Source: a virus. From it: a stretch of DNA of 45,363 bases. The translations under genes were made by a program, and so were the position numbers. Where the stretch lies: positions 1 to 45,363 of the IMG/VR virus record IMGVR_UViG_3300010885_074422. One strand, 5' to 3'. Below are positions 1 to 45,363 of the stretch, in pieces (within the stretch, counting starts at the first letter, position 1; each line of letters starts with the position of its first letter). The notes beneath the pieces are model-generated. The model was not told where the DNA came from. It did not search any database and worked only from the letters and a program-made list of their open reading frames with translations.

Positions 1-294
1 AATAGTGGTGGATGGGAATCAGTAGAAAGTACTGTTTATGCTAATAGTGGTGGATGGGAATCAGTAGAAAGTACTGTTTATGCTAATAGTGGTGGATGGG
101 AATCAGTAGAAAGTACTGTTTATACTAATAGTGGTAAATGGTCTTCCGTATATTCAACGACCAATGCTAATAGTGGTGGATGGTCTTCCGTATATTCAAC
201 GACCAATGCTAATAGTGGTGGATGGGAATCAGTAGAAAGTACTGTTTATACTAATAGTGGTGGATGGTCTTCCGTATATACAACGGTATCTGCA
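1..294 (+). repeat. 42-bp tandem repeats coding 14-residue shaft units
   Basis: Seven in-frame 42-bp units lie at 1-42, 43-84, 85-126, 127-168, 169-210, 211-252 and 253-294, followed by a decayed eighth. Two unit types alternate: type A codes NSGGWESVESTVYA, type B codes NSGGWSSVYSTTNA, in the order A-A-A-B-B-A-B'. Units 1 and 2 are identical and unit 3 differs only in the last codon. The array continues to the left edge, so its full length is unknown. Because it is coding and in phase, it is a protein repeat and not a CRISPR or a replication iteron. Confidence 0.9.
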
Positions 295-2250
295 TTTAGC
301 GGTGCTTGGAATACAGGAGGAGTAAATTTAGTAACAGTTCAAAACTATCTTTCAACAAATGATTTAATACTTAAATCAGCTTCCATAACAAATTCTCTAA
401 GTGTTGGGGGTAATATAATTTCAAATTCAGTGAATATAAATGGAGCTGGTACACCAACATTATCTTCGAATAGTAATCTAACACTCGCAGCATTGCAGCG
501 GGTTGTGGTGCTTAGATCACCTTTAAGGTTGTATAATGTTTCGACAACATCAAGAGATACGGACATTTTAGTCCCTCTAAATGGTGATTTGATTTACAAC
601 ACCACATTAAGCGGTATTGAGTATTATGATGGGAAAAATTGGATAAATTCAACAGCAAATAGTAATCGTGTTGTGATACTGAGCACTGGTGAAGTTACAA
701 TAAATTCTGTAACACCAGATTTATCTGCTAATAGAAATGCATTGAATGTGCGTGGTACCATGGTAGTCTGTAGTGAGGTATCTACTTTAACTGCGCTATC
801 TGCCCTTTCCGGAGCCTCTCCAGGTCAATTCTCAGCCGGAGGCCTGCTTGTTGGTCAAAATGAAGGTGGAGCATATTTGGGCAGAGTAAGTGTAAGAGAG
901 AACAGTTGGCAAGTATTACCCGGTACTGAAGGTGATATATGGGTACCAAGCCAGGGTACTACTAGAAGTTGGAGTAGTGTTGCAATGTCTTCTGATGGTA
1001 GAATACAGACAGCAACAGCTCGTAATAATGATAGAATATATGTATCTTACGATTACGGAATAACATGGGCCGCAAAGGGTCCAACAGTTGTTGACTGGAA
1101 TGATGCAGCAATGTCCTCGGATGGTAGAATACAGGCAGTAGCGGGGAGCAATTATGTTTGTGTTTCATATGACTATGGAAATACATGGACAGCAAAAGTT
1201 ACTTCATTAGCAAACGGTGTAGCAATGTCTTCGGATGGTAGAATTATAATTACAACCACGAGAAGCGGTCAAATAAATATTTCTTATGATTATGGTGAAA
1301 CATGGGTAGCAACACAAAGTACCAGATTGTGGGGCCCGGTTGCCACATCCTCTGATGGCAAGATTATTGCTGCAGGTGTAGATAATGATGGTGCAGGCTC
1401 CGCTATTTATATATCGTATGACTACGGAAGAACCTGGATAGCCAGAGAAAATGCTAGAGCTTGGAAGGGTATTGCCATGTCTTCAGATGGAAGAATAATG
1501 ACTGCAGTGGCGTATGGTGGGTCGGTCTACATGTCCTACAATTATGGTCAAAGCTGGATTCAAGCAACAGACGTAAGTGGTGCTTACGGTTACTGGTGGT
1601 CGGTTGCAATGTCCTCAGACGGTAAGACACAAATTGCTGGTGCTGGTTTTGGTGCTTATATATCTACAGACTACGGAAAAACCTGGGTGCTTAAAAATAG
1701 TGCAGGCTATTATTATTTATATGGTGTGGCAATGTCTTCAGATGGCAGAATAATGACAGTTGTTTGTAATAATGGGCAGATATATACTTCAACTGCTGCA
1801 ACAGTTACACCTAATCCTATTACAGTATTAGGTGCCATTAGTTCTACTGCAGTAATATATGCTTCTGGGGGCAATAGCAATCAATGGAGCTCTGCTTATA
1901 CTACTCTCTGCACCATTAGTGCAACATGGACATTAGTTAATGTTATTTCATCAGACAGCATATCATTAACAATAGACAATACAAATTATAATACCTATCA
2001 AAATCAAATCTTACATACAAGAAACACCAGCCCAGCACGTATAAATTTTGAACAATCATTGCCCGCAGGATTTAATATGATGGTTTTAAATGATTCTACA
2101 CAAAACGTTACATTGACTTCATCGGTCAATAATGTGTTTTATGGTTACGGGACGGTACTATCAGGTTCTCAGGGCACCAAGCAGCTCTACACCGCGGCAA
2201 CTATTTACAAGTATGGAAATAGAATTTATGCAACAGGTGCGCTGGTTTAA
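1..2250 (+). CDS. Tail fibre / receptor-binding protein with Asp-box beta-propeller (5' end outside window)
   Basis: The frame is open from base 1 to the TAA at 2248-2250, so the gene starts left of the window. The GTG at 430 is only an internal codon. The first ~100 residues are 14-residue repeats of the type NSGGWESVESTVYA, as in a fibre shaft. From about 937 to 1795 there are seven blades, each opening with an SSDG turn; six carry an Asp-box (for example SYDYGITW, SYDYGRTW, STDYGKTW). This is the sialidase/BNR propeller signature, but I do not see a full sialidase active site, so sugar binding is likelier than cleavage. The last ~130 residues are Ser/Thr/Asn-rich, as in fibre tips. A secreted-type protease gene follows after 20 bp. 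A role in host recognition is inferred from the architecture. Confidence 0.8.
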   Translation, partial: NSGGWESVESTVYANSGGWESVESTVYANSGGWESVESTVYTNSGKWSSVYSTTNANSGGWSSVYSTTNANSGGWESVESTVYTNSGGWSSVYTTVSAFSGAWNTGGVNLVTVQNYLSTNDLILKSASITNSLSVGGNIISNSVNINGAGTPTLSSNSNLTLAALQRVVVLRSPLRLYNVSTTSRDTDILVPLNGDLIYNTTLSGIEYYDGKNWINSTANSNRVVILSTGEVTINSVTPDLSANRNALNVRGTMVVCSEVSTLTALSALSGASPGQFSAGGLLVGQNEGGAYLGRVSVRENSWQVLPGTEGDIWVPSQGTTRSWSSVAMSSDGRIQTATARNNDRIYVSYDYGITWAAKGPTVVDWNDAAMSSDGRIQAVAGSNYVCVSYDYGNTWTAKVTSLANGVAMSSDGRIIITTTRSGQINISYDYGETWVATQSTRLWGPVATSSDGKIIAAGVDNDGAGSAIYISYDYGRTWIARENARAWKGIAMSSDGRIMTAVAYGGSVYMSYNYGQSWIQATDVSGAYGYWWSVAMSSDGKTQIAGAGFGAYISTDYGKTWVLKNSAGYYYLYGVAMSSDGRIMTVVCNNGQIYTSTAATVTPNPITVLGAISSTAVIYASGGNSNQWSSAYTTLCTISATWTLVNVISSDSISLTIDNTNYNTYQNQILHTRNTSPARINFEQSLPAGFNMMVLNDSTQNVTLTSSVNNVFYGYGTVLSGSQGTKQLYTAATIYKYGNRIYATGALV

Positions 2251-2270
2251 ATATTATCAAATATAATATC

Positions 2271-3830
2271 ATGAAAGAATATATTGTTACGTTAAAAAAA
2301 GACGTTAATTATGATGAGTTTTATGATCAAATGGTCGAACAAAATAGTATAGCCCATATACCTTTCCGAGAGGTTGAGGTGGCTAATGAACGGCCACTTT
2401 CTCAGAGAAACACGCATTATTTTCTCACGGAACAAGAAGCAGAAATACTAAAGAGCGACGAAAGAGTTTTAGCTGTAGATATACCTCCAGATCAGCGCGA
2501 TGATATTGCTATAGGATTTAATATAACACAAAATTCGAATTTTTCAAAAAGCTCTTATTCTTCCGGTAACCAGATTAATTGGGGATTATTGAGATCGTCT
2601 AAATCTATAAATCTCTATCCGTCAGACACTACATCGCCAACGCTTTGTGCTTATTCCTATCATCTGGACGGGGAAGGGGTTGATGTAGTTATTCACGATT
2701 CTGGTGTGCAAATTGATCATCCAGAATTTACAGATTCTAAAGGTAATAGTAGAGTTAACAAAATAAACTGGTATACAGCTTCGGGGGTACCTGGTACCCA
2801 GGCCAGCGATTCACTTTTTTATAGAGATTACGATGGTCACGGGACACATGTAACTGGGATTGTTGCTGGAAAAAATTATGGCTGGGCAAAAAATGCTCAA
2901 ATATATGTACTTAAAGTGGGAGGGCTTGAGGGTAGCGGAGATGTAGGTAATGGTATAGATATTGTAAATTGCTTTGATGTGATTAAGGGCTGGCATTTAA
3001 ATAAACCAGTTGATTCAAGAACCGGAAAAAAAAGACCTACCGTTGTTAATATGAGTTGGGGGTATTCGAGTACATATACTTCCCTAACAGGCGGAAACTA
3101 TAGAGGGACAAACTGGACGGGTACAACACCTATTGCTAGCTATGGAATTATACTTTTTAATAGAGTCCCGGTAAGAGTTGAATCCGTAGATGTAGATTTA
3201 GAGGAATTAATTGATGCTGGAGTAACAGTGTGTATTGCATCGGGTAATAGTTCTTATAAGATTGATTTACAACAGGGTATAGATTACAACAATTACTTTG
3301 AAAAATCAGGAGGTAATAGAATTTATTATCACAGAGGATCTAGTCCGTATAGTACAAGAGCAATAGAAGTAGGTAATGTAAATAGTACAATGCTAGATTT
3401 TGGAGCAGGGCTTCAGGAATATAAAGCAAGCTCTAGTAATGGGGGACCAGGCGTAGATATATATGCACCGGGAGATTATATAAAAAGTGCTATGAGCGAT
3501 ATAAATGTCCATGGTTCCAGCAGTTCTACATACTTTCAAAATGCATCATATAAGCAAGCACTCTTAGGTGGAACAAGTATGGCTAGCCCGCAAGTTGCCG
3601 GTGTTTGTGCATTATATCTTCAGTTAAACCAAGATGCAACTCCTAGTCAAGTTAAGCAATTTATTATTCAAAATTCAGTTAAAGATTTACTATATGATAC
3701 AATAACATCATCGGACGATTATACCAATGCCTATTGTTTATTTGGTAGTAATAATAGGTATCTATATTTTCCATTTTGTAACGATGTAGGTTTACAATTT
3801 TCAAATAATTTAATTTACGGTAAATTTTAA
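2271..3830 (+). CDS. Subtilisin-like serine protease (peptidase family S8)
   Basis: Serine endopeptidase of the subtilase fold. The catalytic triad is visible: Asp143 in VIHDSGV, His190 in DGHGTHVTG and Ser436 in GGTSMASPQVAG. The oxyanion Asn is N326 in CIASGN. Residues 1-75 look like an inhibitor-type propeptide (MKEYIVTLKKDV start), so self-processing is probable. I see no signal peptide, which fits a virion-borne or cytoplasmic enzyme better than a secreted one. It sits 20 bp after the fibre gene on the same strand, so a role in fibre maturation or in cutting a host surface protein is possible; this is inferred from position only. Length (519 aa) is normal for an S8 enzyme with an insertion. 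Confidence 0.93.
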   Translation: MKEYIVTLKKDVNYDEFYDQMVEQNSIAHIPFREVEVANERPLSQRNTHYFLTEQEAEILKSDERVLAVDIPPDQRDDIAIGFNITQNSNFSKSSYSSGNQINWGLLRSSKSINLYPSDTTSPTLCAYSYHLDGEGVDVVIHDSGVQIDHPEFTDSKGNSRVNKINWYTASGVPGTQASDSLFYRDYDGHGTHVTGIVAGKNYGWAKNAQIYVLKVGGLEGSGDVGNGIDIVNCFDVIKGWHLNKPVDSRTGKKRPTVVNMSWGYSSTYTSLTGGNYRGTNWTGTTPIASYGIILFNRVPVRVESVDVDLEELIDAGVTVCIASGNSSYKIDLQQGIDYNNYFEKSGGNRIYYHRGSSPYSTRAIEVGNVNSTMLDFGAGLQEYKASSSNGGPGVDIYAPGDYIKSAMSDINVHGSSSSTYFQNASYKQALLGGTSMASPQVAGVCALYLQLNQDATPSQVKQFIIQNSVKDLLYDTITSSDDYTNAYCLFGSNNRYLYFPFCNDVGLQFSNNLIYGKF

Positions 3831-3864
3831 TGGAAATTTAATAGATTTATATTATTATAGAATT

Positions 3865-4011
3865 ATGGCTGGTAAAGGATCAAAACCTAGAAATTGTTTT
3901 AGTCAAAAATTTAAGAAAAATTTTGATGAAATTTTGTGGGATTCAAGAAAAGGACAAGAAATACGTAGTTATACAGTAAGAAAGGGTAAGAAGATATATA
4001 GATATCCATGA
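3865..4011 (+). CDS. Small basic conserved phage protein (48 aa)
   Basis: An ATG at 3865 opens a 48-residue frame ending in TGA at 4009-4011, which overlaps the ATG of the next gene (ATGA). It begins MAGKGSKPRNCFSQ and is rich in Lys/Arg. Very short phage proteins beginning M(A/S)GKG-x-x-PR followed by a 'N(F/W)(D/E)-I' segment recur in many tailed phages with no known function; this one fits that pattern. The start match and the translational overlap are the support. Confidence 0.7.
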   Translation: MAGKGSKPRNCFSQKFKKNFDEILWDSRKGQEIRSYTVRKGKKIYRYP

Positions 4012-4289
4012 ACGATATAGACACAATGTTAGAGCAGTTAAACACTCTAAATCAGAATTATATCTGGATAATAGAGCAAGGCGAAAAAATTTTAAAAGAC
4101 GTTGATAAGGCTATGAATAAATCAGACTTTGAAAAAGTAGAAAAACTAAGAAATAAATTTATTGAATTAGAGAATAGGCACTTGCGTGATAAAAAGACAT
4201 ATAATAATACTATAAAACAAAGCAGATTATATTTTAAATCCAAATATAATTTAGATTTGTTTGATTATTTTGAATTAGAGGATATTTAG
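4008..4289 (+). CDS. Small coiled-coil protein, unknown function
   Basis: 93 residues, mostly helical, with heptad-like Leu/Ile spacing over residues 5-60 (for example EQLNTLNQNYIWIIEQ) and an acidic end. The start ATG overlaps the stop of the 48-aa gene before it, indicating translational coupling. No catalytic motif or cysteine cluster is visible. I do not recognise the family. Confidence 0.6.
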   Translation: MNDIDTMLEQLNTLNQNYIWIIEQGEKILKDVDKAMNKSDFEKVEKLRNKFIELENRHLRDKKTYNNTIKQSRLYFKSKYNLDLFDYFELEDI

Positions 4290-4290
4290 C

Positions 4291-4318
4291 TTGACAAATT
4301 AAGTCAACCTGTTATAAT
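4291..4318 (+). promoter_or_regulatory. Sigma70-type (early) promoter
   Basis: TTGACA at 4291-4296 and TATAAT at 4313-4318, both perfect consensus, are separated by 16 bp. The -35 box begins two bases after the stop codon of the preceding gene. Transcription should start near 4325, which is the ATG of the next ORF, so the message would be leaderless or would use a later start. This is the best host-type promoter in the window and suggests early expression of 4325-4908. Confidence 0.8.
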
Positions 4319-4324
4319 ATTTTT

Positions 4325-4510
4325 ATGTCCATTAAAAAGCTTAGCAAAAAAGAAATTAAAAGGCTTAAGGAAGAGGGCCGTCTTAGGGATCATATGGAAA
4401 TTTGGGTTGACCAGCATAATCATAAGCTCGAGCTCTTACGTACTATTACTAGCCTTATTGCAGCTGCTTGTTCATCGGTTGTTCTTTTGAAATTGTTTCA
4501 TTTTCTTTGA
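4325..4510 (+). CDS. Small basic protein with one C-terminal membrane segment
   Basis: 61 residues: a Lys-rich N-terminal half and a hydrophobic segment at about residues 39-60 (TITSLIAAACSSVVLLKLF). It follows a strong sigma70-type promoter whose predicted start is at the ATG itself; the in-frame ATG at 4394 is an alternative start. The stop overlaps the probable TTG start of the deaminase gene. Small early phage membrane proteins often act on host functions, but no function can be given here. Confidence 0.5.
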   Translation: MSIKKLSKKEIKRLKEEGRLRDHMEIWVDQHNHKLELLRTITSLIAAACSSVVLLKLFHFL

Positions 4511-4908
4511 AAATCTTTAATAAAGTTAAAGAGATTAGTTTCGCTCTATTAAATGAGCACCCATCTCTACATAGATGTAGACATTTTAGTTTTATTTTAG
4601 ATGGCTCGAAGATTGTCAAAATAGGATTTAATAGAGATAAAACGCATCCAAAAAATCTACTCTACGATTATAAAAACCGTAAGGGGGAGATAATGTCAAA
4701 TCAAATAGGAATTCATTCTGAGATGGATGCAGTTATTAAATTAGGAGCAACTGATTGCTCTGGTTTGACTATTATTAATACACGTGTTAATAGAAACAAT
4801 AAACTAGACTTAAGTAGACCGTGTAGAGGATGTACAGATATGCTTAGGCGATTAAATTTTAAGAGTGTGTTCTATAATGATGCTAATGGAATCTTTTGTA
4901 AGTATTAA
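4507..4908 (+). CDS. Cytidine/deoxycytidylate deaminase-fold protein
   Basis: Zinc-dependent deaminase of the CDA superfamily. The motifs are HSE (His70, Glu72 in GIHSEMDAVIKLG) and PCxxC (Cys106, Cys109 in RPCRGCTDML). The probable start is TTG at 4507, reading M-KIFNKVKEISFALL, overlapping the TGA of the gene before it; the same frame is also open upstream to 4468, and no ATG lies before the catalytic domain until 4692. Length from TTG is 133 aa, normal for a single-domain deaminase. The substrate (free nucleotide, tRNA or DNA base) cannot be read from the sequence. It ends convergently, overlapping the next gene by 4 bp. Confidence 0.75.
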   Translation: MKIFNKVKEISFALLNEHPSLHRCRHFSFILDGSKIVKIGFNRDKTHPKNLLYDYKNRKGEIMSNQIGIHSEMDAVIKLGATDCSGLTIINTRVNRNNKLDLSRPCRGCTDMLRRLNFKSVFYNDANGIFCKY

Positions 4909-5624
4909 GAGGAGGGTATTACGTAAATATATTCTGATATATCACTGGGATTAGTATTTTGTTGTGCAATAAACACATATACCATAGGTAGCCATTGCCG
5001 AGTTGTAAATCCGTCTGAATAACCACCAGTTAGAATACATGTATTATTAACGCCAGGGTTTGGAGATAATTTTCTTGTATCAAATTTTAAATACCTAGTT
5101 ATCGAACCACCGAGTATCAATTTATCCAAGGCTATGTTAAATATACGGCAATGAAAATTAGATGGAAGGCTATCATCGAATGTAATGTTTGATTCGGAAG
5201 TACATTTATTAACTATTATAGCACCATGTGCAGTTAAATAATTAGAGCTTGTTAAAGTAAGACTAGGATTTGTATTGTGAAAGACTTTACTACCATATAG
5301 TATATTAATAGTTTCAAAATTTAATTTTGAATAGGTTACAGCGCTTGTGGCGATATTTGCTGTATCTACACAAAATGCACTTAAATGTGAGTTTTGTATC
5401 GAGCTTGGAGCGTAATGCCTGGTCGTAACGGCAGAATTAGCAATGTTTCTAGTTGTAACTACATTACTAGAAAGATGAATAGTTTGAATTTCATAATCTT
5501 TAATATGTTTGGCACGGATAGCACTTAATGCAATATCAGTTTCCCTTACATTTTCAGCAGATATAGATAGCGTTGTGACGGAATTATCAGCAAGCATTCC
5601 CTGTATTACAGTAGTAAGAGGCAT
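4905..5624 (-). CDS. Fibre-like virion protein
   Basis: 239 residues. The N-terminal half carries spaced repeats such as SVTTLSI, AVTTRHY and AVTYSKL, the turn pattern common in phage fibre triple beta-helices, and also present as AVTSNKL and AVTSPKL in the gene at 8739-10409. The C-terminal half is beta-rich with no catalytic motif. It is the last gene of the leftward structural block, starting 3 bp after the 1024-aa gene. A tail fibre or baseplate decoration role is likely; the exact part is unknown. Confidence 0.65.
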   Translation of the reverse strand: MPLTTVIQGMLADNSVTTLSISAENVRETDIALSAIRAKHIKDYEIQTIHLSSNVVTTRNIANSAVTTRHYAPSSIQNSHLSAFCVDTANIATSAVTYSKLNFETINILYGSKVFHNTNPSLTLTSSNYLTAHGAIIVNKCTSESNITFDDSLPSNFHCRIFNIALDKLILGGSITRYLKFDTRKLSPNPGVNNTCILTGGYSDGFTTRQWLPMVYVFIAQQNTNPSDISEYIYVIPSS

Positions 5625-5627
5625 ATG

Positions 5628-8600
5628 TTATGCTTGGGCTTCCGTCCAAGAAATTCTAGCTGTTATCTGGGAAGTGGTGGCGCCTGTGGTTAAATTTCTT
5701 GCAGTAATATAGAGAATATCTGGACCGTCTGGATACATTCCAACTACTGGAGCAGCGCTAAGAGGTAGATTATTACTGTATCCTCCACCCATTATAGAAT
5801 TACCCAACTCTCTTACGCCAGCTAGATCAACAAAAGTCTTTGTAAATCCAGTAGATGCAGAATCACACAAGAAGCTAAATACATTCTCGCCCCCTACTAC
5901 TTTTGGATGGTCTCTTCTAATATTATCCACAGGGGTGGCCGGCAAGGCCGGGGACTGGGCAAGCTGTGCTAAGCTAGACCCGCCAACATTACTAAATACA
6001 AAACTATCATTTAGTCCAGGGTTGCTTACGCGGGAGTTTAAATATAGACTAATTCTAAATGTACCTGTAGACAAAACATCCATACTCCTCAAATTTAATT
6101 GCATCCTATTAATAATTTCTCTTTGACCCAAAAATCCAACTCTACCGCTATCTACTGATGGAGATAATCTAATTGCTAGAATAATGTATTCACTAGTATC
6201 GCCTCCTCCAGGAATATAAAGTAAATTATTATTGCCAGCAGAAAAGAAAACGTTTTGATCATTATCAAATCTGCCGTCCATAATAACGCTAGAACCCCAA
6301 TGGGATAAAGCAGTGGCGCTAGGCCATAATGCTGAAGCAGATGCTGTCACAGTTCCCATTAATTCAACAGGTACCGGGGCGGTATCAGAATATGTAAACG
6401 TTTGAGGTGAATTAATTCCACCGGGTATAGCTCTATTTAACTTTAAAAGCTGTGTATCTGTTCTACCATTATATCTTAAATATTCTATTGGTCTATAATC
6501 TCTTCCTAATACCTTATTATCCGGGGTAGAAATAATACCTGGAGTAGTAATCTTAATAATACCAGAAAGAGGAAATGTAGATGCGTTTTTAACATTAGCA
6601 ACAGTATCAATTGTGGCTAGCGATTGTGTGAGAATAGTTGTTGGTGAATATGTACTCTCCTCATATCTAGCAGGTAAGTTGCCGGATCTCAAGTATGCCT
6701 CGGTGTTTACGTTGTTATTGATAATTTTATGGCAATATACTACATTACCGTTGCTTCCGCGAACACCATATCTTATAAACCCAGCACCATACCAGGAATA
6801 GTCCATATAGAACATTTGCATTCTTGTAACATCAAGTGCATAGCCGCTTGGTCCTGTACCGTCCAATTTATCTATGTTCCATTGACTTTGCGGAATTCTT
6901 AAATCAATAGTTTTACTTAAAATTGTATTTGCTTGAGTTACCCCTTCATATTCAGGTATAATTAACATTCTAGTATCAGATTCTATAGAACTAATCCTAT
7001 AGCTTTGACCTTTTATAACAACAAAGTCACCGGGGGTAAGTTGTTGTGAGAATAATGTTCTATTTCCTGTAATTACACTAGATCCATTGACCGTGTTTAC
7101 TGTACCTGTTACCTGGTTCGTACTGTTTCTACGAACCACAAATGTGTTAATGCCATCATTTTCAAAAAACATTCCGTTCTGTTGATCAAACATACCTAAA
7201 CGAGTTTGCAGTCCGTAGATATTGCCTGGGGAAACAACTATTGGAAAGCCAGGTGCTTGTAAGCTGGATGGAATAGCTACAGATTGATAGGTTATAGAAG
7301 TCTCTGTACTTCCAGTTACATCGAAAGTACCATTAAAAGCAGAATCAGAAGATCCAGAAACTATAACCTGACCGCCAGGTACAAAGCCATGAGGAAATTT
7401 AGTATAAGCAGTAATAGTGGCTATACCTGTAGTTGTAGAAGCAATAATAGACTCTATGTTAGCTGCTGGTTTGAGAATACTACCTGTACTAAATTGAATA
7501 CCTTTACCAGACTGATATCTAAAATAGCGTCTTGTTTGTCTAGCTATAGATACATTAGGCTGTGAAGAGCCACATGTAATTTGTACCCCTCCATCATAAG
7601 GTCTATGAATACTAAAACCTCCAGGTCTACCATAAAGCGTTGCAGTAGGCGAATATGTAAATGTTGTTGCAGGAACGGTATCATGAGAACTAACAGTAAA
7701 TTGCTGCGTATTTACAACTTGAGAAACGGTAAAAGCACCATTAACTGGATCGGTGTAATAAAATGTATTCATACTAGGTACAGGGGCTAAAGCTTTTTGA
7801 GCTTGTACACCTGTAACATATATTAAATTTCCTACAGAAAGACCGTGTGCACCAGAGGTTGTAAATAAGATGGTGTTTGTATTATTTGCAGATACTCCCA
7901 TTCCTTGGTTGAAGAAAGTTGATCCACCGGAAAGAGGTATAAAAGAATTACCATAAAACCCACCAACAAATACTAGTGTTCGGTTGTAATCGAAAATATT
8001 AGTCGTTGAAGCAAAAGGCCTTTTGCCTACATAAGAAAGCACCGGATTTGAATTGTCAGATCTAATGCTATGTGCAGATAATTGAAACCAGCCATTAGCA
8101 TTATTATCTAGAGTATCTTGTACATATAAAATACCACCAGCACTTATACCTGCTACAATAGAATTGTAGCTAGCTGCATCTGTTGGAACAATGTTTACTA
8201 TTCTAGAATTTTGAGTTACGTTTATAGCAGAAATAAAAGCAGGGTTAATTGGATTAATGGGTTCAAAAAAAGCTGTAGGTCTATTATTGAGCTGAAAAAG
8301 AGTTTCCCATTTAGTAGATTGTACGCTGTACTCAAAGTCTGTATCAATAAGCGATTGAGGCATTGATACTCTCTGTTTGTTTACAGGGTCAAAGTATTCC
8401 TCTGTAGGCATCACCGATATAGCAGGTGAATCATATATTACCTGTAATATATCAGTGTTAAGATGGTTACTTGTATCTGTTAAAAGTGTCAGCTCCCTGG
8501 TATTTTGATTCCAGGAATTTACCCCTGTATCCTGTGATCCTTCTGCATATATTATTGTATTTCTGGTTAAATTAATGACTGCCATTAACCTGTTGAAAAT

Positions 8601-8702
8601 GAACGGTGTTGCTGTATAGTTTGAGAAATTAAGCTTACCTAAACTTGTGGCCCCTGGTGTAAAAACCACTGATGCTGAAGTTGTTGTTAATATGGTTTTC
8701 AC
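5628..8702 (-). CDS. Large virion structural protein (1024 aa), tail/baseplate type
   Basis: The largest gene in the window. It starts with GTG (8702-8700) 4 bp after a perfect TATAAATA late-promoter motif. Near residue 105 it has the stretch MPTEEYFDPVNKQRVSMPQS followed by LIDTDFEYSVQSTKWETL. I recognise this pattern from large structural proteins of marine T4-like phages, where 'DTDFEY..Q.TKWE' is conserved. The remainder is Ser/Thr/Asn/Gly-rich beta sequence without enzymatic motifs. It lies between fibre genes and is a late gene. A position on the tail or baseplate is inferred. Confidence 0.75.
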   Translation of the reverse strand: MKTILTTTSASVVFTPGATSLGKLNFSNYTATPFIFNRLMAVINLTRNTIIYAEGSQDTGVNSWNQNTRELTLLTDTSNHLNTDILQVIYDSPAISVMPTEEYFDPVNKQRVSMPQSLIDTDFEYSVQSTKWETLFQLNNRPTAFFEPINPINPAFISAINVTQNSRIVNIVPTDAASYNSIVAGISAGGILYVQDTLDNNANGWFQLSAHSIRSDNSNPVLSYVGKRPFASTTNIFDYNRTLVFVGGFYGNSFIPLSGGSTFFNQGMGVSANNTNTILFTTSGAHGLSVGNLIYVTGVQAQKALAPVPSMNTFYYTDPVNGAFTVSQVVNTQQFTVSSHDTVPATTFTYSPTATLYGRPGGFSIHRPYDGGVQITCGSSQPNVSIARQTRRYFRYQSGKGIQFSTGSILKPAANIESIIASTTTGIATITAYTKFPHGFVPGGQVIVSGSSDSAFNGTFDVTGSTETSITYQSVAIPSSLQAPGFPIVVSPGNIYGLQTRLGMFDQQNGMFFENDGINTFVVRRNSTNQVTGTVNTVNGSSVITGNRTLFSQQLTPGDFVVIKGQSYRISSIESDTRMLIIPEYEGVTQANTILSKTIDLRIPQSQWNIDKLDGTGPSGYALDVTRMQMFYMDYSWYGAGFIRYGVRGSNGNVVYCHKIINNNVNTEAYLRSGNLPARYEESTYSPTTILTQSLATIDTVANVKNASTFPLSGIIKITTPGIISTPDNKVLGRDYRPIEYLRYNGRTDTQLLKLNRAIPGGINSPQTFTYSDTAPVPVELMGTVTASASALWPSATALSHWGSSVIMDGRFDNDQNVFFSAGNNNLLYIPGGGDTSEYIILAIRLSPSVDSGRVGFLGQREIINRMQLNLRSMDVLSTGTFRISLYLNSRVSNPGLNDSFVFSNVGGSSLAQLAQSPALPATPVDNIRRDHPKVVGGENVFSFLCDSASTGFTKTFVDLAGVRELGNSIMGGGYSNNLPLSAAPVVGMYPDGPDILYITARNLTTGATTSQITARISWTEAQA

Positions 8703-8706
8703 TCTT

Positions 8707-8714
8707 TATTTATA
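8707..8714 (-). promoter_or_regulatory. T4-type late promoter motif TATAAATA
   Basis: On the minus strand the sequence reads GATAAATATAAATA (8707-8720), i.e. a perfect TATAAATA with an overlapping GATAAATA. It ends 4 nt before the GTG of the 1024-aa gene. T4 late promoters are a single such -10 box read by the gp55 sigma factor. Confidence 0.7.
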
Positions 8715-8738
8715 TTTATCCTGTAAATATCCCTCTCA

Positions 8739-10409
8739 TTAGCTAAAAATCAATGCTGTTTGAAACATACTTTGTTGTAGCGATTTGCAGCTTAATGTGT
8801 TAGAAACTGTTAGGTTTGTTATCTTTATATTGCTATTTAATTTAGGCGATGTAACTGCACCGTTATTAATTGAATCGGTCAAAACAGAATTAACTGTAGG
8901 ATACATAGAGGAGGACGGAAAAGGTCTGTTGTATGTAATTTCAACAACACTAAACCCAACAGGTGGCGGTGTTGTAAGCTGAACATTATATCTATCTAAT
9001 AAATCCCAATTATCTTTGTTTTGATAAATTCCAGAAACATAAACACTTATATCGTTTTTAGTGGCTACAGCACAAAGTAGTGTGAATATGGTTTGATTAG
9101 GAAGAACATCAAATGTTTGATAGGGAATAAATGAATTTGTTAAAACGTACCCAGCAGCAGACAGGGTACCGGTTACTGATAAGTTACCTACAAGTGTTAA
9201 ATTAGAGCCTAATTTATTTGATGTTACAGCTCTATCGCCTATCTTACTTTCAGTTACAGTACCGTCGCCGACTTGACCAATGGGAAATGGATTTGCATTA
9301 AGATATACAATTTCTACGTTTTTATTATCTAATCCGTAAACATAATCTGAAGGTAGAGGTGGCGCTTCAGTAAACGTAATAGATGAGGGCGGGCCAGGGT
9401 TAACAGAATATGTTACCTTATCCTGGTAGATACCACCTACATAAACTAATATATCGTTTTGACTAGATATATTATTTTCAAGCTGCCAGGTTACGGTGAC
9501 ACCGTTACCAGCAAATCTTTGTATTTTATTACTTTGAAATACACCATAAATCATATCAGCAGATAAGCCGCCTCTTACACTTAAGCTATTAGTAATAGTA
9601 ACTTTGTTTAAAGTGACAGGGTAGGAGGAAAGATATCTTGTAGCAATAGGTATAATATTAGATGAAGCCCAGTCATTAGATAAACTGTAAACAGTCGATT
9701 CAGTACTTTCCCAACCACCAGAATTATTTTGTGTAATGTTAAGTAAATCAATTAATTGAAGTGTGTTGTATCTACCAAAGTAAATTGAATCAGAAGAAGA
9801 AATTGCTCCCTGTACCGTGAAATCAACTGTAGGGTTAACTGTGTTAACTCCAACTCTTCCACGACCAGTATTATACTTGTTAGTATCTTTAATACTAAAA
9901 ACCGGAAACATGCTATCAGAGTCAACAAACCTTGCAATGTCGAACTGACCACCTTGTGAACCAACTAGTAGAGCTGGTTCATACCCATAAGAAAAAACAC
10001 TCAATGCAGAAAACGATGTAACAGCATTAATAACATAAGTAGCACTCAAAGCGGATACACCGCCGGTAGCAACTATATTGCCTTGTACATATACATTTCC
10101 AATAATTTGACCGCCCGTGAGTTGATAGTATCTTAAGTCAGCAGAATCTTTTGTGAGAAAGGTACCGCTTTGTGTTTTGAACGTTGAGTAAGTACTATCC
10201 CAATATTCTGTTGTTTTAAATGCTCTATTTCCTGTAGGGGTAGAAATGAGAATAAAATCGTTAAATGAAGGAAGAGCAGGTAGACTTGGCGCACCTAAAT
10301 TAGGTTCAGCGTTTTTTAGATTTAAATATTGATATCTGAGAGGGTCAGCGCTCAATGGCGGTGTGACTTTTATTCTCTCACTTATAAATCCTGTTCGTAA
10401 AGGATTCAT
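8739..10409 (-). CDS. Tail fibre-like structural protein
   Basis: 556 residues. It contains one copy of the 14-residue motif (NNSGGWESTESTVYS) that is tandemly repeated in the fibre at 1-294. It also has two copies of a ~95-residue module: each runs 'NDI.VYV.GIYQ.K', then a 'TPPP' or 'APPLP' turn, then 'V.I.Y....P', and ends in AVTSNKL or AVTSPKL followed by an LSV(S/T).TLS strand. These are typical of marine myovirus fibres. The gene starts 2 bp beyond the stop of 10412-10768, so it is co-transcribed with it. It may be a second fibre subunit or a connector to the repeat-bearing fibre. Confidence 0.75.
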   Translation of the reverse strand: MNPLRTGFISERIKVTPPLSADPLRYQYLNLKNAEPNLGAPSLPALPSFNDFILISTPTGNRAFKTTEYWDSTYSTFKTQSGTFLTKDSADLRYYQLTGGQIIGNVYVQGNIVATGGVSALSATYVINAVTSFSALSVFSYGYEPALLVGSQGGQFDIARFVDSDSMFPVFSIKDTNKYNTGRGRVGVNTVNPTVDFTVQGAISSSDSIYFGRYNTLQLIDLLNITQNNSGGWESTESTVYSLSNDWASSNIIPIATRYLSSYPVTLNKVTITNSLSVRGGLSADMIYGVFQSNKIQRFAGNGVTVTWQLENNISSQNDILVYVGGIYQDKVTYSVNPGPPSSITFTEAPPLPSDYVYGLDNKNVEIVYLNANPFPIGQVGDGTVTESKIGDRAVTSNKLGSNLTLVGNLSVTGTLSAAGYVLTNSFIPYQTFDVLPNQTIFTLLCAVATKNDISVYVSGIYQNKDNWDLLDRYNVQLTTPPPVGFSVVEITYNRPFPSSSMYPTVNSVLTDSINNGAVTSPKLNSNIKITNLTVSNTLSCKSLQQSMFQTALIFS

Positions 10410-10411
10410 TA

Positions 10412-10768
10412 TTATGCCTCTGTATTAATTGTTTCCAATATAGATACTACAAGATGAATTGAATTATCATTACTGCACCATCCAATTAATCTATCTCCAT
10501 CAACCAGAACAATTTTACCAAGTATTAAATTAGCTGTATCGTTTGGAGGTATTGCAAATCCGCTTAGTAAAAATACTCTTGCGGAATTAGCTTTACTAGA
10601 AACTGCCATTGTAACGGTTTGAAAATTACCTGTGATATTTGCTGCTTGTGCATTTAGAATAATCGAGGCTCTTGTAGTTGGTGATGTATATATTACTGGA
10701 GTAGGGTCATACGTAGCAGACAGCGGTAACGTAAGATTTCTAAATAAATTTAAAGGGACGTTTGCCAT
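10412..10768 (-). CDS. Small virion structural protein
   Basis: 118 residues, beta-rich, with N-terminal LSATYDPTPVIYTSPTTRAS and a later FAIPPNDTANLILGKIVL. This resembles small structural proteins of marine T4-like phages that carry the 'FAIP.ND...L..GKLVL..GD' pattern. An AATAAATA motif (10773-10780) lies 4 nt before its ATG and overlaps the stop of the gene upstream. Probably a decoration or adaptor protein of the fibres, inferred from neighbours. Confidence 0.65.
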   Translation of the reverse strand: MANVPLNLFRNLTLPLSATYDPTPVIYTSPTTRASIILNAQAANITGNFQTVTMAVSSKANSARVFLLSGFAIPPNDTANLILGKIVLVDGDRLIGWCSNDNSIHLVVSILETINTEA

Positions 10769-10772
10769 ATAT

Positions 10773-10780
10773 TATTTATT
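10773..10780 (-). promoter_or_regulatory. Late promoter motif AATAAATA
   Basis: Minus-strand AATAAATA overlaps the TAA stop of the beta-helix gene and ends 4 nt before the ATG at 10768. It is one of a series of motifs placed identically in this window. Confidence 0.6.
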
Positions 10781-12206
10781 ACTCTATTGCAAGGGTAAAT
10801 GGTGTTACTAGAGAAAATATAGATCTTTGAAAGGTCTGACCTTCAATAGTTCCAGTTGCCTGTCTAATTGTTAATCCGCTTCCAATTTTAAAGTCTCCAC
10901 TCTGATTTGTTGCTGTATAAAACACAACACCGGGGTATTCCTGGACTACCTCGTTATCCACGTTTGTTTGTCCACCTAAAATAGGTAATGACTTTGTTAA
11001 ATCTGTACCAGTTCCAATATATTCAAAAGTAATTGCACTAGCTAGAATATTACTTCTTATATAAAAATATACTACACGGCCTGCTTCAAACGATCTATTC
11101 AATGTAGTAGGCGGGTCTATATAGATATTATACAAGTTAGTACCGGTTTTGACAGCAGAGCCTACAAGATAAAGGGTATTGGTTGTATCTCCACTTAATG
11201 AAAATATTAAGCCTAATGCAGGAGAGATTGCAAGGTTTGTTGATACTGCTTGATTTATTGTAATACTATCATTTCCAGCTATTGCAGGGTTAAGCAATCT
11301 ACCTGATAAAACAAACATAGGAGATTTGCCCTTAGATACAAGCCCGTAATTACCAAATGAACAGTTAGATGTGTTAATATCGCAGCCACCGCCGGACTCA
11401 CATAATACACCGTGTGTACAGCAAATTGTAAATGTACTGACTAATTGAGCATATCCATTATTAATAATATGTACACCTATACCTCCTTCATTAAATTGAG
11501 TATAAGAATCCATAACCATACTACGTAAATACCCATTCACCAAGCTACCATCTATTCTACAGCCTGCGCCCGCGTTATTAGCACCGGTAGATGTTGATCT
11601 AGCGATAGAGCTACTTCCCTGTATGTAGGGGCTTGTTACAACATACCTTTGAGCTTCTGAAGGTTGAGTAGCAGAAAGACCGGGCGTAAAAAAGGCTTTT
11701 CTATAATCAGGCTTTGTTACGTCGCGCTGTGGAAAAGCAACGGCAGCAGACGGATATAAATGACCTCTAAAAGTAAAGCCGTATATATAATCAGCATTAC
11801 TTACCCAAAAAATATCATACGTAGGGTTGTTTGGATAAATATTAACTCGTCTTAAGTTATCGCCTATTAATGATGTATTTGGCGGAACATAAACAGGATT
11901 TTCTTCATAATAATCACCTGATCTTATAAAGACAGTATATTTGTTAGCGGGGCTTTTTGCAGCTTCAAAACAAGCTCTTTTAATTGTTCTGAAAGCTTCG
12001 TTTTCAGCAATACCTCTATAGGCAGTATCACTACCGCTCAAACTTACATATAAAACATTGGGTGATAAGGTTAAACCGCCAGAAATAATTCTTGATAGAG
12101 TGTAGAAGTCTACCTTAAATTCACCTGCTAGGGGTCTAAAGCCAACAAGATAATCTGTAGGTATTGGCTCTAGAGCTGCAAACTCATTAAAAGACCGAAA
12201 AGGCAT
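10779..12206 (-). CDS. Beta-helix (pectate-lyase-fold) virion protein, tailspike-like
   Basis: 475 residues. Near residue 52 it reads LYVSLSGSDTAYRG then AFRTIKRACFEAA and YTVFIRSGDYYEENPVYVPP, the signature start of right-handed beta-helix proteins (DUF1565/pectin-lyase type) found in marine phage structural proteins. Several Gly/Cys-rich turns follow (CCTHGVLCESGGGCDINTSN). Spikes of this fold bind or cut surface polysaccharide; I see no certain catalytic residues. Its ATG lies in the right arm of a strong hairpin (12201-12229), so translation is probably restrained in read-through transcripts. Confidence 0.75.
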   Translation of the reverse strand: MPFRSFNEFAALEPIPTDYLVGFRPLAGEFKVDFYTLSRIISGGLTLSPNVLYVSLSGSDTAYRGIAENEAFRTIKRACFEAAKSPANKYTVFIRSGDYYEENPVYVPPNTSLIGDNLRRVNIYPNNPTYDIFWVSNADYIYGFTFRGHLYPSAAVAFPQRDVTKPDYRKAFFTPGLSATQPSEAQRYVVTSPYIQGSSSIARSTSTGANNAGAGCRIDGSLVNGYLRSMVMDSYTQFNEGGIGVHIINNGYAQLVSTFTICCTHGVLCESGGGCDINTSNCSFGNYGLVSKGKSPMFVLSGRLLNPAIAGNDSITINQAVSTNLAISPALGLIFSLSGDTTNTLYLVGSAVKTGTNLYNIYIDPPTTLNRSFEAGRVVYFYIRSNILASAITFEYIGTGTDLTKSLPILGGQTNVDNEVVQEYPGVVFYTATNQSGDFKIGSGLTIRQATGTIEGQTFQRSIFSLVTPFTLAIE

Positions 12207-12229
12207 AGAAATATTTAGTTTCTATGCCT
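12201..12229 (-). promoter_or_regulatory. Start-codon hairpin with late-promoter-like loop
   Basis: A perfect 11-bp inverted repeat (AGGCATAGAAA / TTTCTATGCCT) flanks the minus-strand loop CTAAATA. The ATG of the beta-helix gene (12206-12204) is inside the downstream arm. CTAAATA preceded by A resembles a weak late -10 box (TATAAATA). A transcript begun there would lack the upstream arm and leave the start codon free, whereas read-through RNA would hide it. Confidence 0.7.
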
Positions 12230-12243
12230 GGGAATACTATGTA

Positions 12244-12411
12244 TTATTCTGCCTTAGCTTCTTTATTTACAGCGACGATATCCACTCTGCTAAGTACTTT
12301 ATCACCACTAATTAGTGTGATAGGTACTAAGGCGGCGCTATATTCGGTTAAGAGCTGCTCAATCTTTGTCTTAACCTCTAGAAGCTTCTCTTCGTTATTA
12401 ATTTCGCTCAT
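12244..12411 (-). CDS. Small acidic/helical protein (55 aa), unknown
   Basis: Minus-strand ATG at 12411-12409 and TAA at 12246-12244. The protein starts MSEINNEEKLLEVKTKIEQL and ends VDIVAVNKEAKAE. It is charged and helical at the start, with a short beta-like middle, typical of a small coiled-coil partner protein. It fills the only sizeable gap in this operon, on the same strand as its neighbours, which supports it as real. The plus-strand frame over the same bases is hydrophobic and implausible. Confidence 0.6.
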   Translation of the reverse strand: MSEINNEEKLLEVKTKIEQLLTEYSAALVPITLISGDKVLSRVDIVAVNKEAKAE

Positions 12412-12435
12412 ATATTATATATAATATCCATATCA

Positions 12436-12801
12436 TTACTTTCCACTAATTATTTGTATAAAAGTAAATTTTTTACCGCTTGAAGCCAAATTATAACCGG
12501 CAGGATTTGCAAAAATAATATCAATATTTTGCGGTTTATTGAAGGAAGACAATTTAAAGGATAGGGTATGGTTGTTGTAAACGTTAAATTCATCTACAGG
12601 GTAGGCACTAAAAGGTCTATTGTTTGCACTAACGCTTTTTACATCGCTATATAGATCATAGTAACTTTCTCTTCCATCAAATTTATTAGAACTTAAAAAT
12701 AGACCTGACGATGTTCTATAATTAAACATATTACCTCTCAAGGTAATAATTTTACCTCCTGTACTTACAGGGACAACAAAAGTTGCTAAATTTGACTTCA
12801 T
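12436..12801 (-). CDS. Virion-associated protein, unknown
   Basis: 121 residues, beta-rich, for example GKIITLRGNMFNYRTSSGLF and NHTLSFKLSSFNKPQNIDII. Its ATG overlaps the stop of the gp15-like gene (12798-12801), so the two are translationally coupled. That coupling and the position between tail genes suggest a tail or neck component. No enzyme motif is visible and I do not recognise the family. Confidence 0.6.
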   Translation of the reverse strand: MKSNLATFVVPVSTGGKIITLRGNMFNYRTSSGLFLSSNKFDGRESYYDLYSDVKSVSANNRPFSAYPVDEFNVYNNHTLSFKLSSFNKPQNIDIIFANPAGYNLASSGKKFTFIQIISGK

Positions 12802-13613
12802 GGTTGTGTATATAATTCAACACCTGTTATGACGGGGTAACCGGAAATAGAAAATTGATCTGTATTGTAAGCGCTAGATAGAGAATCTTGTAATGTAACA
12901 ACTTGTGATTTTAATGTACTATAGGATCCATATGCAAGAGATGTACCGGAACTTACTGCAGTCATGCTGGTATCAATACGGAAAATATTCTTAACTGGAT
13001 CTTGGGGATCAGGAAACAACCAGCCTTTTATTGTGAATCCAGTGTTCGCAACAATCAAAGCTTTTGTTTGCCCATTTATATCCTTTGGATATTCAAGATT
13101 TACTTGTCCGCTCCAAAGAATTTCAGTTCTTATTTCCTGTGTATAGGGTAGATTGAAAATTTTAGGAATAGTCCAACTTAATATAATATAAGGATTACTA
13201 AATGGTATAAAATTACTTAAAATCTGATCCATATCAGATTGATATCTGGCAATAATACTCATATTTACAACTATGTTTATGGGATTTGGTGTTTTGTAAT
13301 AGAACGATTGAGCCGTGTTATCGCGACCGTTTGAACTACCGTGGGCATAGAAGCCAGCATTCTTATTAAAAACTCTATTATTATCTCTAGAAATACTTCC
13401 TATTGTAATACTCACAACAGGTAGAGTAACATTTTGACCAGGGTTGACAAGATCAAATAAAACTCTTTCTTTAGGAGCGTAAATATATCTTACTTCTTGG
13501 GTAGCCTGTGCTACCCTATTTTTATCATATCTCTTGATTAGAACATTATCAAAGGCAGCGAGAAACTGAAGTATTAAGTCTTTTACTTCAAAATAGTAAC
13601 TATACTGTTTCAC
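12798..13613 (-). CDS. 15: Tail sheath stabilizer and completion protein, T4 gp15-like
   Basis: 271 residues against 272 in T4 gp15, with matching landmarks in order: an N-terminal helix then FDNVLIKRYD, the IYAPKERVLFDL segment (T4: TYASKEHFMMKL), PNPINIVVNMSIIARYQSDM (T4: PSPIKMIYELSIFTRYEDDM), QILSNFIPF(S) and the late TGFTIKGWLFP (T4: LTFEVNGWMYP). In T4, gp15 caps the finished tail tube and sheath as a hexamer and forms the head-joining surface. The start is GTG (13613-13611), embedded in a hairpin at 13609-13629. A downstream overlap couples it to 12436-12801. Confidence 0.85.
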   Translation of the reverse strand: MKQYSYYFEVKDLILQFLAAFDNVLIKRYDKNRVAQATQEVRYIYAPKERVLFDLVNPGQNVTLPVVSITIGSISRDNNRVFNKNAGFYAHGSSNGRDNTAQSFYYKTPNPINIVVNMSIIARYQSDMDQILSNFIPFSNPYIILSWTIPKIFNLPYTQEIRTEILWSGQVNLEYPKDINGQTKALIVANTGFTIKGWLFPDPQDPVKNIFRIDTSMTAVSSGTSLAYGSYSTLKSQVVTLQDSLSSAYNTDQFSISGYPVITGVELYTQP

Positions 13614-13629
13614 CTATTATTTAGGTGAA
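13609..13629 (-). promoter_or_regulatory. Second start-codon hairpin with late-promoter-like loop
   Basis: A perfect 8-bp inverted repeat (minus strand TTCACCTA / TAGGTGAA) with a 5-nt loop. The GTG start of the gp15-like gene is in the downstream arm, together with its AGGTG purine run. The minus strand reads CCTAAATA across the upstream arm and loop, again late-promoter-like and 4 nt before the start codon. The design matches that at 12201-12229. Confidence 0.65.
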
Positions 13630-13631
13630 TA

Positions 13632-13835
13632 TTATAAGTAGTATTTCCACTTTTGAGCTGAAATTTGTTTTGAAAGCTTTTTTCGCGTTGAAGGTTTCAT
13701 AAAAGTCTTACGCAAACGAAGTTCGTCCAAAACACCACATTTCTTTACCATATTAGTAAACTGCTTAATCTTCTTGTCAAAATACACTTTATTAGACACT
13801 TTGTCTTTATCAAGTTTTATCTCACAATTAATCAT
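13632..13835 (-). CDS. rpsU: Ribosomal protein bS21 homologue
   Basis: 67 residues. After a short N-terminal strand it shows the bS21 pattern: KKIKQFTNMVKKCGVLDELR followed by LRKTFMKPSTRKKLSKQ, matching the family's 'ALRRFKR..E.AGVL.E.R.R..YEKP...RKRK' layout, and a basic tail. bS21 binds the 30S platform near the anti-Shine-Dalgarno end of 16S rRNA and affects initiation. It is the ribosomal protein most often reported in phages, including a T4-like pelagiphage. Length matches the family (about 60-70 aa). It lies just upstream of gp15 in the leftward block. Confidence 0.78.
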   Translation of the reverse strand: MINCEIKLDKDKVSNKVYFDKKIKQFTNMVKKCGVLDELRLRKTFMKPSTRKKLSKQISAQKWKYYL

Positions 13836-13855
13836 TAGATTATTATATATGCTTA

Positions 13856-14200
13856 TTATACATCTTCTACTACTGAAATTTCAGCATACACATTAAAAAA
13901 TTTATTAGGCTTTCTGGGGGTTAATAGCTTTACATGGTTTTGTACTTCATATATATTGGAGCAAAACTTTTCAACCATATAGCTTAAAATAATTTTATTA
14001 TCTATTATTTCGTAATCAAAGGGGTAGGGTATCTCGACTACTTTCTTAGTTTGTTGTATTAAAATTGTAAAGACGAGATAAAAATCTTTAATACAAAATA
14101 ATATTAATTTACCTGACTTGGTAAATTTGTTATTAACAGAAATATTAATTTTCTGTTGCAAAAATTTATTAATATTTTTTTCTAAAGATTCTATTTTCAT
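13856..14200 (-). CDS. Conserved-looking phage protein, unknown
   Basis: 114 residues, mixed alpha/beta, Lys-rich. Segments such as SGKLILFCIKDFYLVFTILI and VVEIPYPFDYEIIDNKIILS suggest a small beta-sheet domain. Its ATG overlaps the stop of 14197-14574 (ATGA), so it is translated with it. No motif I can name. Confidence 0.6.
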   Translation of the reverse strand: MKIESLEKNINKFLQQKINISVNNKFTKSGKLILFCIKDFYLVFTILIQQTKKVVEIPYPFDYEIIDNKIILSYMVEKFCSNIYEVQNHVKLLTPRKPNKFFNVYAEISVVEDV

Positions 14201-14574
14201 GAATCCATAAATGCCATTTTTTGTTGTAAAGATAATTTCATTATATTTTCTTTAAAATATTTCCAAAATGCTTCGCCTGCAGGTATAGTTGTAATTAAAT
14301 CACAATTATCACAATTTATACATCTATAATCTTGCATAAAAATATCCCAGGCAATAATAAGATTTTTTTGATTCGGGTCATACTTCGGGCTTCTAGAAGA
14401 CGGTCTATAATTAAGAGTTATTCTACCATCAATACTATTCAGTATTGTATTGGAATTTGTGCACAGCATTCTACGAAACATAGATCGACCGGGTACTGGT
14501 CTCCTGCGAGTGAACCTAATCTCACACGCTGCGTTTTGTAGAACTGGTCTTAGACTTAGTATCGATACTATCAT
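14197..14574 (-). CDS. Small SH3-like phage protein (DUF2693-like), tentative
   Basis: 125 residues. The order 'CEIRFTRRRP... FRRMLCTN... GRITLNYRP... LIIAWDIFMQDYRCIN... LITTIP' resembles the small beta-barrel phage proteins in which 'V.FTK.DG..R.M.CTL' leads to 'V.VWD....WRSFR'. A CxxC (CINCDNC) lies near residue 90. The C-terminus (FWKYFKENIMKLSLQQKMAF) is helical. It overlaps the upstream cochaperonin-like gene by 53 bp, so a later internal ATG may be the true start. Function is unknown. Confidence 0.5.
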   Translation of the reverse strand: MIVSILSLRPVLQNAACEIRFTRRRPVPGRSMFRRMLCTNSNTILNSIDGRITLNYRPSSRSPKYDPNQKNLIIAWDIFMQDYRCINCDNCDLITTIPAGEAFWKYFKENIMKLSLQQKMAFMDS

Positions 14575-14980
14575 TTTGGTTTCTCGGTTTTACAGTACCG
14601 AATATTCTTTGTTCGTTTAAAAAAATACCATATCTAACCGTACCATGGTTTTCGACCTCTATGTTTGAAATTGGAACACCTAGATTGTTAGGGAAACAAA
14701 TATAATCACCAGACTTAACAAGCTTACAGGTATCACCACAAATAATTACTTTTCCAATTCTCCATGCATTCGTTTCTGCATTTACTGGAACTAAAATACC
14801 ATTACGTACTATAGTGTTTGAACTACCACCATCATCAGCAAACTCCGCTAGTATAATATCATCGAGTACTTGGCAGAGGTTATACCCCATAAAAACACTA
14901 TTAAAAGTATTTTTAGAATGGGAGCTTAAATCAATAAGACTTTTTTGTGTCGGTAATTTATCTACGTTTGCTTTTGCCAT
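14522..14980 (-). CDS. GroES / T4 gp31-like cochaperonin-fold protein
   Basis: 152 residues. From residue 33 the pattern matches a cochaperonin: LCQVLDDIILAEFADD, then NGILVPVNAETNAWRIGKVI, then VKSGDYICFPNNLG, then IFLNEQRIFGTVKP. Compare GroES 'V.PL.DRVLVK', 'GI.IP......G.V.AVG', 'VK.GD.V.F....G' and '..E.DILAI'. In T4, gp31 replaces GroES so that GroEL can fold the large capsid protein. The segment between residues 42 and 54 (FADDGGSSNTIVR) could be the mobile loop that contacts GroEL. The gene is among head and tail genes, which fits. Assignment is by pattern, not by alignment search. Confidence 0.55.
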   Translation of the reverse strand: MAKANVDKLPTQKSLIDLSSHSKNTFNSVFMGYNLCQVLDDIILAEFADDGGSSNTIVRNGILVPVNAETNAWRIGKVIICGDTCKLVKSGDYICFPNNLGVPISNIEVENHGTVRYGIFLNEQRIFGTVKPRNQNDSIDTKSKTSSTKRSV

Positions 14981-15008
14981 AATAAGATTTAGTGAAAACC
15001 CTTAAAAA

Positions 15009-15284
15009 TCAAGCTTTCTCTTTTGAGGGCCTTTTAATGTAATTGATTCTTTGCTTTTTATATCTTGGCAATACTTTTAATAAAAACGTATATTGGTCGT
15101 CAGCATTAAAGACGTGTCCATATCTATTGAGTGTATCATTAACAATTTTAGCTGCACTACTATCAAGCATAGATATCCATCGATTTATCAGATACGGTTG
15201 ATAGTTGTTCTTTTCTTCTGCCTGTTGTACTAAGTTTTCTTTCTTACTAAAAGCAACACCATCAATAATATCAAATATATTCAA
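15009..15284 (-). CDS. Clamp-loader small-subunit (gp62)-like short protein, tentative
   Basis: 91 residues. The middle reads YQPYLINRWISMLDSSAAKI and then DQYTFLLKVLPRYKKQRINY. In T4 gp62 the corresponding stretch is [20 protein letters not shown] ... HFNYLMAAVPRGKRYGKW, with the same order and spacing. Short proteins with only this region occur in many T4-like phages and are often labelled clamp-loader subunit. Here the C-terminal part of gp62 is missing, so a real loader role is uncertain. The start overlaps the stop of 15281-15871. Confidence 0.42.
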   Translation of the reverse strand: MNIFDIIDGVAFSKKENLVQQAEEKNNYQPYLINRWISMLDSSAAKIVNDTLNRYGHVFNADDQYTFLLKVLPRYKKQRINYIKRPSKEKA

Positions 15285-15871
15285 TGTGAGATAATCTTTG
15301 TCGAGGCGATAAAAATATCATCGTTAATTTGATAAAAGGCGTTAATAACATCTGACATAAAATTCTGACATTCAATATCAGTTAATTTTGTACTATATGC
15401 AAAAGCAGGAGCATGTTTACCAGCAGTTACGTTGATACCGGTATGTCCTAAGGCTGCACTATCCTTTACGTGGACAATACTTACACTGCACTTGCCCTTT
15501 TGTTGTGTAACACCACCTTGCGTAAACTCTTTATTAACCATTAAATCATCACCATCAACTTCAATAGGTGCGTCAATGTATTTGTTAAGAATATTGGCAA
15601 TAATCGAATTAAACATTCTCTGATAGCTGATAGCGCCAAAACCTTCAGTTATAAGAGGAATCTCATATAGAAAATGAATCATATCTTCACTATATATAAA
15701 ATCCTTATTCAGCGAATCTTCCTGGTCAATTAACCCTTCTGTTTCAACTTTTGCCGGGGCTCTAAAGGAGATAATATTACCAATTGGCAAACACTTATTT
15801 CGGAAATACTTGTAAGCAAATCTCTTATGCAAGAGAACACCATCATAAATTTTAATATCTGTTAGAATCAT
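15281..15871 (-). CDS. Conserved T4-like marine phage protein (DUF366-like)
   Basis: 196 residues. Conserved-looking blocks: VLLHKRFAYKYFRNKCLPIG, NIISFRAPAKV, then DFIYSEDMIHFLYEIPLI, GAISYQRMFNSIIANIL, IEVDGDDLMV and ALGHTGINVTAG followed by APAFAYSTKLTD. I recognise the overall pattern from marine T4-like phage genomes, where it is annotated as DUF366 or hypothetical. The function is not known. Its position next to replication-type and chaperone-type genes gives no firm hint. Confidence 0.55.
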   Translation of the reverse strand: MILTDIKIYDGVLLHKRFAYKYFRNKCLPIGNIISFRAPAKVETEGLIDQEDSLNKDFIYSEDMIHFLYEIPLITEGFGAISYQRMFNSIIANILNKYIDAPIEVDGDDLMVNKEFTQGGVTQQKGKCSVSIVHVKDSAALGHTGINVTAGKHAPAFAYSTKLTDIECQNFMSDVINAFYQINDDIFIASTKIISH

Positions 15872-15892
15872 AAGATGATTATATACCTTAAC

Positions 15893-16114
15893 TTAAGGAA
15901 GCCACCATATATATAAACCAAATCCTAAAATACTTAATTTAAATTCACGACCAAAATCGTATATACAAAAACTTATACCGGTATCTATGTTTGAAAGATA
16001 AACACCACATTCGAAAAGACCCTCCTTCTTATTCAAATTTAAAATTAATAATTTTGGGCACAAAAACCTAATCAAAAAATTTTCTCGCATGTACAATCTT
16101 CGCTTTTTTCTCAT
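15893..16114 (-). CDS. Small basic hydrophobic protein, unknown
   Basis: 73 residues, starting MRKKRRLYMRENFL and ending LSILGFGLYIWWLP. It is the first gene of the leftward block, divergent from the portal gene. Met at residue 9 is an alternative start. Hydrophobic patches are short and beta-like, so a membrane protein is not certain. The aromatic C-terminus is distinctive. Family not recognised. Confidence 0.5.
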   Translation of the reverse strand: MRKKRRLYMRENFLIRFLCPKLLILNLNKKEGLFECGVYLSNIDTGISFCIYDFGREFKLSILGFGLYIWWLP

Positions 16115-16207
16115 ATATTAGAACCGTACTTTATAACCACAATACATTTTAATGAAAAAATTCAAAAAATCAACTGTATATTTTTAATTGAAACTTAATT
16201 TTTTTTT

Positions 16208-16215
16208 AATAAATA
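16208..16215 (+). promoter_or_regulatory. Late promoter motif AATAAATA before the portal gene
   Basis: AATAAATA follows a run of nine T residues (16199-16207) and ends 10 nt before the portal ATG. The 111-bp gap 16115-16225 separates two divergent genes and otherwise holds only A/T-rich sequence; I see no strong sigma70 promoter or RNA gene in it. Confidence 0.65.
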
Positions 16216-16225
16216 AACGGTATAT

Positions 16226-18043
16226 ATGTCTGAATTTGATAATGCTAGTAGTGGTCGAGATGGTACATTTGGCAAATCGCTAATGAATTATATTAATTCT
16301 CGATTGCCCTACCAGAGCTACACTGTCGTAGATTCGCTTAATAAGCTTAATCCTAAGTATAAAGTCTTTCAAGACACTGGCAGTAAGCGTACTGAAGCTT
16401 TAGCGCGTCAAAGTATTAGCTCTAATACTGAATTTAATAATATAGATCCTGCGGGTATTATTGGGCTAGATAATAATTTCACTCAATACATGTATGCTAA
16501 TATTCAGCATGATAAAATTACCAGACTCAGGGATTATAGAGTAATAGCTGCATTTTCTGAGGTTGCAGATGCATTAGATGAAATATGTGATGAGGTTGTT
16601 AATAGAGATAAAAACGGAAAAGTAGCATACCTAAAAACACCTGATATTGAATTAGAGGAAGAAGATGCTGCATCACTAGAAAAGGAATTTCAAAAATATA
16701 TTAATTATTTTGACTTGCAAAATAAAGGCTGGGAGTATTTTCGCAATTTACTAGTCGATGGTGAAGTTTATTTTGAACATATAATTCACAAGCAGTACGA
16801 GGAAGAGGGTATTCTCGGTACTATGGTTATTCCTACCGAATTTATCGATCCTATTTTCGGTAATGTACAGAATTTAATGATTAAAGGATATTTATTGAGA
16901 AAGCCGATCTTTGACAAAAACAACCCTACAAAAATACTAGACTATGATCTTGTTCCTTTAGATAAAAATCAAGTTACCTATATTAATTCTGGTGTTTGGA
17001 ATGAAAACAAAACAATAAGATTACCGTTCATTGAAAACGCACGCCGTGCTTACAGACAGTTAAGTCTTATTGAAGATTCGATAGTAATTTATAGACTGGC
17101 CAGAGCACCAGAGCGTTTAGTTTTTAATGTGGATGTGGGTAATATGCCTCCCCCTAAGGCAGAAGCATATTTAAAGAAACTAATGAACCAATACTGGTCG
17201 TCAAAAACTTATGATAATGCTCAAGGCGGTAACGCAGTCAAAAAATTTAATCCACAATCTATTTTAGATAATTTCTGGTTTGCAAAGCGTGCCGGGAGCG
17301 AAGGAACAAAGATAGATAGATTGGCAGGCGGTGAAAATTTAGGAAAACTAGAGGACTTAGAATATTTTCTTAAGAAACTTTATAAGAGTTTAAAAGTACC
17401 TGTTTCAAGACTTAATGTAGAAGACGCATATAAAGATGACATGAATATCTTGCGCGAAGAATTAAAATTTGCCAAATTTGTTGTACGTATGCAACAACAA
17501 TTTGCAGAGGGGCTGAAGAATGGTTTTATTACACATCTCAGGCTTCGTAAGCTATGGGAGAAATATGATTTAAAGGAAAATAATATTGATATAGAATTTA
17601 ATGTACCGGTTAACTTCTTTGAAATGAGAGAGGCTCAAAAACAAGAACTAAAGACAACCTCATACAACAATATTACTCAGTCCGATGCTGTGAGTAAGAC
17701 GTATGCGCTAAAGAAATATATGGGATGGAGTGATATAGAGGTAATGGCTAATAGAGAGTTTATGCGAAAAGATATTGGATTTTTGTGGGAGCTTGAGCAA
17801 ATCAAGAGTGGTGGACCTAACTGGCGTGAAAATCTTCAAGCAGGAGCCGCTCCAGCACAAGGCGGTGAGCTTGCTACCGGTGGAAGCGGCGGAGGCAGCG
17901 GACCGGCAATGCCTCCTGCTTTTGGACCAGCTCCTGCAGCTGGCGGAGCGTCTGAAGCAGGTGCACCTGCAGGAGAGCCTACCGCGCCCGGGTCTGAAGC
18001 AGCAGCTGGAGCTGCACCAGCAACTGGGCAACCTACTGCTTAA
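16226..18043 (+). CDS. 20: Portal vertex protein, T4 gp20-like
   Basis: The portal is the dodecameric ring at the head vertex through which DNA is packaged and the tail attached. Recognisable gp20 features: the 'RDYRVIAAFSEVADALDEIC' block, VVNRDKNGKVAYL, the LLVDGEVYFEHIIHKQY core strand region, and the LKVPVSRLNVEDAYK / DDMNILREELKFAKFVVRMQ helix. At 605 aa it is longer than T4 gp20 (524 aa). The surplus is a low-complexity Gly/Ala/Pro tail from about residue 540, whose DNA (17840-18040) is clearly richer in G+C than its surroundings. It has its own late promoter motif and is the only gene in its transcription unit. Confidence 0.92.
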   Translation: MSEFDNASSGRDGTFGKSLMNYINSRLPYQSYTVVDSLNKLNPKYKVFQDTGSKRTEALARQSISSNTEFNNIDPAGIIGLDNNFTQYMYANIQHDKITRLRDYRVIAAFSEVADALDEICDEVVNRDKNGKVAYLKTPDIELEEEDAASLEKEFQKYINYFDLQNKGWEYFRNLLVDGEVYFEHIIHKQYEEEGILGTMVIPTEFIDPIFGNVQNLMIKGYLLRKPIFDKNNPTKILDYDLVPLDKNQVTYINSGVWNENKTIRLPFIENARRAYRQLSLIEDSIVIYRLARAPERLVFNVDVGNMPPPKAEAYLKKLMNQYWSSKTYDNAQGGNAVKKFNPQSILDNFWFAKRAGSEGTKIDRLAGGENLGKLEDLEYFLKKLYKSLKVPVSRLNVEDAYKDDMNILREELKFAKFVVRMQQQFAEGLKNGFITHLRLRKLWEKYDLKENNIDIEFNVPVNFFEMREAQKQELKTTSYNNITQSDAVSKTYALKKYMGWSDIEVMANREFMRKDIGFLWELEQIKSGGPNWRENLQAGAAPAQGGELATGGSGGGSGPAMPPAFGPAPAAGGASEAGAPAGEPTAPGSEAAAGAAPATGQPTA

Positions 18044-18470
18044 TCAAGAGATTATAGCAAAATTTTAATTTTTTCTTTTCGTATTTTCTTGCATCTATTT
18101 CGTCAGGATCATTCCAATATTTCGAATTTATTAATTCTGCATCCCTATATGTATATGAGAGCTTAAAAGGTTTTTTAATAATTCTATATTGTATAAAATG
18201 TCTCAATTCATGCAACATGTTACGCAATACTCTGCTTAGTTTTATATATCTTTTTTCTAAAGCTTTACTCTGAACGGCTACACATAAAGTATTAGTGTAA
18301 AAATCAAAATAACTATGAATAGCTCTAGGCATTATATTCAATCTTAATGTTTTATTTGGCAATTTACCTGCCTCACTACACAATCTTAAAATCAACAAAA
18401 ATAATTTATCTGAATTAATTTTATTTTTTTTTAACCAGTCTAAACTTTTTCTAGAAAAAACAATTTTCAT
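18033..18470 (-). CDS. Putative zinc metallopeptidase-like protein (HExxH)
   Basis: 145 residues. Near residue 88 it reads LHELRHFIQYR, a zincin HExxH motif, followed about 35 residues later by DPDEIDARKYEKK, an E..A..Y/E segment like the third-ligand helix in gluzincins. The front half (PRAIHSYFDFYTNTLCVAV) looks like the beta-sheet before the active helix. A small protease or metal-binding remnant is likely; the substrate is unknown. The end overlaps the portal gene tail-to-tail by 11 bp and the start overlaps the reductase gene (ATGA). Confidence 0.6.
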   Translation of the reverse strand: MKIVFSRKSLDWLKKNKINSDKLFLLILRLCSEAGKLPNKTLRLNIMPRAIHSYFDFYTNTLCVAVQSKALEKRYIKLSRVLRNMLHELRHFIQYRIIKKPFKLSYTYRDAELINSKYWNDPDEIDARKYEKKKLKFCYNLLIKQ

Positions 18471-19069
18471 TTAAGCCATACAGTGGTAGGGTCGTATGCA
18501 GTTGTATCCAGAAAATCCCATACTTCATATTCAGGCTTAGTTTCCATACTAGCTGCCTTTATAAGATTATTTAGTAAGCTCTGTAGGTCTTGTATGTGCC
18601 ATACATCATCTAAAAGCTTTCTACCAGATGTTCTAGTTTTATGAGCAACATGATCTGCATAGGAATAGGCAAACCCTGCAAAAGGAGGTATCATACAGCC
18701 AAGACTGACTAAATTACCAATAATCCTTGAACATACTTCTTTACCGCCAACAGAGTGCATTGTTGTTATGGCACAGGCAGGTTTACCAACTAAATATTTT
18801 GAGCCTTCTAAAACAGTCATTTTTTCAAATAATTGCTGCATAGATGACCCCCAACTATCCCAATATGTTCCTGTTGCAAAAATAAGGCCATCAGTTCTCT
18901 TGATACATCTTTTTACAGTATTCCAACAAAATGAAGGGTGTAGGTGAATAATTCTAACCTTAACATTATCATGATGTTTCAGTATCATTTTTTTAATTTT
19001 TCGTAGCAACATAGAAGTGTTACCGGTTCTGCCGCCTAGCGCACCATTAATAATAAGAATATTCTTCAC
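18467..19069 (-). CDS. Flavodoxin-fold NAD(P)H-dependent FMN reductase-like protein
   Basis: 200 residues. The N-terminal strand and phosphate loop read ILIINGALGGRTGNTSMLL, typical of FMN binding. It is followed by DGLIFATGTYWDSWGSSMQQ (the second flavin loop, 'P.Y....S..L...'), and CAITTMHSVGGKEVCSRI. These define the flavodoxin-like NADPH-dependent reductase family. The start is GTG (19069-19067). It may supply electrons for the desaturases or ribonucleotide reductase encoded elsewhere in the window, but this is inference. The divergent gene starts 97 bp away. Confidence 0.78.
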   Translation of the reverse strand: MKNILIINGALGGRTGNTSMLLRKIKKMILKHHDNVKVRIIHLHPSFCWNTVKRCIKRTDGLIFATGTYWDSWGSSMQQLFEKMTVLEGSKYLVGKPACAITTMHSVGGKEVCSRIIGNLVSLGCMIPPFAGFAYSYADHVAHKTRTSGRKLLDDVWHIQDLQSLLNNLIKAASMETKPEYEVWDFLDTTAYDPTTVWLK

Positions 19070-19132
19070 TATAGCACAGTATACAGGAATAACAAAAACA
19101 AATCAAATACTTTTTTTAGTAAAAAAATTACT

Positions 19133-19159
19133 TGAACAAATTATTGCATATATATAATA
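19133..19159 (+). promoter_or_regulatory. Possible sigma70-type promoter
   Basis: TTGAAC at 19133-19138 and TATAAT at 19154-19159 with a 15-bp spacer, ending 6 nt before the ATG at 19166. The spacer is short and the region is extremely A/T-rich, so this is weaker than the promoter at 4291. It is in the divergent gap 19070-19165 and would drive the small genes that follow. Confidence 0.45.
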
Positions 19160-19165
19160 TAAGGT

Positions 19166-19366
19166 ATGGAAACGTTCACCGCAATAATAAAAAACCATGG
19201 AACCCTAGATAAGTCTAGGACAATAAAAGTATCTGCTGAGGACACCTGGCTTGCCCACAAAGAGGCATGCAGCTATTATAATGAAATAAAAGAATTCATT
19301 CCTACTATGAAGGATAATCGCGGTAACGAAGTCTATAACATAGAAAAAGGCTTTATTTTCGAATAA
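19166..19366 (+). CDS. Small protein, unknown
   Basis: 66 residues starting METFTAIIKNHGTLDKSRTI, mixed alpha/beta, no Cys pairs that suggest zinc binding. It is first of three consecutive small genes behind a possible early promoter. Phage genes of this size and position often encode host-directed factors. Family not recognised. Confidence 0.55.
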   Translation: METFTAIIKNHGTLDKSRTIKVSAEDTWLAHKEACSYYNEIKEFIPTMKDNRGNEVYNIEKGFIFE

Positions 19367-19411
19367 ATAATAAACATACAATGCAATTTAGCTACCTTCA
19401 GTGATTGATTA

Positions 19412-19633
19412 ATGAATAGCGTCTCTCTTATTGTTGTGGACCAAACTAGTTCGGGTTGTAACCACATAAAAATAATTATTGATGAAAAAGATTCTGGTAT
19501 TTTGTACTTGACTTCAGACCAATTTGATTTTATTTCTAAATCTTTATGGAGAGCCTGTACAAACGAAGGTATTCCCTTTGATATAAAAAATCCTTTCGAT
19601 GAAAATAATTTTGATGATGACGAGGAAGAATAA
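19412..19633 (+). CDS. Small protein with acidic tail, unknown
   Basis: 73 residues. The C-terminal 20 residues are dominated by Asp/Glu (ends FDENNFDDDEEE). The front half is beta-like (SLIVVDQTSSGCNHIKIIID). An acidic tail of this kind can act as a DNA mimic or a binding tail for basic partners, but no partner is indicated. An AATAAATA overlapping the upstream stop lies 42 nt before the ATG. Its own stop TAA is part of the motif before the next gene. Confidence 0.55.
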   Translation: MNSVSLIVVDQTSSGCNHIKIIIDEKDSGILYLTSDQFDFISKSLWRACTNEGIPFDIKNPFDENNFDDDEEE

Positions 19634-19641
19634 ATATATGT

Positions 19642-19848
19642 GTGAAGTTTACACAGTCATCTGGTAAATTTTTTTGTGAAGAATTTAGTTCTCACGTTTA
19701 CGAGGACTTTAATAGACATAGTATATTGGTTAATATCGATCATGAATGGTTTGCAGCGTTAATTAAAGGTATGGAAAAAAGAAAATATAAACTAGTTCAC
19801 GTTACTGAAATGCCAAAATCTATTACTTGTGTGTTCACAAAGAGTTGA
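19642..19848 (+). CDS. Small protein, unknown
   Basis: 68 residues from GTG at 19642. The nearby ATG at 19638 is out of frame and hits a stop after nine codons. AATAAATA (19629-19636) overlaps the preceding TAA and ends 5 nt before the GTG. The protein is a compact alpha/beta sequence (SILVNIDHEWFAALIKGMEK) without motifs I can name. Confidence 0.55.
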   Translation: MKFTQSSGKFFCEEFSSHVYEDFNRHSILVNIDHEWFAALIKGMEKRKYKLVHVTEMPKSITCVFTKS

Positions 19849-19876
19849 TTTTTTTTATTATATAATATAATTCAGA

Positions 19877-20605
19877 GTGGCTGATACTGTTGCTCCAATT
19901 TTTAATGCTGAAAAGCATACATACACAGATCCAGAGGATAAATTCCTTTATACTAGTGTAACTAGATGGATAGAAAAATTCAAACCATATTTTGATGAGA
20001 CTGCTGTAGCAAGACGAGTTGCAGATAGGGAAGGAGTTCCAGTAGAATTAATTCTTGAAGTATGGAAGGGGAAAAGAGATGATAGCGCTGAATTTGGTAC
20101 TAAGGTGCATAAAGTTCTAGAAATCTATAATTCAACTGGTAAGGTAAGTGATGATAAATTTTCCAAAGTTATTGATAGTTTTAAAAAACTAAACTTAACA
20201 TTTAATAAAAAAAATACGGTATTTGAAAAACTGGTCTACAGCAAGCAATTAAAAATTGCAGGCACATCCGACGTTATTGTACATAATAGCGATAAAAAAA
20301 CGTTTAATATATATGATTTTAAAACAAATAAGAAATTAAATCACTGGTCTGTATATAAAGAAACACTGCTCGGTCCGCTATTTAAATATCCAAACTGTGA
20401 ATATTTTGTGTACGCGCTTCAATTAAGTATGTATGCCTTTCTTTACAAGGAAATGACAGGCCTCGAACCTTTAAGATTAAAAATTTTATGGTTTTCGAGA
20501 GAAGCGCCAGAGAATTATAATAATTTAAATGGTTCTTGGGAAATTATAAATGTTCCCTACATGGAAGATGAAATTACTAAATGCATTAAATCACAAAAGA
20601 CGTAG
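19877..20605 (+). CDS. PD-(D/E)XK exonuclease, RecB/Cas4-like
   Basis: 242 residues. The nuclease core is visible in order: GTKVHKVLE (His78), VFEKLV (Glu117), GTSDVIV (Asp132), IYDFKTNK (Asp147, Lys149) and the QxxxY-like YALQLSMYAFLY. These are the PD-(D/E)XK residues of the RecB/AddB/Cas4 group. The enzyme probably trims or degrades DNA in recombination, repair or host DNA breakdown. The start chosen is GTG at 19877, since no ATG precedes the conserved N-terminus. It overlaps the dCMP deaminase gene that follows, suggesting a nucleotide-recycling unit. Confidence 0.82.
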   Translation: MADTVAPIFNAEKHTYTDPEDKFLYTSVTRWIEKFKPYFDETAVARRVADREGVPVELILEVWKGKRDDSAEFGTKVHKVLEIYNSTGKVSDDKFSKVIDSFKKLNLTFNKKNTVFEKLVYSKQLKIAGTSDVIVHNSDKKTFNIYDFKTNKKLNHWSVYKETLLGPLFKYPNCEYFVYALQLSMYAFLYKEMTGLEPLRLKILWFSREAPENYNNLNGSWEIINVPYMEDEITKCIKSQKT

Positions 20606-21014
20606 TTGGCCTGAGCATGCAATGGCATTAGCCATAGAAGCGTCAAAAAGGAGTGAGGACCCGTATAGGAAAGTTGGCGCCTGTGCACTAGGACTCGATA
20701 ATAGAGTTCTAGGGGTATCTTATAATGGATTAGTATCCAATAAAACCGTTAATAAGAAATTTTGGCAAAATAGAGACGTTCGTCGTCCTTATGTTATTCA
20801 TGCCGAACAGAATTTACTTAGTTTATTTGGTAGAAACCAGGCAAATTTAATTGCTGTGACATTATTTCCCTGTGAATACTGTGCAAAATTAATAGCTACA
20901 TGGGGCATTCCTAAAGTGTATTATATTGATGAGTATGAAAGAATGAACGAATCAAAAAACATACTAAAATTTTACAATATTAAGTACTATAAACTATATA
21001 GAAAACTATTATAG
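20568..21014 (+). CDS. dCMP deaminase
   Basis: Converts dCMP to dUMP, the precursor of dTMP, thereby feeding thymidylate synthesis. The zinc site is HAEQNLL (His78, Glu80) and FPCEYC (Cys102, Cys105), and the RRPYVIHAE and ASKRSEDPYRKVGACAL blocks are typical of the dCMP family. The start could be ATG 20550 or ATG 20568; both lie inside the end of the nuclease gene, and the later one gives 148 aa, near the usual length. It is a second deaminase in addition to 4507-4908. Confidence 0.85.
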   Translation: MKLLNALNHKRRSWPEHAMALAIEASKRSEDPYRKVGACALGLDNRVLGVSYNGLVSNKTVNKKFWQNRDVRRPYVIHAEQNLLSLFGRNQANLIAVTLFPCEYCAKLIATWGIPKVYYIDEYERMNESKNILKFYNIKYYKLYRKLL

Positions 21015-21018
21015 AGCC

Positions 21019-21026
21019 TATAAATA
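21019..21026 (+). promoter_or_regulatory. Late promoter motif TATAAATA before the S74 fibre
   Basis: Perfect TATAAATA, ending 6 nt before the ATG at 21033. A weak 5-bp stem (TATAG at 21010-21014 with CTATA at 21029-21033) brackets it, so the first base of the ATG is again in a downstream arm. Confidence 0.7.
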
Positions 21027-21032
21027 AGCTAT

Positions 21033-22814
21033 ATGGCCGTAGCTACTATTTCTGTTAATTTCGCAACAGTTGCCGATGTTCGTTCCGGAGCAAGCTTTAT
21101 TACAAGCATAAACCCACTTCAACTTAAGAACGCATTAATTAGTGGTGCTTCTTTTTATGATATAAACATTAAAGGCGCTACATTTAATAACGATGTAAAC
21201 ATAAACACAGCTAATTTATATGTTAACGATGATACTAAAGCTGTTACAATTGCTCCAATAACAACCATTAATAATTCAACTGATGCTATTACTAATTCTG
21301 TTGGTGCATTAGTTGTTAAAGGCGGTATCGGTGTATCTAAGAAAGTTAATATTGGTACAGAATTAACTGTAGGATCTACAGCAACTATTAGCGGTCTTGT
21401 AACAGCGAATAATGGAGTTACTATAAATAATGCAGCTCTTACAGTCAATAGTACTGCTACAATTACAGGTATCACGCAAATTTCTAGCAGTCAAGATTCT
21501 TCAGCATATAATAATGGTGCGCTAATCGTTGCCGGCGGTGTTGGAATTAATAAAGCCGTTTATACTAATTCAACTCTAAGAGTTGCAGGTATAACTACAC
21601 TTGCAAGCTCTGCTATATCTAGTAGTACATCAAGCGGTGCACTGGTTGTTACGGGGGGAGCTGGCATAGGGGGTACTGTTAATATTGGTGGCTCGACTAA
21701 CGTTGGTGGTATTGTCTCTATCACCGCCAATACGGTTTCAACTAATACAGGTAACGGTGCACTGGTTGTTACAGGTGGTGTTGGTATCGGTGGTGCACTT
21801 AATGTAAGTGGCTTCGGCGCATTTAACGGTATATTAACTATTAATAGTAGTGCCGCATCATCGAATACAACCTCAGGTGCACTTATCGTTGCTGGTGGTG
21901 CTGGTATCGGGGGTGCTGTTAATCTCGGATCTACTTTAAATGTTGCTGGTGTTACAACCATTACAAATGGAACAGCTTCAACTGGCGTAGGAAGCGGTGG
22001 GTTAGTTGTCTCCGGTGGTGTTGGTATTGGTGGAGCCGTCAATATAGGACAAACCACGACAATTGCAGGTATCACAACTATTACTAATAGTACCGCTTCG
22101 GCTAATTCTAGCAGCGGTGCCCTAGTTGTAACCGGTGGTGTAGGCGTTGGCGGAACAGTTAGTATTGCAAATAATCTCAATGCCTCTGGAACAGTTAGTT
22201 TCTCCAATGCAACAGCGTCTAGCAGTTCAAGTACAGGAGCTTTAATTGTAACTGGTGGTATAGGGGTTGGCGGTATTTCTTATTTTAGCAGCACACTTAA
22301 TACAGCCAGTATTAATACAACAGGTATTACAAGTTCCGGTATAGTTAGTATCACTAGCGCAACTGCAAGTTCAGGCACGGCTAGCGGTGCATTAGTTGTT
22401 ACAGGTGGTGTTGGTATTGGTGGCTCCGTTAACGTAGGTTCAAATCTTAGTGTCACTGGTACATTGTCTGTAGGAGGTTTAACTGTTAACGGTAATTTAC
22501 AGGTTAACGGGGCTATTAATGCGACTGGTGATATCACCGCTTATTCTGATAGTAGATTGAAAGATAATGTTAAAAGTATTTCTAATGCTTTGGATAAAGT
22601 TAATCAAATTTCTGGAGTGTCGTTTGATTGGAACGAAAAAGCTCTAAAAACCGGTCATGATGTAGGTGTTTTAGCTCAAGAAATTGAGAAAATATTGCCT
22701 GAAGCTGTAGCAACGATGAATGATGGTTACCTTGCTGTTAAATATGACAAAATTATACCTTTGCTTATCGAAGCAATAAAGGAACTACAGAAAAAAGTAG
22801 ATTTGAAAGGTTAA
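21033..22814 (+). CDS. Tail fibre with C-terminal S74 intramolecular chaperone
   Basis: 593 residues. The body has nine repeats of ~40 residues built on SGALVVTGGVGIGGAVNIG plus a strand like STLNVAGVTTIT, i.e. a long beta-helical trimeric shaft. The last ~95 residues are a peptidase S74/endosialidase chaperone domain: YSDSRLKDNVKSI with the Ser505/Lys510 pair, then VSFDWNEKA, HDVGVLAQEIEKILPEAV and YDKIIPLLIEAIKEL. This domain trimerises the fibre and then cuts itself off. The gene has a perfect late promoter motif. It is likely a long fibre or side fibre. Confidence 0.92.
   Translation: MAVATISVNFATVADVRSGASFITSINPLQLKNALISGASFYDINIKGATFNNDVNINTANLYVNDDTKAVTIAPITTINNSTDAITNSVGALVVKGGIGVSKKVNIGTELTVGSTATISGLVTANNGVTINNAALTVNSTATITGITQISSSQDSSAYNNGALIVAGGVGINKAVYTNSTLRVAGITTLASSAISSSTSSGALVVTGGAGIGGTVNIGGSTNVGGIVSITANTVSTNTGNGALVVTGGVGIGGALNVSGFGAFNGILTINSSAASSNTTSGALIVAGGAGIGGAVNLGSTLNVAGVTTITNGTASTGVGSGGLVVSGGVGIGGAVNIGQTTTIAGITTITNSTASANSSSGALVVTGGVGVGGTVSIANNLNASGTVSFSNATASSSSSTGALIVTGGIGVGGISYFSSTLNTASINTTGITSSGIVSITSATASSGTASGALVVTGGVGIGGSVNVGSNLSVTGTLSVGGLTVNGNLQVNGAINATGDITAYSDSRLKDNVKSISNALDKVNQISGVSFDWNEKALKTGHDVGVLAQEIEKILPEAVATMNDGYLAVKYDKIIPLLIEAIKELQKKVDLKG
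21276..22478 (+). repeat. Nine ~40-residue (about 120-bp) repeats in the fibre shaft
   Basis: Each unit contains GAL(V/I)V.GG.G(I/V)(G/N) followed by a strand. Units differ in most third codon positions, so the array is old compared with the 42-bp array at 1-294. All copies are in frame. Confidence 0.85.
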
Positions 22815-22817
22815 TTT

Positions 22818-23378
22818 ATGGCCAAACTTCAGAGTTCAGGCGCGATAAGTATATCACAGATCAATACCCTTAAGGGCAGGGGTACACAAACATCCTCCTT
22901 GGACAGCAGAACATTAGACTACATGGGTGATACTTCCCGAACGGGAACAGCTAGAGCGGATCTAGGTGTTTGTATGCCTAATATGGTTATTAATAAGAGC
23001 ACAGGTCAATTAGCTAGGAGCTCATCTAGCTGGGTGTATACAGGACCGCAAGCTGCCTGGAGACCTTATAGTTTTTCACAATTTTACGAGGCATATTCCG
23101 GTAGACCAACGCTAGCAGTAACAAAGATTAATCTCAATATTACAAATCAAGGTCAATTCCAGGTTGATTGTTCAGGTAGCGAGGCATATATCAACGTAAA
23201 TACACCTTATTCGGTTTACAGTTCGTCAACAGGCAGCTGGTCGGTCTGTACTGTTAACAACGGTACAAGAATAACATATACCGTATCTAACGGTACATAT
23301 ACTATTGCTGTACGTGACTTCTTAAACTGCGGAGCTAACTCAGAGTTTAAAGCATCTCCTAACCCAACATATCCATGA
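22818..23378 (+). CDS. Small fibre-associated virion protein
   Basis: 186 residues. The start SSGAISISQINTLKGRGTQT resembles the N-termini of small phage tail or baseplate proteins ('..I.ISQIN.ELG'). The end (about residues 100-186) is a beta domain with paired Cys. An AAAGG Shine-Dalgarno-like run precedes the ATG by about 7 nt. It is coupled to the next gene by an ATGA overlap. It could be the adhesin that tips the preceding fibre, since the S74 chaperone is removed; this is inference. Confidence 0.65.
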   Translation: MAKLQSSGAISISQINTLKGRGTQTSSLDSRTLDYMGDTSRTGTARADLGVCMPNMVINKSTGQLARSSSSWVYTGPQAAWRPYSFSQFYEAYSGRPTLAVTKINLNITNQGQFQVDCSGSEAYINVNTPYSVYSSSTGSWSVCTVNNGTRITYTVSNGTYTIAVRDFLNCGANSEFKASPNPTYP

Positions 23379-24628
23379 ACATTTACGAAGCCGCCCTTAA
23401 TAAAGTAATAGTAATTCTTGGAGTTACGCGTAATAAGGATCAATATTATTTTGTTGGTACTAGAAATAGAAGAATTGTCGAACTAACCCGAGGTAATTCT
23501 AATTTACTTAATAACATATCTTCAGATCGTGAATTTTTGGTGGATTTCTACGATTTAAAAAATGATAAAATTGAAACTATAGATTTTCAAAACGGTGAAG
23601 TCAATGAATTTACTTTACCGGGTCTGCCCTTTGAAATTGCACCACCAATGTTTCTTAATCCCAAGTGGGAAAACGAAACAAACAACAACACACTTATTGA
23701 ATTACAAAAAAATATTATTGATATTATTGTCAATAAAAAGACCATACCTGCTTTCAAAGAAAATAAAGTCAATTTTGCAAAGAAAAATCAAAGCGTTAAT
23801 TTTTTTAATGATGCAAAGATGTTTAGCGTAAGTTCTGACTATCTTTTAGATGAAAAGGATGAATTATATTATTTTAAGCTTACTTGCGATGGTGATCATT
23901 TTGAAAAATTTAACTCTGAATTTAAGGAATTTTACGAATTAATACATTTAAAGCCGTTGTTTGTTAAGATAGGGTATGATTTTAAATCAATTAATGAATT
24001 AAGAACAATAACTGCTAGCAAAAAGGATGAAATTAAGCAAAAATGGATAGATTATCTTGAAAATAAGAAAACAGAAAAACTAAGCGACTTAGCTCAACAA
24101 TTCGAGAGTACGAAGAATAGTATTGATGATGTTAATCTATTAAATGTTGCTACCTTTCAATATGAAGCGTTAAGTTTGAAAATACAAGCAGCAAATTATT
24201 CTAATATACTCAAAAATATTAATGATATGAAGATGTTTCTGAGATATTCTCCAGATTATATTGACAATAGCGACATTTTTACTACTATGGCACCGTTTAA
24301 TGATATGTGCTTAAAAATAATAGATAATCTAATTGTGAGTGGTGTTATTACAAACGACGAATATTTAAAAGAAATTTATGATTCAGGTGTAGACACCTTT
24401 TGCAATGCTCATCTACAAGAATTAAAAAATGTAAGAAAACAGCAAATAACAAATAGAAAGAATGAAATTTTGACAGAGCTTACCACTGATGAGCAAAACC
24501 AGGTAGCCCCCTTTCTCTCTGAGGATTCACTCTTCAATAAGCTAGATATACTCACACAATTTTATGATGTTCTTTCTTTCTGGCCCCCTGTATTAGGTAA
24601 AAGACCTGATTATGTCCTACCAAGCTAA
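23375..24628 (+). CDS. Unknown protein (417 aa) between fibre and glycosyltransferases
   Basis: The N-terminal 90 residues are beta-rich (ALNKVIVILGVTRNKDQYYF). The C-terminal half is helical and charged with possible coiled coils (about residues 200-270 and 345-375). No catalytic motif is seen. It overlaps both neighbours: its ATG sits on the stop of the small virion protein and its end contains the start of the glycosyltransferase gene. A tail-fibre assembly protein or a virion part would fit; this is inferred from position. Confidence 0.6.
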   Translation: MNIYEAALNKVIVILGVTRNKDQYYFVGTRNRRIVELTRGNSNLLNNISSDREFLVDFYDLKNDKIETIDFQNGEVNEFTLPGLPFEIAPPMFLNPKWENETNNNTLIELQKNIIDIIVNKKTIPAFKENKVNFAKKNQSVNFFNDAKMFSVSSDYLLDEKDELYYFKLTCDGDHFEKFNSEFKEFYELIHLKPLFVKIGYDFKSINELRTITASKKDEIKQKWIDYLENKKTEKLSDLAQQFESTKNSIDDVNLLNVATFQYEALSLKIQAANYSNILKNINDMKMFLRYSPDYIDNSDIFTTMAPFNDMCLKIIDNLIVSGVITNDEYLKEIYDSGVDTFCNAHLQELKNVRKQQITNRKNEILTELTTDEQNQVAPFLSEDSLFNKLDILTQFYDVLSFWPPVLGKRPDYVLPS

Positions 24629-25397
24629 TACTATTAGTAGTTTCTGGCACGGCCCATTATCAAAATTAGAACTTTTAACGCTAGAAAGTTTTATTGAAAA
24701 TGGTCATGAATTTGACCTATACATGTATGAAGCACCAAACATAAAAATTAATAAAAAGGTAAATCTAAAAGATGCAAATGAAATAGTACCAAGAAATAAG
24801 CTATTTACCTACAAAGGGTACGGGGACTGTAGAGTTGGAAGCCTTGGCGGATTTAGTGATATTTTTAGATACTATTTAATATATAAAAAAGGGGGATGGT
24901 ATGTTGATATGGATGTAACTTGTCTCAATAGTTTTAATGATATATCTGCTCCTTATGTCTTTAAAAAACATAAAACCTGTGGAACTGTGGCTAATGTTTT
25001 AAAATGTCCAAAAGAGTGTGATTTTTTAAAAGATTTAATAGTGGAAACAGAGCAAAGAGTTACCGAATTAAATAGTCACTGGGCATTACCATTGGAAATA
25101 CTCAATAACCATGTAAAAGATAAGGAACTTACTAATTATATTACAGAAAAAAATTTATTTGGTGATGATGATCCAGAGGAAATTAAAGCATTAAAATTTG
25201 GAAATTATTTTTTAATAAAAGACTGCCTTCCAAGCAATGCAATTCATTGGTGTAAAGAGTCTTCATATGGTACTTGGGATTTATCAATGAGATACATGAA
25301 TGCCTGGGGTGATCCCATACCCCTTACACTATATTATAATTTACTAGAAAAATTTGGCCTAATTTATAGCGACACTCGTAAACCGGTTAGTTTTTAA
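24612..25397 (+). CDS. Glycosyltransferase, DXD sugar-transferase (GT32-like)
   Basis: 261 residues. The hallmark segment is FSDIFRYYLIYKKGGWYVDM with DMD at 99-101, as in the Gly_transf_sug/GT32 family ('SD..RY..L...GG.Y.D.D'). The start ISSFWHGPLSKLELLTLESF also fits ('P..IW...LP.......SW...'). It should transfer a sugar from a nucleotide-sugar donor using a metal ion. It is the first gene of the surface-chemistry island and overlaps the gene before it by 17 bp. No signal peptide or membrane segment is seen. Confidence 0.82.
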   Translation: MSYQANTISSFWHGPLSKLELLTLESFIENGHEFDLYMYEAPNIKINKKVNLKDANEIVPRNKLFTYKGYGDCRVGSLGGFSDIFRYYLIYKKGGWYVDMDVTCLNSFNDISAPYVFKKHKTCGTVANVLKCPKECDFLKDLIVETEQRVTELNSHWALPLEILNNHVKDKELTNYITEKNLFGDDDPEEIKALKFGNYFLIKDCLPSNAIHWCKESSYGTWDLSMRYMNAWGDPIPLTLYYNLLEKFGLIYSDTRKPVSF

Positions 25398-25403
25398 TAA
25401 ATA
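25396..25403 (+). promoter_or_regulatory. Late promoter motif AATAAATA
   Basis: AATAAATA overlaps the TAA stop of the GT32-like gene and ends 7 nt before the ATG at 25411. Confidence 0.6.
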
Positions 25404-25410
25404 TATACAT

Positions 25411-26367
25411 ATGGCACAAGAGTATTATCATATAGGTGTTGCTTGCGATAGAGGATATGAAACCTATGTATACAATCTAATAAAAACAAGTATCAAATTT
25501 TATACAGGTACGACACCTCTACTCTTTGAAGTATTAACTAATGATTTTGATTATAGTTTTAGTAAGGTTACTTCCCTGGATACAGGTGATCATAAAGTAG
25601 TTCTTACTTATGCAGATCAAGCCTATCATGATAAGTATCAAATTCCGTTTGATTTTAAGAAAAAATATTTACTACCTGATGATAAAATTAATGCTCTTAA
25701 GAAATTGAATGTAGATCTAAAGGAAGAAAATACGCTTAAAGCGCTAAGATTTATGGGCAATGTTACCTCTCCATATAAAAAGTACGTAATATTTGACGCC
25801 GATATGTTAGTTGCAGGTGATCTAAAAGAAATTTTTGAATTTGATTTAAAAGATAATTACGTAGCTTCTTGTAAGTCATATTTTTACTCAAGTAATGATC
25901 AAACAGAAGCACAATTTAACAATAAGGTTGAAGAAGGTCTAGTTGCAAATAGACTAGCTATACCGTTCTCCCTCTTCAATGTACCAAATATGCAAAAAGA
26001 CATGATTTGCCATAAAATTCTTGAAGTTGCCCAACAGCGGCTTGACGAAAACATAGATTTATTATTTAACGGTTATAGTAATTATATAGGATCAGCTGTT
26101 TTCTTTGGAAAAATATTTTCAGAATTAGTAGGCAGTAGGATAGACTTTCTTCCTAGCACCTGGGCCTATGACGCACATAGCCTAAGAGATGATAGATTGA
26201 ATGATGGAGGTATAATAGATTACTTCAAGTCAAACGCCCCAAAGCTTTATCATTTTAGTTCTAGAAATGCAGACAATTCAACAGATACAAGTCTACTAGC
26301 TGCGGAGAACGTTTTTATTAAAAAAGACTACTATAACACAGTGCTAGATAATCTTCTTAATGATTGA
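25411..26367 (+). CDS. Glycosyltransferase, GT8-like (GT-A fold)
   Basis: 318 residues. The metal-binding DXD is in KKYVIFDADMLVAGDLKEIF (Asp129/Asp131), the standard GT8 layout ('K.IYLDAD.LV..DL..L'). The downstream segment PKLYHFSSRNADNS resembles the family's final His-containing block. It has its own late promoter motif. Donor and acceptor are unknown. The 3' end overlaps the next small gene by 8 bp. Confidence 0.8.
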   Translation: MAQEYYHIGVACDRGYETYVYNLIKTSIKFYTGTTPLLFEVLTNDFDYSFSKVTSLDTGDHKVVLTYADQAYHDKYQIPFDFKKKYLLPDDKINALKKLNVDLKEENTLKALRFMGNVTSPYKKYVIFDADMLVAGDLKEIFEFDLKDNYVASCKSYFYSSNDQTEAQFNNKVEEGLVANRLAIPFSLFNVPNMQKDMICHKILEVAQQRLDENIDLLFNGYSNYIGSAVFFGKIFSELVGSRIDFLPSTWAYDAHSLRDDRLNDGGIIDYFKSNAPKLYHFSSRNADNSTDTSLLAAENVFIKKDYYNTVLDNLLND

Positions 26368-26566
26368 TAGAGAAGTAGACATTTTAAATTTTTTTAATTT
26401 TGACAAAAAATGCCCTGACACAATTATGAATTGTGAGGAATTACGCAAAGAGTTTGATGTAAGAAACGAAAGACTTAAAAAATTTAATGTCTGTTATGAT
26501 TGCTCTTTAAACTCGCTAAAATCCTTTTTTGTATCTAAAATAAAATTTATTGGCATTACGAATTAG
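26360..26566 (+). CDS. Small Cys-containing protein, possible zinc ribbon
   Basis: 68 residues with four Cys in two clusters (KKCPDTIMNCEEL and VCYDCSLNSLK). The second, CxxC followed by LNSLKSFFVSKI, resembles small phage zinc-binding proteins. It is translationally coupled to the GT8-like gene. Function unknown. Confidence 0.55.
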   Translation: MIDREVDILNFFNFDKKCPDTIMNCEELRKEFDVRNERLKKFNVCYDCSLNSLKSFFVSKIKFIGITN

Positions 26567-26586
26567 AGGCATTTTTTTTAAACGTA

Positions 26587-26594
26587 TATAAATA
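26587..26594 (+). promoter_or_regulatory. Late promoter motif TATAAATA before desaturase 1
   Basis: Perfect TATAAATA ending 5 nt before the ATG at 26600. A weak stem (ATAAA 26588-26592 with TTTAT 26597-26601) would pair the promoter bases with the first two bases of the start codon. Confidence 0.7.
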
Positions 26595-26599
26595 TCTTT

Positions 26600-27646
26600 A
26601 TGAGCTTAAAGGCTGACGACAAATTTATTGGTGATGATCATTATAAGCATCCTTTTTTTCTGTCCTCAAGTATAATGGATCAAAACTGGTTTAAAAAAAA
26701 GATAAAGGAATTAAACAGACCAAACGTTTTTGCAAGTTTAGGTCAAATTTTATTTGAACATTCTATTATTTTCTTAACAATACTTCTTAATGCTCTTTAT
26801 CCCAACCCATGGCTATATATTCCCTCTGTTATGATTATAGGAAGCAGGTTTCATGCTTTATTTATCGTCATGCACGACGGCGCACATTATAGAGTATCAA
26901 AGATAAGGTGGTTAAACGAATTCATTACTCAAGTACTTATTTGTATACCTTTATTCGCAAATCTAAGAGACTGGCGCAGAGCACACTTTGCCCATCATAG
27001 AAATCCTAATACTAATGAAGACCCTGACCTTGTAATACGGTTTGGTAATCCAGAATACATCTTGCCGAAGAAAGTAAAGGACTTTATAGTAGTATTAACT
27101 TCTCATATGTTTGGATTAAAGATGATTAAGACGCTTTTCTCACCATATATGAAAATTAAAGATAAACTATTTTACTTTGGCACATCATTTATGAGCCCGG
27201 TAATGGCAGCCCCGCCAGTAGATAAATCACATATTGCCTACTACAGTAAAATAGAAAAATTTATCATAATTATGACGTACTTTATATGTTTAGGGGTAAT
27301 TGTATATTTAAAAGTATTTACAATGTTTTTATTATTTTGGGTCTTACCGATGATTTTATGGACACATTTTATTTCAAAGTTAAGATCTTTTTCCGAACAC
27401 GGCGGTCTAGATAATTCATCATTATATCAAAGAAGTAGAACTCTATATACAACTTTACTCGATAAGACAATCCTAGGGTATGCTTGGAATGTGGGGTTAC
27501 ATTTGGATCATCATCTATTTCCAGGAGTTCCATCCTATAGACTGAAAAAACTGCATAACATAATTAAACAATTATCACCATATAAGGAGCATGCACATAT
27601 AACAAAACATGGCATCTTTGGCGTTATAAAGGAATGTACAATATGA
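26600..27646 (+). CDS. Membrane fatty-acid desaturase-superfamily enzyme (copy 1)
   Basis: 348 residues. All three His boxes are present: HDGAH at 92-96, HFAHH at 129-133 and HLDHH at 301-305, the last followed by LFPGVPSYRLKKLH, as in family PF00487 di-iron desaturases and hydroxylases. Hydrophobic spans near residues 53-90, 107-120 and 220-250 fit the usual four-helix membrane topology. It should introduce a double bond or hydroxyl into a lipid with O2 and a reductant. It has its own late promoter motif and is followed by a paralogue. The precise substrate cannot be told. Confidence 0.88.
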   Translation: MSLKADDKFIGDDHYKHPFFLSSSIMDQNWFKKKIKELNRPNVFASLGQILFEHSIIFLTILLNALYPNPWLYIPSVMIIGSRFHALFIVMHDGAHYRVSKIRWLNEFITQVLICIPLFANLRDWRRAHFAHHRNPNTNEDPDLVIRFGNPEYILPKKVKDFIVVLTSHMFGLKMIKTLFSPYMKIKDKLFYFGTSFMSPVMAAPPVDKSHIAYYSKIEKFIIIMTYFICLGVIVYLKVFTMFLLFWVLPMILWTHFISKLRSFSEHGGLDNSSLYQRSRTLYTTLLDKTILGYAWNVGLHLDHHLFPGVPSYRLKKLHNIIKQLSPYKEHAHITKHGIFGVIKECTI

Positions 27647-28674
27647 ATGAGGATATAAAATCTCGTAGCGATTTTTATACAGGTAAAATAACAAGCGAAA
27701 TTAACAATACAATATCAAATGAACAAGTTGACTTAAAGTCCTTATCTAAACCTAATACATGTGCTAGTTTAGGTCAAATTTTTTTAGAATATATTGGTAT
27801 TGCTACTGCTATTATTTTATGTATAAAATTTTGGTCTATTCCTCTGTATGTATTAACGGTAATGTTTATAGCATGTAGACAGCATGCCCTAGGCGTTATA
27901 ATGCATGACGGGGTTCATTATAAGATAGCAAAGAATAAACTATTAAATGATATTATTACAGAGTACTTAATCGCTATTCCAATATTTACGCCTATGCTAG
28001 ATTGGCGAAGAGCACATTTTACACACCATCGTAATCCTAATACAGAAGAAGACCCTGATTGGGTAATAAAGCTAAATAATCCTGAGTGGAAATTTCCAAA
28101 ATCTAAGTTGGGCTTCATATCAACGGTCTTGAGATATAGCTGCGGTATTTTTATCATAGGTATTTTCTTTAGTAGGAGATTAAAATGGCAACAAAAGCTA
28201 AAATATTTTTGTAAAGCGTTCTTAGGTACCCGTCCAAGCCCAAAATTACCAACAGAAAAGCCAATGAAACCAAAAAGACATAATTACATTATAAATACCA
28301 TCTTGTATTTGACTATATTATCCTTAATAATATATTTTGGATTTTTCAAATTGTTCATATTATACTATATAGTACCGGCATTTATGTGGGCACCTCTACT
28401 TACAAGAATAAGATCAATAGCTGAACATTTTGGCGTTGAAAATGATAATGTGTACGATAAGAGTCGCACCATGTATCCTAATATTATTGATAAACTATTT
28501 CTAGGGGCCAGTTGGAATATAAATTATCATCTGGATCATCATCTATATCCTAGCGTGCCATCCTACAGGCTAAAAAAACTGCATAACAAGATAAAGGATT
28601 TACCAGAGTATAGAGCAAGAGCACATATCACAACAAATGGGTTTTATGGAGTATTTAGAGAATGTACAGGCTAA
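27643..28674 (+). CDS. Membrane fatty-acid desaturase-superfamily enzyme (copy 2)
   Basis: 343 residues from the ATG at 27643, chosen because it overlaps the preceding TGA (ATGA) and has AAAGGA about 9 nt before it; ATG 27634 is in frame but has no room for a ribosome site. His boxes: HDGVH at 88-92, HFTHH at 125-129 and HLDHH at 296-300. It is clearly a paralogue of copy 1 (PN..ASLGQI, DWRRAHF.HHRNPNT.EDPD, HLDHHL.P.VPSYRLKKLHN). All metal ligands are intact in both, so both are probably active. Divergence in the loops suggests different lipid substrates. Confidence 0.87.
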   Translation: MNEDIKSRSDFYTGKITSEINNTISNEQVDLKSLSKPNTCASLGQIFLEYIGIATAIILCIKFWSIPLYVLTVMFIACRQHALGVIMHDGVHYKIAKNKLLNDIITEYLIAIPIFTPMLDWRRAHFTHHRNPNTEEDPDWVIKLNNPEWKFPKSKLGFISTVLRYSCGIFIIGIFFSRRLKWQQKLKYFCKAFLGTRPSPKLPTEKPMKPKRHNYIINTILYLTILSLIIYFGFFKLFILYYIVPAFMWAPLLTRIRSIAEHFGVENDNVYDKSRTMYPNIIDKLFLGASWNINYHLDHHLYPSVPSYRLKKLHNKIKDLPEYRARAHITTNGFYGVFRECTG

Positions 28675-29159
28675 CTCCTCCTCCGCCTAAAGACAGTGAA
28701 ATACCAGATGTTTATACTACAGACGTTATTTCTGAAGAAGATTATGAATTTACATACAATCTGATATGTAGACGGCTAAAAGATCCAAAATCTTATATAA
28801 AATACATAACAAACCCTGAAATCCCCACGCTAGATCAGCATAAAGATTATGTAAAAAATAATTTTTATTTGTACAGGATAGGCTACGTAAATGATGTAAG
28901 GATAGGCTGTGGCTGTATAGATAAAAAATATTTTCTCGGAATGTATTATGATAATAATGCAATAAAATCGTTACTTAGATCTGGTATTAGGCTGGATATT
29001 GCCGATACTAACCAAAAGTATTTTGATATTTTAGTTTCAAATTTTCCAAGAGGTACTAAAATTTTTAGCTATGTTAGTCCACATCATACTTTATCATTAA
29101 GAGGCGCTAGCAAACTTATGGAACAAGTAGCAGTATTGTATGGATATGAACGTGAATAA
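28662..29159 (+). CDS. GNAT-like N-acetyltransferase
   Basis: 165 residues. The IPTLDQHKDYVKNNFYLYRI stretch and the later 'G.CGCIDKKYFLGM' and 'FPRGTKIFSYVSPHHTLSLRG' follow the GNAT order seen in sugar N-acetyltransferases of the FlmH/RimJ type ('P...QH..W....Y...Y.I', 'I.P.N..S...F.K.GF'). The acetyl-CoA loop is poorly conserved, so activity is uncertain. It overlaps genes on both sides. Next to an aminotransferase and a deacetylase it may acetylate an amino sugar; that is inference. Confidence 0.58.
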   Translation: MYRLTPPPPKDSEIPDVYTTDVISEEDYEFTYNLICRRLKDPKSYIKYITNPEIPTLDQHKDYVKNNFYLYRIGYVNDVRIGCGCIDKKYFLGMYYDNNAIKSLLRSGIRLDIADTNQKYFDILVSNFPRGTKIFSYVSPHHTLSLRGASKLMEQVAVLYGYERE

Positions 29160-30024
29160 AACAGTTACATATAAAATTAATAATAAACAAGTTAGTTTTG
29201 ATGTTACTGCAGAAAGAATTGATTATGGCAAATACGAAAATATTTTTCTTAGCGATGATAATCTCATTCAACGCGCTAGTTGGTTTGCAAACGGTTATAC
29301 GATAGAGCCGTTTTTAACTGAAGAAAAATATACATTATTATATGAATTTATCGTTGATTTATTTAAAAAGAATCTATCTAATTTAACTACAAAAAATTTA
29401 AACGAGTTTACTTTAGAGAAATATCATGAATATGTAAATGATGATACGCATATTAAATTTATTAAGGCTGTAACAGCAACAAGTAAAGGCGCTAACGGTA
29501 TAAAGCTTTCCTGCTTACCGTTTAGCTATAGAGACATTGATCACAATATAAGTGAGACATGCAACAGGGATATTAGTTGTAAAAACTTATTTACAGATTG
29601 CTTTTGGCTTAGAGTTGTAAGACCGAATGCTAAAGGAGATAATAATCCCCCTCATAAGGATGGCTATCTTCGTAGAAACAGGTGTATGGTCAATATGTAC
29701 GTTGGTGTTGCTGGTAGTAACGAGCATAGTTCACTGCCATTTGTACCAAATAGCCATTTACTTTCAGAAAAATTTATTGAACGTACTTATGGACAGACAC
29801 TTGTAAATGGTAAAAAATTTACTAATCCTGCTGTAACAGGGTTATATAGGAAGGAAATAGAAATGATAACACCTAATCCTGGCAGAAACCAGGCTTTAAT
29901 TTTTACACCCTATATGATTCACGGTGGTGGAAAAAATTTAAATTCTTCCTTAACACGTATTTCTATAGAAATGAGATTTAAGCCAAGGCGACTAGAAAAA
30001 TATTTTGGTTTCTATAATAACTAG
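29140..30024 (+). CDS. 2-oxoglutarate/Fe(II) oxygenase, phytanoyl-CoA dioxygenase-like
   Basis: 294 residues. The iron triad is visible: His172 and Asp174 in PPHKDGYLRRN and His261 in TPYMIHGGGKN; Arg273 in LTRISIEMRF is the usual 2-oxoglutarate anchor. Similar PhyH-type enzymes are common in marine T4-like phages. They hydroxylate an unactivated carbon using O2 and 2-oxoglutarate. The start could be ATG 29140 or 29146, both inside the end of the acetyltransferase gene. The target may be a sugar, lipid or cofactor of the island. Confidence 0.78.
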   Translation: MDMNVNKTVTYKINNKQVSFDVTAERIDYGKYENIFLSDDNLIQRASWFANGYTIEPFLTEEKYTLLYEFIVDLFKKNLSNLTTKNLNEFTLEKYHEYVNDDTHIKFIKAVTATSKGANGIKLSCLPFSYRDIDHNISETCNRDISCKNLFTDCFWLRVVRPNAKGDNNPPHKDGYLRRNRCMVNMYVGVAGSNEHSSLPFVPNSHLLSEKFIERTYGQTLVNGKKFTNPAVTGLYRKEIEMITPNPGRNQALIFTPYMIHGGGKNLNSSLTRISIEMRFKPRRLEKYFGFYNN

Positions 30025-30054
30025 ATTTTTTTTTAATTAATAATAGTATATATT

Positions 30055-30678
30055 ATGCCATTTGATGTTGTAGATAAATTTGAGCAGACTATCGCCGAGT
30101 ACGCAGGTGCACCCTATGGTGTAGCAGTCGATAGCTGTACAAATGCATTGTTCTTAAGCTTAATGTACAGAAAAATAAAAGGTAAAGAAGTTACAATACC
30201 ATCTAAGACATATATTTCTGTTCCTTGCTCCATAGTTCACGCCGGCGGACTAGTTAAATTCAGTAATAATGCTTGGTCCGGCTGTTACGAGCTAGAACCA
30301 TTCAAAATCTACGATAGTGCTAAAAGGTTTAAGGAGGGTATGTTTATTAAGAACTCTCTATATTGCTTGTCATTTCATATAAAAAAGCATATACCCATTG
30401 GCCGTGGCGGTATGATACTTACTGATGATATTAATGCTCGTGATTGGCTAAGATTAGCACGTTATAATGGTAGATTACCCCAGCCATATACTAACGAGGG
30501 AGTTTTTAAAATGGTTGGCTGGAATTTTTATATGCCACCAGAATCAGCTGCACGCGGATTATGGTTATTCAATACTACAGCGACAAGAAATACAGAAGAC
30601 CTGCCAGAGGATTATCCAGATCTATCCAAATATCAATTTAATGATAGTGGTTCAGAATTAACTCAACAGACTGGTTAA
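30055..30678 (+). CDS. Short DegT/DnrJ/EryC1-type PLP aminotransferase-like protein
   Basis: 207 residues. The N-terminal FEQTIAEYAGAPYGVAVDSC followed by TNALFLSL is the DegT start ('FE..FA.Y.G....VAV.SGT.AL.L.L'). The PLP lysine segment SFHIKKHIPIGRGGMILTDD is intact. The family is normally ~370 residues; here the C-terminal domain is nearly absent, giving a mini-protein with a short hydrophilic tail (DSGSELTQQTG). It could be an active compact version forming dimers or a derivative with another role. DegT enzymes make amino sugars. The end overlaps the opposite-strand gene by 21 bp. Confidence 0.75.
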   Translation: MPFDVVDKFEQTIAEYAGAPYGVAVDSCTNALFLSLMYRKIKGKEVTIPSKTYISVPCSIVHAGGLVKFSNNAWSGCYELEPFKIYDSAKRFKEGMFIKNSLYCLSFHIKKHIPIGRGGMILTDDINARDWLRLARYNGRLPQPYTNEGVFKMVGWNFYMPPESAARGLWLFNTTATRNTEDLPEDYPDLSKYQFNDSGSELTQQTG

Positions 30679-31458
30679 AATAGTATTGTATTTAAATAGT
30701 AGTCTGTATAAAAACTTTGCATCTGTATTATCAATTACATGTTTACAGTATTTTTTTTCTAAATATTCATCTTTATCTTGGTCTAGACCAATATTATGCC
30801 AAGGCTTTATTCCTCCAGCAAAGTGATAAATTACAGCACTATCAAAATTACTTTCATTCATAAAGGGTGTACTTAAAAAATACTTTGAGGGAAGCAGTTT
30901 GTATGTGTCTTTAAAATATAAATTAAAGGTAGATTGATTACCTAACCATTTTCTTGATTTCATCACTTCAAGCATTTTTGCAATTGTATGCTCTGTACAA
31001 AATTTTCTATCTATAACCATAACACCACAATTAAAACCATGTTCAAAACCTAAAGGTGCTCGTTCTTCACTGGCCATATGGTGATAACACGCTAGAAAAT
31101 CACCCGGCGTATTAAAAATTTCTGAAATATTGCCAGTACAAAGCATATCTACATCAAAAAAAATTATTTTTTCGTAGTCTGTTAAGGTAAAAATTTGTAA
31201 CCTATTAGCAGGGTTAACATTCCATTGCCTAGCTCCTGAAAATGTAATATTGCTAAATCTAGCCTTATCTATAGGTAAAAATTTAAAATACTTGTAGACG
31301 GATAATAATTCTGATCTATCCTTATCTGAAAACATCTCTTCTTCAAAAATAATATAGTCATAATTTATATCAGGGTTATTTTTTATTATACTCTTTATGA
31401 AAACTTTTAAGCCTAAAATATAGTCTTTTGTTAGTGTTGAAACAAAAGCAATATTCAT
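30658..31458 (-). CDS. Glycosyltransferase, GT8-like
   Basis: 266 residues. DXD at 102-104 in YEKIIFFDVDMLCTGNISEI; then HGFNCGVMVIDRKF and WLGNQSTFNLYF, the GT8 acceptor-side blocks ('FN.GVM..N', 'DQ..LN..F'). The penultimate part VIYHFAGGIKPWHN has the His of the final motif. This is the clearest glycogenin/GT8-type protein in the window. It is on the opposite strand to the rest of the island and convergent with the aminotransferase. Acceptor unknown. Confidence 0.85.
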   Translation of the reverse strand: MNIAFVSTLTKDYILGLKVFIKSIIKNNPDINYDYIIFEEEMFSDKDRSELLSVYKYFKFLPIDKARFSNITFSGARQWNVNPANRLQIFTLTDYEKIIFFDVDMLCTGNISEIFNTPGDFLACYHHMASEERAPLGFEHGFNCGVMVIDRKFCTEHTIAKMLEVMKSRKWLGNQSTFNLYFKDTYKLLPSKYFLSTPFMNESNFDSAVIYHFAGGIKPWHNIGLDQDKDEYLEKKYCKHVIDNTDAKFLYRLLFKYNTILTSLLS

Positions 31459-31522
31459 ATGGTATTTAAAATAAATTTAAATATTTCCAGGTCTGGAATT
31501 TATAACTTATTATAATATAATA

Positions 31523-32182
31523 ATGTATATGGGTAATTATGTCCTTGTCGTCGTACCTCATGCTGACGATGAAGTATTGATGTGCGGGGGCAGTATTGCT
31601 AAGCATCTAGAGAGTGAAGACAGGGTCGATGTTGTTATACTTCAAAAAAATAGAAATAGCCGTACACAGAATCAGCTTGTGTGTGCAAATGCTGCAAAAA
31701 AGGTATTAAATTACACCAACTTACACCTACTTAATATTGATAATAGCCTATTTTCATCAAATTTTGTACATGTTAAGGATTCATTAGAAAATTTTTTAAC
31801 TGATGTAGATACACCGGACATTGTATATACAGTTTCACCGTTTGATAATCACCAAGACCATCAAATGCTATATAAAGTTATATCTGTTGTATTCAGAATA
31901 CATGGCGATAGGCCAGCAAAAAAAATATTATGCGGGGAAACTATTTCTTCTACTGATAGATCTTTTAAGTATTTCTCTTCCTTTAATCCCAATTGTTACA
32001 ATACACTGGTTGAGCGCCATATAGATTTAAAGGTCGAAGCTCTAAAACAATATAAGGATGAGATGTTTTCTATGCCGCATCCTCGCTCTGAAGAAAGTGT
32101 TCGCTCTCTAGCTAAAGTAAGAGGTATTGAATGTAATCATTATTTTGCAGAAGCATTTTGCTGTGTGAGGGACATAACATGA
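31523..32182 (+). CDS. PIG-L/LmbE-family deacetylase
   Basis: 219 residues. Zinc-site motifs: VVPHADDEVLMCGGSIAKH (His13, Asp15, Asp16) and FDNHQDHQML (His110, His113). The family removes acetyl groups from N-acetylglucosamine-type substrates (PIG-L, MshB, BshB). Length is normal. The gap 31459-31522 before it is A/T-rich with a TATAAT at 31511-31516 but no convincing -35 box. It is coupled to the epimerase by an ATGA overlap, so the two probably act on the same sugar. Confidence 0.85.
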   Translation: MYMGNYVLVVVPHADDEVLMCGGSIAKHLESEDRVDVVILQKNRNSRTQNQLVCANAAKKVLNYTNLHLLNIDNSLFSSNFVHVKDSLENFLTDVDTPDIVYTVSPFDNHQDHQMLYKVISVVFRIHGDRPAKKILCGETISSTDRSFKYFSSFNPNCYNTLVERHIDLKVEALKQYKDEMFSMPHPRSEESVRSLAKVRGIECNHYFAEAFCCVRDIT

Positions 32183-33042
32183 AAATTTTATTAACAGGCG
32201 GTTGCGGGTTCATAGGCGGCAATGTAAAAGAATATTTGCAGAGTAAAGGGTTTGATATTATTAATTACGACTTAAAGCAAGGTTTAAATCTCCTGGATAC
32301 CTTAGCCTTAGAAAGGCATATTATCAAGGCTGATATGGTGTTGCATATAGCTGCACAAGCTAATTTAAACGAGATGACAGACCTAGATGGTGCTAGAAAA
32401 GGAGTTGAGTTTAATGTTTACGGTACACATAATGTCTGTTTTTTGTGTGCCAAGCATAAGAAAAAGCTTATATATGCATCAACTGTATGTGTTTACGGTA
32501 ACATGAAAGGCAAATCTATAGCTGACGGTGCTGTTAACCCTTCTGAGCTATATGCGTATAGTAAGTACGCCGGAGAACAACTTGTCAAGGGATATTCATC
32601 AAATTTTGGACTGGAGTATATTATTTTAAGATTTGCTACAACTTACGGGCCAGGCATGAGGGATGTTCTCGGTACATCTATTTTTATAAAGCAGGCTAAA
32701 GATAGTAAAGATATTACAGTCCACGGTAATGGTAAGCAAACAAGAACCCTTACACATGTGAGAGACATCGTCTATGGCTGTTTTAACGCTATTACTATGT
32801 TTGATAAATGTAAAAATAATACCTTTAATATCTCTCAAAGTGAACGTGTTTCTGCATTAAAAATGGCTAAAGATATCAAGAAAATTACTAACAGTAAATC
32901 TAGGATAGTCTTTGTAGAACAAAGACAGAATCAAACTTTTGACGAAGATATATGTCTTAAGAAGACGGCCAAATTACTTAAATGGAAGCCTAAAATCTCA
33001 TGGCTGGTAGGAATCAAAGATACAATAGATAATTTAGAATAA
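32179..33042 (+). CDS. NAD-dependent sugar epimerase/dehydratase (extended SDR)
   Basis: 287 residues from ATG 32179, which overlaps the previous TGA (the frame is also open to a TTG at 32158). Rossmann motif GGCGFIGGNV, the AAQANLN region, and the catalytic YAYSKYAGEQL (YxxxK). RFATTYGPGMR is the usual substrate-side block. These enzymes epimerise or dehydrate nucleotide-linked sugars. Together with DegT, GNAT, PIG-L and glycosyltransferases it gives most of a sugar-tailoring pathway. Confidence 0.87.
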   Translation: MKILLTGGCGFIGGNVKEYLQSKGFDIINYDLKQGLNLLDTLALERHIIKADMVLHIAAQANLNEMTDLDGARKGVEFNVYGTHNVCFLCAKHKKKLIYASTVCVYGNMKGKSIADGAVNPSELYAYSKYAGEQLVKGYSSNFGLEYIILRFATTYGPGMRDVLGTSIFIKQAKDSKDITVHGNGKQTRTLTHVRDIVYGCFNAITMFDKCKNNTFNISQSERVSALKMAKDIKKITNSKSRIVFVEQRQNQTFDEDICLKKTAKLLKWKPKISWLVGIKDTIDNLE

Positions 33043-33045
33043 ATA
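33038..33045 (+). promoter_or_regulatory. Late promoter motif AATAAATA
   Basis: AATAAATA includes the TAA stop of the epimerase gene and ends 7 nt before the ATG at 33053. Confidence 0.6.
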
Positions 33046-33052
33046 TATAATA

Positions 33053-33433
33053 ATGAAGCATCGTTGGCAGCCCAGGATTGATCAATGGATTCCTGAAAGC
33101 TTTGCCGGTAATACTGAGCGTGTACCGGATGCTCAGAAGTTTGTACCGCCCCCTCATTTAAATGATTATGTCGGGACACAATCTTATGCACCAGGCGAAG
33201 GTGAAGAGATGAAAGTTAATATCTCTGGATTTGGAAAGCTTTCGATTAAAGAGATAAAGAACAAAATTCACGATCTCTTAAAGGGTGTATTAGATTTAGT
33301 AGATAGTGATAAGGTTTCGGATATAGAGCAATTGGAGCATCGTCTATTCAAGGCTCCAGAATTACAAAATATTGTTAAAGAGTATATAGCAAATATAAAG
33401 AAATTGAAAGCTGATAGCTCCGGATTAACCTAA
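33053..33433 (+). CDS. Probable late phage protein, unknown
   Basis: 126 residues. The first 55 are Pro/Trp-rich and extended (RWQPRIDQWIPESFAGNTER); the rest is helical (KEIKNKIHDLLKGVLDLVDS) with a possible coiled coil. Late promoter motif ahead. Its TAA shares one base with the ATG of the next gene (TAATG). A virion or assembly protein is possible. Family not recognised. Confidence 0.55.
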   Translation: MKHRWQPRIDQWIPESFAGNTERVPDAQKFVPPPHLNDYVGTQSYAPGEGEEMKVNISGFGKLSIKEIKNKIHDLLKGVLDLVDSDKVSDIEQLEHRLFKAPELQNIVKEYIANIKKLKADSSGLT

Positions 33434-33615
33434 TGACCGCAAAAGTCAAGCAAAAAATTACTGCTGATTATGTGCTTGACTTATACTTGGAAAGCAAATC
33501 ACGTAAAGGTAAGGAGTCTTCAGTCCTGTTTAACGCTGCTTGTACTTTAAGCCAGCATCTTAATGAATGGTTAGTTGTACCTGAAGAGATCTGCAAAATA
33601 AAAAAGAAATCTTGA
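33433..33615 (+). CDS. Small helical protein, unknown
   Basis: 60 residues, basic, mostly helical (ADYVLDLYLESKSRKGKESS). It is coupled to the preceding gene by a one-base stop/start overlap, which is the main reason to call it. No recognisable motif. Confidence 0.5.
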   Translation: MTAKVKQKITADYVLDLYLESKSRKGKESSVLFNAACTLSQHLNEWLVVPEEICKIKKKS

Positions 33616-33645
33616 ATTTATTTAATATTCATTTATTATCATTTA

Positions 33646-34101
33646 ATGGTAATTGATAAAATTATTGTACCTTGGGAAGAAATACACACAACAGTTGAAT
33701 CAATTCATTCTACTACAGAAGCAAATGACGTAGGCGATATTGCCATTATTGGTATTAGTCGCGGCGGGTTAATTCCTGCCGTATTACTATCCCAATTAAA
33801 AAACAATAGCTCTGTATATACAGTAGGTATAAAAAGCTATTCTGGTAATAAGAGAAATAAAGATTTTGTCTATCAAACCCCTTCAATAGAAACACTTAAA
33901 GAATATAAAACACTATATTTAGTTGATGATATTTGTGATACAGGCTTAACCTTTAAACATTTGACAGAAAAATATTTTACCGAGTTAAATCTAAAAACAA
34001 TTTCACTTTTTTACAGGTCAAACAGTCTATATTCGCCAGATTATTATGGTACTAAGCTTTTGGACGAATCTTGGGTTGTTTTTCCATGGGAAAAAGAATA
34101 A
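33646..34101 (+). CDS. Phosphoribosyltransferase (xanthine/guanine type)
   Basis: 151 residues. The PRPP loop is YLVDDICDTGLTFK (Asp94, Asp95, Asp98-Thr-Gly). GISRGGLIPAVLLSQ and the C-terminal WVVFPWEKE are typical of Gpt/xanthine-type purine phosphoribosyltransferases. It would salvage a purine base onto PRPP, supporting nucleotide supply along with NrdAB and the deaminases. A Rho-independent-type terminator follows at 34120-34142. Confidence 0.83.
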   Translation: MVIDKIIVPWEEIHTTVESIHSTTEANDVGDIAIIGISRGGLIPAVLLSQLKNNSSVYTVGIKSYSGNKRNKDFVYQTPSIETLKEYKTLYLVDDICDTGLTFKHLTEKYFTELNLKTISLFYRSNSLYSPDYYGTKLLDESWVVFPWEKE

Positions 34102-34119
34102 ATATAAAATCTATTAACC

Positions 34120-34142
34120 AGGCTTTTCAGCCTATTTTTTTT
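34120..34142 (+). terminator. Intrinsic terminator directly before the wall-enzyme start codon
   Basis: Stem AGGCT/AGCCT with loop TTTC (34120-34133) followed after one A by eight T residues (34135-34142). The T run touches the ATG at 34143. It lies just downstream of the phosphoribosyltransferase stop (34101) and of a late motif AATAAATA (34097-34104). Confidence 0.65.
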
Positions 34143-34715
34143 ATGAAAATAAACAACAAAATACACAAGCTAGGAACACTACTCGTCATATTATTTCTGT
34201 CGACAATATCTTTTTGTGTCACAGAATATAAGGAAAGGCAAAAGAATATATCTGATCTAAGAGCAGAGTTGAAGTCACTTAACTCTGTAGAAGAAAAAAA
34301 AGCTGCTAAAAATATAATTATAAAGAATGAAGGTGTTAAATTCAACGATACCTTTATACCTAAAACTAATAGTAAAGATTTTAAAGTACTTACAGTTAGA
34401 TTAACTGTGTATTGGGCACGTGGCGGTGATACTGATAGAGATAGTGCCAGAAAAAAAAGTTCTACAGGTTATACCTTAAAACAGGGTGAATCTATAGCTG
34501 TAGATCCACGCATTATCCCTTATACTAAAGAGGTAATTATACCTAATGTAGGGTTAGTTAAGGCCGTTGATACAGGTACAGCAGTCAAAGAGAAGAAAGC
34601 TTCAAACGGAAAACTACCAGTTATAGATATATTCTTCGAAAATAAAAAAGATGCAATGTCTTTTGCCTATAATAACCCTAAAGTAGTTAAGGTAGCTGTA
34701 TTAAATAACATGTGA
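34143..34715 (+). CDS. 3D-domain (double-psi barrel) cell-wall protein with N-terminal anchor
   Basis: 190 residues from ATG 34143; the frame is open to ATG 34071, but that start would put 24 residues, read through a terminator hairpin, in front of a good signal sequence. The N-terminus MKINNKIHKLGTLLVILFLS is a signal anchor or signal peptide. A short coiled coil (residues 28-58) follows. Then comes a 3D domain with its three Asp: Asp121 (SIAVDPRIIP), Asp143 (VKAVDTGTAV) and Asp162 (VIDIFFENK). 3D domains occur in lytic transglycosylases (MltA, YocH). With the next gene it forms a peptidoglycan-attack pair. Confidence 0.75.
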   Translation: MKINNKIHKLGTLLVILFLSTISFCVTEYKERQKNISDLRAELKSLNSVEEKKAAKNIIIKNEGVKFNDTFIPKTNSKDFKVLTVRLTVYWARGGDTDRDSARKKSSTGYTLKQGESIAVDPRIIPYTKEVIIPNVGLVKAVDTGTAVKEKKASNGKLPVIDIFFENKKDAMSFAYNNPKVVKVAVLNNM

Positions 34716-35215
34716 AGTTTAATAAAATAGTTAAAGAATTATTAGAACAAGCTCAAATACCACCTACACCACCTGCTTACATACAGCAGCTTGATTTGTC
34801 AGAAAGAGATAAAGATATTCTAGCGACCTTACTAGTTAAAGAAGCTGGTGGAGAACAAGACTACGTCTCCGGTATGGCTGGTGTAATGAATGTAATATAT
34901 AATAGAGCAAAAGGTAATCCTAAAGATTTTGTTAGAGAAGCAACAAAAAAACTACAGTTCAGTGCATTTAATAATATTAAAACGCCTGAGCAAATGAATC
35001 AGCTTATAGCCAGCTCTAAATCTCACAAAGCATTTAATTCAGCAAAACAATTAGTACAATCCGCTATTCAAGGTAAATTAACAGATATAACATCAAAATC
35101 AACGCATTATTTTGCAGCTTCAGGGCCTAATAGGATTAATGCTCCAAGATGGGCTGATCCTTATAAAGAAACAAATAAAATAGGCCATCACCAGTTTTAT
35201 AGAGATATAAGATAA
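34712..35215 (+). CDS. Cell-wall hydrolase, SleB (Hydrolase_2) type
   Basis: 167 residues from GTG 34712, which overlaps the previous stop. The SleB-type catalytic region reads LVKEAGGEQDYVSGMAGVMN (Glu44) then VIYNRA, KLQFSAFN, and late STHYFAASGPN, WADP and IGHHQFYRD. This family cleaves peptidoglycan glycan strands. The N-terminus MKFNKIVKELLEQAQIPP is separate from the enzyme domain and resembles that of the protein at 35216-35416. There is no export signal, so it needs another route: a holin, or packing into the virion. Confidence 0.83.
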   Translation: MKFNKIVKELLEQAQIPPTPPAYIQQLDLSERDKDILATLLVKEAGGEQDYVSGMAGVMNVIYNRAKGNPKDFVREATKKLQFSAFNNIKTPEQMNQLIASSKSHKAFNSAKQLVQSAIQGKLTDITSKSTHYFAASGPNRINAPRWADPYKETNKIGHHQFYRDIR

Positions 35216-35416
35216 TTATTTTTTCTTCTTTTTTGGAAGTTTTATTAAAATCTGTTCTCCGGCGTCAGGCGCTATTCCCGGGGTATTTGCACCTTTAAAC
35301 CCTCTAGGTTGTGCCCCTCTAAAATTAACATTTGGACCGTATCCTTGGACATGCTTAACCTTGGGTGGTATATTAAAATCTTCTAATAACTTTAAATATA
35401 TTTCGTCAAACTTCAT
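35216..35416 (-). CDS. Small basic protein with LLE-type N-terminus
   Basis: 66 residues, starting MKFDEIYLKLLEDFNIPPKV and ending ILIKLPKKKKK. The middle is Gly/Pro/Arg-rich and probably unstructured. The N-terminus parallels that of the SleB-type enzyme (MKF..I...LLE....PP). Its stop directly abuts that of the hydrolase gene, convergently. It follows the S74 fibre gene with an 11-bp overlap. A capsid-internal DNA-binding protein is a possible role. Confidence 0.6.
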   Translation of the reverse strand: MKFDEIYLKLLEDFNIPPKVKHVQGYGPNVNFRGAQPRGFKGANTPGIAPDAGEQILIKLPKKKKK

Positions 35417-37145
35417 TTTTTAAGATAGATACTTCCTTCTTCAACTCTTTAATCTGAACAGAAAGATTTTTTATTGATTCAATTAATAAAGGAATTAACG
35501 CATCATAGTTTACACCCTTAATATTATCAGGTCTATCTTCCACTGCATCAGGCAATACAGATTCAACTTCTTGTGCAATTACTCCATAGCTATTTTTACC
35601 ATTAAGATGACTAGGAGCTTTTTCATTAAATGTAAATGAATATCCCGTTATTCTTTCAACTTTATCAAGAGGATTTTGTATTGCTAGTAAATTATTTTTA
35701 ATAGTTTTATCAGAAGGTGTATAATATGCTATGATATCGCCAGCCGCTGTGATACTACTATTTGAGGCAATACTACCTGCCACTAATGCGTTTGATACAG
35801 ATATGCTACTGCTAGAAATTGACCCTGTAGTGTTAATAATTGTTGCTGCAAAAGTACCGGAAGAAGAAATATCTTTTGTAATAATAGAATTTGACACTGT
35901 AACGTTTGTAGCATTTATATTACCGCTTGCAACAATATTACCACCAACAATACAACTCCCATTTATAGTAACATTATTGGTTGTGATTGAAGAGGAGTTT
36001 ATGCTATTAGATGCTGTAAGATTAGATGCGGCTATGTTTGTTGTGACGCTAATACTATTTGCAGCTAGACTACCCGTGATCGTCGCGCTTGCACCGTTTA
36101 ACCCGGCGCTAGCGGTGATATTGTTTGCATTTATATTTCCGCTTGACGATATACTACCAACAGCTAAGCTGCCATTTGCAACAATATTTCCTGTTGTTAC
36201 ATTACCGGAAGCTATTAAGCTACCAGCTGTAATAGCTCCAGAAATATTAAGTGCTGCACCCCGTATACTATTACTGGCTACGATACTAGCGCCTGTTATA
36301 TTCGATGTTGTCGTTAGAGTGCTTGAAATAACAACAGGTGTTTTAAACAATATGCCGGATGTATCAAAATTAGCAAAATCTGTATCAATAGAAAATACAG
36401 GCGGGTCTATAAAATCGTTAATATATATACCATTAGTATAAGCATATCTTGGAGCAGATACACCAGGATTATAGGGAGGGTTAATAATCGGTCTTAGTAT
36501 TGGGGCCAAAATATTGGCTAAAGTTACAAAGGTTATATCTTGAGGAGTCCCGGCAACAGTAAGTCTGCCTTTAACCGTATCCGGTGGCATTATATATAAC
36601 ATGTCATTTACAATAGAATTGTTTTTAACTTGAAGCGTGTCAAAAGTAAACGTTAATCCAGGGCCAGGTTCGGCAACTCTAATAGTTTCTTTATTATTGA
36701 CTCCGCCTATACGCTCTAATCCTCTACCAATGGCAGTAGGCGAAAAATAATTACCATTTAAACTATTAGTTCTTACTGATAGCGTATCTATTGTCTTTGT
36801 AATTGTATTATTATCAGCTTGAATATTAATGCCTATCGGTGCCCAACTAGATCTTAAATTATAATTAGCACCCGTTAAAGCGTACAAAATATTGGTAGTT
36901 GTATCATAAACTAAATCGTTAACGAGTGGCGCTAAGGTTGTAGGTATATTTGAAGCTAGTGCACCAAAACCATAAAACCCTAGAAATTTTGTTCCTACAG
37001 AAATTCCTCCTACTGTCTGGCCATCACCTATATATAACCGTTTAGAGTCTATGGTAAAACCAGGTTCTCCTGATGTTAACAAAAGACCCTCCCGCTCTAA
37101 TTCAGTACCTCTACGAAATATTATTCTTGTTATTGGGTCGGGCAT
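35406..37145 (-). CDS. Second tail fibre with S74 intramolecular chaperone
   Basis: 579 residues. The N-terminus TRIIFRRGTELEREGLLLTS then GEPGFTIDSKRLYIGDGQ is the phage-tail attachment domain seen in Mtd-like and other fibres. Residues ~270-470 are short Asn/Ser/Thr/Ile/Ala repeats of a trimeric beta-helix. The C-terminus is S74: YTPSDKTIKNNLLAI (Ser478, Lys483), YSFTFNEKA, YGVIAQEVESVLPDAV and YDALIPLLIESIKNL. The chaperone is expected to self-cleave after trimerisation. Its shaft is unlike that of the fibre at 21033, so this is a separate fibre, not a duplicate. Confidence 0.92.
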   Translation of the reverse strand: MPDPITRIIFRRGTELEREGLLLTSGEPGFTIDSKRLYIGDGQTVGGISVGTKFLGFYGFGALASNIPTTLAPLVNDLVYDTTTNILYALTGANYNLRSSWAPIGINIQADNNTITKTIDTLSVRTNSLNGNYFSPTAIGRGLERIGGVNNKETIRVAEPGPGLTFTFDTLQVKNNSIVNDMLYIMPPDTVKGRLTVAGTPQDITFVTLANILAPILRPIINPPYNPGVSAPRYAYTNGIYINDFIDPPVFSIDTDFANFDTSGILFKTPVVISSTLTTTSNITGASIVASNSIRGAALNISGAITAGSLIASGNVTTGNIVANGSLAVGSISSSGNINANNITASAGLNGASATITGSLAANSISVTTNIAASNLTASNSINSSSITTNNVTINGSCIVGGNIVASGNINATNVTVSNSIITKDISSSGTFAATIINTTGSISSSSISVSNALVAGSIASNSSITAAGDIIAYYTPSDKTIKNNLLAIQNPLDKVERITGYSFTFNEKAPSHLNGKNSYGVIAQEVESVLPDAVEDRPDNIKGVNYDALIPLLIESIKNLSVQIKELKKEVSILKNEV

Positions 37146-37189
37146 AGTATAGTATTATATATTTAGTGAATTTGATTTATTTACCTTAG

Positions 37190-37197
37190 TATTTATA
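37190..37197 (-). promoter_or_regulatory. Late promoter motif TATAAATA (minus strand)
   Basis: Minus-strand TATAAATA ends 44 nt before the fibre ATG at 37145. A second, weaker ACTAAATA (37160-37167) ends 14 nt before it. Both lie in the divergent gap 37146-37208. Confidence 0.55.
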
Positions 37198-37208
37198 ATG
37201 TCCATAAT

Positions 37209-37739
37209 ATGAAAGGATTACACATATCTTGTATTGTTACTGGTGAAGAGAAGTACTTAAATAGCAGTAGTCTTCAAAATAAACTTAAAAAATTTGGTAC
37301 ACAGGAGATTTTAGAGAAATACTACGTATCAAAACCTGCGGCAAAGCTGTTAAAACAAGGCCTTAGTATAGAAGAAGTTAGATCTAAGTTAAAGAGTAAT
37401 CTCAAAACTGGTGTAGATTATGAAGTTTTATTTAAACTTAAACTACTAAAGAAAAATAAAAATAGAAAACCCCACCTCAATAAAGAAGAACTAAAGATTC
37501 AACAGCAGCAAACCGAAAAAAATGAAAGAGAATGGCACTCTTTAAAAGAAAAAATGTCTGAATGTAAGAAGACATGGGTCGAAGCTATGACAGGGGGCCC
37601 TAATAGGTGCCAGGTACCATATGGTGGTACCTGTATCAGACCGGATGTGTATTATGATAACGAGGGAAATAGGGAAGGAAGGTGTAAGCCTTGCCCTTAC
37701 AACGAGCATTGCTTATGTACTGACAAAGAGGTTATATGA
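37209..37739 (+). CDS. Unknown protein with paralogous N-domain and Cys-rich C-domain
   Basis: 176 residues. The first ~65 residues (ISCIVTGEEKYLN, then LKQGLSIEEVRSKLK) match those of the next gene. The central part is a charged helix. The C-terminal 50 residues hold seven Cys (RCQVPYGGTCIRPD, GRCKPCPYNEHCLCTD), a likely zinc-binding module. The pattern 'C(I/V).TG....' followed by 'GLS.EE(V/I)R.KL' occurs in small marine phage proteins of unknown function. Coupled by ATGA to the following gene. Confidence 0.6.
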   Translation: MKGLHISCIVTGEEKYLNSSSLQNKLKKFGTQEILEKYYVSKPAAKLLKQGLSIEEVRSKLKSNLKTGVDYEVLFKLKLLKKNKNRKPHLNKEELKIQQQQTEKNEREWHSLKEKMSECKKTWVEAMTGGPNRCQVPYGGTCIRPDVYYDNEGNREGRCKPCPYNEHCLCTDKEVI

Positions 37740-38077
37740 AGACACGTAAATTAAAATGCGTTATTACAGGTCGAGTTTTAACTGCCACCATAGATTATTA
37801 CAATAAAAAGCTAGAGAAAGCTGGTTCAGAATCCGAACTTCAAAGAACTTATATTTGTAAAGAAGCAAAAGAGCTTTTATTAAAGGGGTTAAAAGTGGAA
37901 GAAATCAGACAGAAAATTGGTGTAGAACAGAATCTACCTGAAATAGACAAGGATATCGTTGACAGTATTATTAAAAATGAGTATGGAATTATTAGAAACA
38001 CCATGTTCTCTGGCTTGACATCATTTACACATCAAGAAACCGATCCTGATGTGGTAAGCTTTATAAATAATATATGA
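37736..38077 (+). CDS. Paralogue of the preceding N-domain, unknown
   Basis: 113 residues. KCVITGRVLTATIDYYNKKL, then ELLLKGLKVEEIRQKI, aligns without large gaps to the N-domain of 37209-37739. The Cys-rich end is replaced by a different 50-residue tail. ATGA overlaps at both ends make a four-gene coupled series from 37209 to 38304. Function unknown. Confidence 0.6.
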   Translation: MKTRKLKCVITGRVLTATIDYYNKKLEKAGSESELQRTYICKEAKELLLKGLKVEEIRQKIGVEQNLPEIDKDIVDSIIKNEYGIIRNTMFSGLTSFTHQETDPDVVSFINNI

Positions 38078-38304
38078 TTCCTAGTGAGAGAAACTTTACA
38101 GTAGTTTCAACAGGTGATACACTTAAGTGTATAGATGCTTTTACAGGTACACAGTTTAATACCTATAGATTGGGCGGAATGCTTGTATCTGGACCCGTTG
38201 TAACAGGTGATAGAGCAACCATTGTTATTCGAAAAGGCAACACTAATCACGGTATAGTTTTAGCACTACCTTCATTCATGCAGACATCAACATTCAGTGC
38301 TTAA
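38074..38304 (+). CDS. Single-blade PQQ/BamB-like beta protein
   Basis: 76 residues: TGDTLKCIDAFTGTQFNTYR, then GGMLVSGPVVTGDRATIVIR and GIVLALP. This matches one blade of a PQQ-type propeller ('ALDA.TG...W....G.....P.V..G.VYV....G..YAL'). A lone blade cannot close a propeller, so it must oligomerise or act as a small beta-sheet decoration. Coupled to the gene before it. Confidence 0.55.
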   Translation: MIPSERNFTVVSTGDTLKCIDAFTGTQFNTYRLGGMLVSGPVVTGDRATIVIRKGNTNHGIVLALPSFMQTSTFSA

Positions 38305-38343
38305 TTTACTTGCATTACACTTTCTTTATCTTATTATTCCTAT

Positions 38344-38832
38344 ATGGAGATATTAATAGATCATAGCTTGGTGGAAAATGCACCAGTAAATGAATACCCT
38401 GTATTAGACGATTCATTTAAAAGCGGTTTTTTTGTTGGACATATTATTAAAAATAAATACGACGAGGAAAGATTTTCCATAGATAAAAAAATCTTATCAA
38501 AAAGAGCATTATTTAATTCAAATAACGGTCCATATAAATTATATGGCCATTTTCAAAATAAAGGAACAGACAATCAGCTGATTAATAAATTAGTTAATAC
38601 ACCGCCACAAAATATAGGAGAATACAGCTCCATACTTACTAGCTGCGGGCTTTCATGCTTAACATGCTTCCTGCACTTTACACCAGGCCTTTACCCAATA
38701 GATAATAGTTATATTGAAACATTCTTCTCACCCATGCAATTAGAGAATTTTTGTTGCAACAAAAGTGTTCCATCTTTTCAGCGCCTAGGGTATATTTATT
38801 TTTTTGCTATCGTTAATCATAACTTTCTATAA
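38344..38832 (+). CDS. Unknown protein (162 aa) upstream of nrdA
   Basis: Mixed sequence with a Cys cluster (SILTSCGLSCLTCF, NFCCNKS) and a hydrophobic, aromatic C-terminus (GYIYFFAIVNHNF). No domain recognised. A short inverted repeat (TTTCC/GGAAA, 38838-38852) follows it and might be a weak terminator, but there is no T run. Confidence 0.5.
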   Translation: MEILIDHSLVENAPVNEYPVLDDSFKSGFFVGHIIKNKYDEERFSIDKKILSKRALFNSNNGPYKLYGHFQNKGTDNQLINKLVNTPPQNIGEYSSILTSCGLSCLTCFLHFTPGLYPIDNSYIETFFSPMQLENFCCNKSVPSFQRLGYIYFFAIVNHNFL

Positions 38833-38867
38833 AAAAGTTTCCTTAATGGAAAGTTATATCAACTTAC

Positions 38868-38875
38868 GATAAATA
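38868..38875 (+). promoter_or_regulatory. Possible promoter motif GATAAATA before nrdA
   Basis: GATAAATA ends 17 nt before the nrdA ATG. The spacing is longer than for the other motifs in the window, leaving room for a short leader. nrd genes are normally early or middle in T4, so this match might be chance. Confidence 0.4.
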
Positions 38876-38892
38876 TAAAATAATTTTGTGGT

Positions 38893-41139
38893 ATGAGTAC
38901 TTTAATGGTAAAAAAAAGAGATGGGGTGCAGGAAAAATTTAATATAGAAAAAATTCATAAAGTTATTTCTTGGGCGACGGAGGGGTTTGAAAACGTTAGT
39001 CTTTCTGAGGTTGAAATTAATGCTAAAGTAAATATAGTAGACAATGTTACGACAAAAGAAATCCATCAGAGCATTATTGAGGCCGCGGCAAATCTTATTT
39101 CTATTGAAAAACCTAACTATCAATATGTCGCATCTCGTTTATTAAATTATCAATTAAGAAAAGATGTATGGGGTGGAAAACACCCTCCTCGTTTAATCGA
39201 GGCAATTAATAACGGGTTAAAAAGAAGAATTTATGATCCTGTAATTTTAGAGAAATATACAGAAGACGAAATAAACAAAATTGGTGAATTTATAGATCAT
39301 GATAGAGATTTTATTTTTACCTATGCTGGACTAAAACAGCTTTGTGACAAATATTTAATAAAAAATAGAGTTAGTAATGTTATTTACGAGACGCCACAAT
39401 TTGCTTATATTTTAATTGCTGCATATACGTTCTGTAATTACTCTAAGGATATAAGACTTAATTATGTAAAAAAGTTTTATGACGCCATATCTAAGCATAA
39501 AATAAATTTACCTACGCCAATAATGGCCGGTGTAAGAACAATTTCTCGTGGTTATGCTAGCTGTTGTTTGATTGGTGTTGATGACACCAAGGAATCAATC
39601 ACTGCGTCGGGCACGGCTGTCTCACTAGCAACTGCGAGCAGATGTGGTATTGGTATTGATATTTCGCGTATAAGGGCAATAGGCTCTTCGGTTAACGGCG
39701 GAAGCGTTGTGCATACAGGGTTAATACCTTTTTTAAAGATATATGAAGCCTCTGTAAAGGCATGGCAACAAAATTCTATTCGCGGTGGATCTGCAACTGT
39801 CAATGTTCAATGGTGGCATTACGAAATAGAAGATATTATTGTTTTAAAAAACAATGCAGGTACTGATGATAATCGTGTAAGAAAATTAGATTATACTGTT
39901 GGTATGTCTAAGCTTTTTTATGATAGGGTTATTAAAGATGAACAAATAACTCTTTTCTCGCCTCATGAAGTTCCTCAGCTATGGGAAGCCTGGGGTACAA
40001 CAAAATTCGATAAAATTTACGAGGAGTATGAGAATGATAGAAAGATAAAGTTCAAAAAGAAGATTTCCGCTAGAAAGCTATTCTCTCTTATTGTCAAGGA
40101 AAGAGTCGAAACCGGTAGAATTTATATCTTAAACGTAGATAGCGCTAACGAGCACGGTGCATGGCTTGATCAAGTCACTATGTCGAACTTGTGCACAGAA
40201 ATTATTCACCCCTACATTCCATTAAAAGATTTTCACGATAAAGAAGCAGAAATTGGTATGTGTATATTGTCTGCAGTTAATATGCTTGAAATAAAGAATT
40301 GGCACGAATTAGAAAAAATTTGCGAATTAATTGTAAGATTCCTGGATGAAATTATAGATATACAGGACTACTTTAATTATGCAGCAGAAAATTTTGCCAA
40401 AAAGCGTAGAAGCTTGGGTATTGGAATAACAAATTTAGCAGCATTCTTAGCTAAAAATAACCTCACCTATTCTTCTTCAAAGACATTGCCAGTTCTAGAT
40501 GAATGGATGGAACATTTTCAGTATTATTTGCTAAAAGCGAGTGTTCAGCTTGCTAAGGAAAAAGGCAAGTGTGAAAAATTTGAAAGAACGAAATACTCTA
40601 AAGGCATTCTACCAATAGACACATACAAAAAGAAAGTAAATGAACTAGTAAAAAGAAAATTAACTCTTGACTGGGAGGAATTACGCACAGAAATCAAAAC
40701 CCACGGCTTAAGACACAGCACAATGTCTGCTATCATGCCTTGTGAGTCTAGTTCTGTCATTCAGAACTCTACCAATGGTGTAGAGCCTATAAGATCGCTC
40801 ATCACATATAAAATGTCTAAGATGGGTAAGTTGCCTGTGTTAGTACCAGGGATAGGTAAGTATGATAATAACTACGAACTAGCTTTTACCCTACCTGATA
40901 ATATCGGATTAATTAACATAAATGCAGTATTACAAAAATATATTGATATGGCAATCTCTACTAACATATACTATAATTATAACCATTATTCAAACCATGT
41001 ATTACCCGATGCTAAAGTCATGAAAGAAATTATGTATGCGTATAGTACAGGTCTGATTAGCTTATATTACAATAATACAGATGATGGTGATAAAGAGCAG
41101 TCGCTAGATTCATGCGCGAGTGGTGCTTGTAAACTATAA
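38893..41139 (+). CDS. nrdA: Ribonucleotide reductase class Ia, alpha subunit
   Basis: 748 residues. Reduces ribonucleoside diphosphates to deoxy forms. An N-terminal ATP-cone is present (KKRDGVQEKFNIEKIHKVIS onwards, closely following E. coli). Active-site Cys pair partner in RGYASCCLIGVDD, thiyl-radical loop NLCTEIIHPY (Asn-x-Cys-x-Glu), the second Cys in CILSAVNM, MPCESSSVIQNSTNGVEPIR near the C-terminus and the swinging-arm end CASGACKL are all intact. The complete allosteric cone suggests dATP-regulated activity. nrdB follows 10 bp later. Confidence 0.97.
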   Translation: MSTLMVKKRDGVQEKFNIEKIHKVISWATEGFENVSLSEVEINAKVNIVDNVTTKEIHQSIIEAAANLISIEKPNYQYVASRLLNYQLRKDVWGGKHPPRLIEAINNGLKRRIYDPVILEKYTEDEINKIGEFIDHDRDFIFTYAGLKQLCDKYLIKNRVSNVIYETPQFAYILIAAYTFCNYSKDIRLNYVKKFYDAISKHKINLPTPIMAGVRTISRGYASCCLIGVDDTKESITASGTAVSLATASRCGIGIDISRIRAIGSSVNGGSVVHTGLIPFLKIYEASVKAWQQNSIRGGSATVNVQWWHYEIEDIIVLKNNAGTDDNRVRKLDYTVGMSKLFYDRVIKDEQITLFSPHEVPQLWEAWGTTKFDKIYEEYENDRKIKFKKKISARKLFSLIVKERVETGRIYILNVDSANEHGAWLDQVTMSNLCTEIIHPYIPLKDFHDKEAEIGMCILSAVNMLEIKNWHELEKICELIVRFLDEIIDIQDYFNYAAENFAKKRRSLGIGITNLAAFLAKNNLTYSSSKTLPVLDEWMEHFQYYLLKASVQLAKEKGKCEKFERTKYSKGILPIDTYKKKVNELVKRKLTLDWEELRTEIKTHGLRHSTMSAIMPCESSSVIQNSTNGVEPIRSLITYKMSKMGKLPVLVPGIGKYDNNYELAFTLPDNIGLININAVLQKYIDMAISTNIYYNYNHYSNHVLPDAKVMKEIMYAYSTGLISLYYNNTDDGDKEQSLDSCASGACKL

Positions 41140-41149
41140 TAAATAATGT

Positions 41150-42214
41150 ATGAAGACAGTTTTAAATACTAAGTCAGTGGACTACACAAAACAACCATTA
41201 TTTTTCGGTGAGGATTTAAATCTGCAGCGTTATGATAAATTTAAATATCCAGTTTTCTTTGAGTTATTCAAAAAACAAGAGGAGTTTTTTTGGTGGCCTC
41301 ATGAAATATCTCTTCAAAAAGACAGACATGATTACAGAGAATTAGCCGGAGCTGAGAGATTTGTGTTTGATCAAAACTTAAAATTCCAAACATTGGGTGA
41401 TAGTATGTTGTCGCGATCCATACATTCATTAAAAGACTATGTATCTAATCCTGAATTAGAGATATGTATGAATACATGGCAACGGTTTGAAGGCATTCAT
41501 AGCTACAGCTATTCGTATTTACTTAACAATGTACACCCACACGCATCACAGTTTTTCGATAGTATTATGGAGGATAAGGACATTGTTGTACGTGCTGAAT
41601 TAATTAGAAATAACTTTGACAAAATTCTAGGTAGTGATAATAAGAAAGATATTAAAGAAAAGATTTTTGATTGTATCTTATCTGTTAATGTAATGGAGGG
41701 GCTTGTATTTTATGTTAGCTTTGCTTGTTCTTTTTATTTTGGATATAGAGGTAAAATGGAAGGTAATGCTAAAATTATTAAGTTTATTCAACGCGATGAA
41801 TCACAGCATTATGCAATTACACAAAATTTATTAAAAATTTTACGCGATGAAGACAAGGAAGGATTTACTCAAATTGTAAAAAAGAACGAAGACAAAATTT
41901 ATGCGTTCTATGAGCAAGCTGCAAAGAGCGAGATGGAATGGGCTAATTATTTGTTTAGCAAAGGATCACTTCTAGGATTAAATGCAGAGGTATTGGGAGG
42001 ATACTCACGGTGGCTTTGTGATAATCGTTTACGTTCATTAGGCTATAGGAAGATTTTTAATGAAAAGTCTAATCCAATTGCAGGCTGGTTAGATAGCTAT
42101 CTTGATAGCAGCAAGGTACAGGTAGCTCCACAAGAGGCAGAGATAGGTGCATATAAGATTGCCGCAAGAGACACGACAATTTCACAAGACTCGTTTGCTG
42201 ACGTTGAATTATAA
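41150..42214 (+). CDS. nrdB: Ribonucleotide reductase class Ia, beta subunit
   Basis: 354 residues. Supplies the tyrosyl radical to NrdA. Di-iron ligands: Asp84 (KFQTLGDSM), Glu114 and His117 (FEGIHSYSYSYLL), the Glu in NVMEGLVFY, and Glu/His in RDESQHYAITQ. The radical Tyr121 is four residues after His117 as in E. coli (Tyr122). The C-terminus QDSFADVEL is the acidic/hydrophobic tail that binds NrdA. Length is typical. AATAAATA (41138-41145) ends 4 nt before the ATG. Confidence 0.97.
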   Translation: MKTVLNTKSVDYTKQPLFFGEDLNLQRYDKFKYPVFFELFKKQEEFFWWPHEISLQKDRHDYRELAGAERFVFDQNLKFQTLGDSMLSRSIHSLKDYVSNPELEICMNTWQRFEGIHSYSYSYLLNNVHPHASQFFDSIMEDKDIVVRAELIRNNFDKILGSDNKKDIKEKIFDCILSVNVMEGLVFYVSFACSFYFGYRGKMEGNAKIIKFIQRDESQHYAITQNLLKILRDEDKEGFTQIVKKNEDKIYAFYEQAAKSEMEWANYLFSKGSLLGLNAEVLGGYSRWLCDNRLRSLGYRKIFNEKSNPIAGWLDSYLDSSKVQVAPQEAEIGAYKIAARDTTISQDSFADVEL

Positions 42215-42220
42215 TAAATA
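42213..42220 (+). promoter_or_regulatory. Late promoter motif AATAAATA
   Basis: AATAAATA overlaps the TAA stop of nrdB and ends 7 nt before the ATG at 42228. The same arrangement precedes nrdB itself (41138-41145, 4 nt before its ATG). Confidence 0.55.
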
Positions 42221-42227
42221 ATAGACG

Positions 42228-43424
42228 ATGATTCCTGTTCTCGATAAGAAGTGGGTGAAAGAGAACCACTTACATCCAACTTTATTTGGTTTTGGTACTA
42301 AAAATAAGGTTGCAGCCAACCTATTAAATTATGTTTATGGTGTTGTAATGGTTGTCGCAAGCGCTTTTGCATTTCATGCTTTAAATATCATTCTCTCTGA
42401 CTGGAATAAGCTATTTGTATTCTTGGCCAGCGTTTCAGTTGTTGGATTACCCTATTGCATTAAAATTGTATTGTTTGGCAATGAAAAGTTTGAAACAAAA
42501 CACGCATATTTGTGTTTGGCAATCAGCGTATTGCCTGCAATATTTGATTTTGTTGGGTTTTATAGTGAAACTAGCGTAAAACAGACGTTAATTCAAACAA
42601 AATTTCAAATTGTTGAAAAGATTAGTTATTTTAATACGGAAGCTCGCGGAAAATTAGAAAACGAAAAGATAGAATTACAAAAAAAAAGAGATCAAGAACT
42701 AGCCGCATTAAAGTCTATTTCATCTGAAAAGATTTCTCAGTTAGAATCTAAGTTGACTGAAGTTAAGCAAACATATCTTGATGAAACTGAAGGTGTAAAG
42801 GGGCATAATACATCTGGTACACCAGGATCTGGCCCAAGAGCCAAAGAATATCAGGCAGATATAAGAAAGACACAGGCAGTAAACGAACTCGAAGCAAAGA
42901 AAATTACACAAAATCAGTCGATCGATGAGGAAAGAATCAGTAAAGATTATGCGAAGCGTATAGAACAGTGTGATTTAGGTCTCAAGGAAATCGATACATT
43001 AGTTTCAAGTGATGCAAAGGAAAAGGGCTTATTATTTCAAGTTAACAACACTAGTAATTTTAATGACCTCTCAAAAACTATTATTATAGTTAATAATAGT
43101 ATTTCTACAATTAGCTCAAAAATGGGTCTTGAGCCTAAATTTGTATCATATACAACAGATGATGTAATACAACTTTCGTTTGGTGCATTATTTCGTGGAG
43201 AAATAACTGCTTTGATATGTTTCTTGCTAGCCTTTCTACTTGAAATGGTTGATACAATAATAGTCTACATGATCCGCGGTACAAAAAAAGCACCCGATGA
43301 GCCAAAAGAAGAAAGAAAAGACAAAATTTTTGTTAAAACTTACGGTACAGATATTATGCCAGAAAAGCACCCTGAAATGATTGACAGTTTTTTTCACCCC
43401 TATAAAAATTATACAAAAAAATAA
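42228..43424 (+). CDS. Multi-span membrane protein with large coiled coil (DUF4407-like)
   Basis: 398 residues. Three predicted membrane spans near the start (about 35-56, 61-83, 92-112), a long charged coiled coil (about 120-250, EKIELQKKRDQELAALKSIS), a further soluble part, and one more span at about 326-349 (ITALICFLLAFLLEMVDTII), then a basic tail. The TM-coil-TM plan resembles DUF4407 proteins, which have no defined role. It follows nrdAB on the same strand with a promoter-like motif. A membrane remodelling, lysis-timing or superinfection role is possible; none is shown. Confidence 0.7.
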   Translation: MIPVLDKKWVKENHLHPTLFGFGTKNKVAANLLNYVYGVVMVVASAFAFHALNIILSDWNKLFVFLASVSVVGLPYCIKIVLFGNEKFETKHAYLCLAISVLPAIFDFVGFYSETSVKQTLIQTKFQIVEKISYFNTEARGKLENEKIELQKKRDQELAALKSISSEKISQLESKLTEVKQTYLDETEGVKGHNTSGTPGSGPRAKEYQADIRKTQAVNELEAKKITQNQSIDEERISKDYAKRIEQCDLGLKEIDTLVSSDAKEKGLLFQVNNTSNFNDLSKTIIIVNNSISTISSKMGLEPKFVSYTTDDVIQLSFGALFRGEITALICFLLAFLLEMVDTIIVYMIRGTKKAPDEPKEERKDKIFVKTYGTDIMPEKHPEMIDSFFHPYKNYTKK

Positions 43425-43488
43425 GTCTTTTGGAAATAAGTAAGTAAGAAGGAGTATTCAAATAGGGGTGGGAGGTGGGCCCGTAGTA

Positions 43489-43716
43489 ATGCGGGACTAT
43501 TTGAATAAATATATTGTGAATGGAGATTGGAGTGTCGAGATGAAGAATACTCGACTTTACAAGCATTTTCTAGAAATGCGAGATGAAATACTTAAGCATA
43601 AGTGGTTTGAAAGTGAAAGAGCTAATAAAGATGTTGGATTTGAGTATGCGTTAATTAATTGGATAGTCAAGCATAAGCCTCGTTGGGATAGCGATCATAA
43701 AATTAATAATAGCTAA
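43489..43716 (+). CDS. Small conserved-looking protein, unknown
   Basis: 75 residues from ATG 43489, which has GGAGG about 13 nt upstream. The frame is open to GTG 43468. A third candidate is GTG 43516, which has AATAAATA (43504-43511) 4 nt ahead, the spacing used by other genes here. The core reads DWSVEMKNTRLYKHFLEMRD then EILKHKWFESERANKDVGFE and ends in W.VKHKPRWD, a compact helical protein. It overlaps the hub gene tail-to-tail by 4 bp. Confidence 0.6.
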   Translation: MRDYLNKYIVNGDWSVEMKNTRLYKHFLEMRDEILKHKWFESERANKDVGFEYALINWIVKHKPRWDSDHKINNS

Positions 43717-45363
43717 GGGCCCTTTTTGGAATTATCTTGAGGATCTGCTGCATGACGATCAGTTTCAGCTGTAGGCTTAGCCTCTTTTCTTAAATCAGCA
43801 TTACTTGCAACTAGTTTAAGAGGTAGATTTCTAAAATGATGACTATGTGGATATGTGTATAAGCAGTCTGGATCTGCTACGTTGTTACAAGGTGTTTTGC
43901 TCCAAACAATACCCCAATCTCTACAAACACTTGCTCCAGGTTGCACATAACCAATAATTTTAGCATCTTCATTATTAGTAACACCGTAAACTTTAGTGTC
44001 TTCGGTTTCCTGTATTTCCACCGGTGCAGTTATATGATTAACTGTAAGTTCGCCCTCAACATGTGCACCACCTCCAACAATTAAGTTTCTACTAATACCC
44101 AGACTACTATCAATTAAAACTTGCTTCATTTGTCTCTGCTTAAAGACCATAATATCGGCCGTAACAGTCAACCTTTTACCCGCATCAATATTAATTTCAT
44201 TTTCACTAGCTAAATTAATTTGTTCGCCAGCCATATTAATAACTGTACCTCCTATCTGCACAGGGCCAAACGTCTTCATACTAATCCCGCCAGCCCCCAC
44301 TTGTACTGTATATCTATTACACACATTCAGCGTATAATTACCGCCAGGTAAATCATCTACGTGAACATATTCAATGAGAGGACTAGGTGTTTGATCTTCA
44401 AAAACTCCATCTGTACCAATATTCATAAAAGAATTGTACATTTTACCTTGTGTGTCTACTCTAATACTACCAAAATCATTCATTATAGTACCTATAGTTT
44501 CGAATTTATGCTTTGTGATATCTATTATTTCATGACCACCAAGACCTAAATCGGCTTCAGCTTTAGCCATATCCACTATTTTAGATTGAAGTAGTTGAGT
44601 AAGTTTTTGTTTTTCAGGATCAGGTGACCAAGTACCGCCCATACTACTCTTACTCTTACCCGTACCACCGCAGCTAGGGCATTCCCCCACTGGTGGTAAA
44701 GCCAAAGATCTAGCATCCCCTGGTTGCTGAACGCCTTTTGTGACTACAGTGTTATATTTTGCTACGCCGTCATCATTGCTCCTTACAGCTGGTACGCCGA
44801 CTGCACTGAAAGGATCGTTTTTAAGTGTATTGTATTTTCTGTTTTGACTGCATACAGGACACGGGCCATACGTACCAGCTTGCTTTTGATTTAAGCTATT
44901 AAAAAGTGATAAATTTTTAACTCTCTGTATTTCAAATCTTTGCTTAATATCTGCCACACTTTGCATTAAATCTTTCCATCTTTGTGTTGCACCGGCATTT
45001 TGACTACCTACTTTTTTGTATAAATCCCCTCTAACAGTTGAGTCTTTATCACCATCAACATAAAAATTATCCGAGCCTCTAATTGTTTCAAATTTATCAC
45101 CTAATATAAGGTGTTGCTCGTTTGTGGTAGAAAGATATATAGATGTGGGATTTGTAAGTTGTATAGTACTACCACTATAGTGTGTAAGTTTAATTGATTC
45201 TTTGTTATCGGTATTAGTGAATTCTAGCGAACCACCTTTCTGATTAACAAGATACTTGTTTCTATAAATTTCTACGTTATGGTCCTTAGATTCAGTAGGT
45301 TTATTATTTTCAAATGCTCCAGGGTAATCCGTTATTTCATATACTCCTTGCCACTCATTCGCG
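43713..45363 (-). CDS. 5: Baseplate hub / tail needle protein, gp5-like (5' end outside window)
   Basis: The minus-strand frame has no stop from the window edge to TTA... stop at 43713-43715; the ATG at 44966 is internal. The incoming part reads ESIKLTHYSGSTIQLTNPTS, then ILGDKFETIRGSDNFYVDGD and STVRGDLYKKVG, as in gp5-type hub proteins of marine T4-like phages (VgrG-like beta prism). Two Cys pairs, CPVC near 44860 and CPSCGGTG near 44680, suggest a zinc-binding insert. After it come needle-like strands (VQIGGTVINMAGEQINLASE, NEINIDAGKRLTV). The end (YPHSHHFRNLPLKL) is His-rich. In T4, gp5 forms the cell-puncturing needle. Any lysozyme domain would lie outside the window. Confidence 0.82.
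   Translation of the reverse strand, partial: ANEWQGVYEITDYPGAFENNKPTESKDHNVEIYRNKYLVNQKGGSLEFTNTDNKESIKLTHYSGSTIQLTNPTSIYLSTTNEQHLILGDKFETIRGSDNFYVDGDKDSTVRGDLYKKVGSQNAGATQRWKDLMQSVADIKQRFEIQRVKNLSLFNSLNQKQAGTYGPCPVCSQNRKYNTLKNDPFSAVGVPAVRSNDDGVAKYNTVVTKGVQQPGDARSLALPPVGECPSCGGTGKSKSSMGGTWSPDPEKQKLTQLLQSKIVDMAKAEADLGLGGHEIIDITKHKFETIGTIMNDFGSIRVDTQGKMYNSFMNIGTDGVFEDQTPSPLIEYVHVDDLPGGNYTLNVCNRYTVQVGAGGISMKTFGPVQIGGTVINMAGEQINLASENEINIDAGKRLTVTADIMVFKQRQMKQVLIDSSLGISRNLIVGGGAHVEGELTVNHITAPVEIQETEDTKVYGVTNNEDAKIIGYVQPGASVCRDWGIVWSKTPCNNVADPDCLYTYPHSHHFRNLPLKLVASNADLRKEAKPTAETDRHAADPQDNSKKGP

Follow-up and report, generated by a model that had tools for sequence, protein, structure and literature searches.

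The window analysed here is a stretch of 45,363 nucleotides from a freshwater T4-like phage. It carries an island of sugar-modifying and oxidative enzymes (24612-33042) that adjoins a tail-fibre gene and is a cassette, swappable between relatives. We interpret the island as a variable, late sugar-tailoring cassette in the tail-fibre region of a T4-like group. A virion glycan is its likeliest product, and we hold this reading at evenly balanced confidence. The host of the group is probably a member of the Bacteroidota. The island encodes three glycosyltransferases with DxD motifs, a deacetylase of the PIG-L type and an epimerase-like SDR. They are joined by a 2OG-Fe(II) oxygenase of the PhyH type, a protein with a GNAT fold, a short DegT aminotransferase and, in tandem, two membrane proteins of the FA_desaturase family. 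The enzyme set described in a sequence-only reading of this DNA proved to be real: the region is tiled by intact ORFs with borders that agree with that reading, and the assignments are borne out by Pfam matches, motifs and, for the GNAT, the predicted fold. The gene order, overlaps and E-values lie far beyond chance. A nucleotide search with the island against a phage collection gave no match. The features of the region are:

21033-22814, plus strand: left anchor, tail-fibre-like gene with a C-terminal S74-type region (PHROG tail families, best 9.5e-32)
22818-24628, plus strand: two fibre-associated left-flank genes (186 and 417 aa), with weak homologues at the same place in relatives L053 and L055
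24612-25397, plus strand: glycosyltransferase of the Gly_transf_sug type with DxD (PF04488, 3.5e-9; DMD motif)
25411-26367, plus strand: GT8-like glycosyltransferase with DxD (PF01501, 2.9e-5, slightly under the cut-off)
26360-26566, plus strand: 68-aa ORF inside the cassette, conserved in L055, L151 and L152 at 33-50% identity
26587-26594, plus strand: TATAAATA, putative late promoter element of the T4 type, 13 nt upstream of the ATG of the first desaturase
26600-27646, plus strand: FA_desaturase-family membrane protein 1 (PF00487, 1.3e-31; HDGAH, HFAHH, HLDHH)
27634-28674, plus strand: FA_desaturase-family membrane protein 2 (PF00487, 3.1e-39; HDGVH, HFTHH, HLDHH)
28662-29159, plus strand: GNAT-fold protein (AF2 pLDDT 80.7; Foldseek matches to GNATs)
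29140-30024, plus strand: PhyH-like 2OG-Fe(II) oxygenase (PF05721, 0.0021, under the cut-off; HxD...H motif intact)
30055-30678, plus strand: mini-DegT aminotransferase, 207 aa (PF01041, 3.1e-20)
30658-31458, minus strand: GT8 glycosyltransferase with DxD (PF01501, 4e-25)
31523-32182, plus strand: PIG-L-type de-N-acetylase (PF02585, 9.6e-17; HADDE and HQDH motifs)
32179-33042, plus strand: SDR nucleotide-sugar epimerase (PF01370, 8.7e-38; phrog_540, 4e-55; YAYSK present)
33053-34715, plus strand: right anchor, consisting of p33053, a small ORF, a phosphoribosyltransferase and p34071

The insertion site is conserved. The tail-fibre-like gene stands before the cassette in relatives too, and the order of the right-anchor genes is retained in those that span the site. 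Between the tail-fibre gene and the p33053/phosphoribosyltransferase block, these relatives carry 5-17 kb of differing enzymes. A near-identical contig from another metagenome (L011) breaks exactly at the left edge of the cassette, which is the stop of the second flank gene. The region is hypervariable, contains tail fibres and glycosyltransferases and lies inside conserved structural synteny, as do the host recognition clusters of T4-like phages. Its general kind is already known from cyano- and pelagimyophages, in which the cluster is likewise a hypervariable island that holds tail fibres along with GT8 genes in the T4-like structural region (PMC7029224). VrlC and gp14 bound the published cluster, which is also the larger of the two (44.6 or 34.2 kb on average), whereas the cassette here occupies the interval between the fibre gene and the phosphoribosyltransferase block and contains a recurrent GNAT/mini-DegT/PhyH core together with a desaturase/halogenase-family slot. 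The enzyme combination, the desaturase-like slot and the DegT family of about 205 residues are new.

The module of GNAT, mini-DegT and PhyH, followed by glycosyltransferases and PIG-L, is found again in six other cassettes. In these six the GNAT homologue directly precedes the mini-DegT, while the order in the window is GNAT, PhyH, mini-DegT. Gly_transf_sug, GT8 and PIG-L genes are present in most of them. Homologues of the first glycosyltransferase (24612-25397) in relatives' cassettes are 42-51% identical, those of the PIG-L protein 34-43%, and the SDR homologue in L055 55%. This recurrence of aminotransferase, acyltransferase, oxygenase and glycosyltransferases supports the earlier proposal of a module that builds and transfers an amino sugar, as does the finding that, at 55 of 79 mini-DegT loci, an N-acyl- or formyltransferase lies no more than 4 kb away (in 21, a GNAT abuts). 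The proposed link of the module to the phage surface or host recognition is also supported. The sequence-only reading had named scattered, non-conserved occurrence in relatives as evidence against its view; this fits the desaturases, which are not conserved, but neither the site nor the core, which are.

The mini-DegT scores well above the family threshold (PF01041, 73.2 bits against 19.8), and its PLP-binding Asp and catalytic Lys (D87 and K111) are invariant in 28 homologues. The AF2 model (pLDDT 93.7) best matches GDP-perosamine synthase in Foldseek. The protein is about half the normal DegT length and does not form the full-length fold of 360-400 residues with a C-terminal domain: compared with 9bgp and 3bn1, a middle block and the region past chain residue ~265 are missing, and TMt values are 0.38-0.40. 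Some 600 or more viral stretches carry the ~205-residue family. A literature search turned up no description of a half-size DegT in phages, an absence that is not proof; the family is widespread in phages and apparently undescribed. It shares its fold, key residues and GNAT neighbour with the sugar 4-aminotransferase/N-acyltransferase pairs of the perosamine, viosamine and PseC/PseH type, but those aminotransferases have 360-400 residues and the GNAT here lacks the canonical CoA loop. In Flavobacterium phage immuto and in Synechococcus phage S-SCSM2R, glycan clusters also combine a mini-DegT with glycosyltransferases and with genes for acyltransferase-like proteins or 2OG oxygenases. These clusters contain no desaturase-family genes and carry amidinotransferase, radical SAM and full-length DegT genes instead.

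The protein that had been called an acetyltransferase (28662-29159) has no sequence match. Its GNAT fold was recognised with AlphaFold and Foldseek (best E 2.7e-4, TM 0.5-0.6), with RimL and PseH among the matches. No R/Q-x-x-G-x-G/A acyl-CoA loop was seen on inspection of the sequence. The protein is likely an N-acyltransferase. The PhyH-like oxygenase scores 18.8 bits against the PF05721 cut-off of 22, and its iron triad (H172-x-D174...H261) and distal R273 are invariant in the group alignment.

The PIG-L protein is a clear family member (PF02585, 62.1 bits against 28.2) with its zinc motifs present. For the SDR, the ATG at 32179, which gives a 4-nt overlap with the PIG-L gene, is the more likely start than the TTG at 32158. 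The label 'epimerase' is kept because the Asp-Glu pair of 4,6-dehydratases is missing (STVCVYG at that site), and assignment as a 4,6-dehydratase was rejected. That enzyme is absent from the cassette, and the pathway is thus incomplete. The earlier gene labels changed in the SDR start, in the half length of the aminotransferase and in the extra 68-aa ORF, for which a Pfam search gave no match.

LPS is the usual substrate of GT8 enzymes. At least one GT8 gene is present in most cassettes of relatives, and the minus-strand GT8 here has an LPS galactosyltransferase as its best NCBIfam match. It is conceivable, though we think it rather doubtful, that late in infection the cassette alters the LPS or capsule of the host, sparing progeny from loss on debris or excluding competing phages. 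GT8 and Gly_transf_sug proteins are LPS-type transferases, and the pelagimyophage study proposed such a modification for GT8-rich host recognition clusters (PMC7029224). That closest published case was interpreted as host O-chain modification, which speaks against a virion glycan. However, no flippase, polymerase, ligase or undecaprenyl-phosphate sugar transferase was recognised among the Pfam and NCBIfam matches of the island proteins. The GtrA flippase and GtrB bactoprenol glucosyltransferase of a gtrABC-type seroconversion cassette are both absent from these families. The adjacent tail fibre and the late motifs suit virion modification at least equally.

In T4, TATAAATA upstream of late genes serves as the late promoter and is used with gp55 and gp33. 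In the window, this motif also lies 14 nt before the ATG of the tail-fibre-like gene, and AATAAATA lies 15 nt before the ATG of the GT8-like gene (25411-26367). TATAAATA is not over-represented window-wide; only its position relative to starts is. In this phage group, 45 of 305 starts have ATAAATA 10-19 nt ahead of them, a strong enrichment over the level elsewhere of ~2 per 5-nt bin. The motif marks mostly head and tail genes in a 229-kb relative. The late-type motif is not confined to virion genes, since it is also found before NrdB and PhoH. These positions suggest that the cassette is probably expressed late.

The two FA_desaturase-family proteins are 41% identical and form a sister pair (support 100/99) in a tree that is weak outside this pair and L166. 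The sequence-only reading assigned them a second function, lipid desaturation. On that view they would remodel host membrane lipids (fluidity, cold adaptation) independently of the sugar genes. Such lipid remodelling was proposed for cyanophage and cryopeg phage desaturases (PMC7300359), and freshwater pelagimyophages carry a desaturase (PMC7029224). The pair belongs to the same membrane family as these viral lipid desaturases and has the three His boxes (HDGxH, HFxHH, HLDHH) and hydrophobic segments of lipid desaturases. The published enzymes model on stearoyl-CoA desaturase, whereas the pair is nearer to GntB-type sequences. It shows no sequence similarity to solved desaturases in the PDB and scores 29-35 bits against 500 for the DesA/DesB models. 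The best curated full-length match of both proteins is GntB, a membrane-family free L-arginine hydroxylase (NF041365; PMC10367076); membership was rejected because the scores of 97.5 and 117.1 bits fall below the cut-off of 380.

No true phage homologue of the pair was found in the phage collection, where the only matches, from 'Acinetobacter phage MD-2021a', were rejected because their neighbours show a bacterial chromosome. IMG/VR scans with a single sequence and with an alignment gave no confirmed relative, although distant ones can escape the pattern method. The 17 relatives all lack a homologue, while the same model does detect bacterial ones; the genes next to these (L003-L006, L166) offer no functional clue. 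The overlaps FAD1/FAD2/GNAT/PhyH are 13, 13 and 20 nt, with the genes behind one TATAAATA. In L049 and L057 the desaturase slot is held by a Trp_halogenase-family flavin enzyme (PF04820, 3e-87), in which GxGxxG is present and WxWxI, the other tryptophan halogenase motif, is absent. Lipid remodelling is the weaker reading because the pair was found in no other phage, forms an overlapping operon with the GNAT and PhyH genes, follows a late motif and occupies a slot shared with the halogenase-family enzyme; we consider it unlikely. Both 'fatty-acid desaturases' appear to act in tailoring within the sugar pathway. Enzymes of the desaturase family are not known to act on a group linked to a sugar, which counts against this role.

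The stronger reading is that an N-acyl amino-sugar glycan is made late, with the virion as the likelier target. In the order that we infer, the mini-DegT, assisted by the SDR epimerase, would aminate a keto sugar linked to a nucleotide, and the new amine would be acylated by the GNAT-fold enzyme. The PhyH oxygenase and the desaturase-family pair may then hydroxylate or desaturate the acyl or amino-acyl decoration of the sugar. PIG-L would remove an N-acetyl group, and attachment of the finished product would fall to the DxD transferases. The target would most likely be a co-produced virion surface protein, with the adjacent tail fibre as the first candidate. No glycosylated product is known, which counts against this reading, as do the incomplete pathway and the GNAT without the usual CoA loop.

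Glycosylation of phage DNA bases in the T-even style is highly improbable. Glycosyltransferases are indeed present in this T4-like phage, and for the core glycosyltransferases of a large aquatic phage lineage, DNA was among several targets suggested (PMC12619734). A thymidylate-synthase-family gene was found in none of nine relatives, including the 229-kb record, with positive controls, and these relatives therefore have no T4-type base hydroxymethylase. The cassette also varies between relatives and is located in the tail-fibre region.

The oxidative slot appears interchangeable, with the desaturase-family pair in the window and the flavin enzyme in relatives. Tentatively, an oxidative-enzyme slot beside a T4-like tail fibre might feed a common mini-aminotransferase/acyltransferase core, with the apparently undescribed half-size DegT as core enzyme, and so vary the virion glycan. 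Should the virion carry the product, phages would vary their own surface chemistry by swapping biosynthetic cargo near the tail-fibre gene. The half-size DegT would be a minimal sugar aminotransferase of enzymological interest, and it may be worth re-examining phage desaturases that carry a lipid-enzyme annotation. If true, the role of 'LPS genes' in aquatic T4-like phages, an old question, becomes directly testable.

The surface-chemistry cluster proposed by the sequence-only reading at 24612-33042 is real and occupies a site that is conserved among relatives of the phage, whereas its contents vary between them. All of the named genes are present at the borders given (ORF calls, Pfam). The main features of the region are:

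21033..22814, tail-fibre-like gene (left anchor)
25411..26367, GT8-like glycosyltransferase (GT8a)
26600..27646, FA_desaturase-family protein (FAD1)
27634..28674, FA_desaturase-family protein (FAD2)
28662..29159, GNAT-fold protein
29140..30024, 2OG-Fe(II) oxygenase (PhyH)
30055..30678, short aminotransferase (mini-DegT)
31523..32182, PIG-L deacetylase
32179..33042, SDR protein
33053..34715, p33053 and phosphoribosyltransferase block (right anchor)

The catalytic motifs are intact in the three glycosyltransferases (DxD), PIG-L (HADDE, HQDH), the 2OG oxygenase (HxD...H) and both FAD proteins (three His boxes each). The SDR contains YxxxK but no 4,6-dehydratase Asp-Glu pair, and among phage families it matches nucleotide-sugar epimerase best. 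The proposed acetyltransferase is not visible by sequence, but is supported by a predicted model (mean pLDDT 80.7) that matches GNAT enzymes including PseH and RimL. The canonical CoA loop is absent from this protein.

Matches to PHROG families identify a T4-type portal (phrog_213, 1e-98) in the window, an IMG/VR virus record of 45,363 bases, together with an endolysin and tail-fibre-like proteins; further genes read as ribonucleotide reductase. Identity to cyanophages is at best about 30-32% for the portal and about 39% for one long structural protein, so the phage comes from a lineage in which no isolate is close. Searching IMG/VR with the portal returned 33 relatives, the longest of 229,717 bases (G011, 3300020578_000006). 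A subtilisin-like protease gene (2271-3830) adjoins a fibre-like gene and is 60-62% conserved in relatives L024 and L032-L035.

We read the stretch 3' of the tail-fibre gene in 15 relative contigs which, given near-copies, represent about nine distinct cassettes. Each cassette starts after the tail-fibre gene and, in contigs reaching far enough, ends at a p33053 homologue followed by the phosphoribosyltransferase. The 5 to 17 kb between these anchors carry differing enzymes, including radical SAM/SPASM proteins, Asp/Asn hydroxylase, full-length DegT, methyltransferase, UDP-glucose dehydrogenase, and asparagine-synthase and carbamoyltransferase families. In six other cassettes (L046, L047, L049, L057, L151, L152) the GNAT-fold gene and mini-DegT are adjacent with PhyH nearby, and most have Gly_transf_sug, GT8 and PIG-L downstream. 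The PhyH relatives that a search of IMG/VR found are mainly on contigs of the same phage group. The core is thus conserved and the remainder swapped. A near-identical contig from another metagenome (L011) breaks off exactly where the gene preceding the island terminates (stop codon, 24628); as assemblies end where the population carries different inserts, this suggests strain-level variation at the left edge.

The mini-DegT has 207 residues, while DegT proteins typically have 360-400. A middle block and the C-terminal part of the full-length family are missing. All 28 aligned homologues keep D87, which is the PLP Asp, and K111, which is the catalytic Lys. The confidently predicted fold (pLDDT 93.7, pTM 0.91) is nearest to GDP-perosamine synthase. 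An IMG/VR scan found at least 600 viral stretches, 596 of those listed being confirmed, and nearly all proteins in the 80 fetched (L059-L138) have 195-226 residues. This half-size DegT family (about 205 aa), its PLP residues intact, is represented in roughly 600 or more stretches of viral DNA. An N-acyl- or formyltransferase of the families checked lies within 4 kb in 55 of 79 loci, and a GNAT gene abuts or overlaps mini-DegT in 21. This strong association evidence points to an N-acyl amino sugar.

ATAAATA/TATAAATA occurs 10-19 nt before many starts, mostly of virion genes (window, L014-L058, G011); ATAAATA is clustered there in 45/305 genes. In G011 it precedes 33/243 genes; ten of the 33 were tested, and the seven with a family match comprise six head or tail proteins and one PhoH. 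In the window the motif precedes the fibre gene, GT8a, FAD1, p33053 and also NrdB. We read it as a putative T4-type late promoter, lying so near the start codon that the mRNA would be nearly leaderless. G011 also encodes, downstream of a late-promoter motif, a 1052-aa protein (203915-207073) with a signal-peptide-like start and an N-terminus that is alpha-amylase-like by eye.

The lipid desaturation half of the sequence-only reading is weakly founded. FAD1 and FAD2 share 41% identity and are sisters in the tree, and so look like a tandem duplication. Homologues were found in 0/17 relatives, and IMG/VR gave no confirmed match. The only matches in the phage collection were rejected as bacterial DNA filed as phage; in L009 (CAKLQH020000002.1, GenBank 'Acinetobacter phage MD-2021a') the desaturase is flanked by bacterial chromosomal genes. 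The closest bacterial homologues are from Bacteroidota, where they are rare (6/296 genomes at 1e-15). The best full-length curated family is GntB, an L-arginine hydroxylase, at 97.5 and 117 bits, far under its threshold of 380; scores against lipid desaturase models are 29-35 bits. Such scores locate the pair within the family and do not indicate a substrate. Genomic context speaks more strongly. FAD1, FAD2, GNAT and PhyH overlap successively by 13, 13 and 20 nt behind a single TATAAATA 13 nt upstream of FAD1, and the place of the pair upstream of GNAT and mini-DegT is taken in two relatives, L049 and L057, by a flavin enzyme of the Trp_halogenase family. We therefore think that the FAD pair tailors the cassette product. 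The phage halogenase-family proteins (L049 7292-8827, L057 3744-5279) lack the WxWxI motif.

Shine-Dalgarno sequences are missing from genes of this group (14/263 vs 16/263 in a control stretch), and one cassette contains an Ig_7 domain. Together with the Bacteroidota homologues, this makes a Bacteroidota host likely.

A virion protein is the target favoured by the adjacent fibre gene and by the late promoter motifs. We give about an even chance to a late, swappable cassette that builds and attaches an N-acyl amino sugar, most likely to a virion surface protein. Modification of the host surface, with LPS as the target favoured by the GT8 content and by published opinion on related islands (PMC7029224), is less likely; against it, Pfam finds no flippase or bactoprenol transferase among the island proteins. 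Glycosylation of DNA is unlikely because nine relatives lack a thymidylate-synthase-family gene, although these fragments may miss genes. The island is a variant of the host-recognition type, conserved in place and variable in content, and of most interest in it are an oxidative slot with swappable contents and a half-size DegT family that is widespread.
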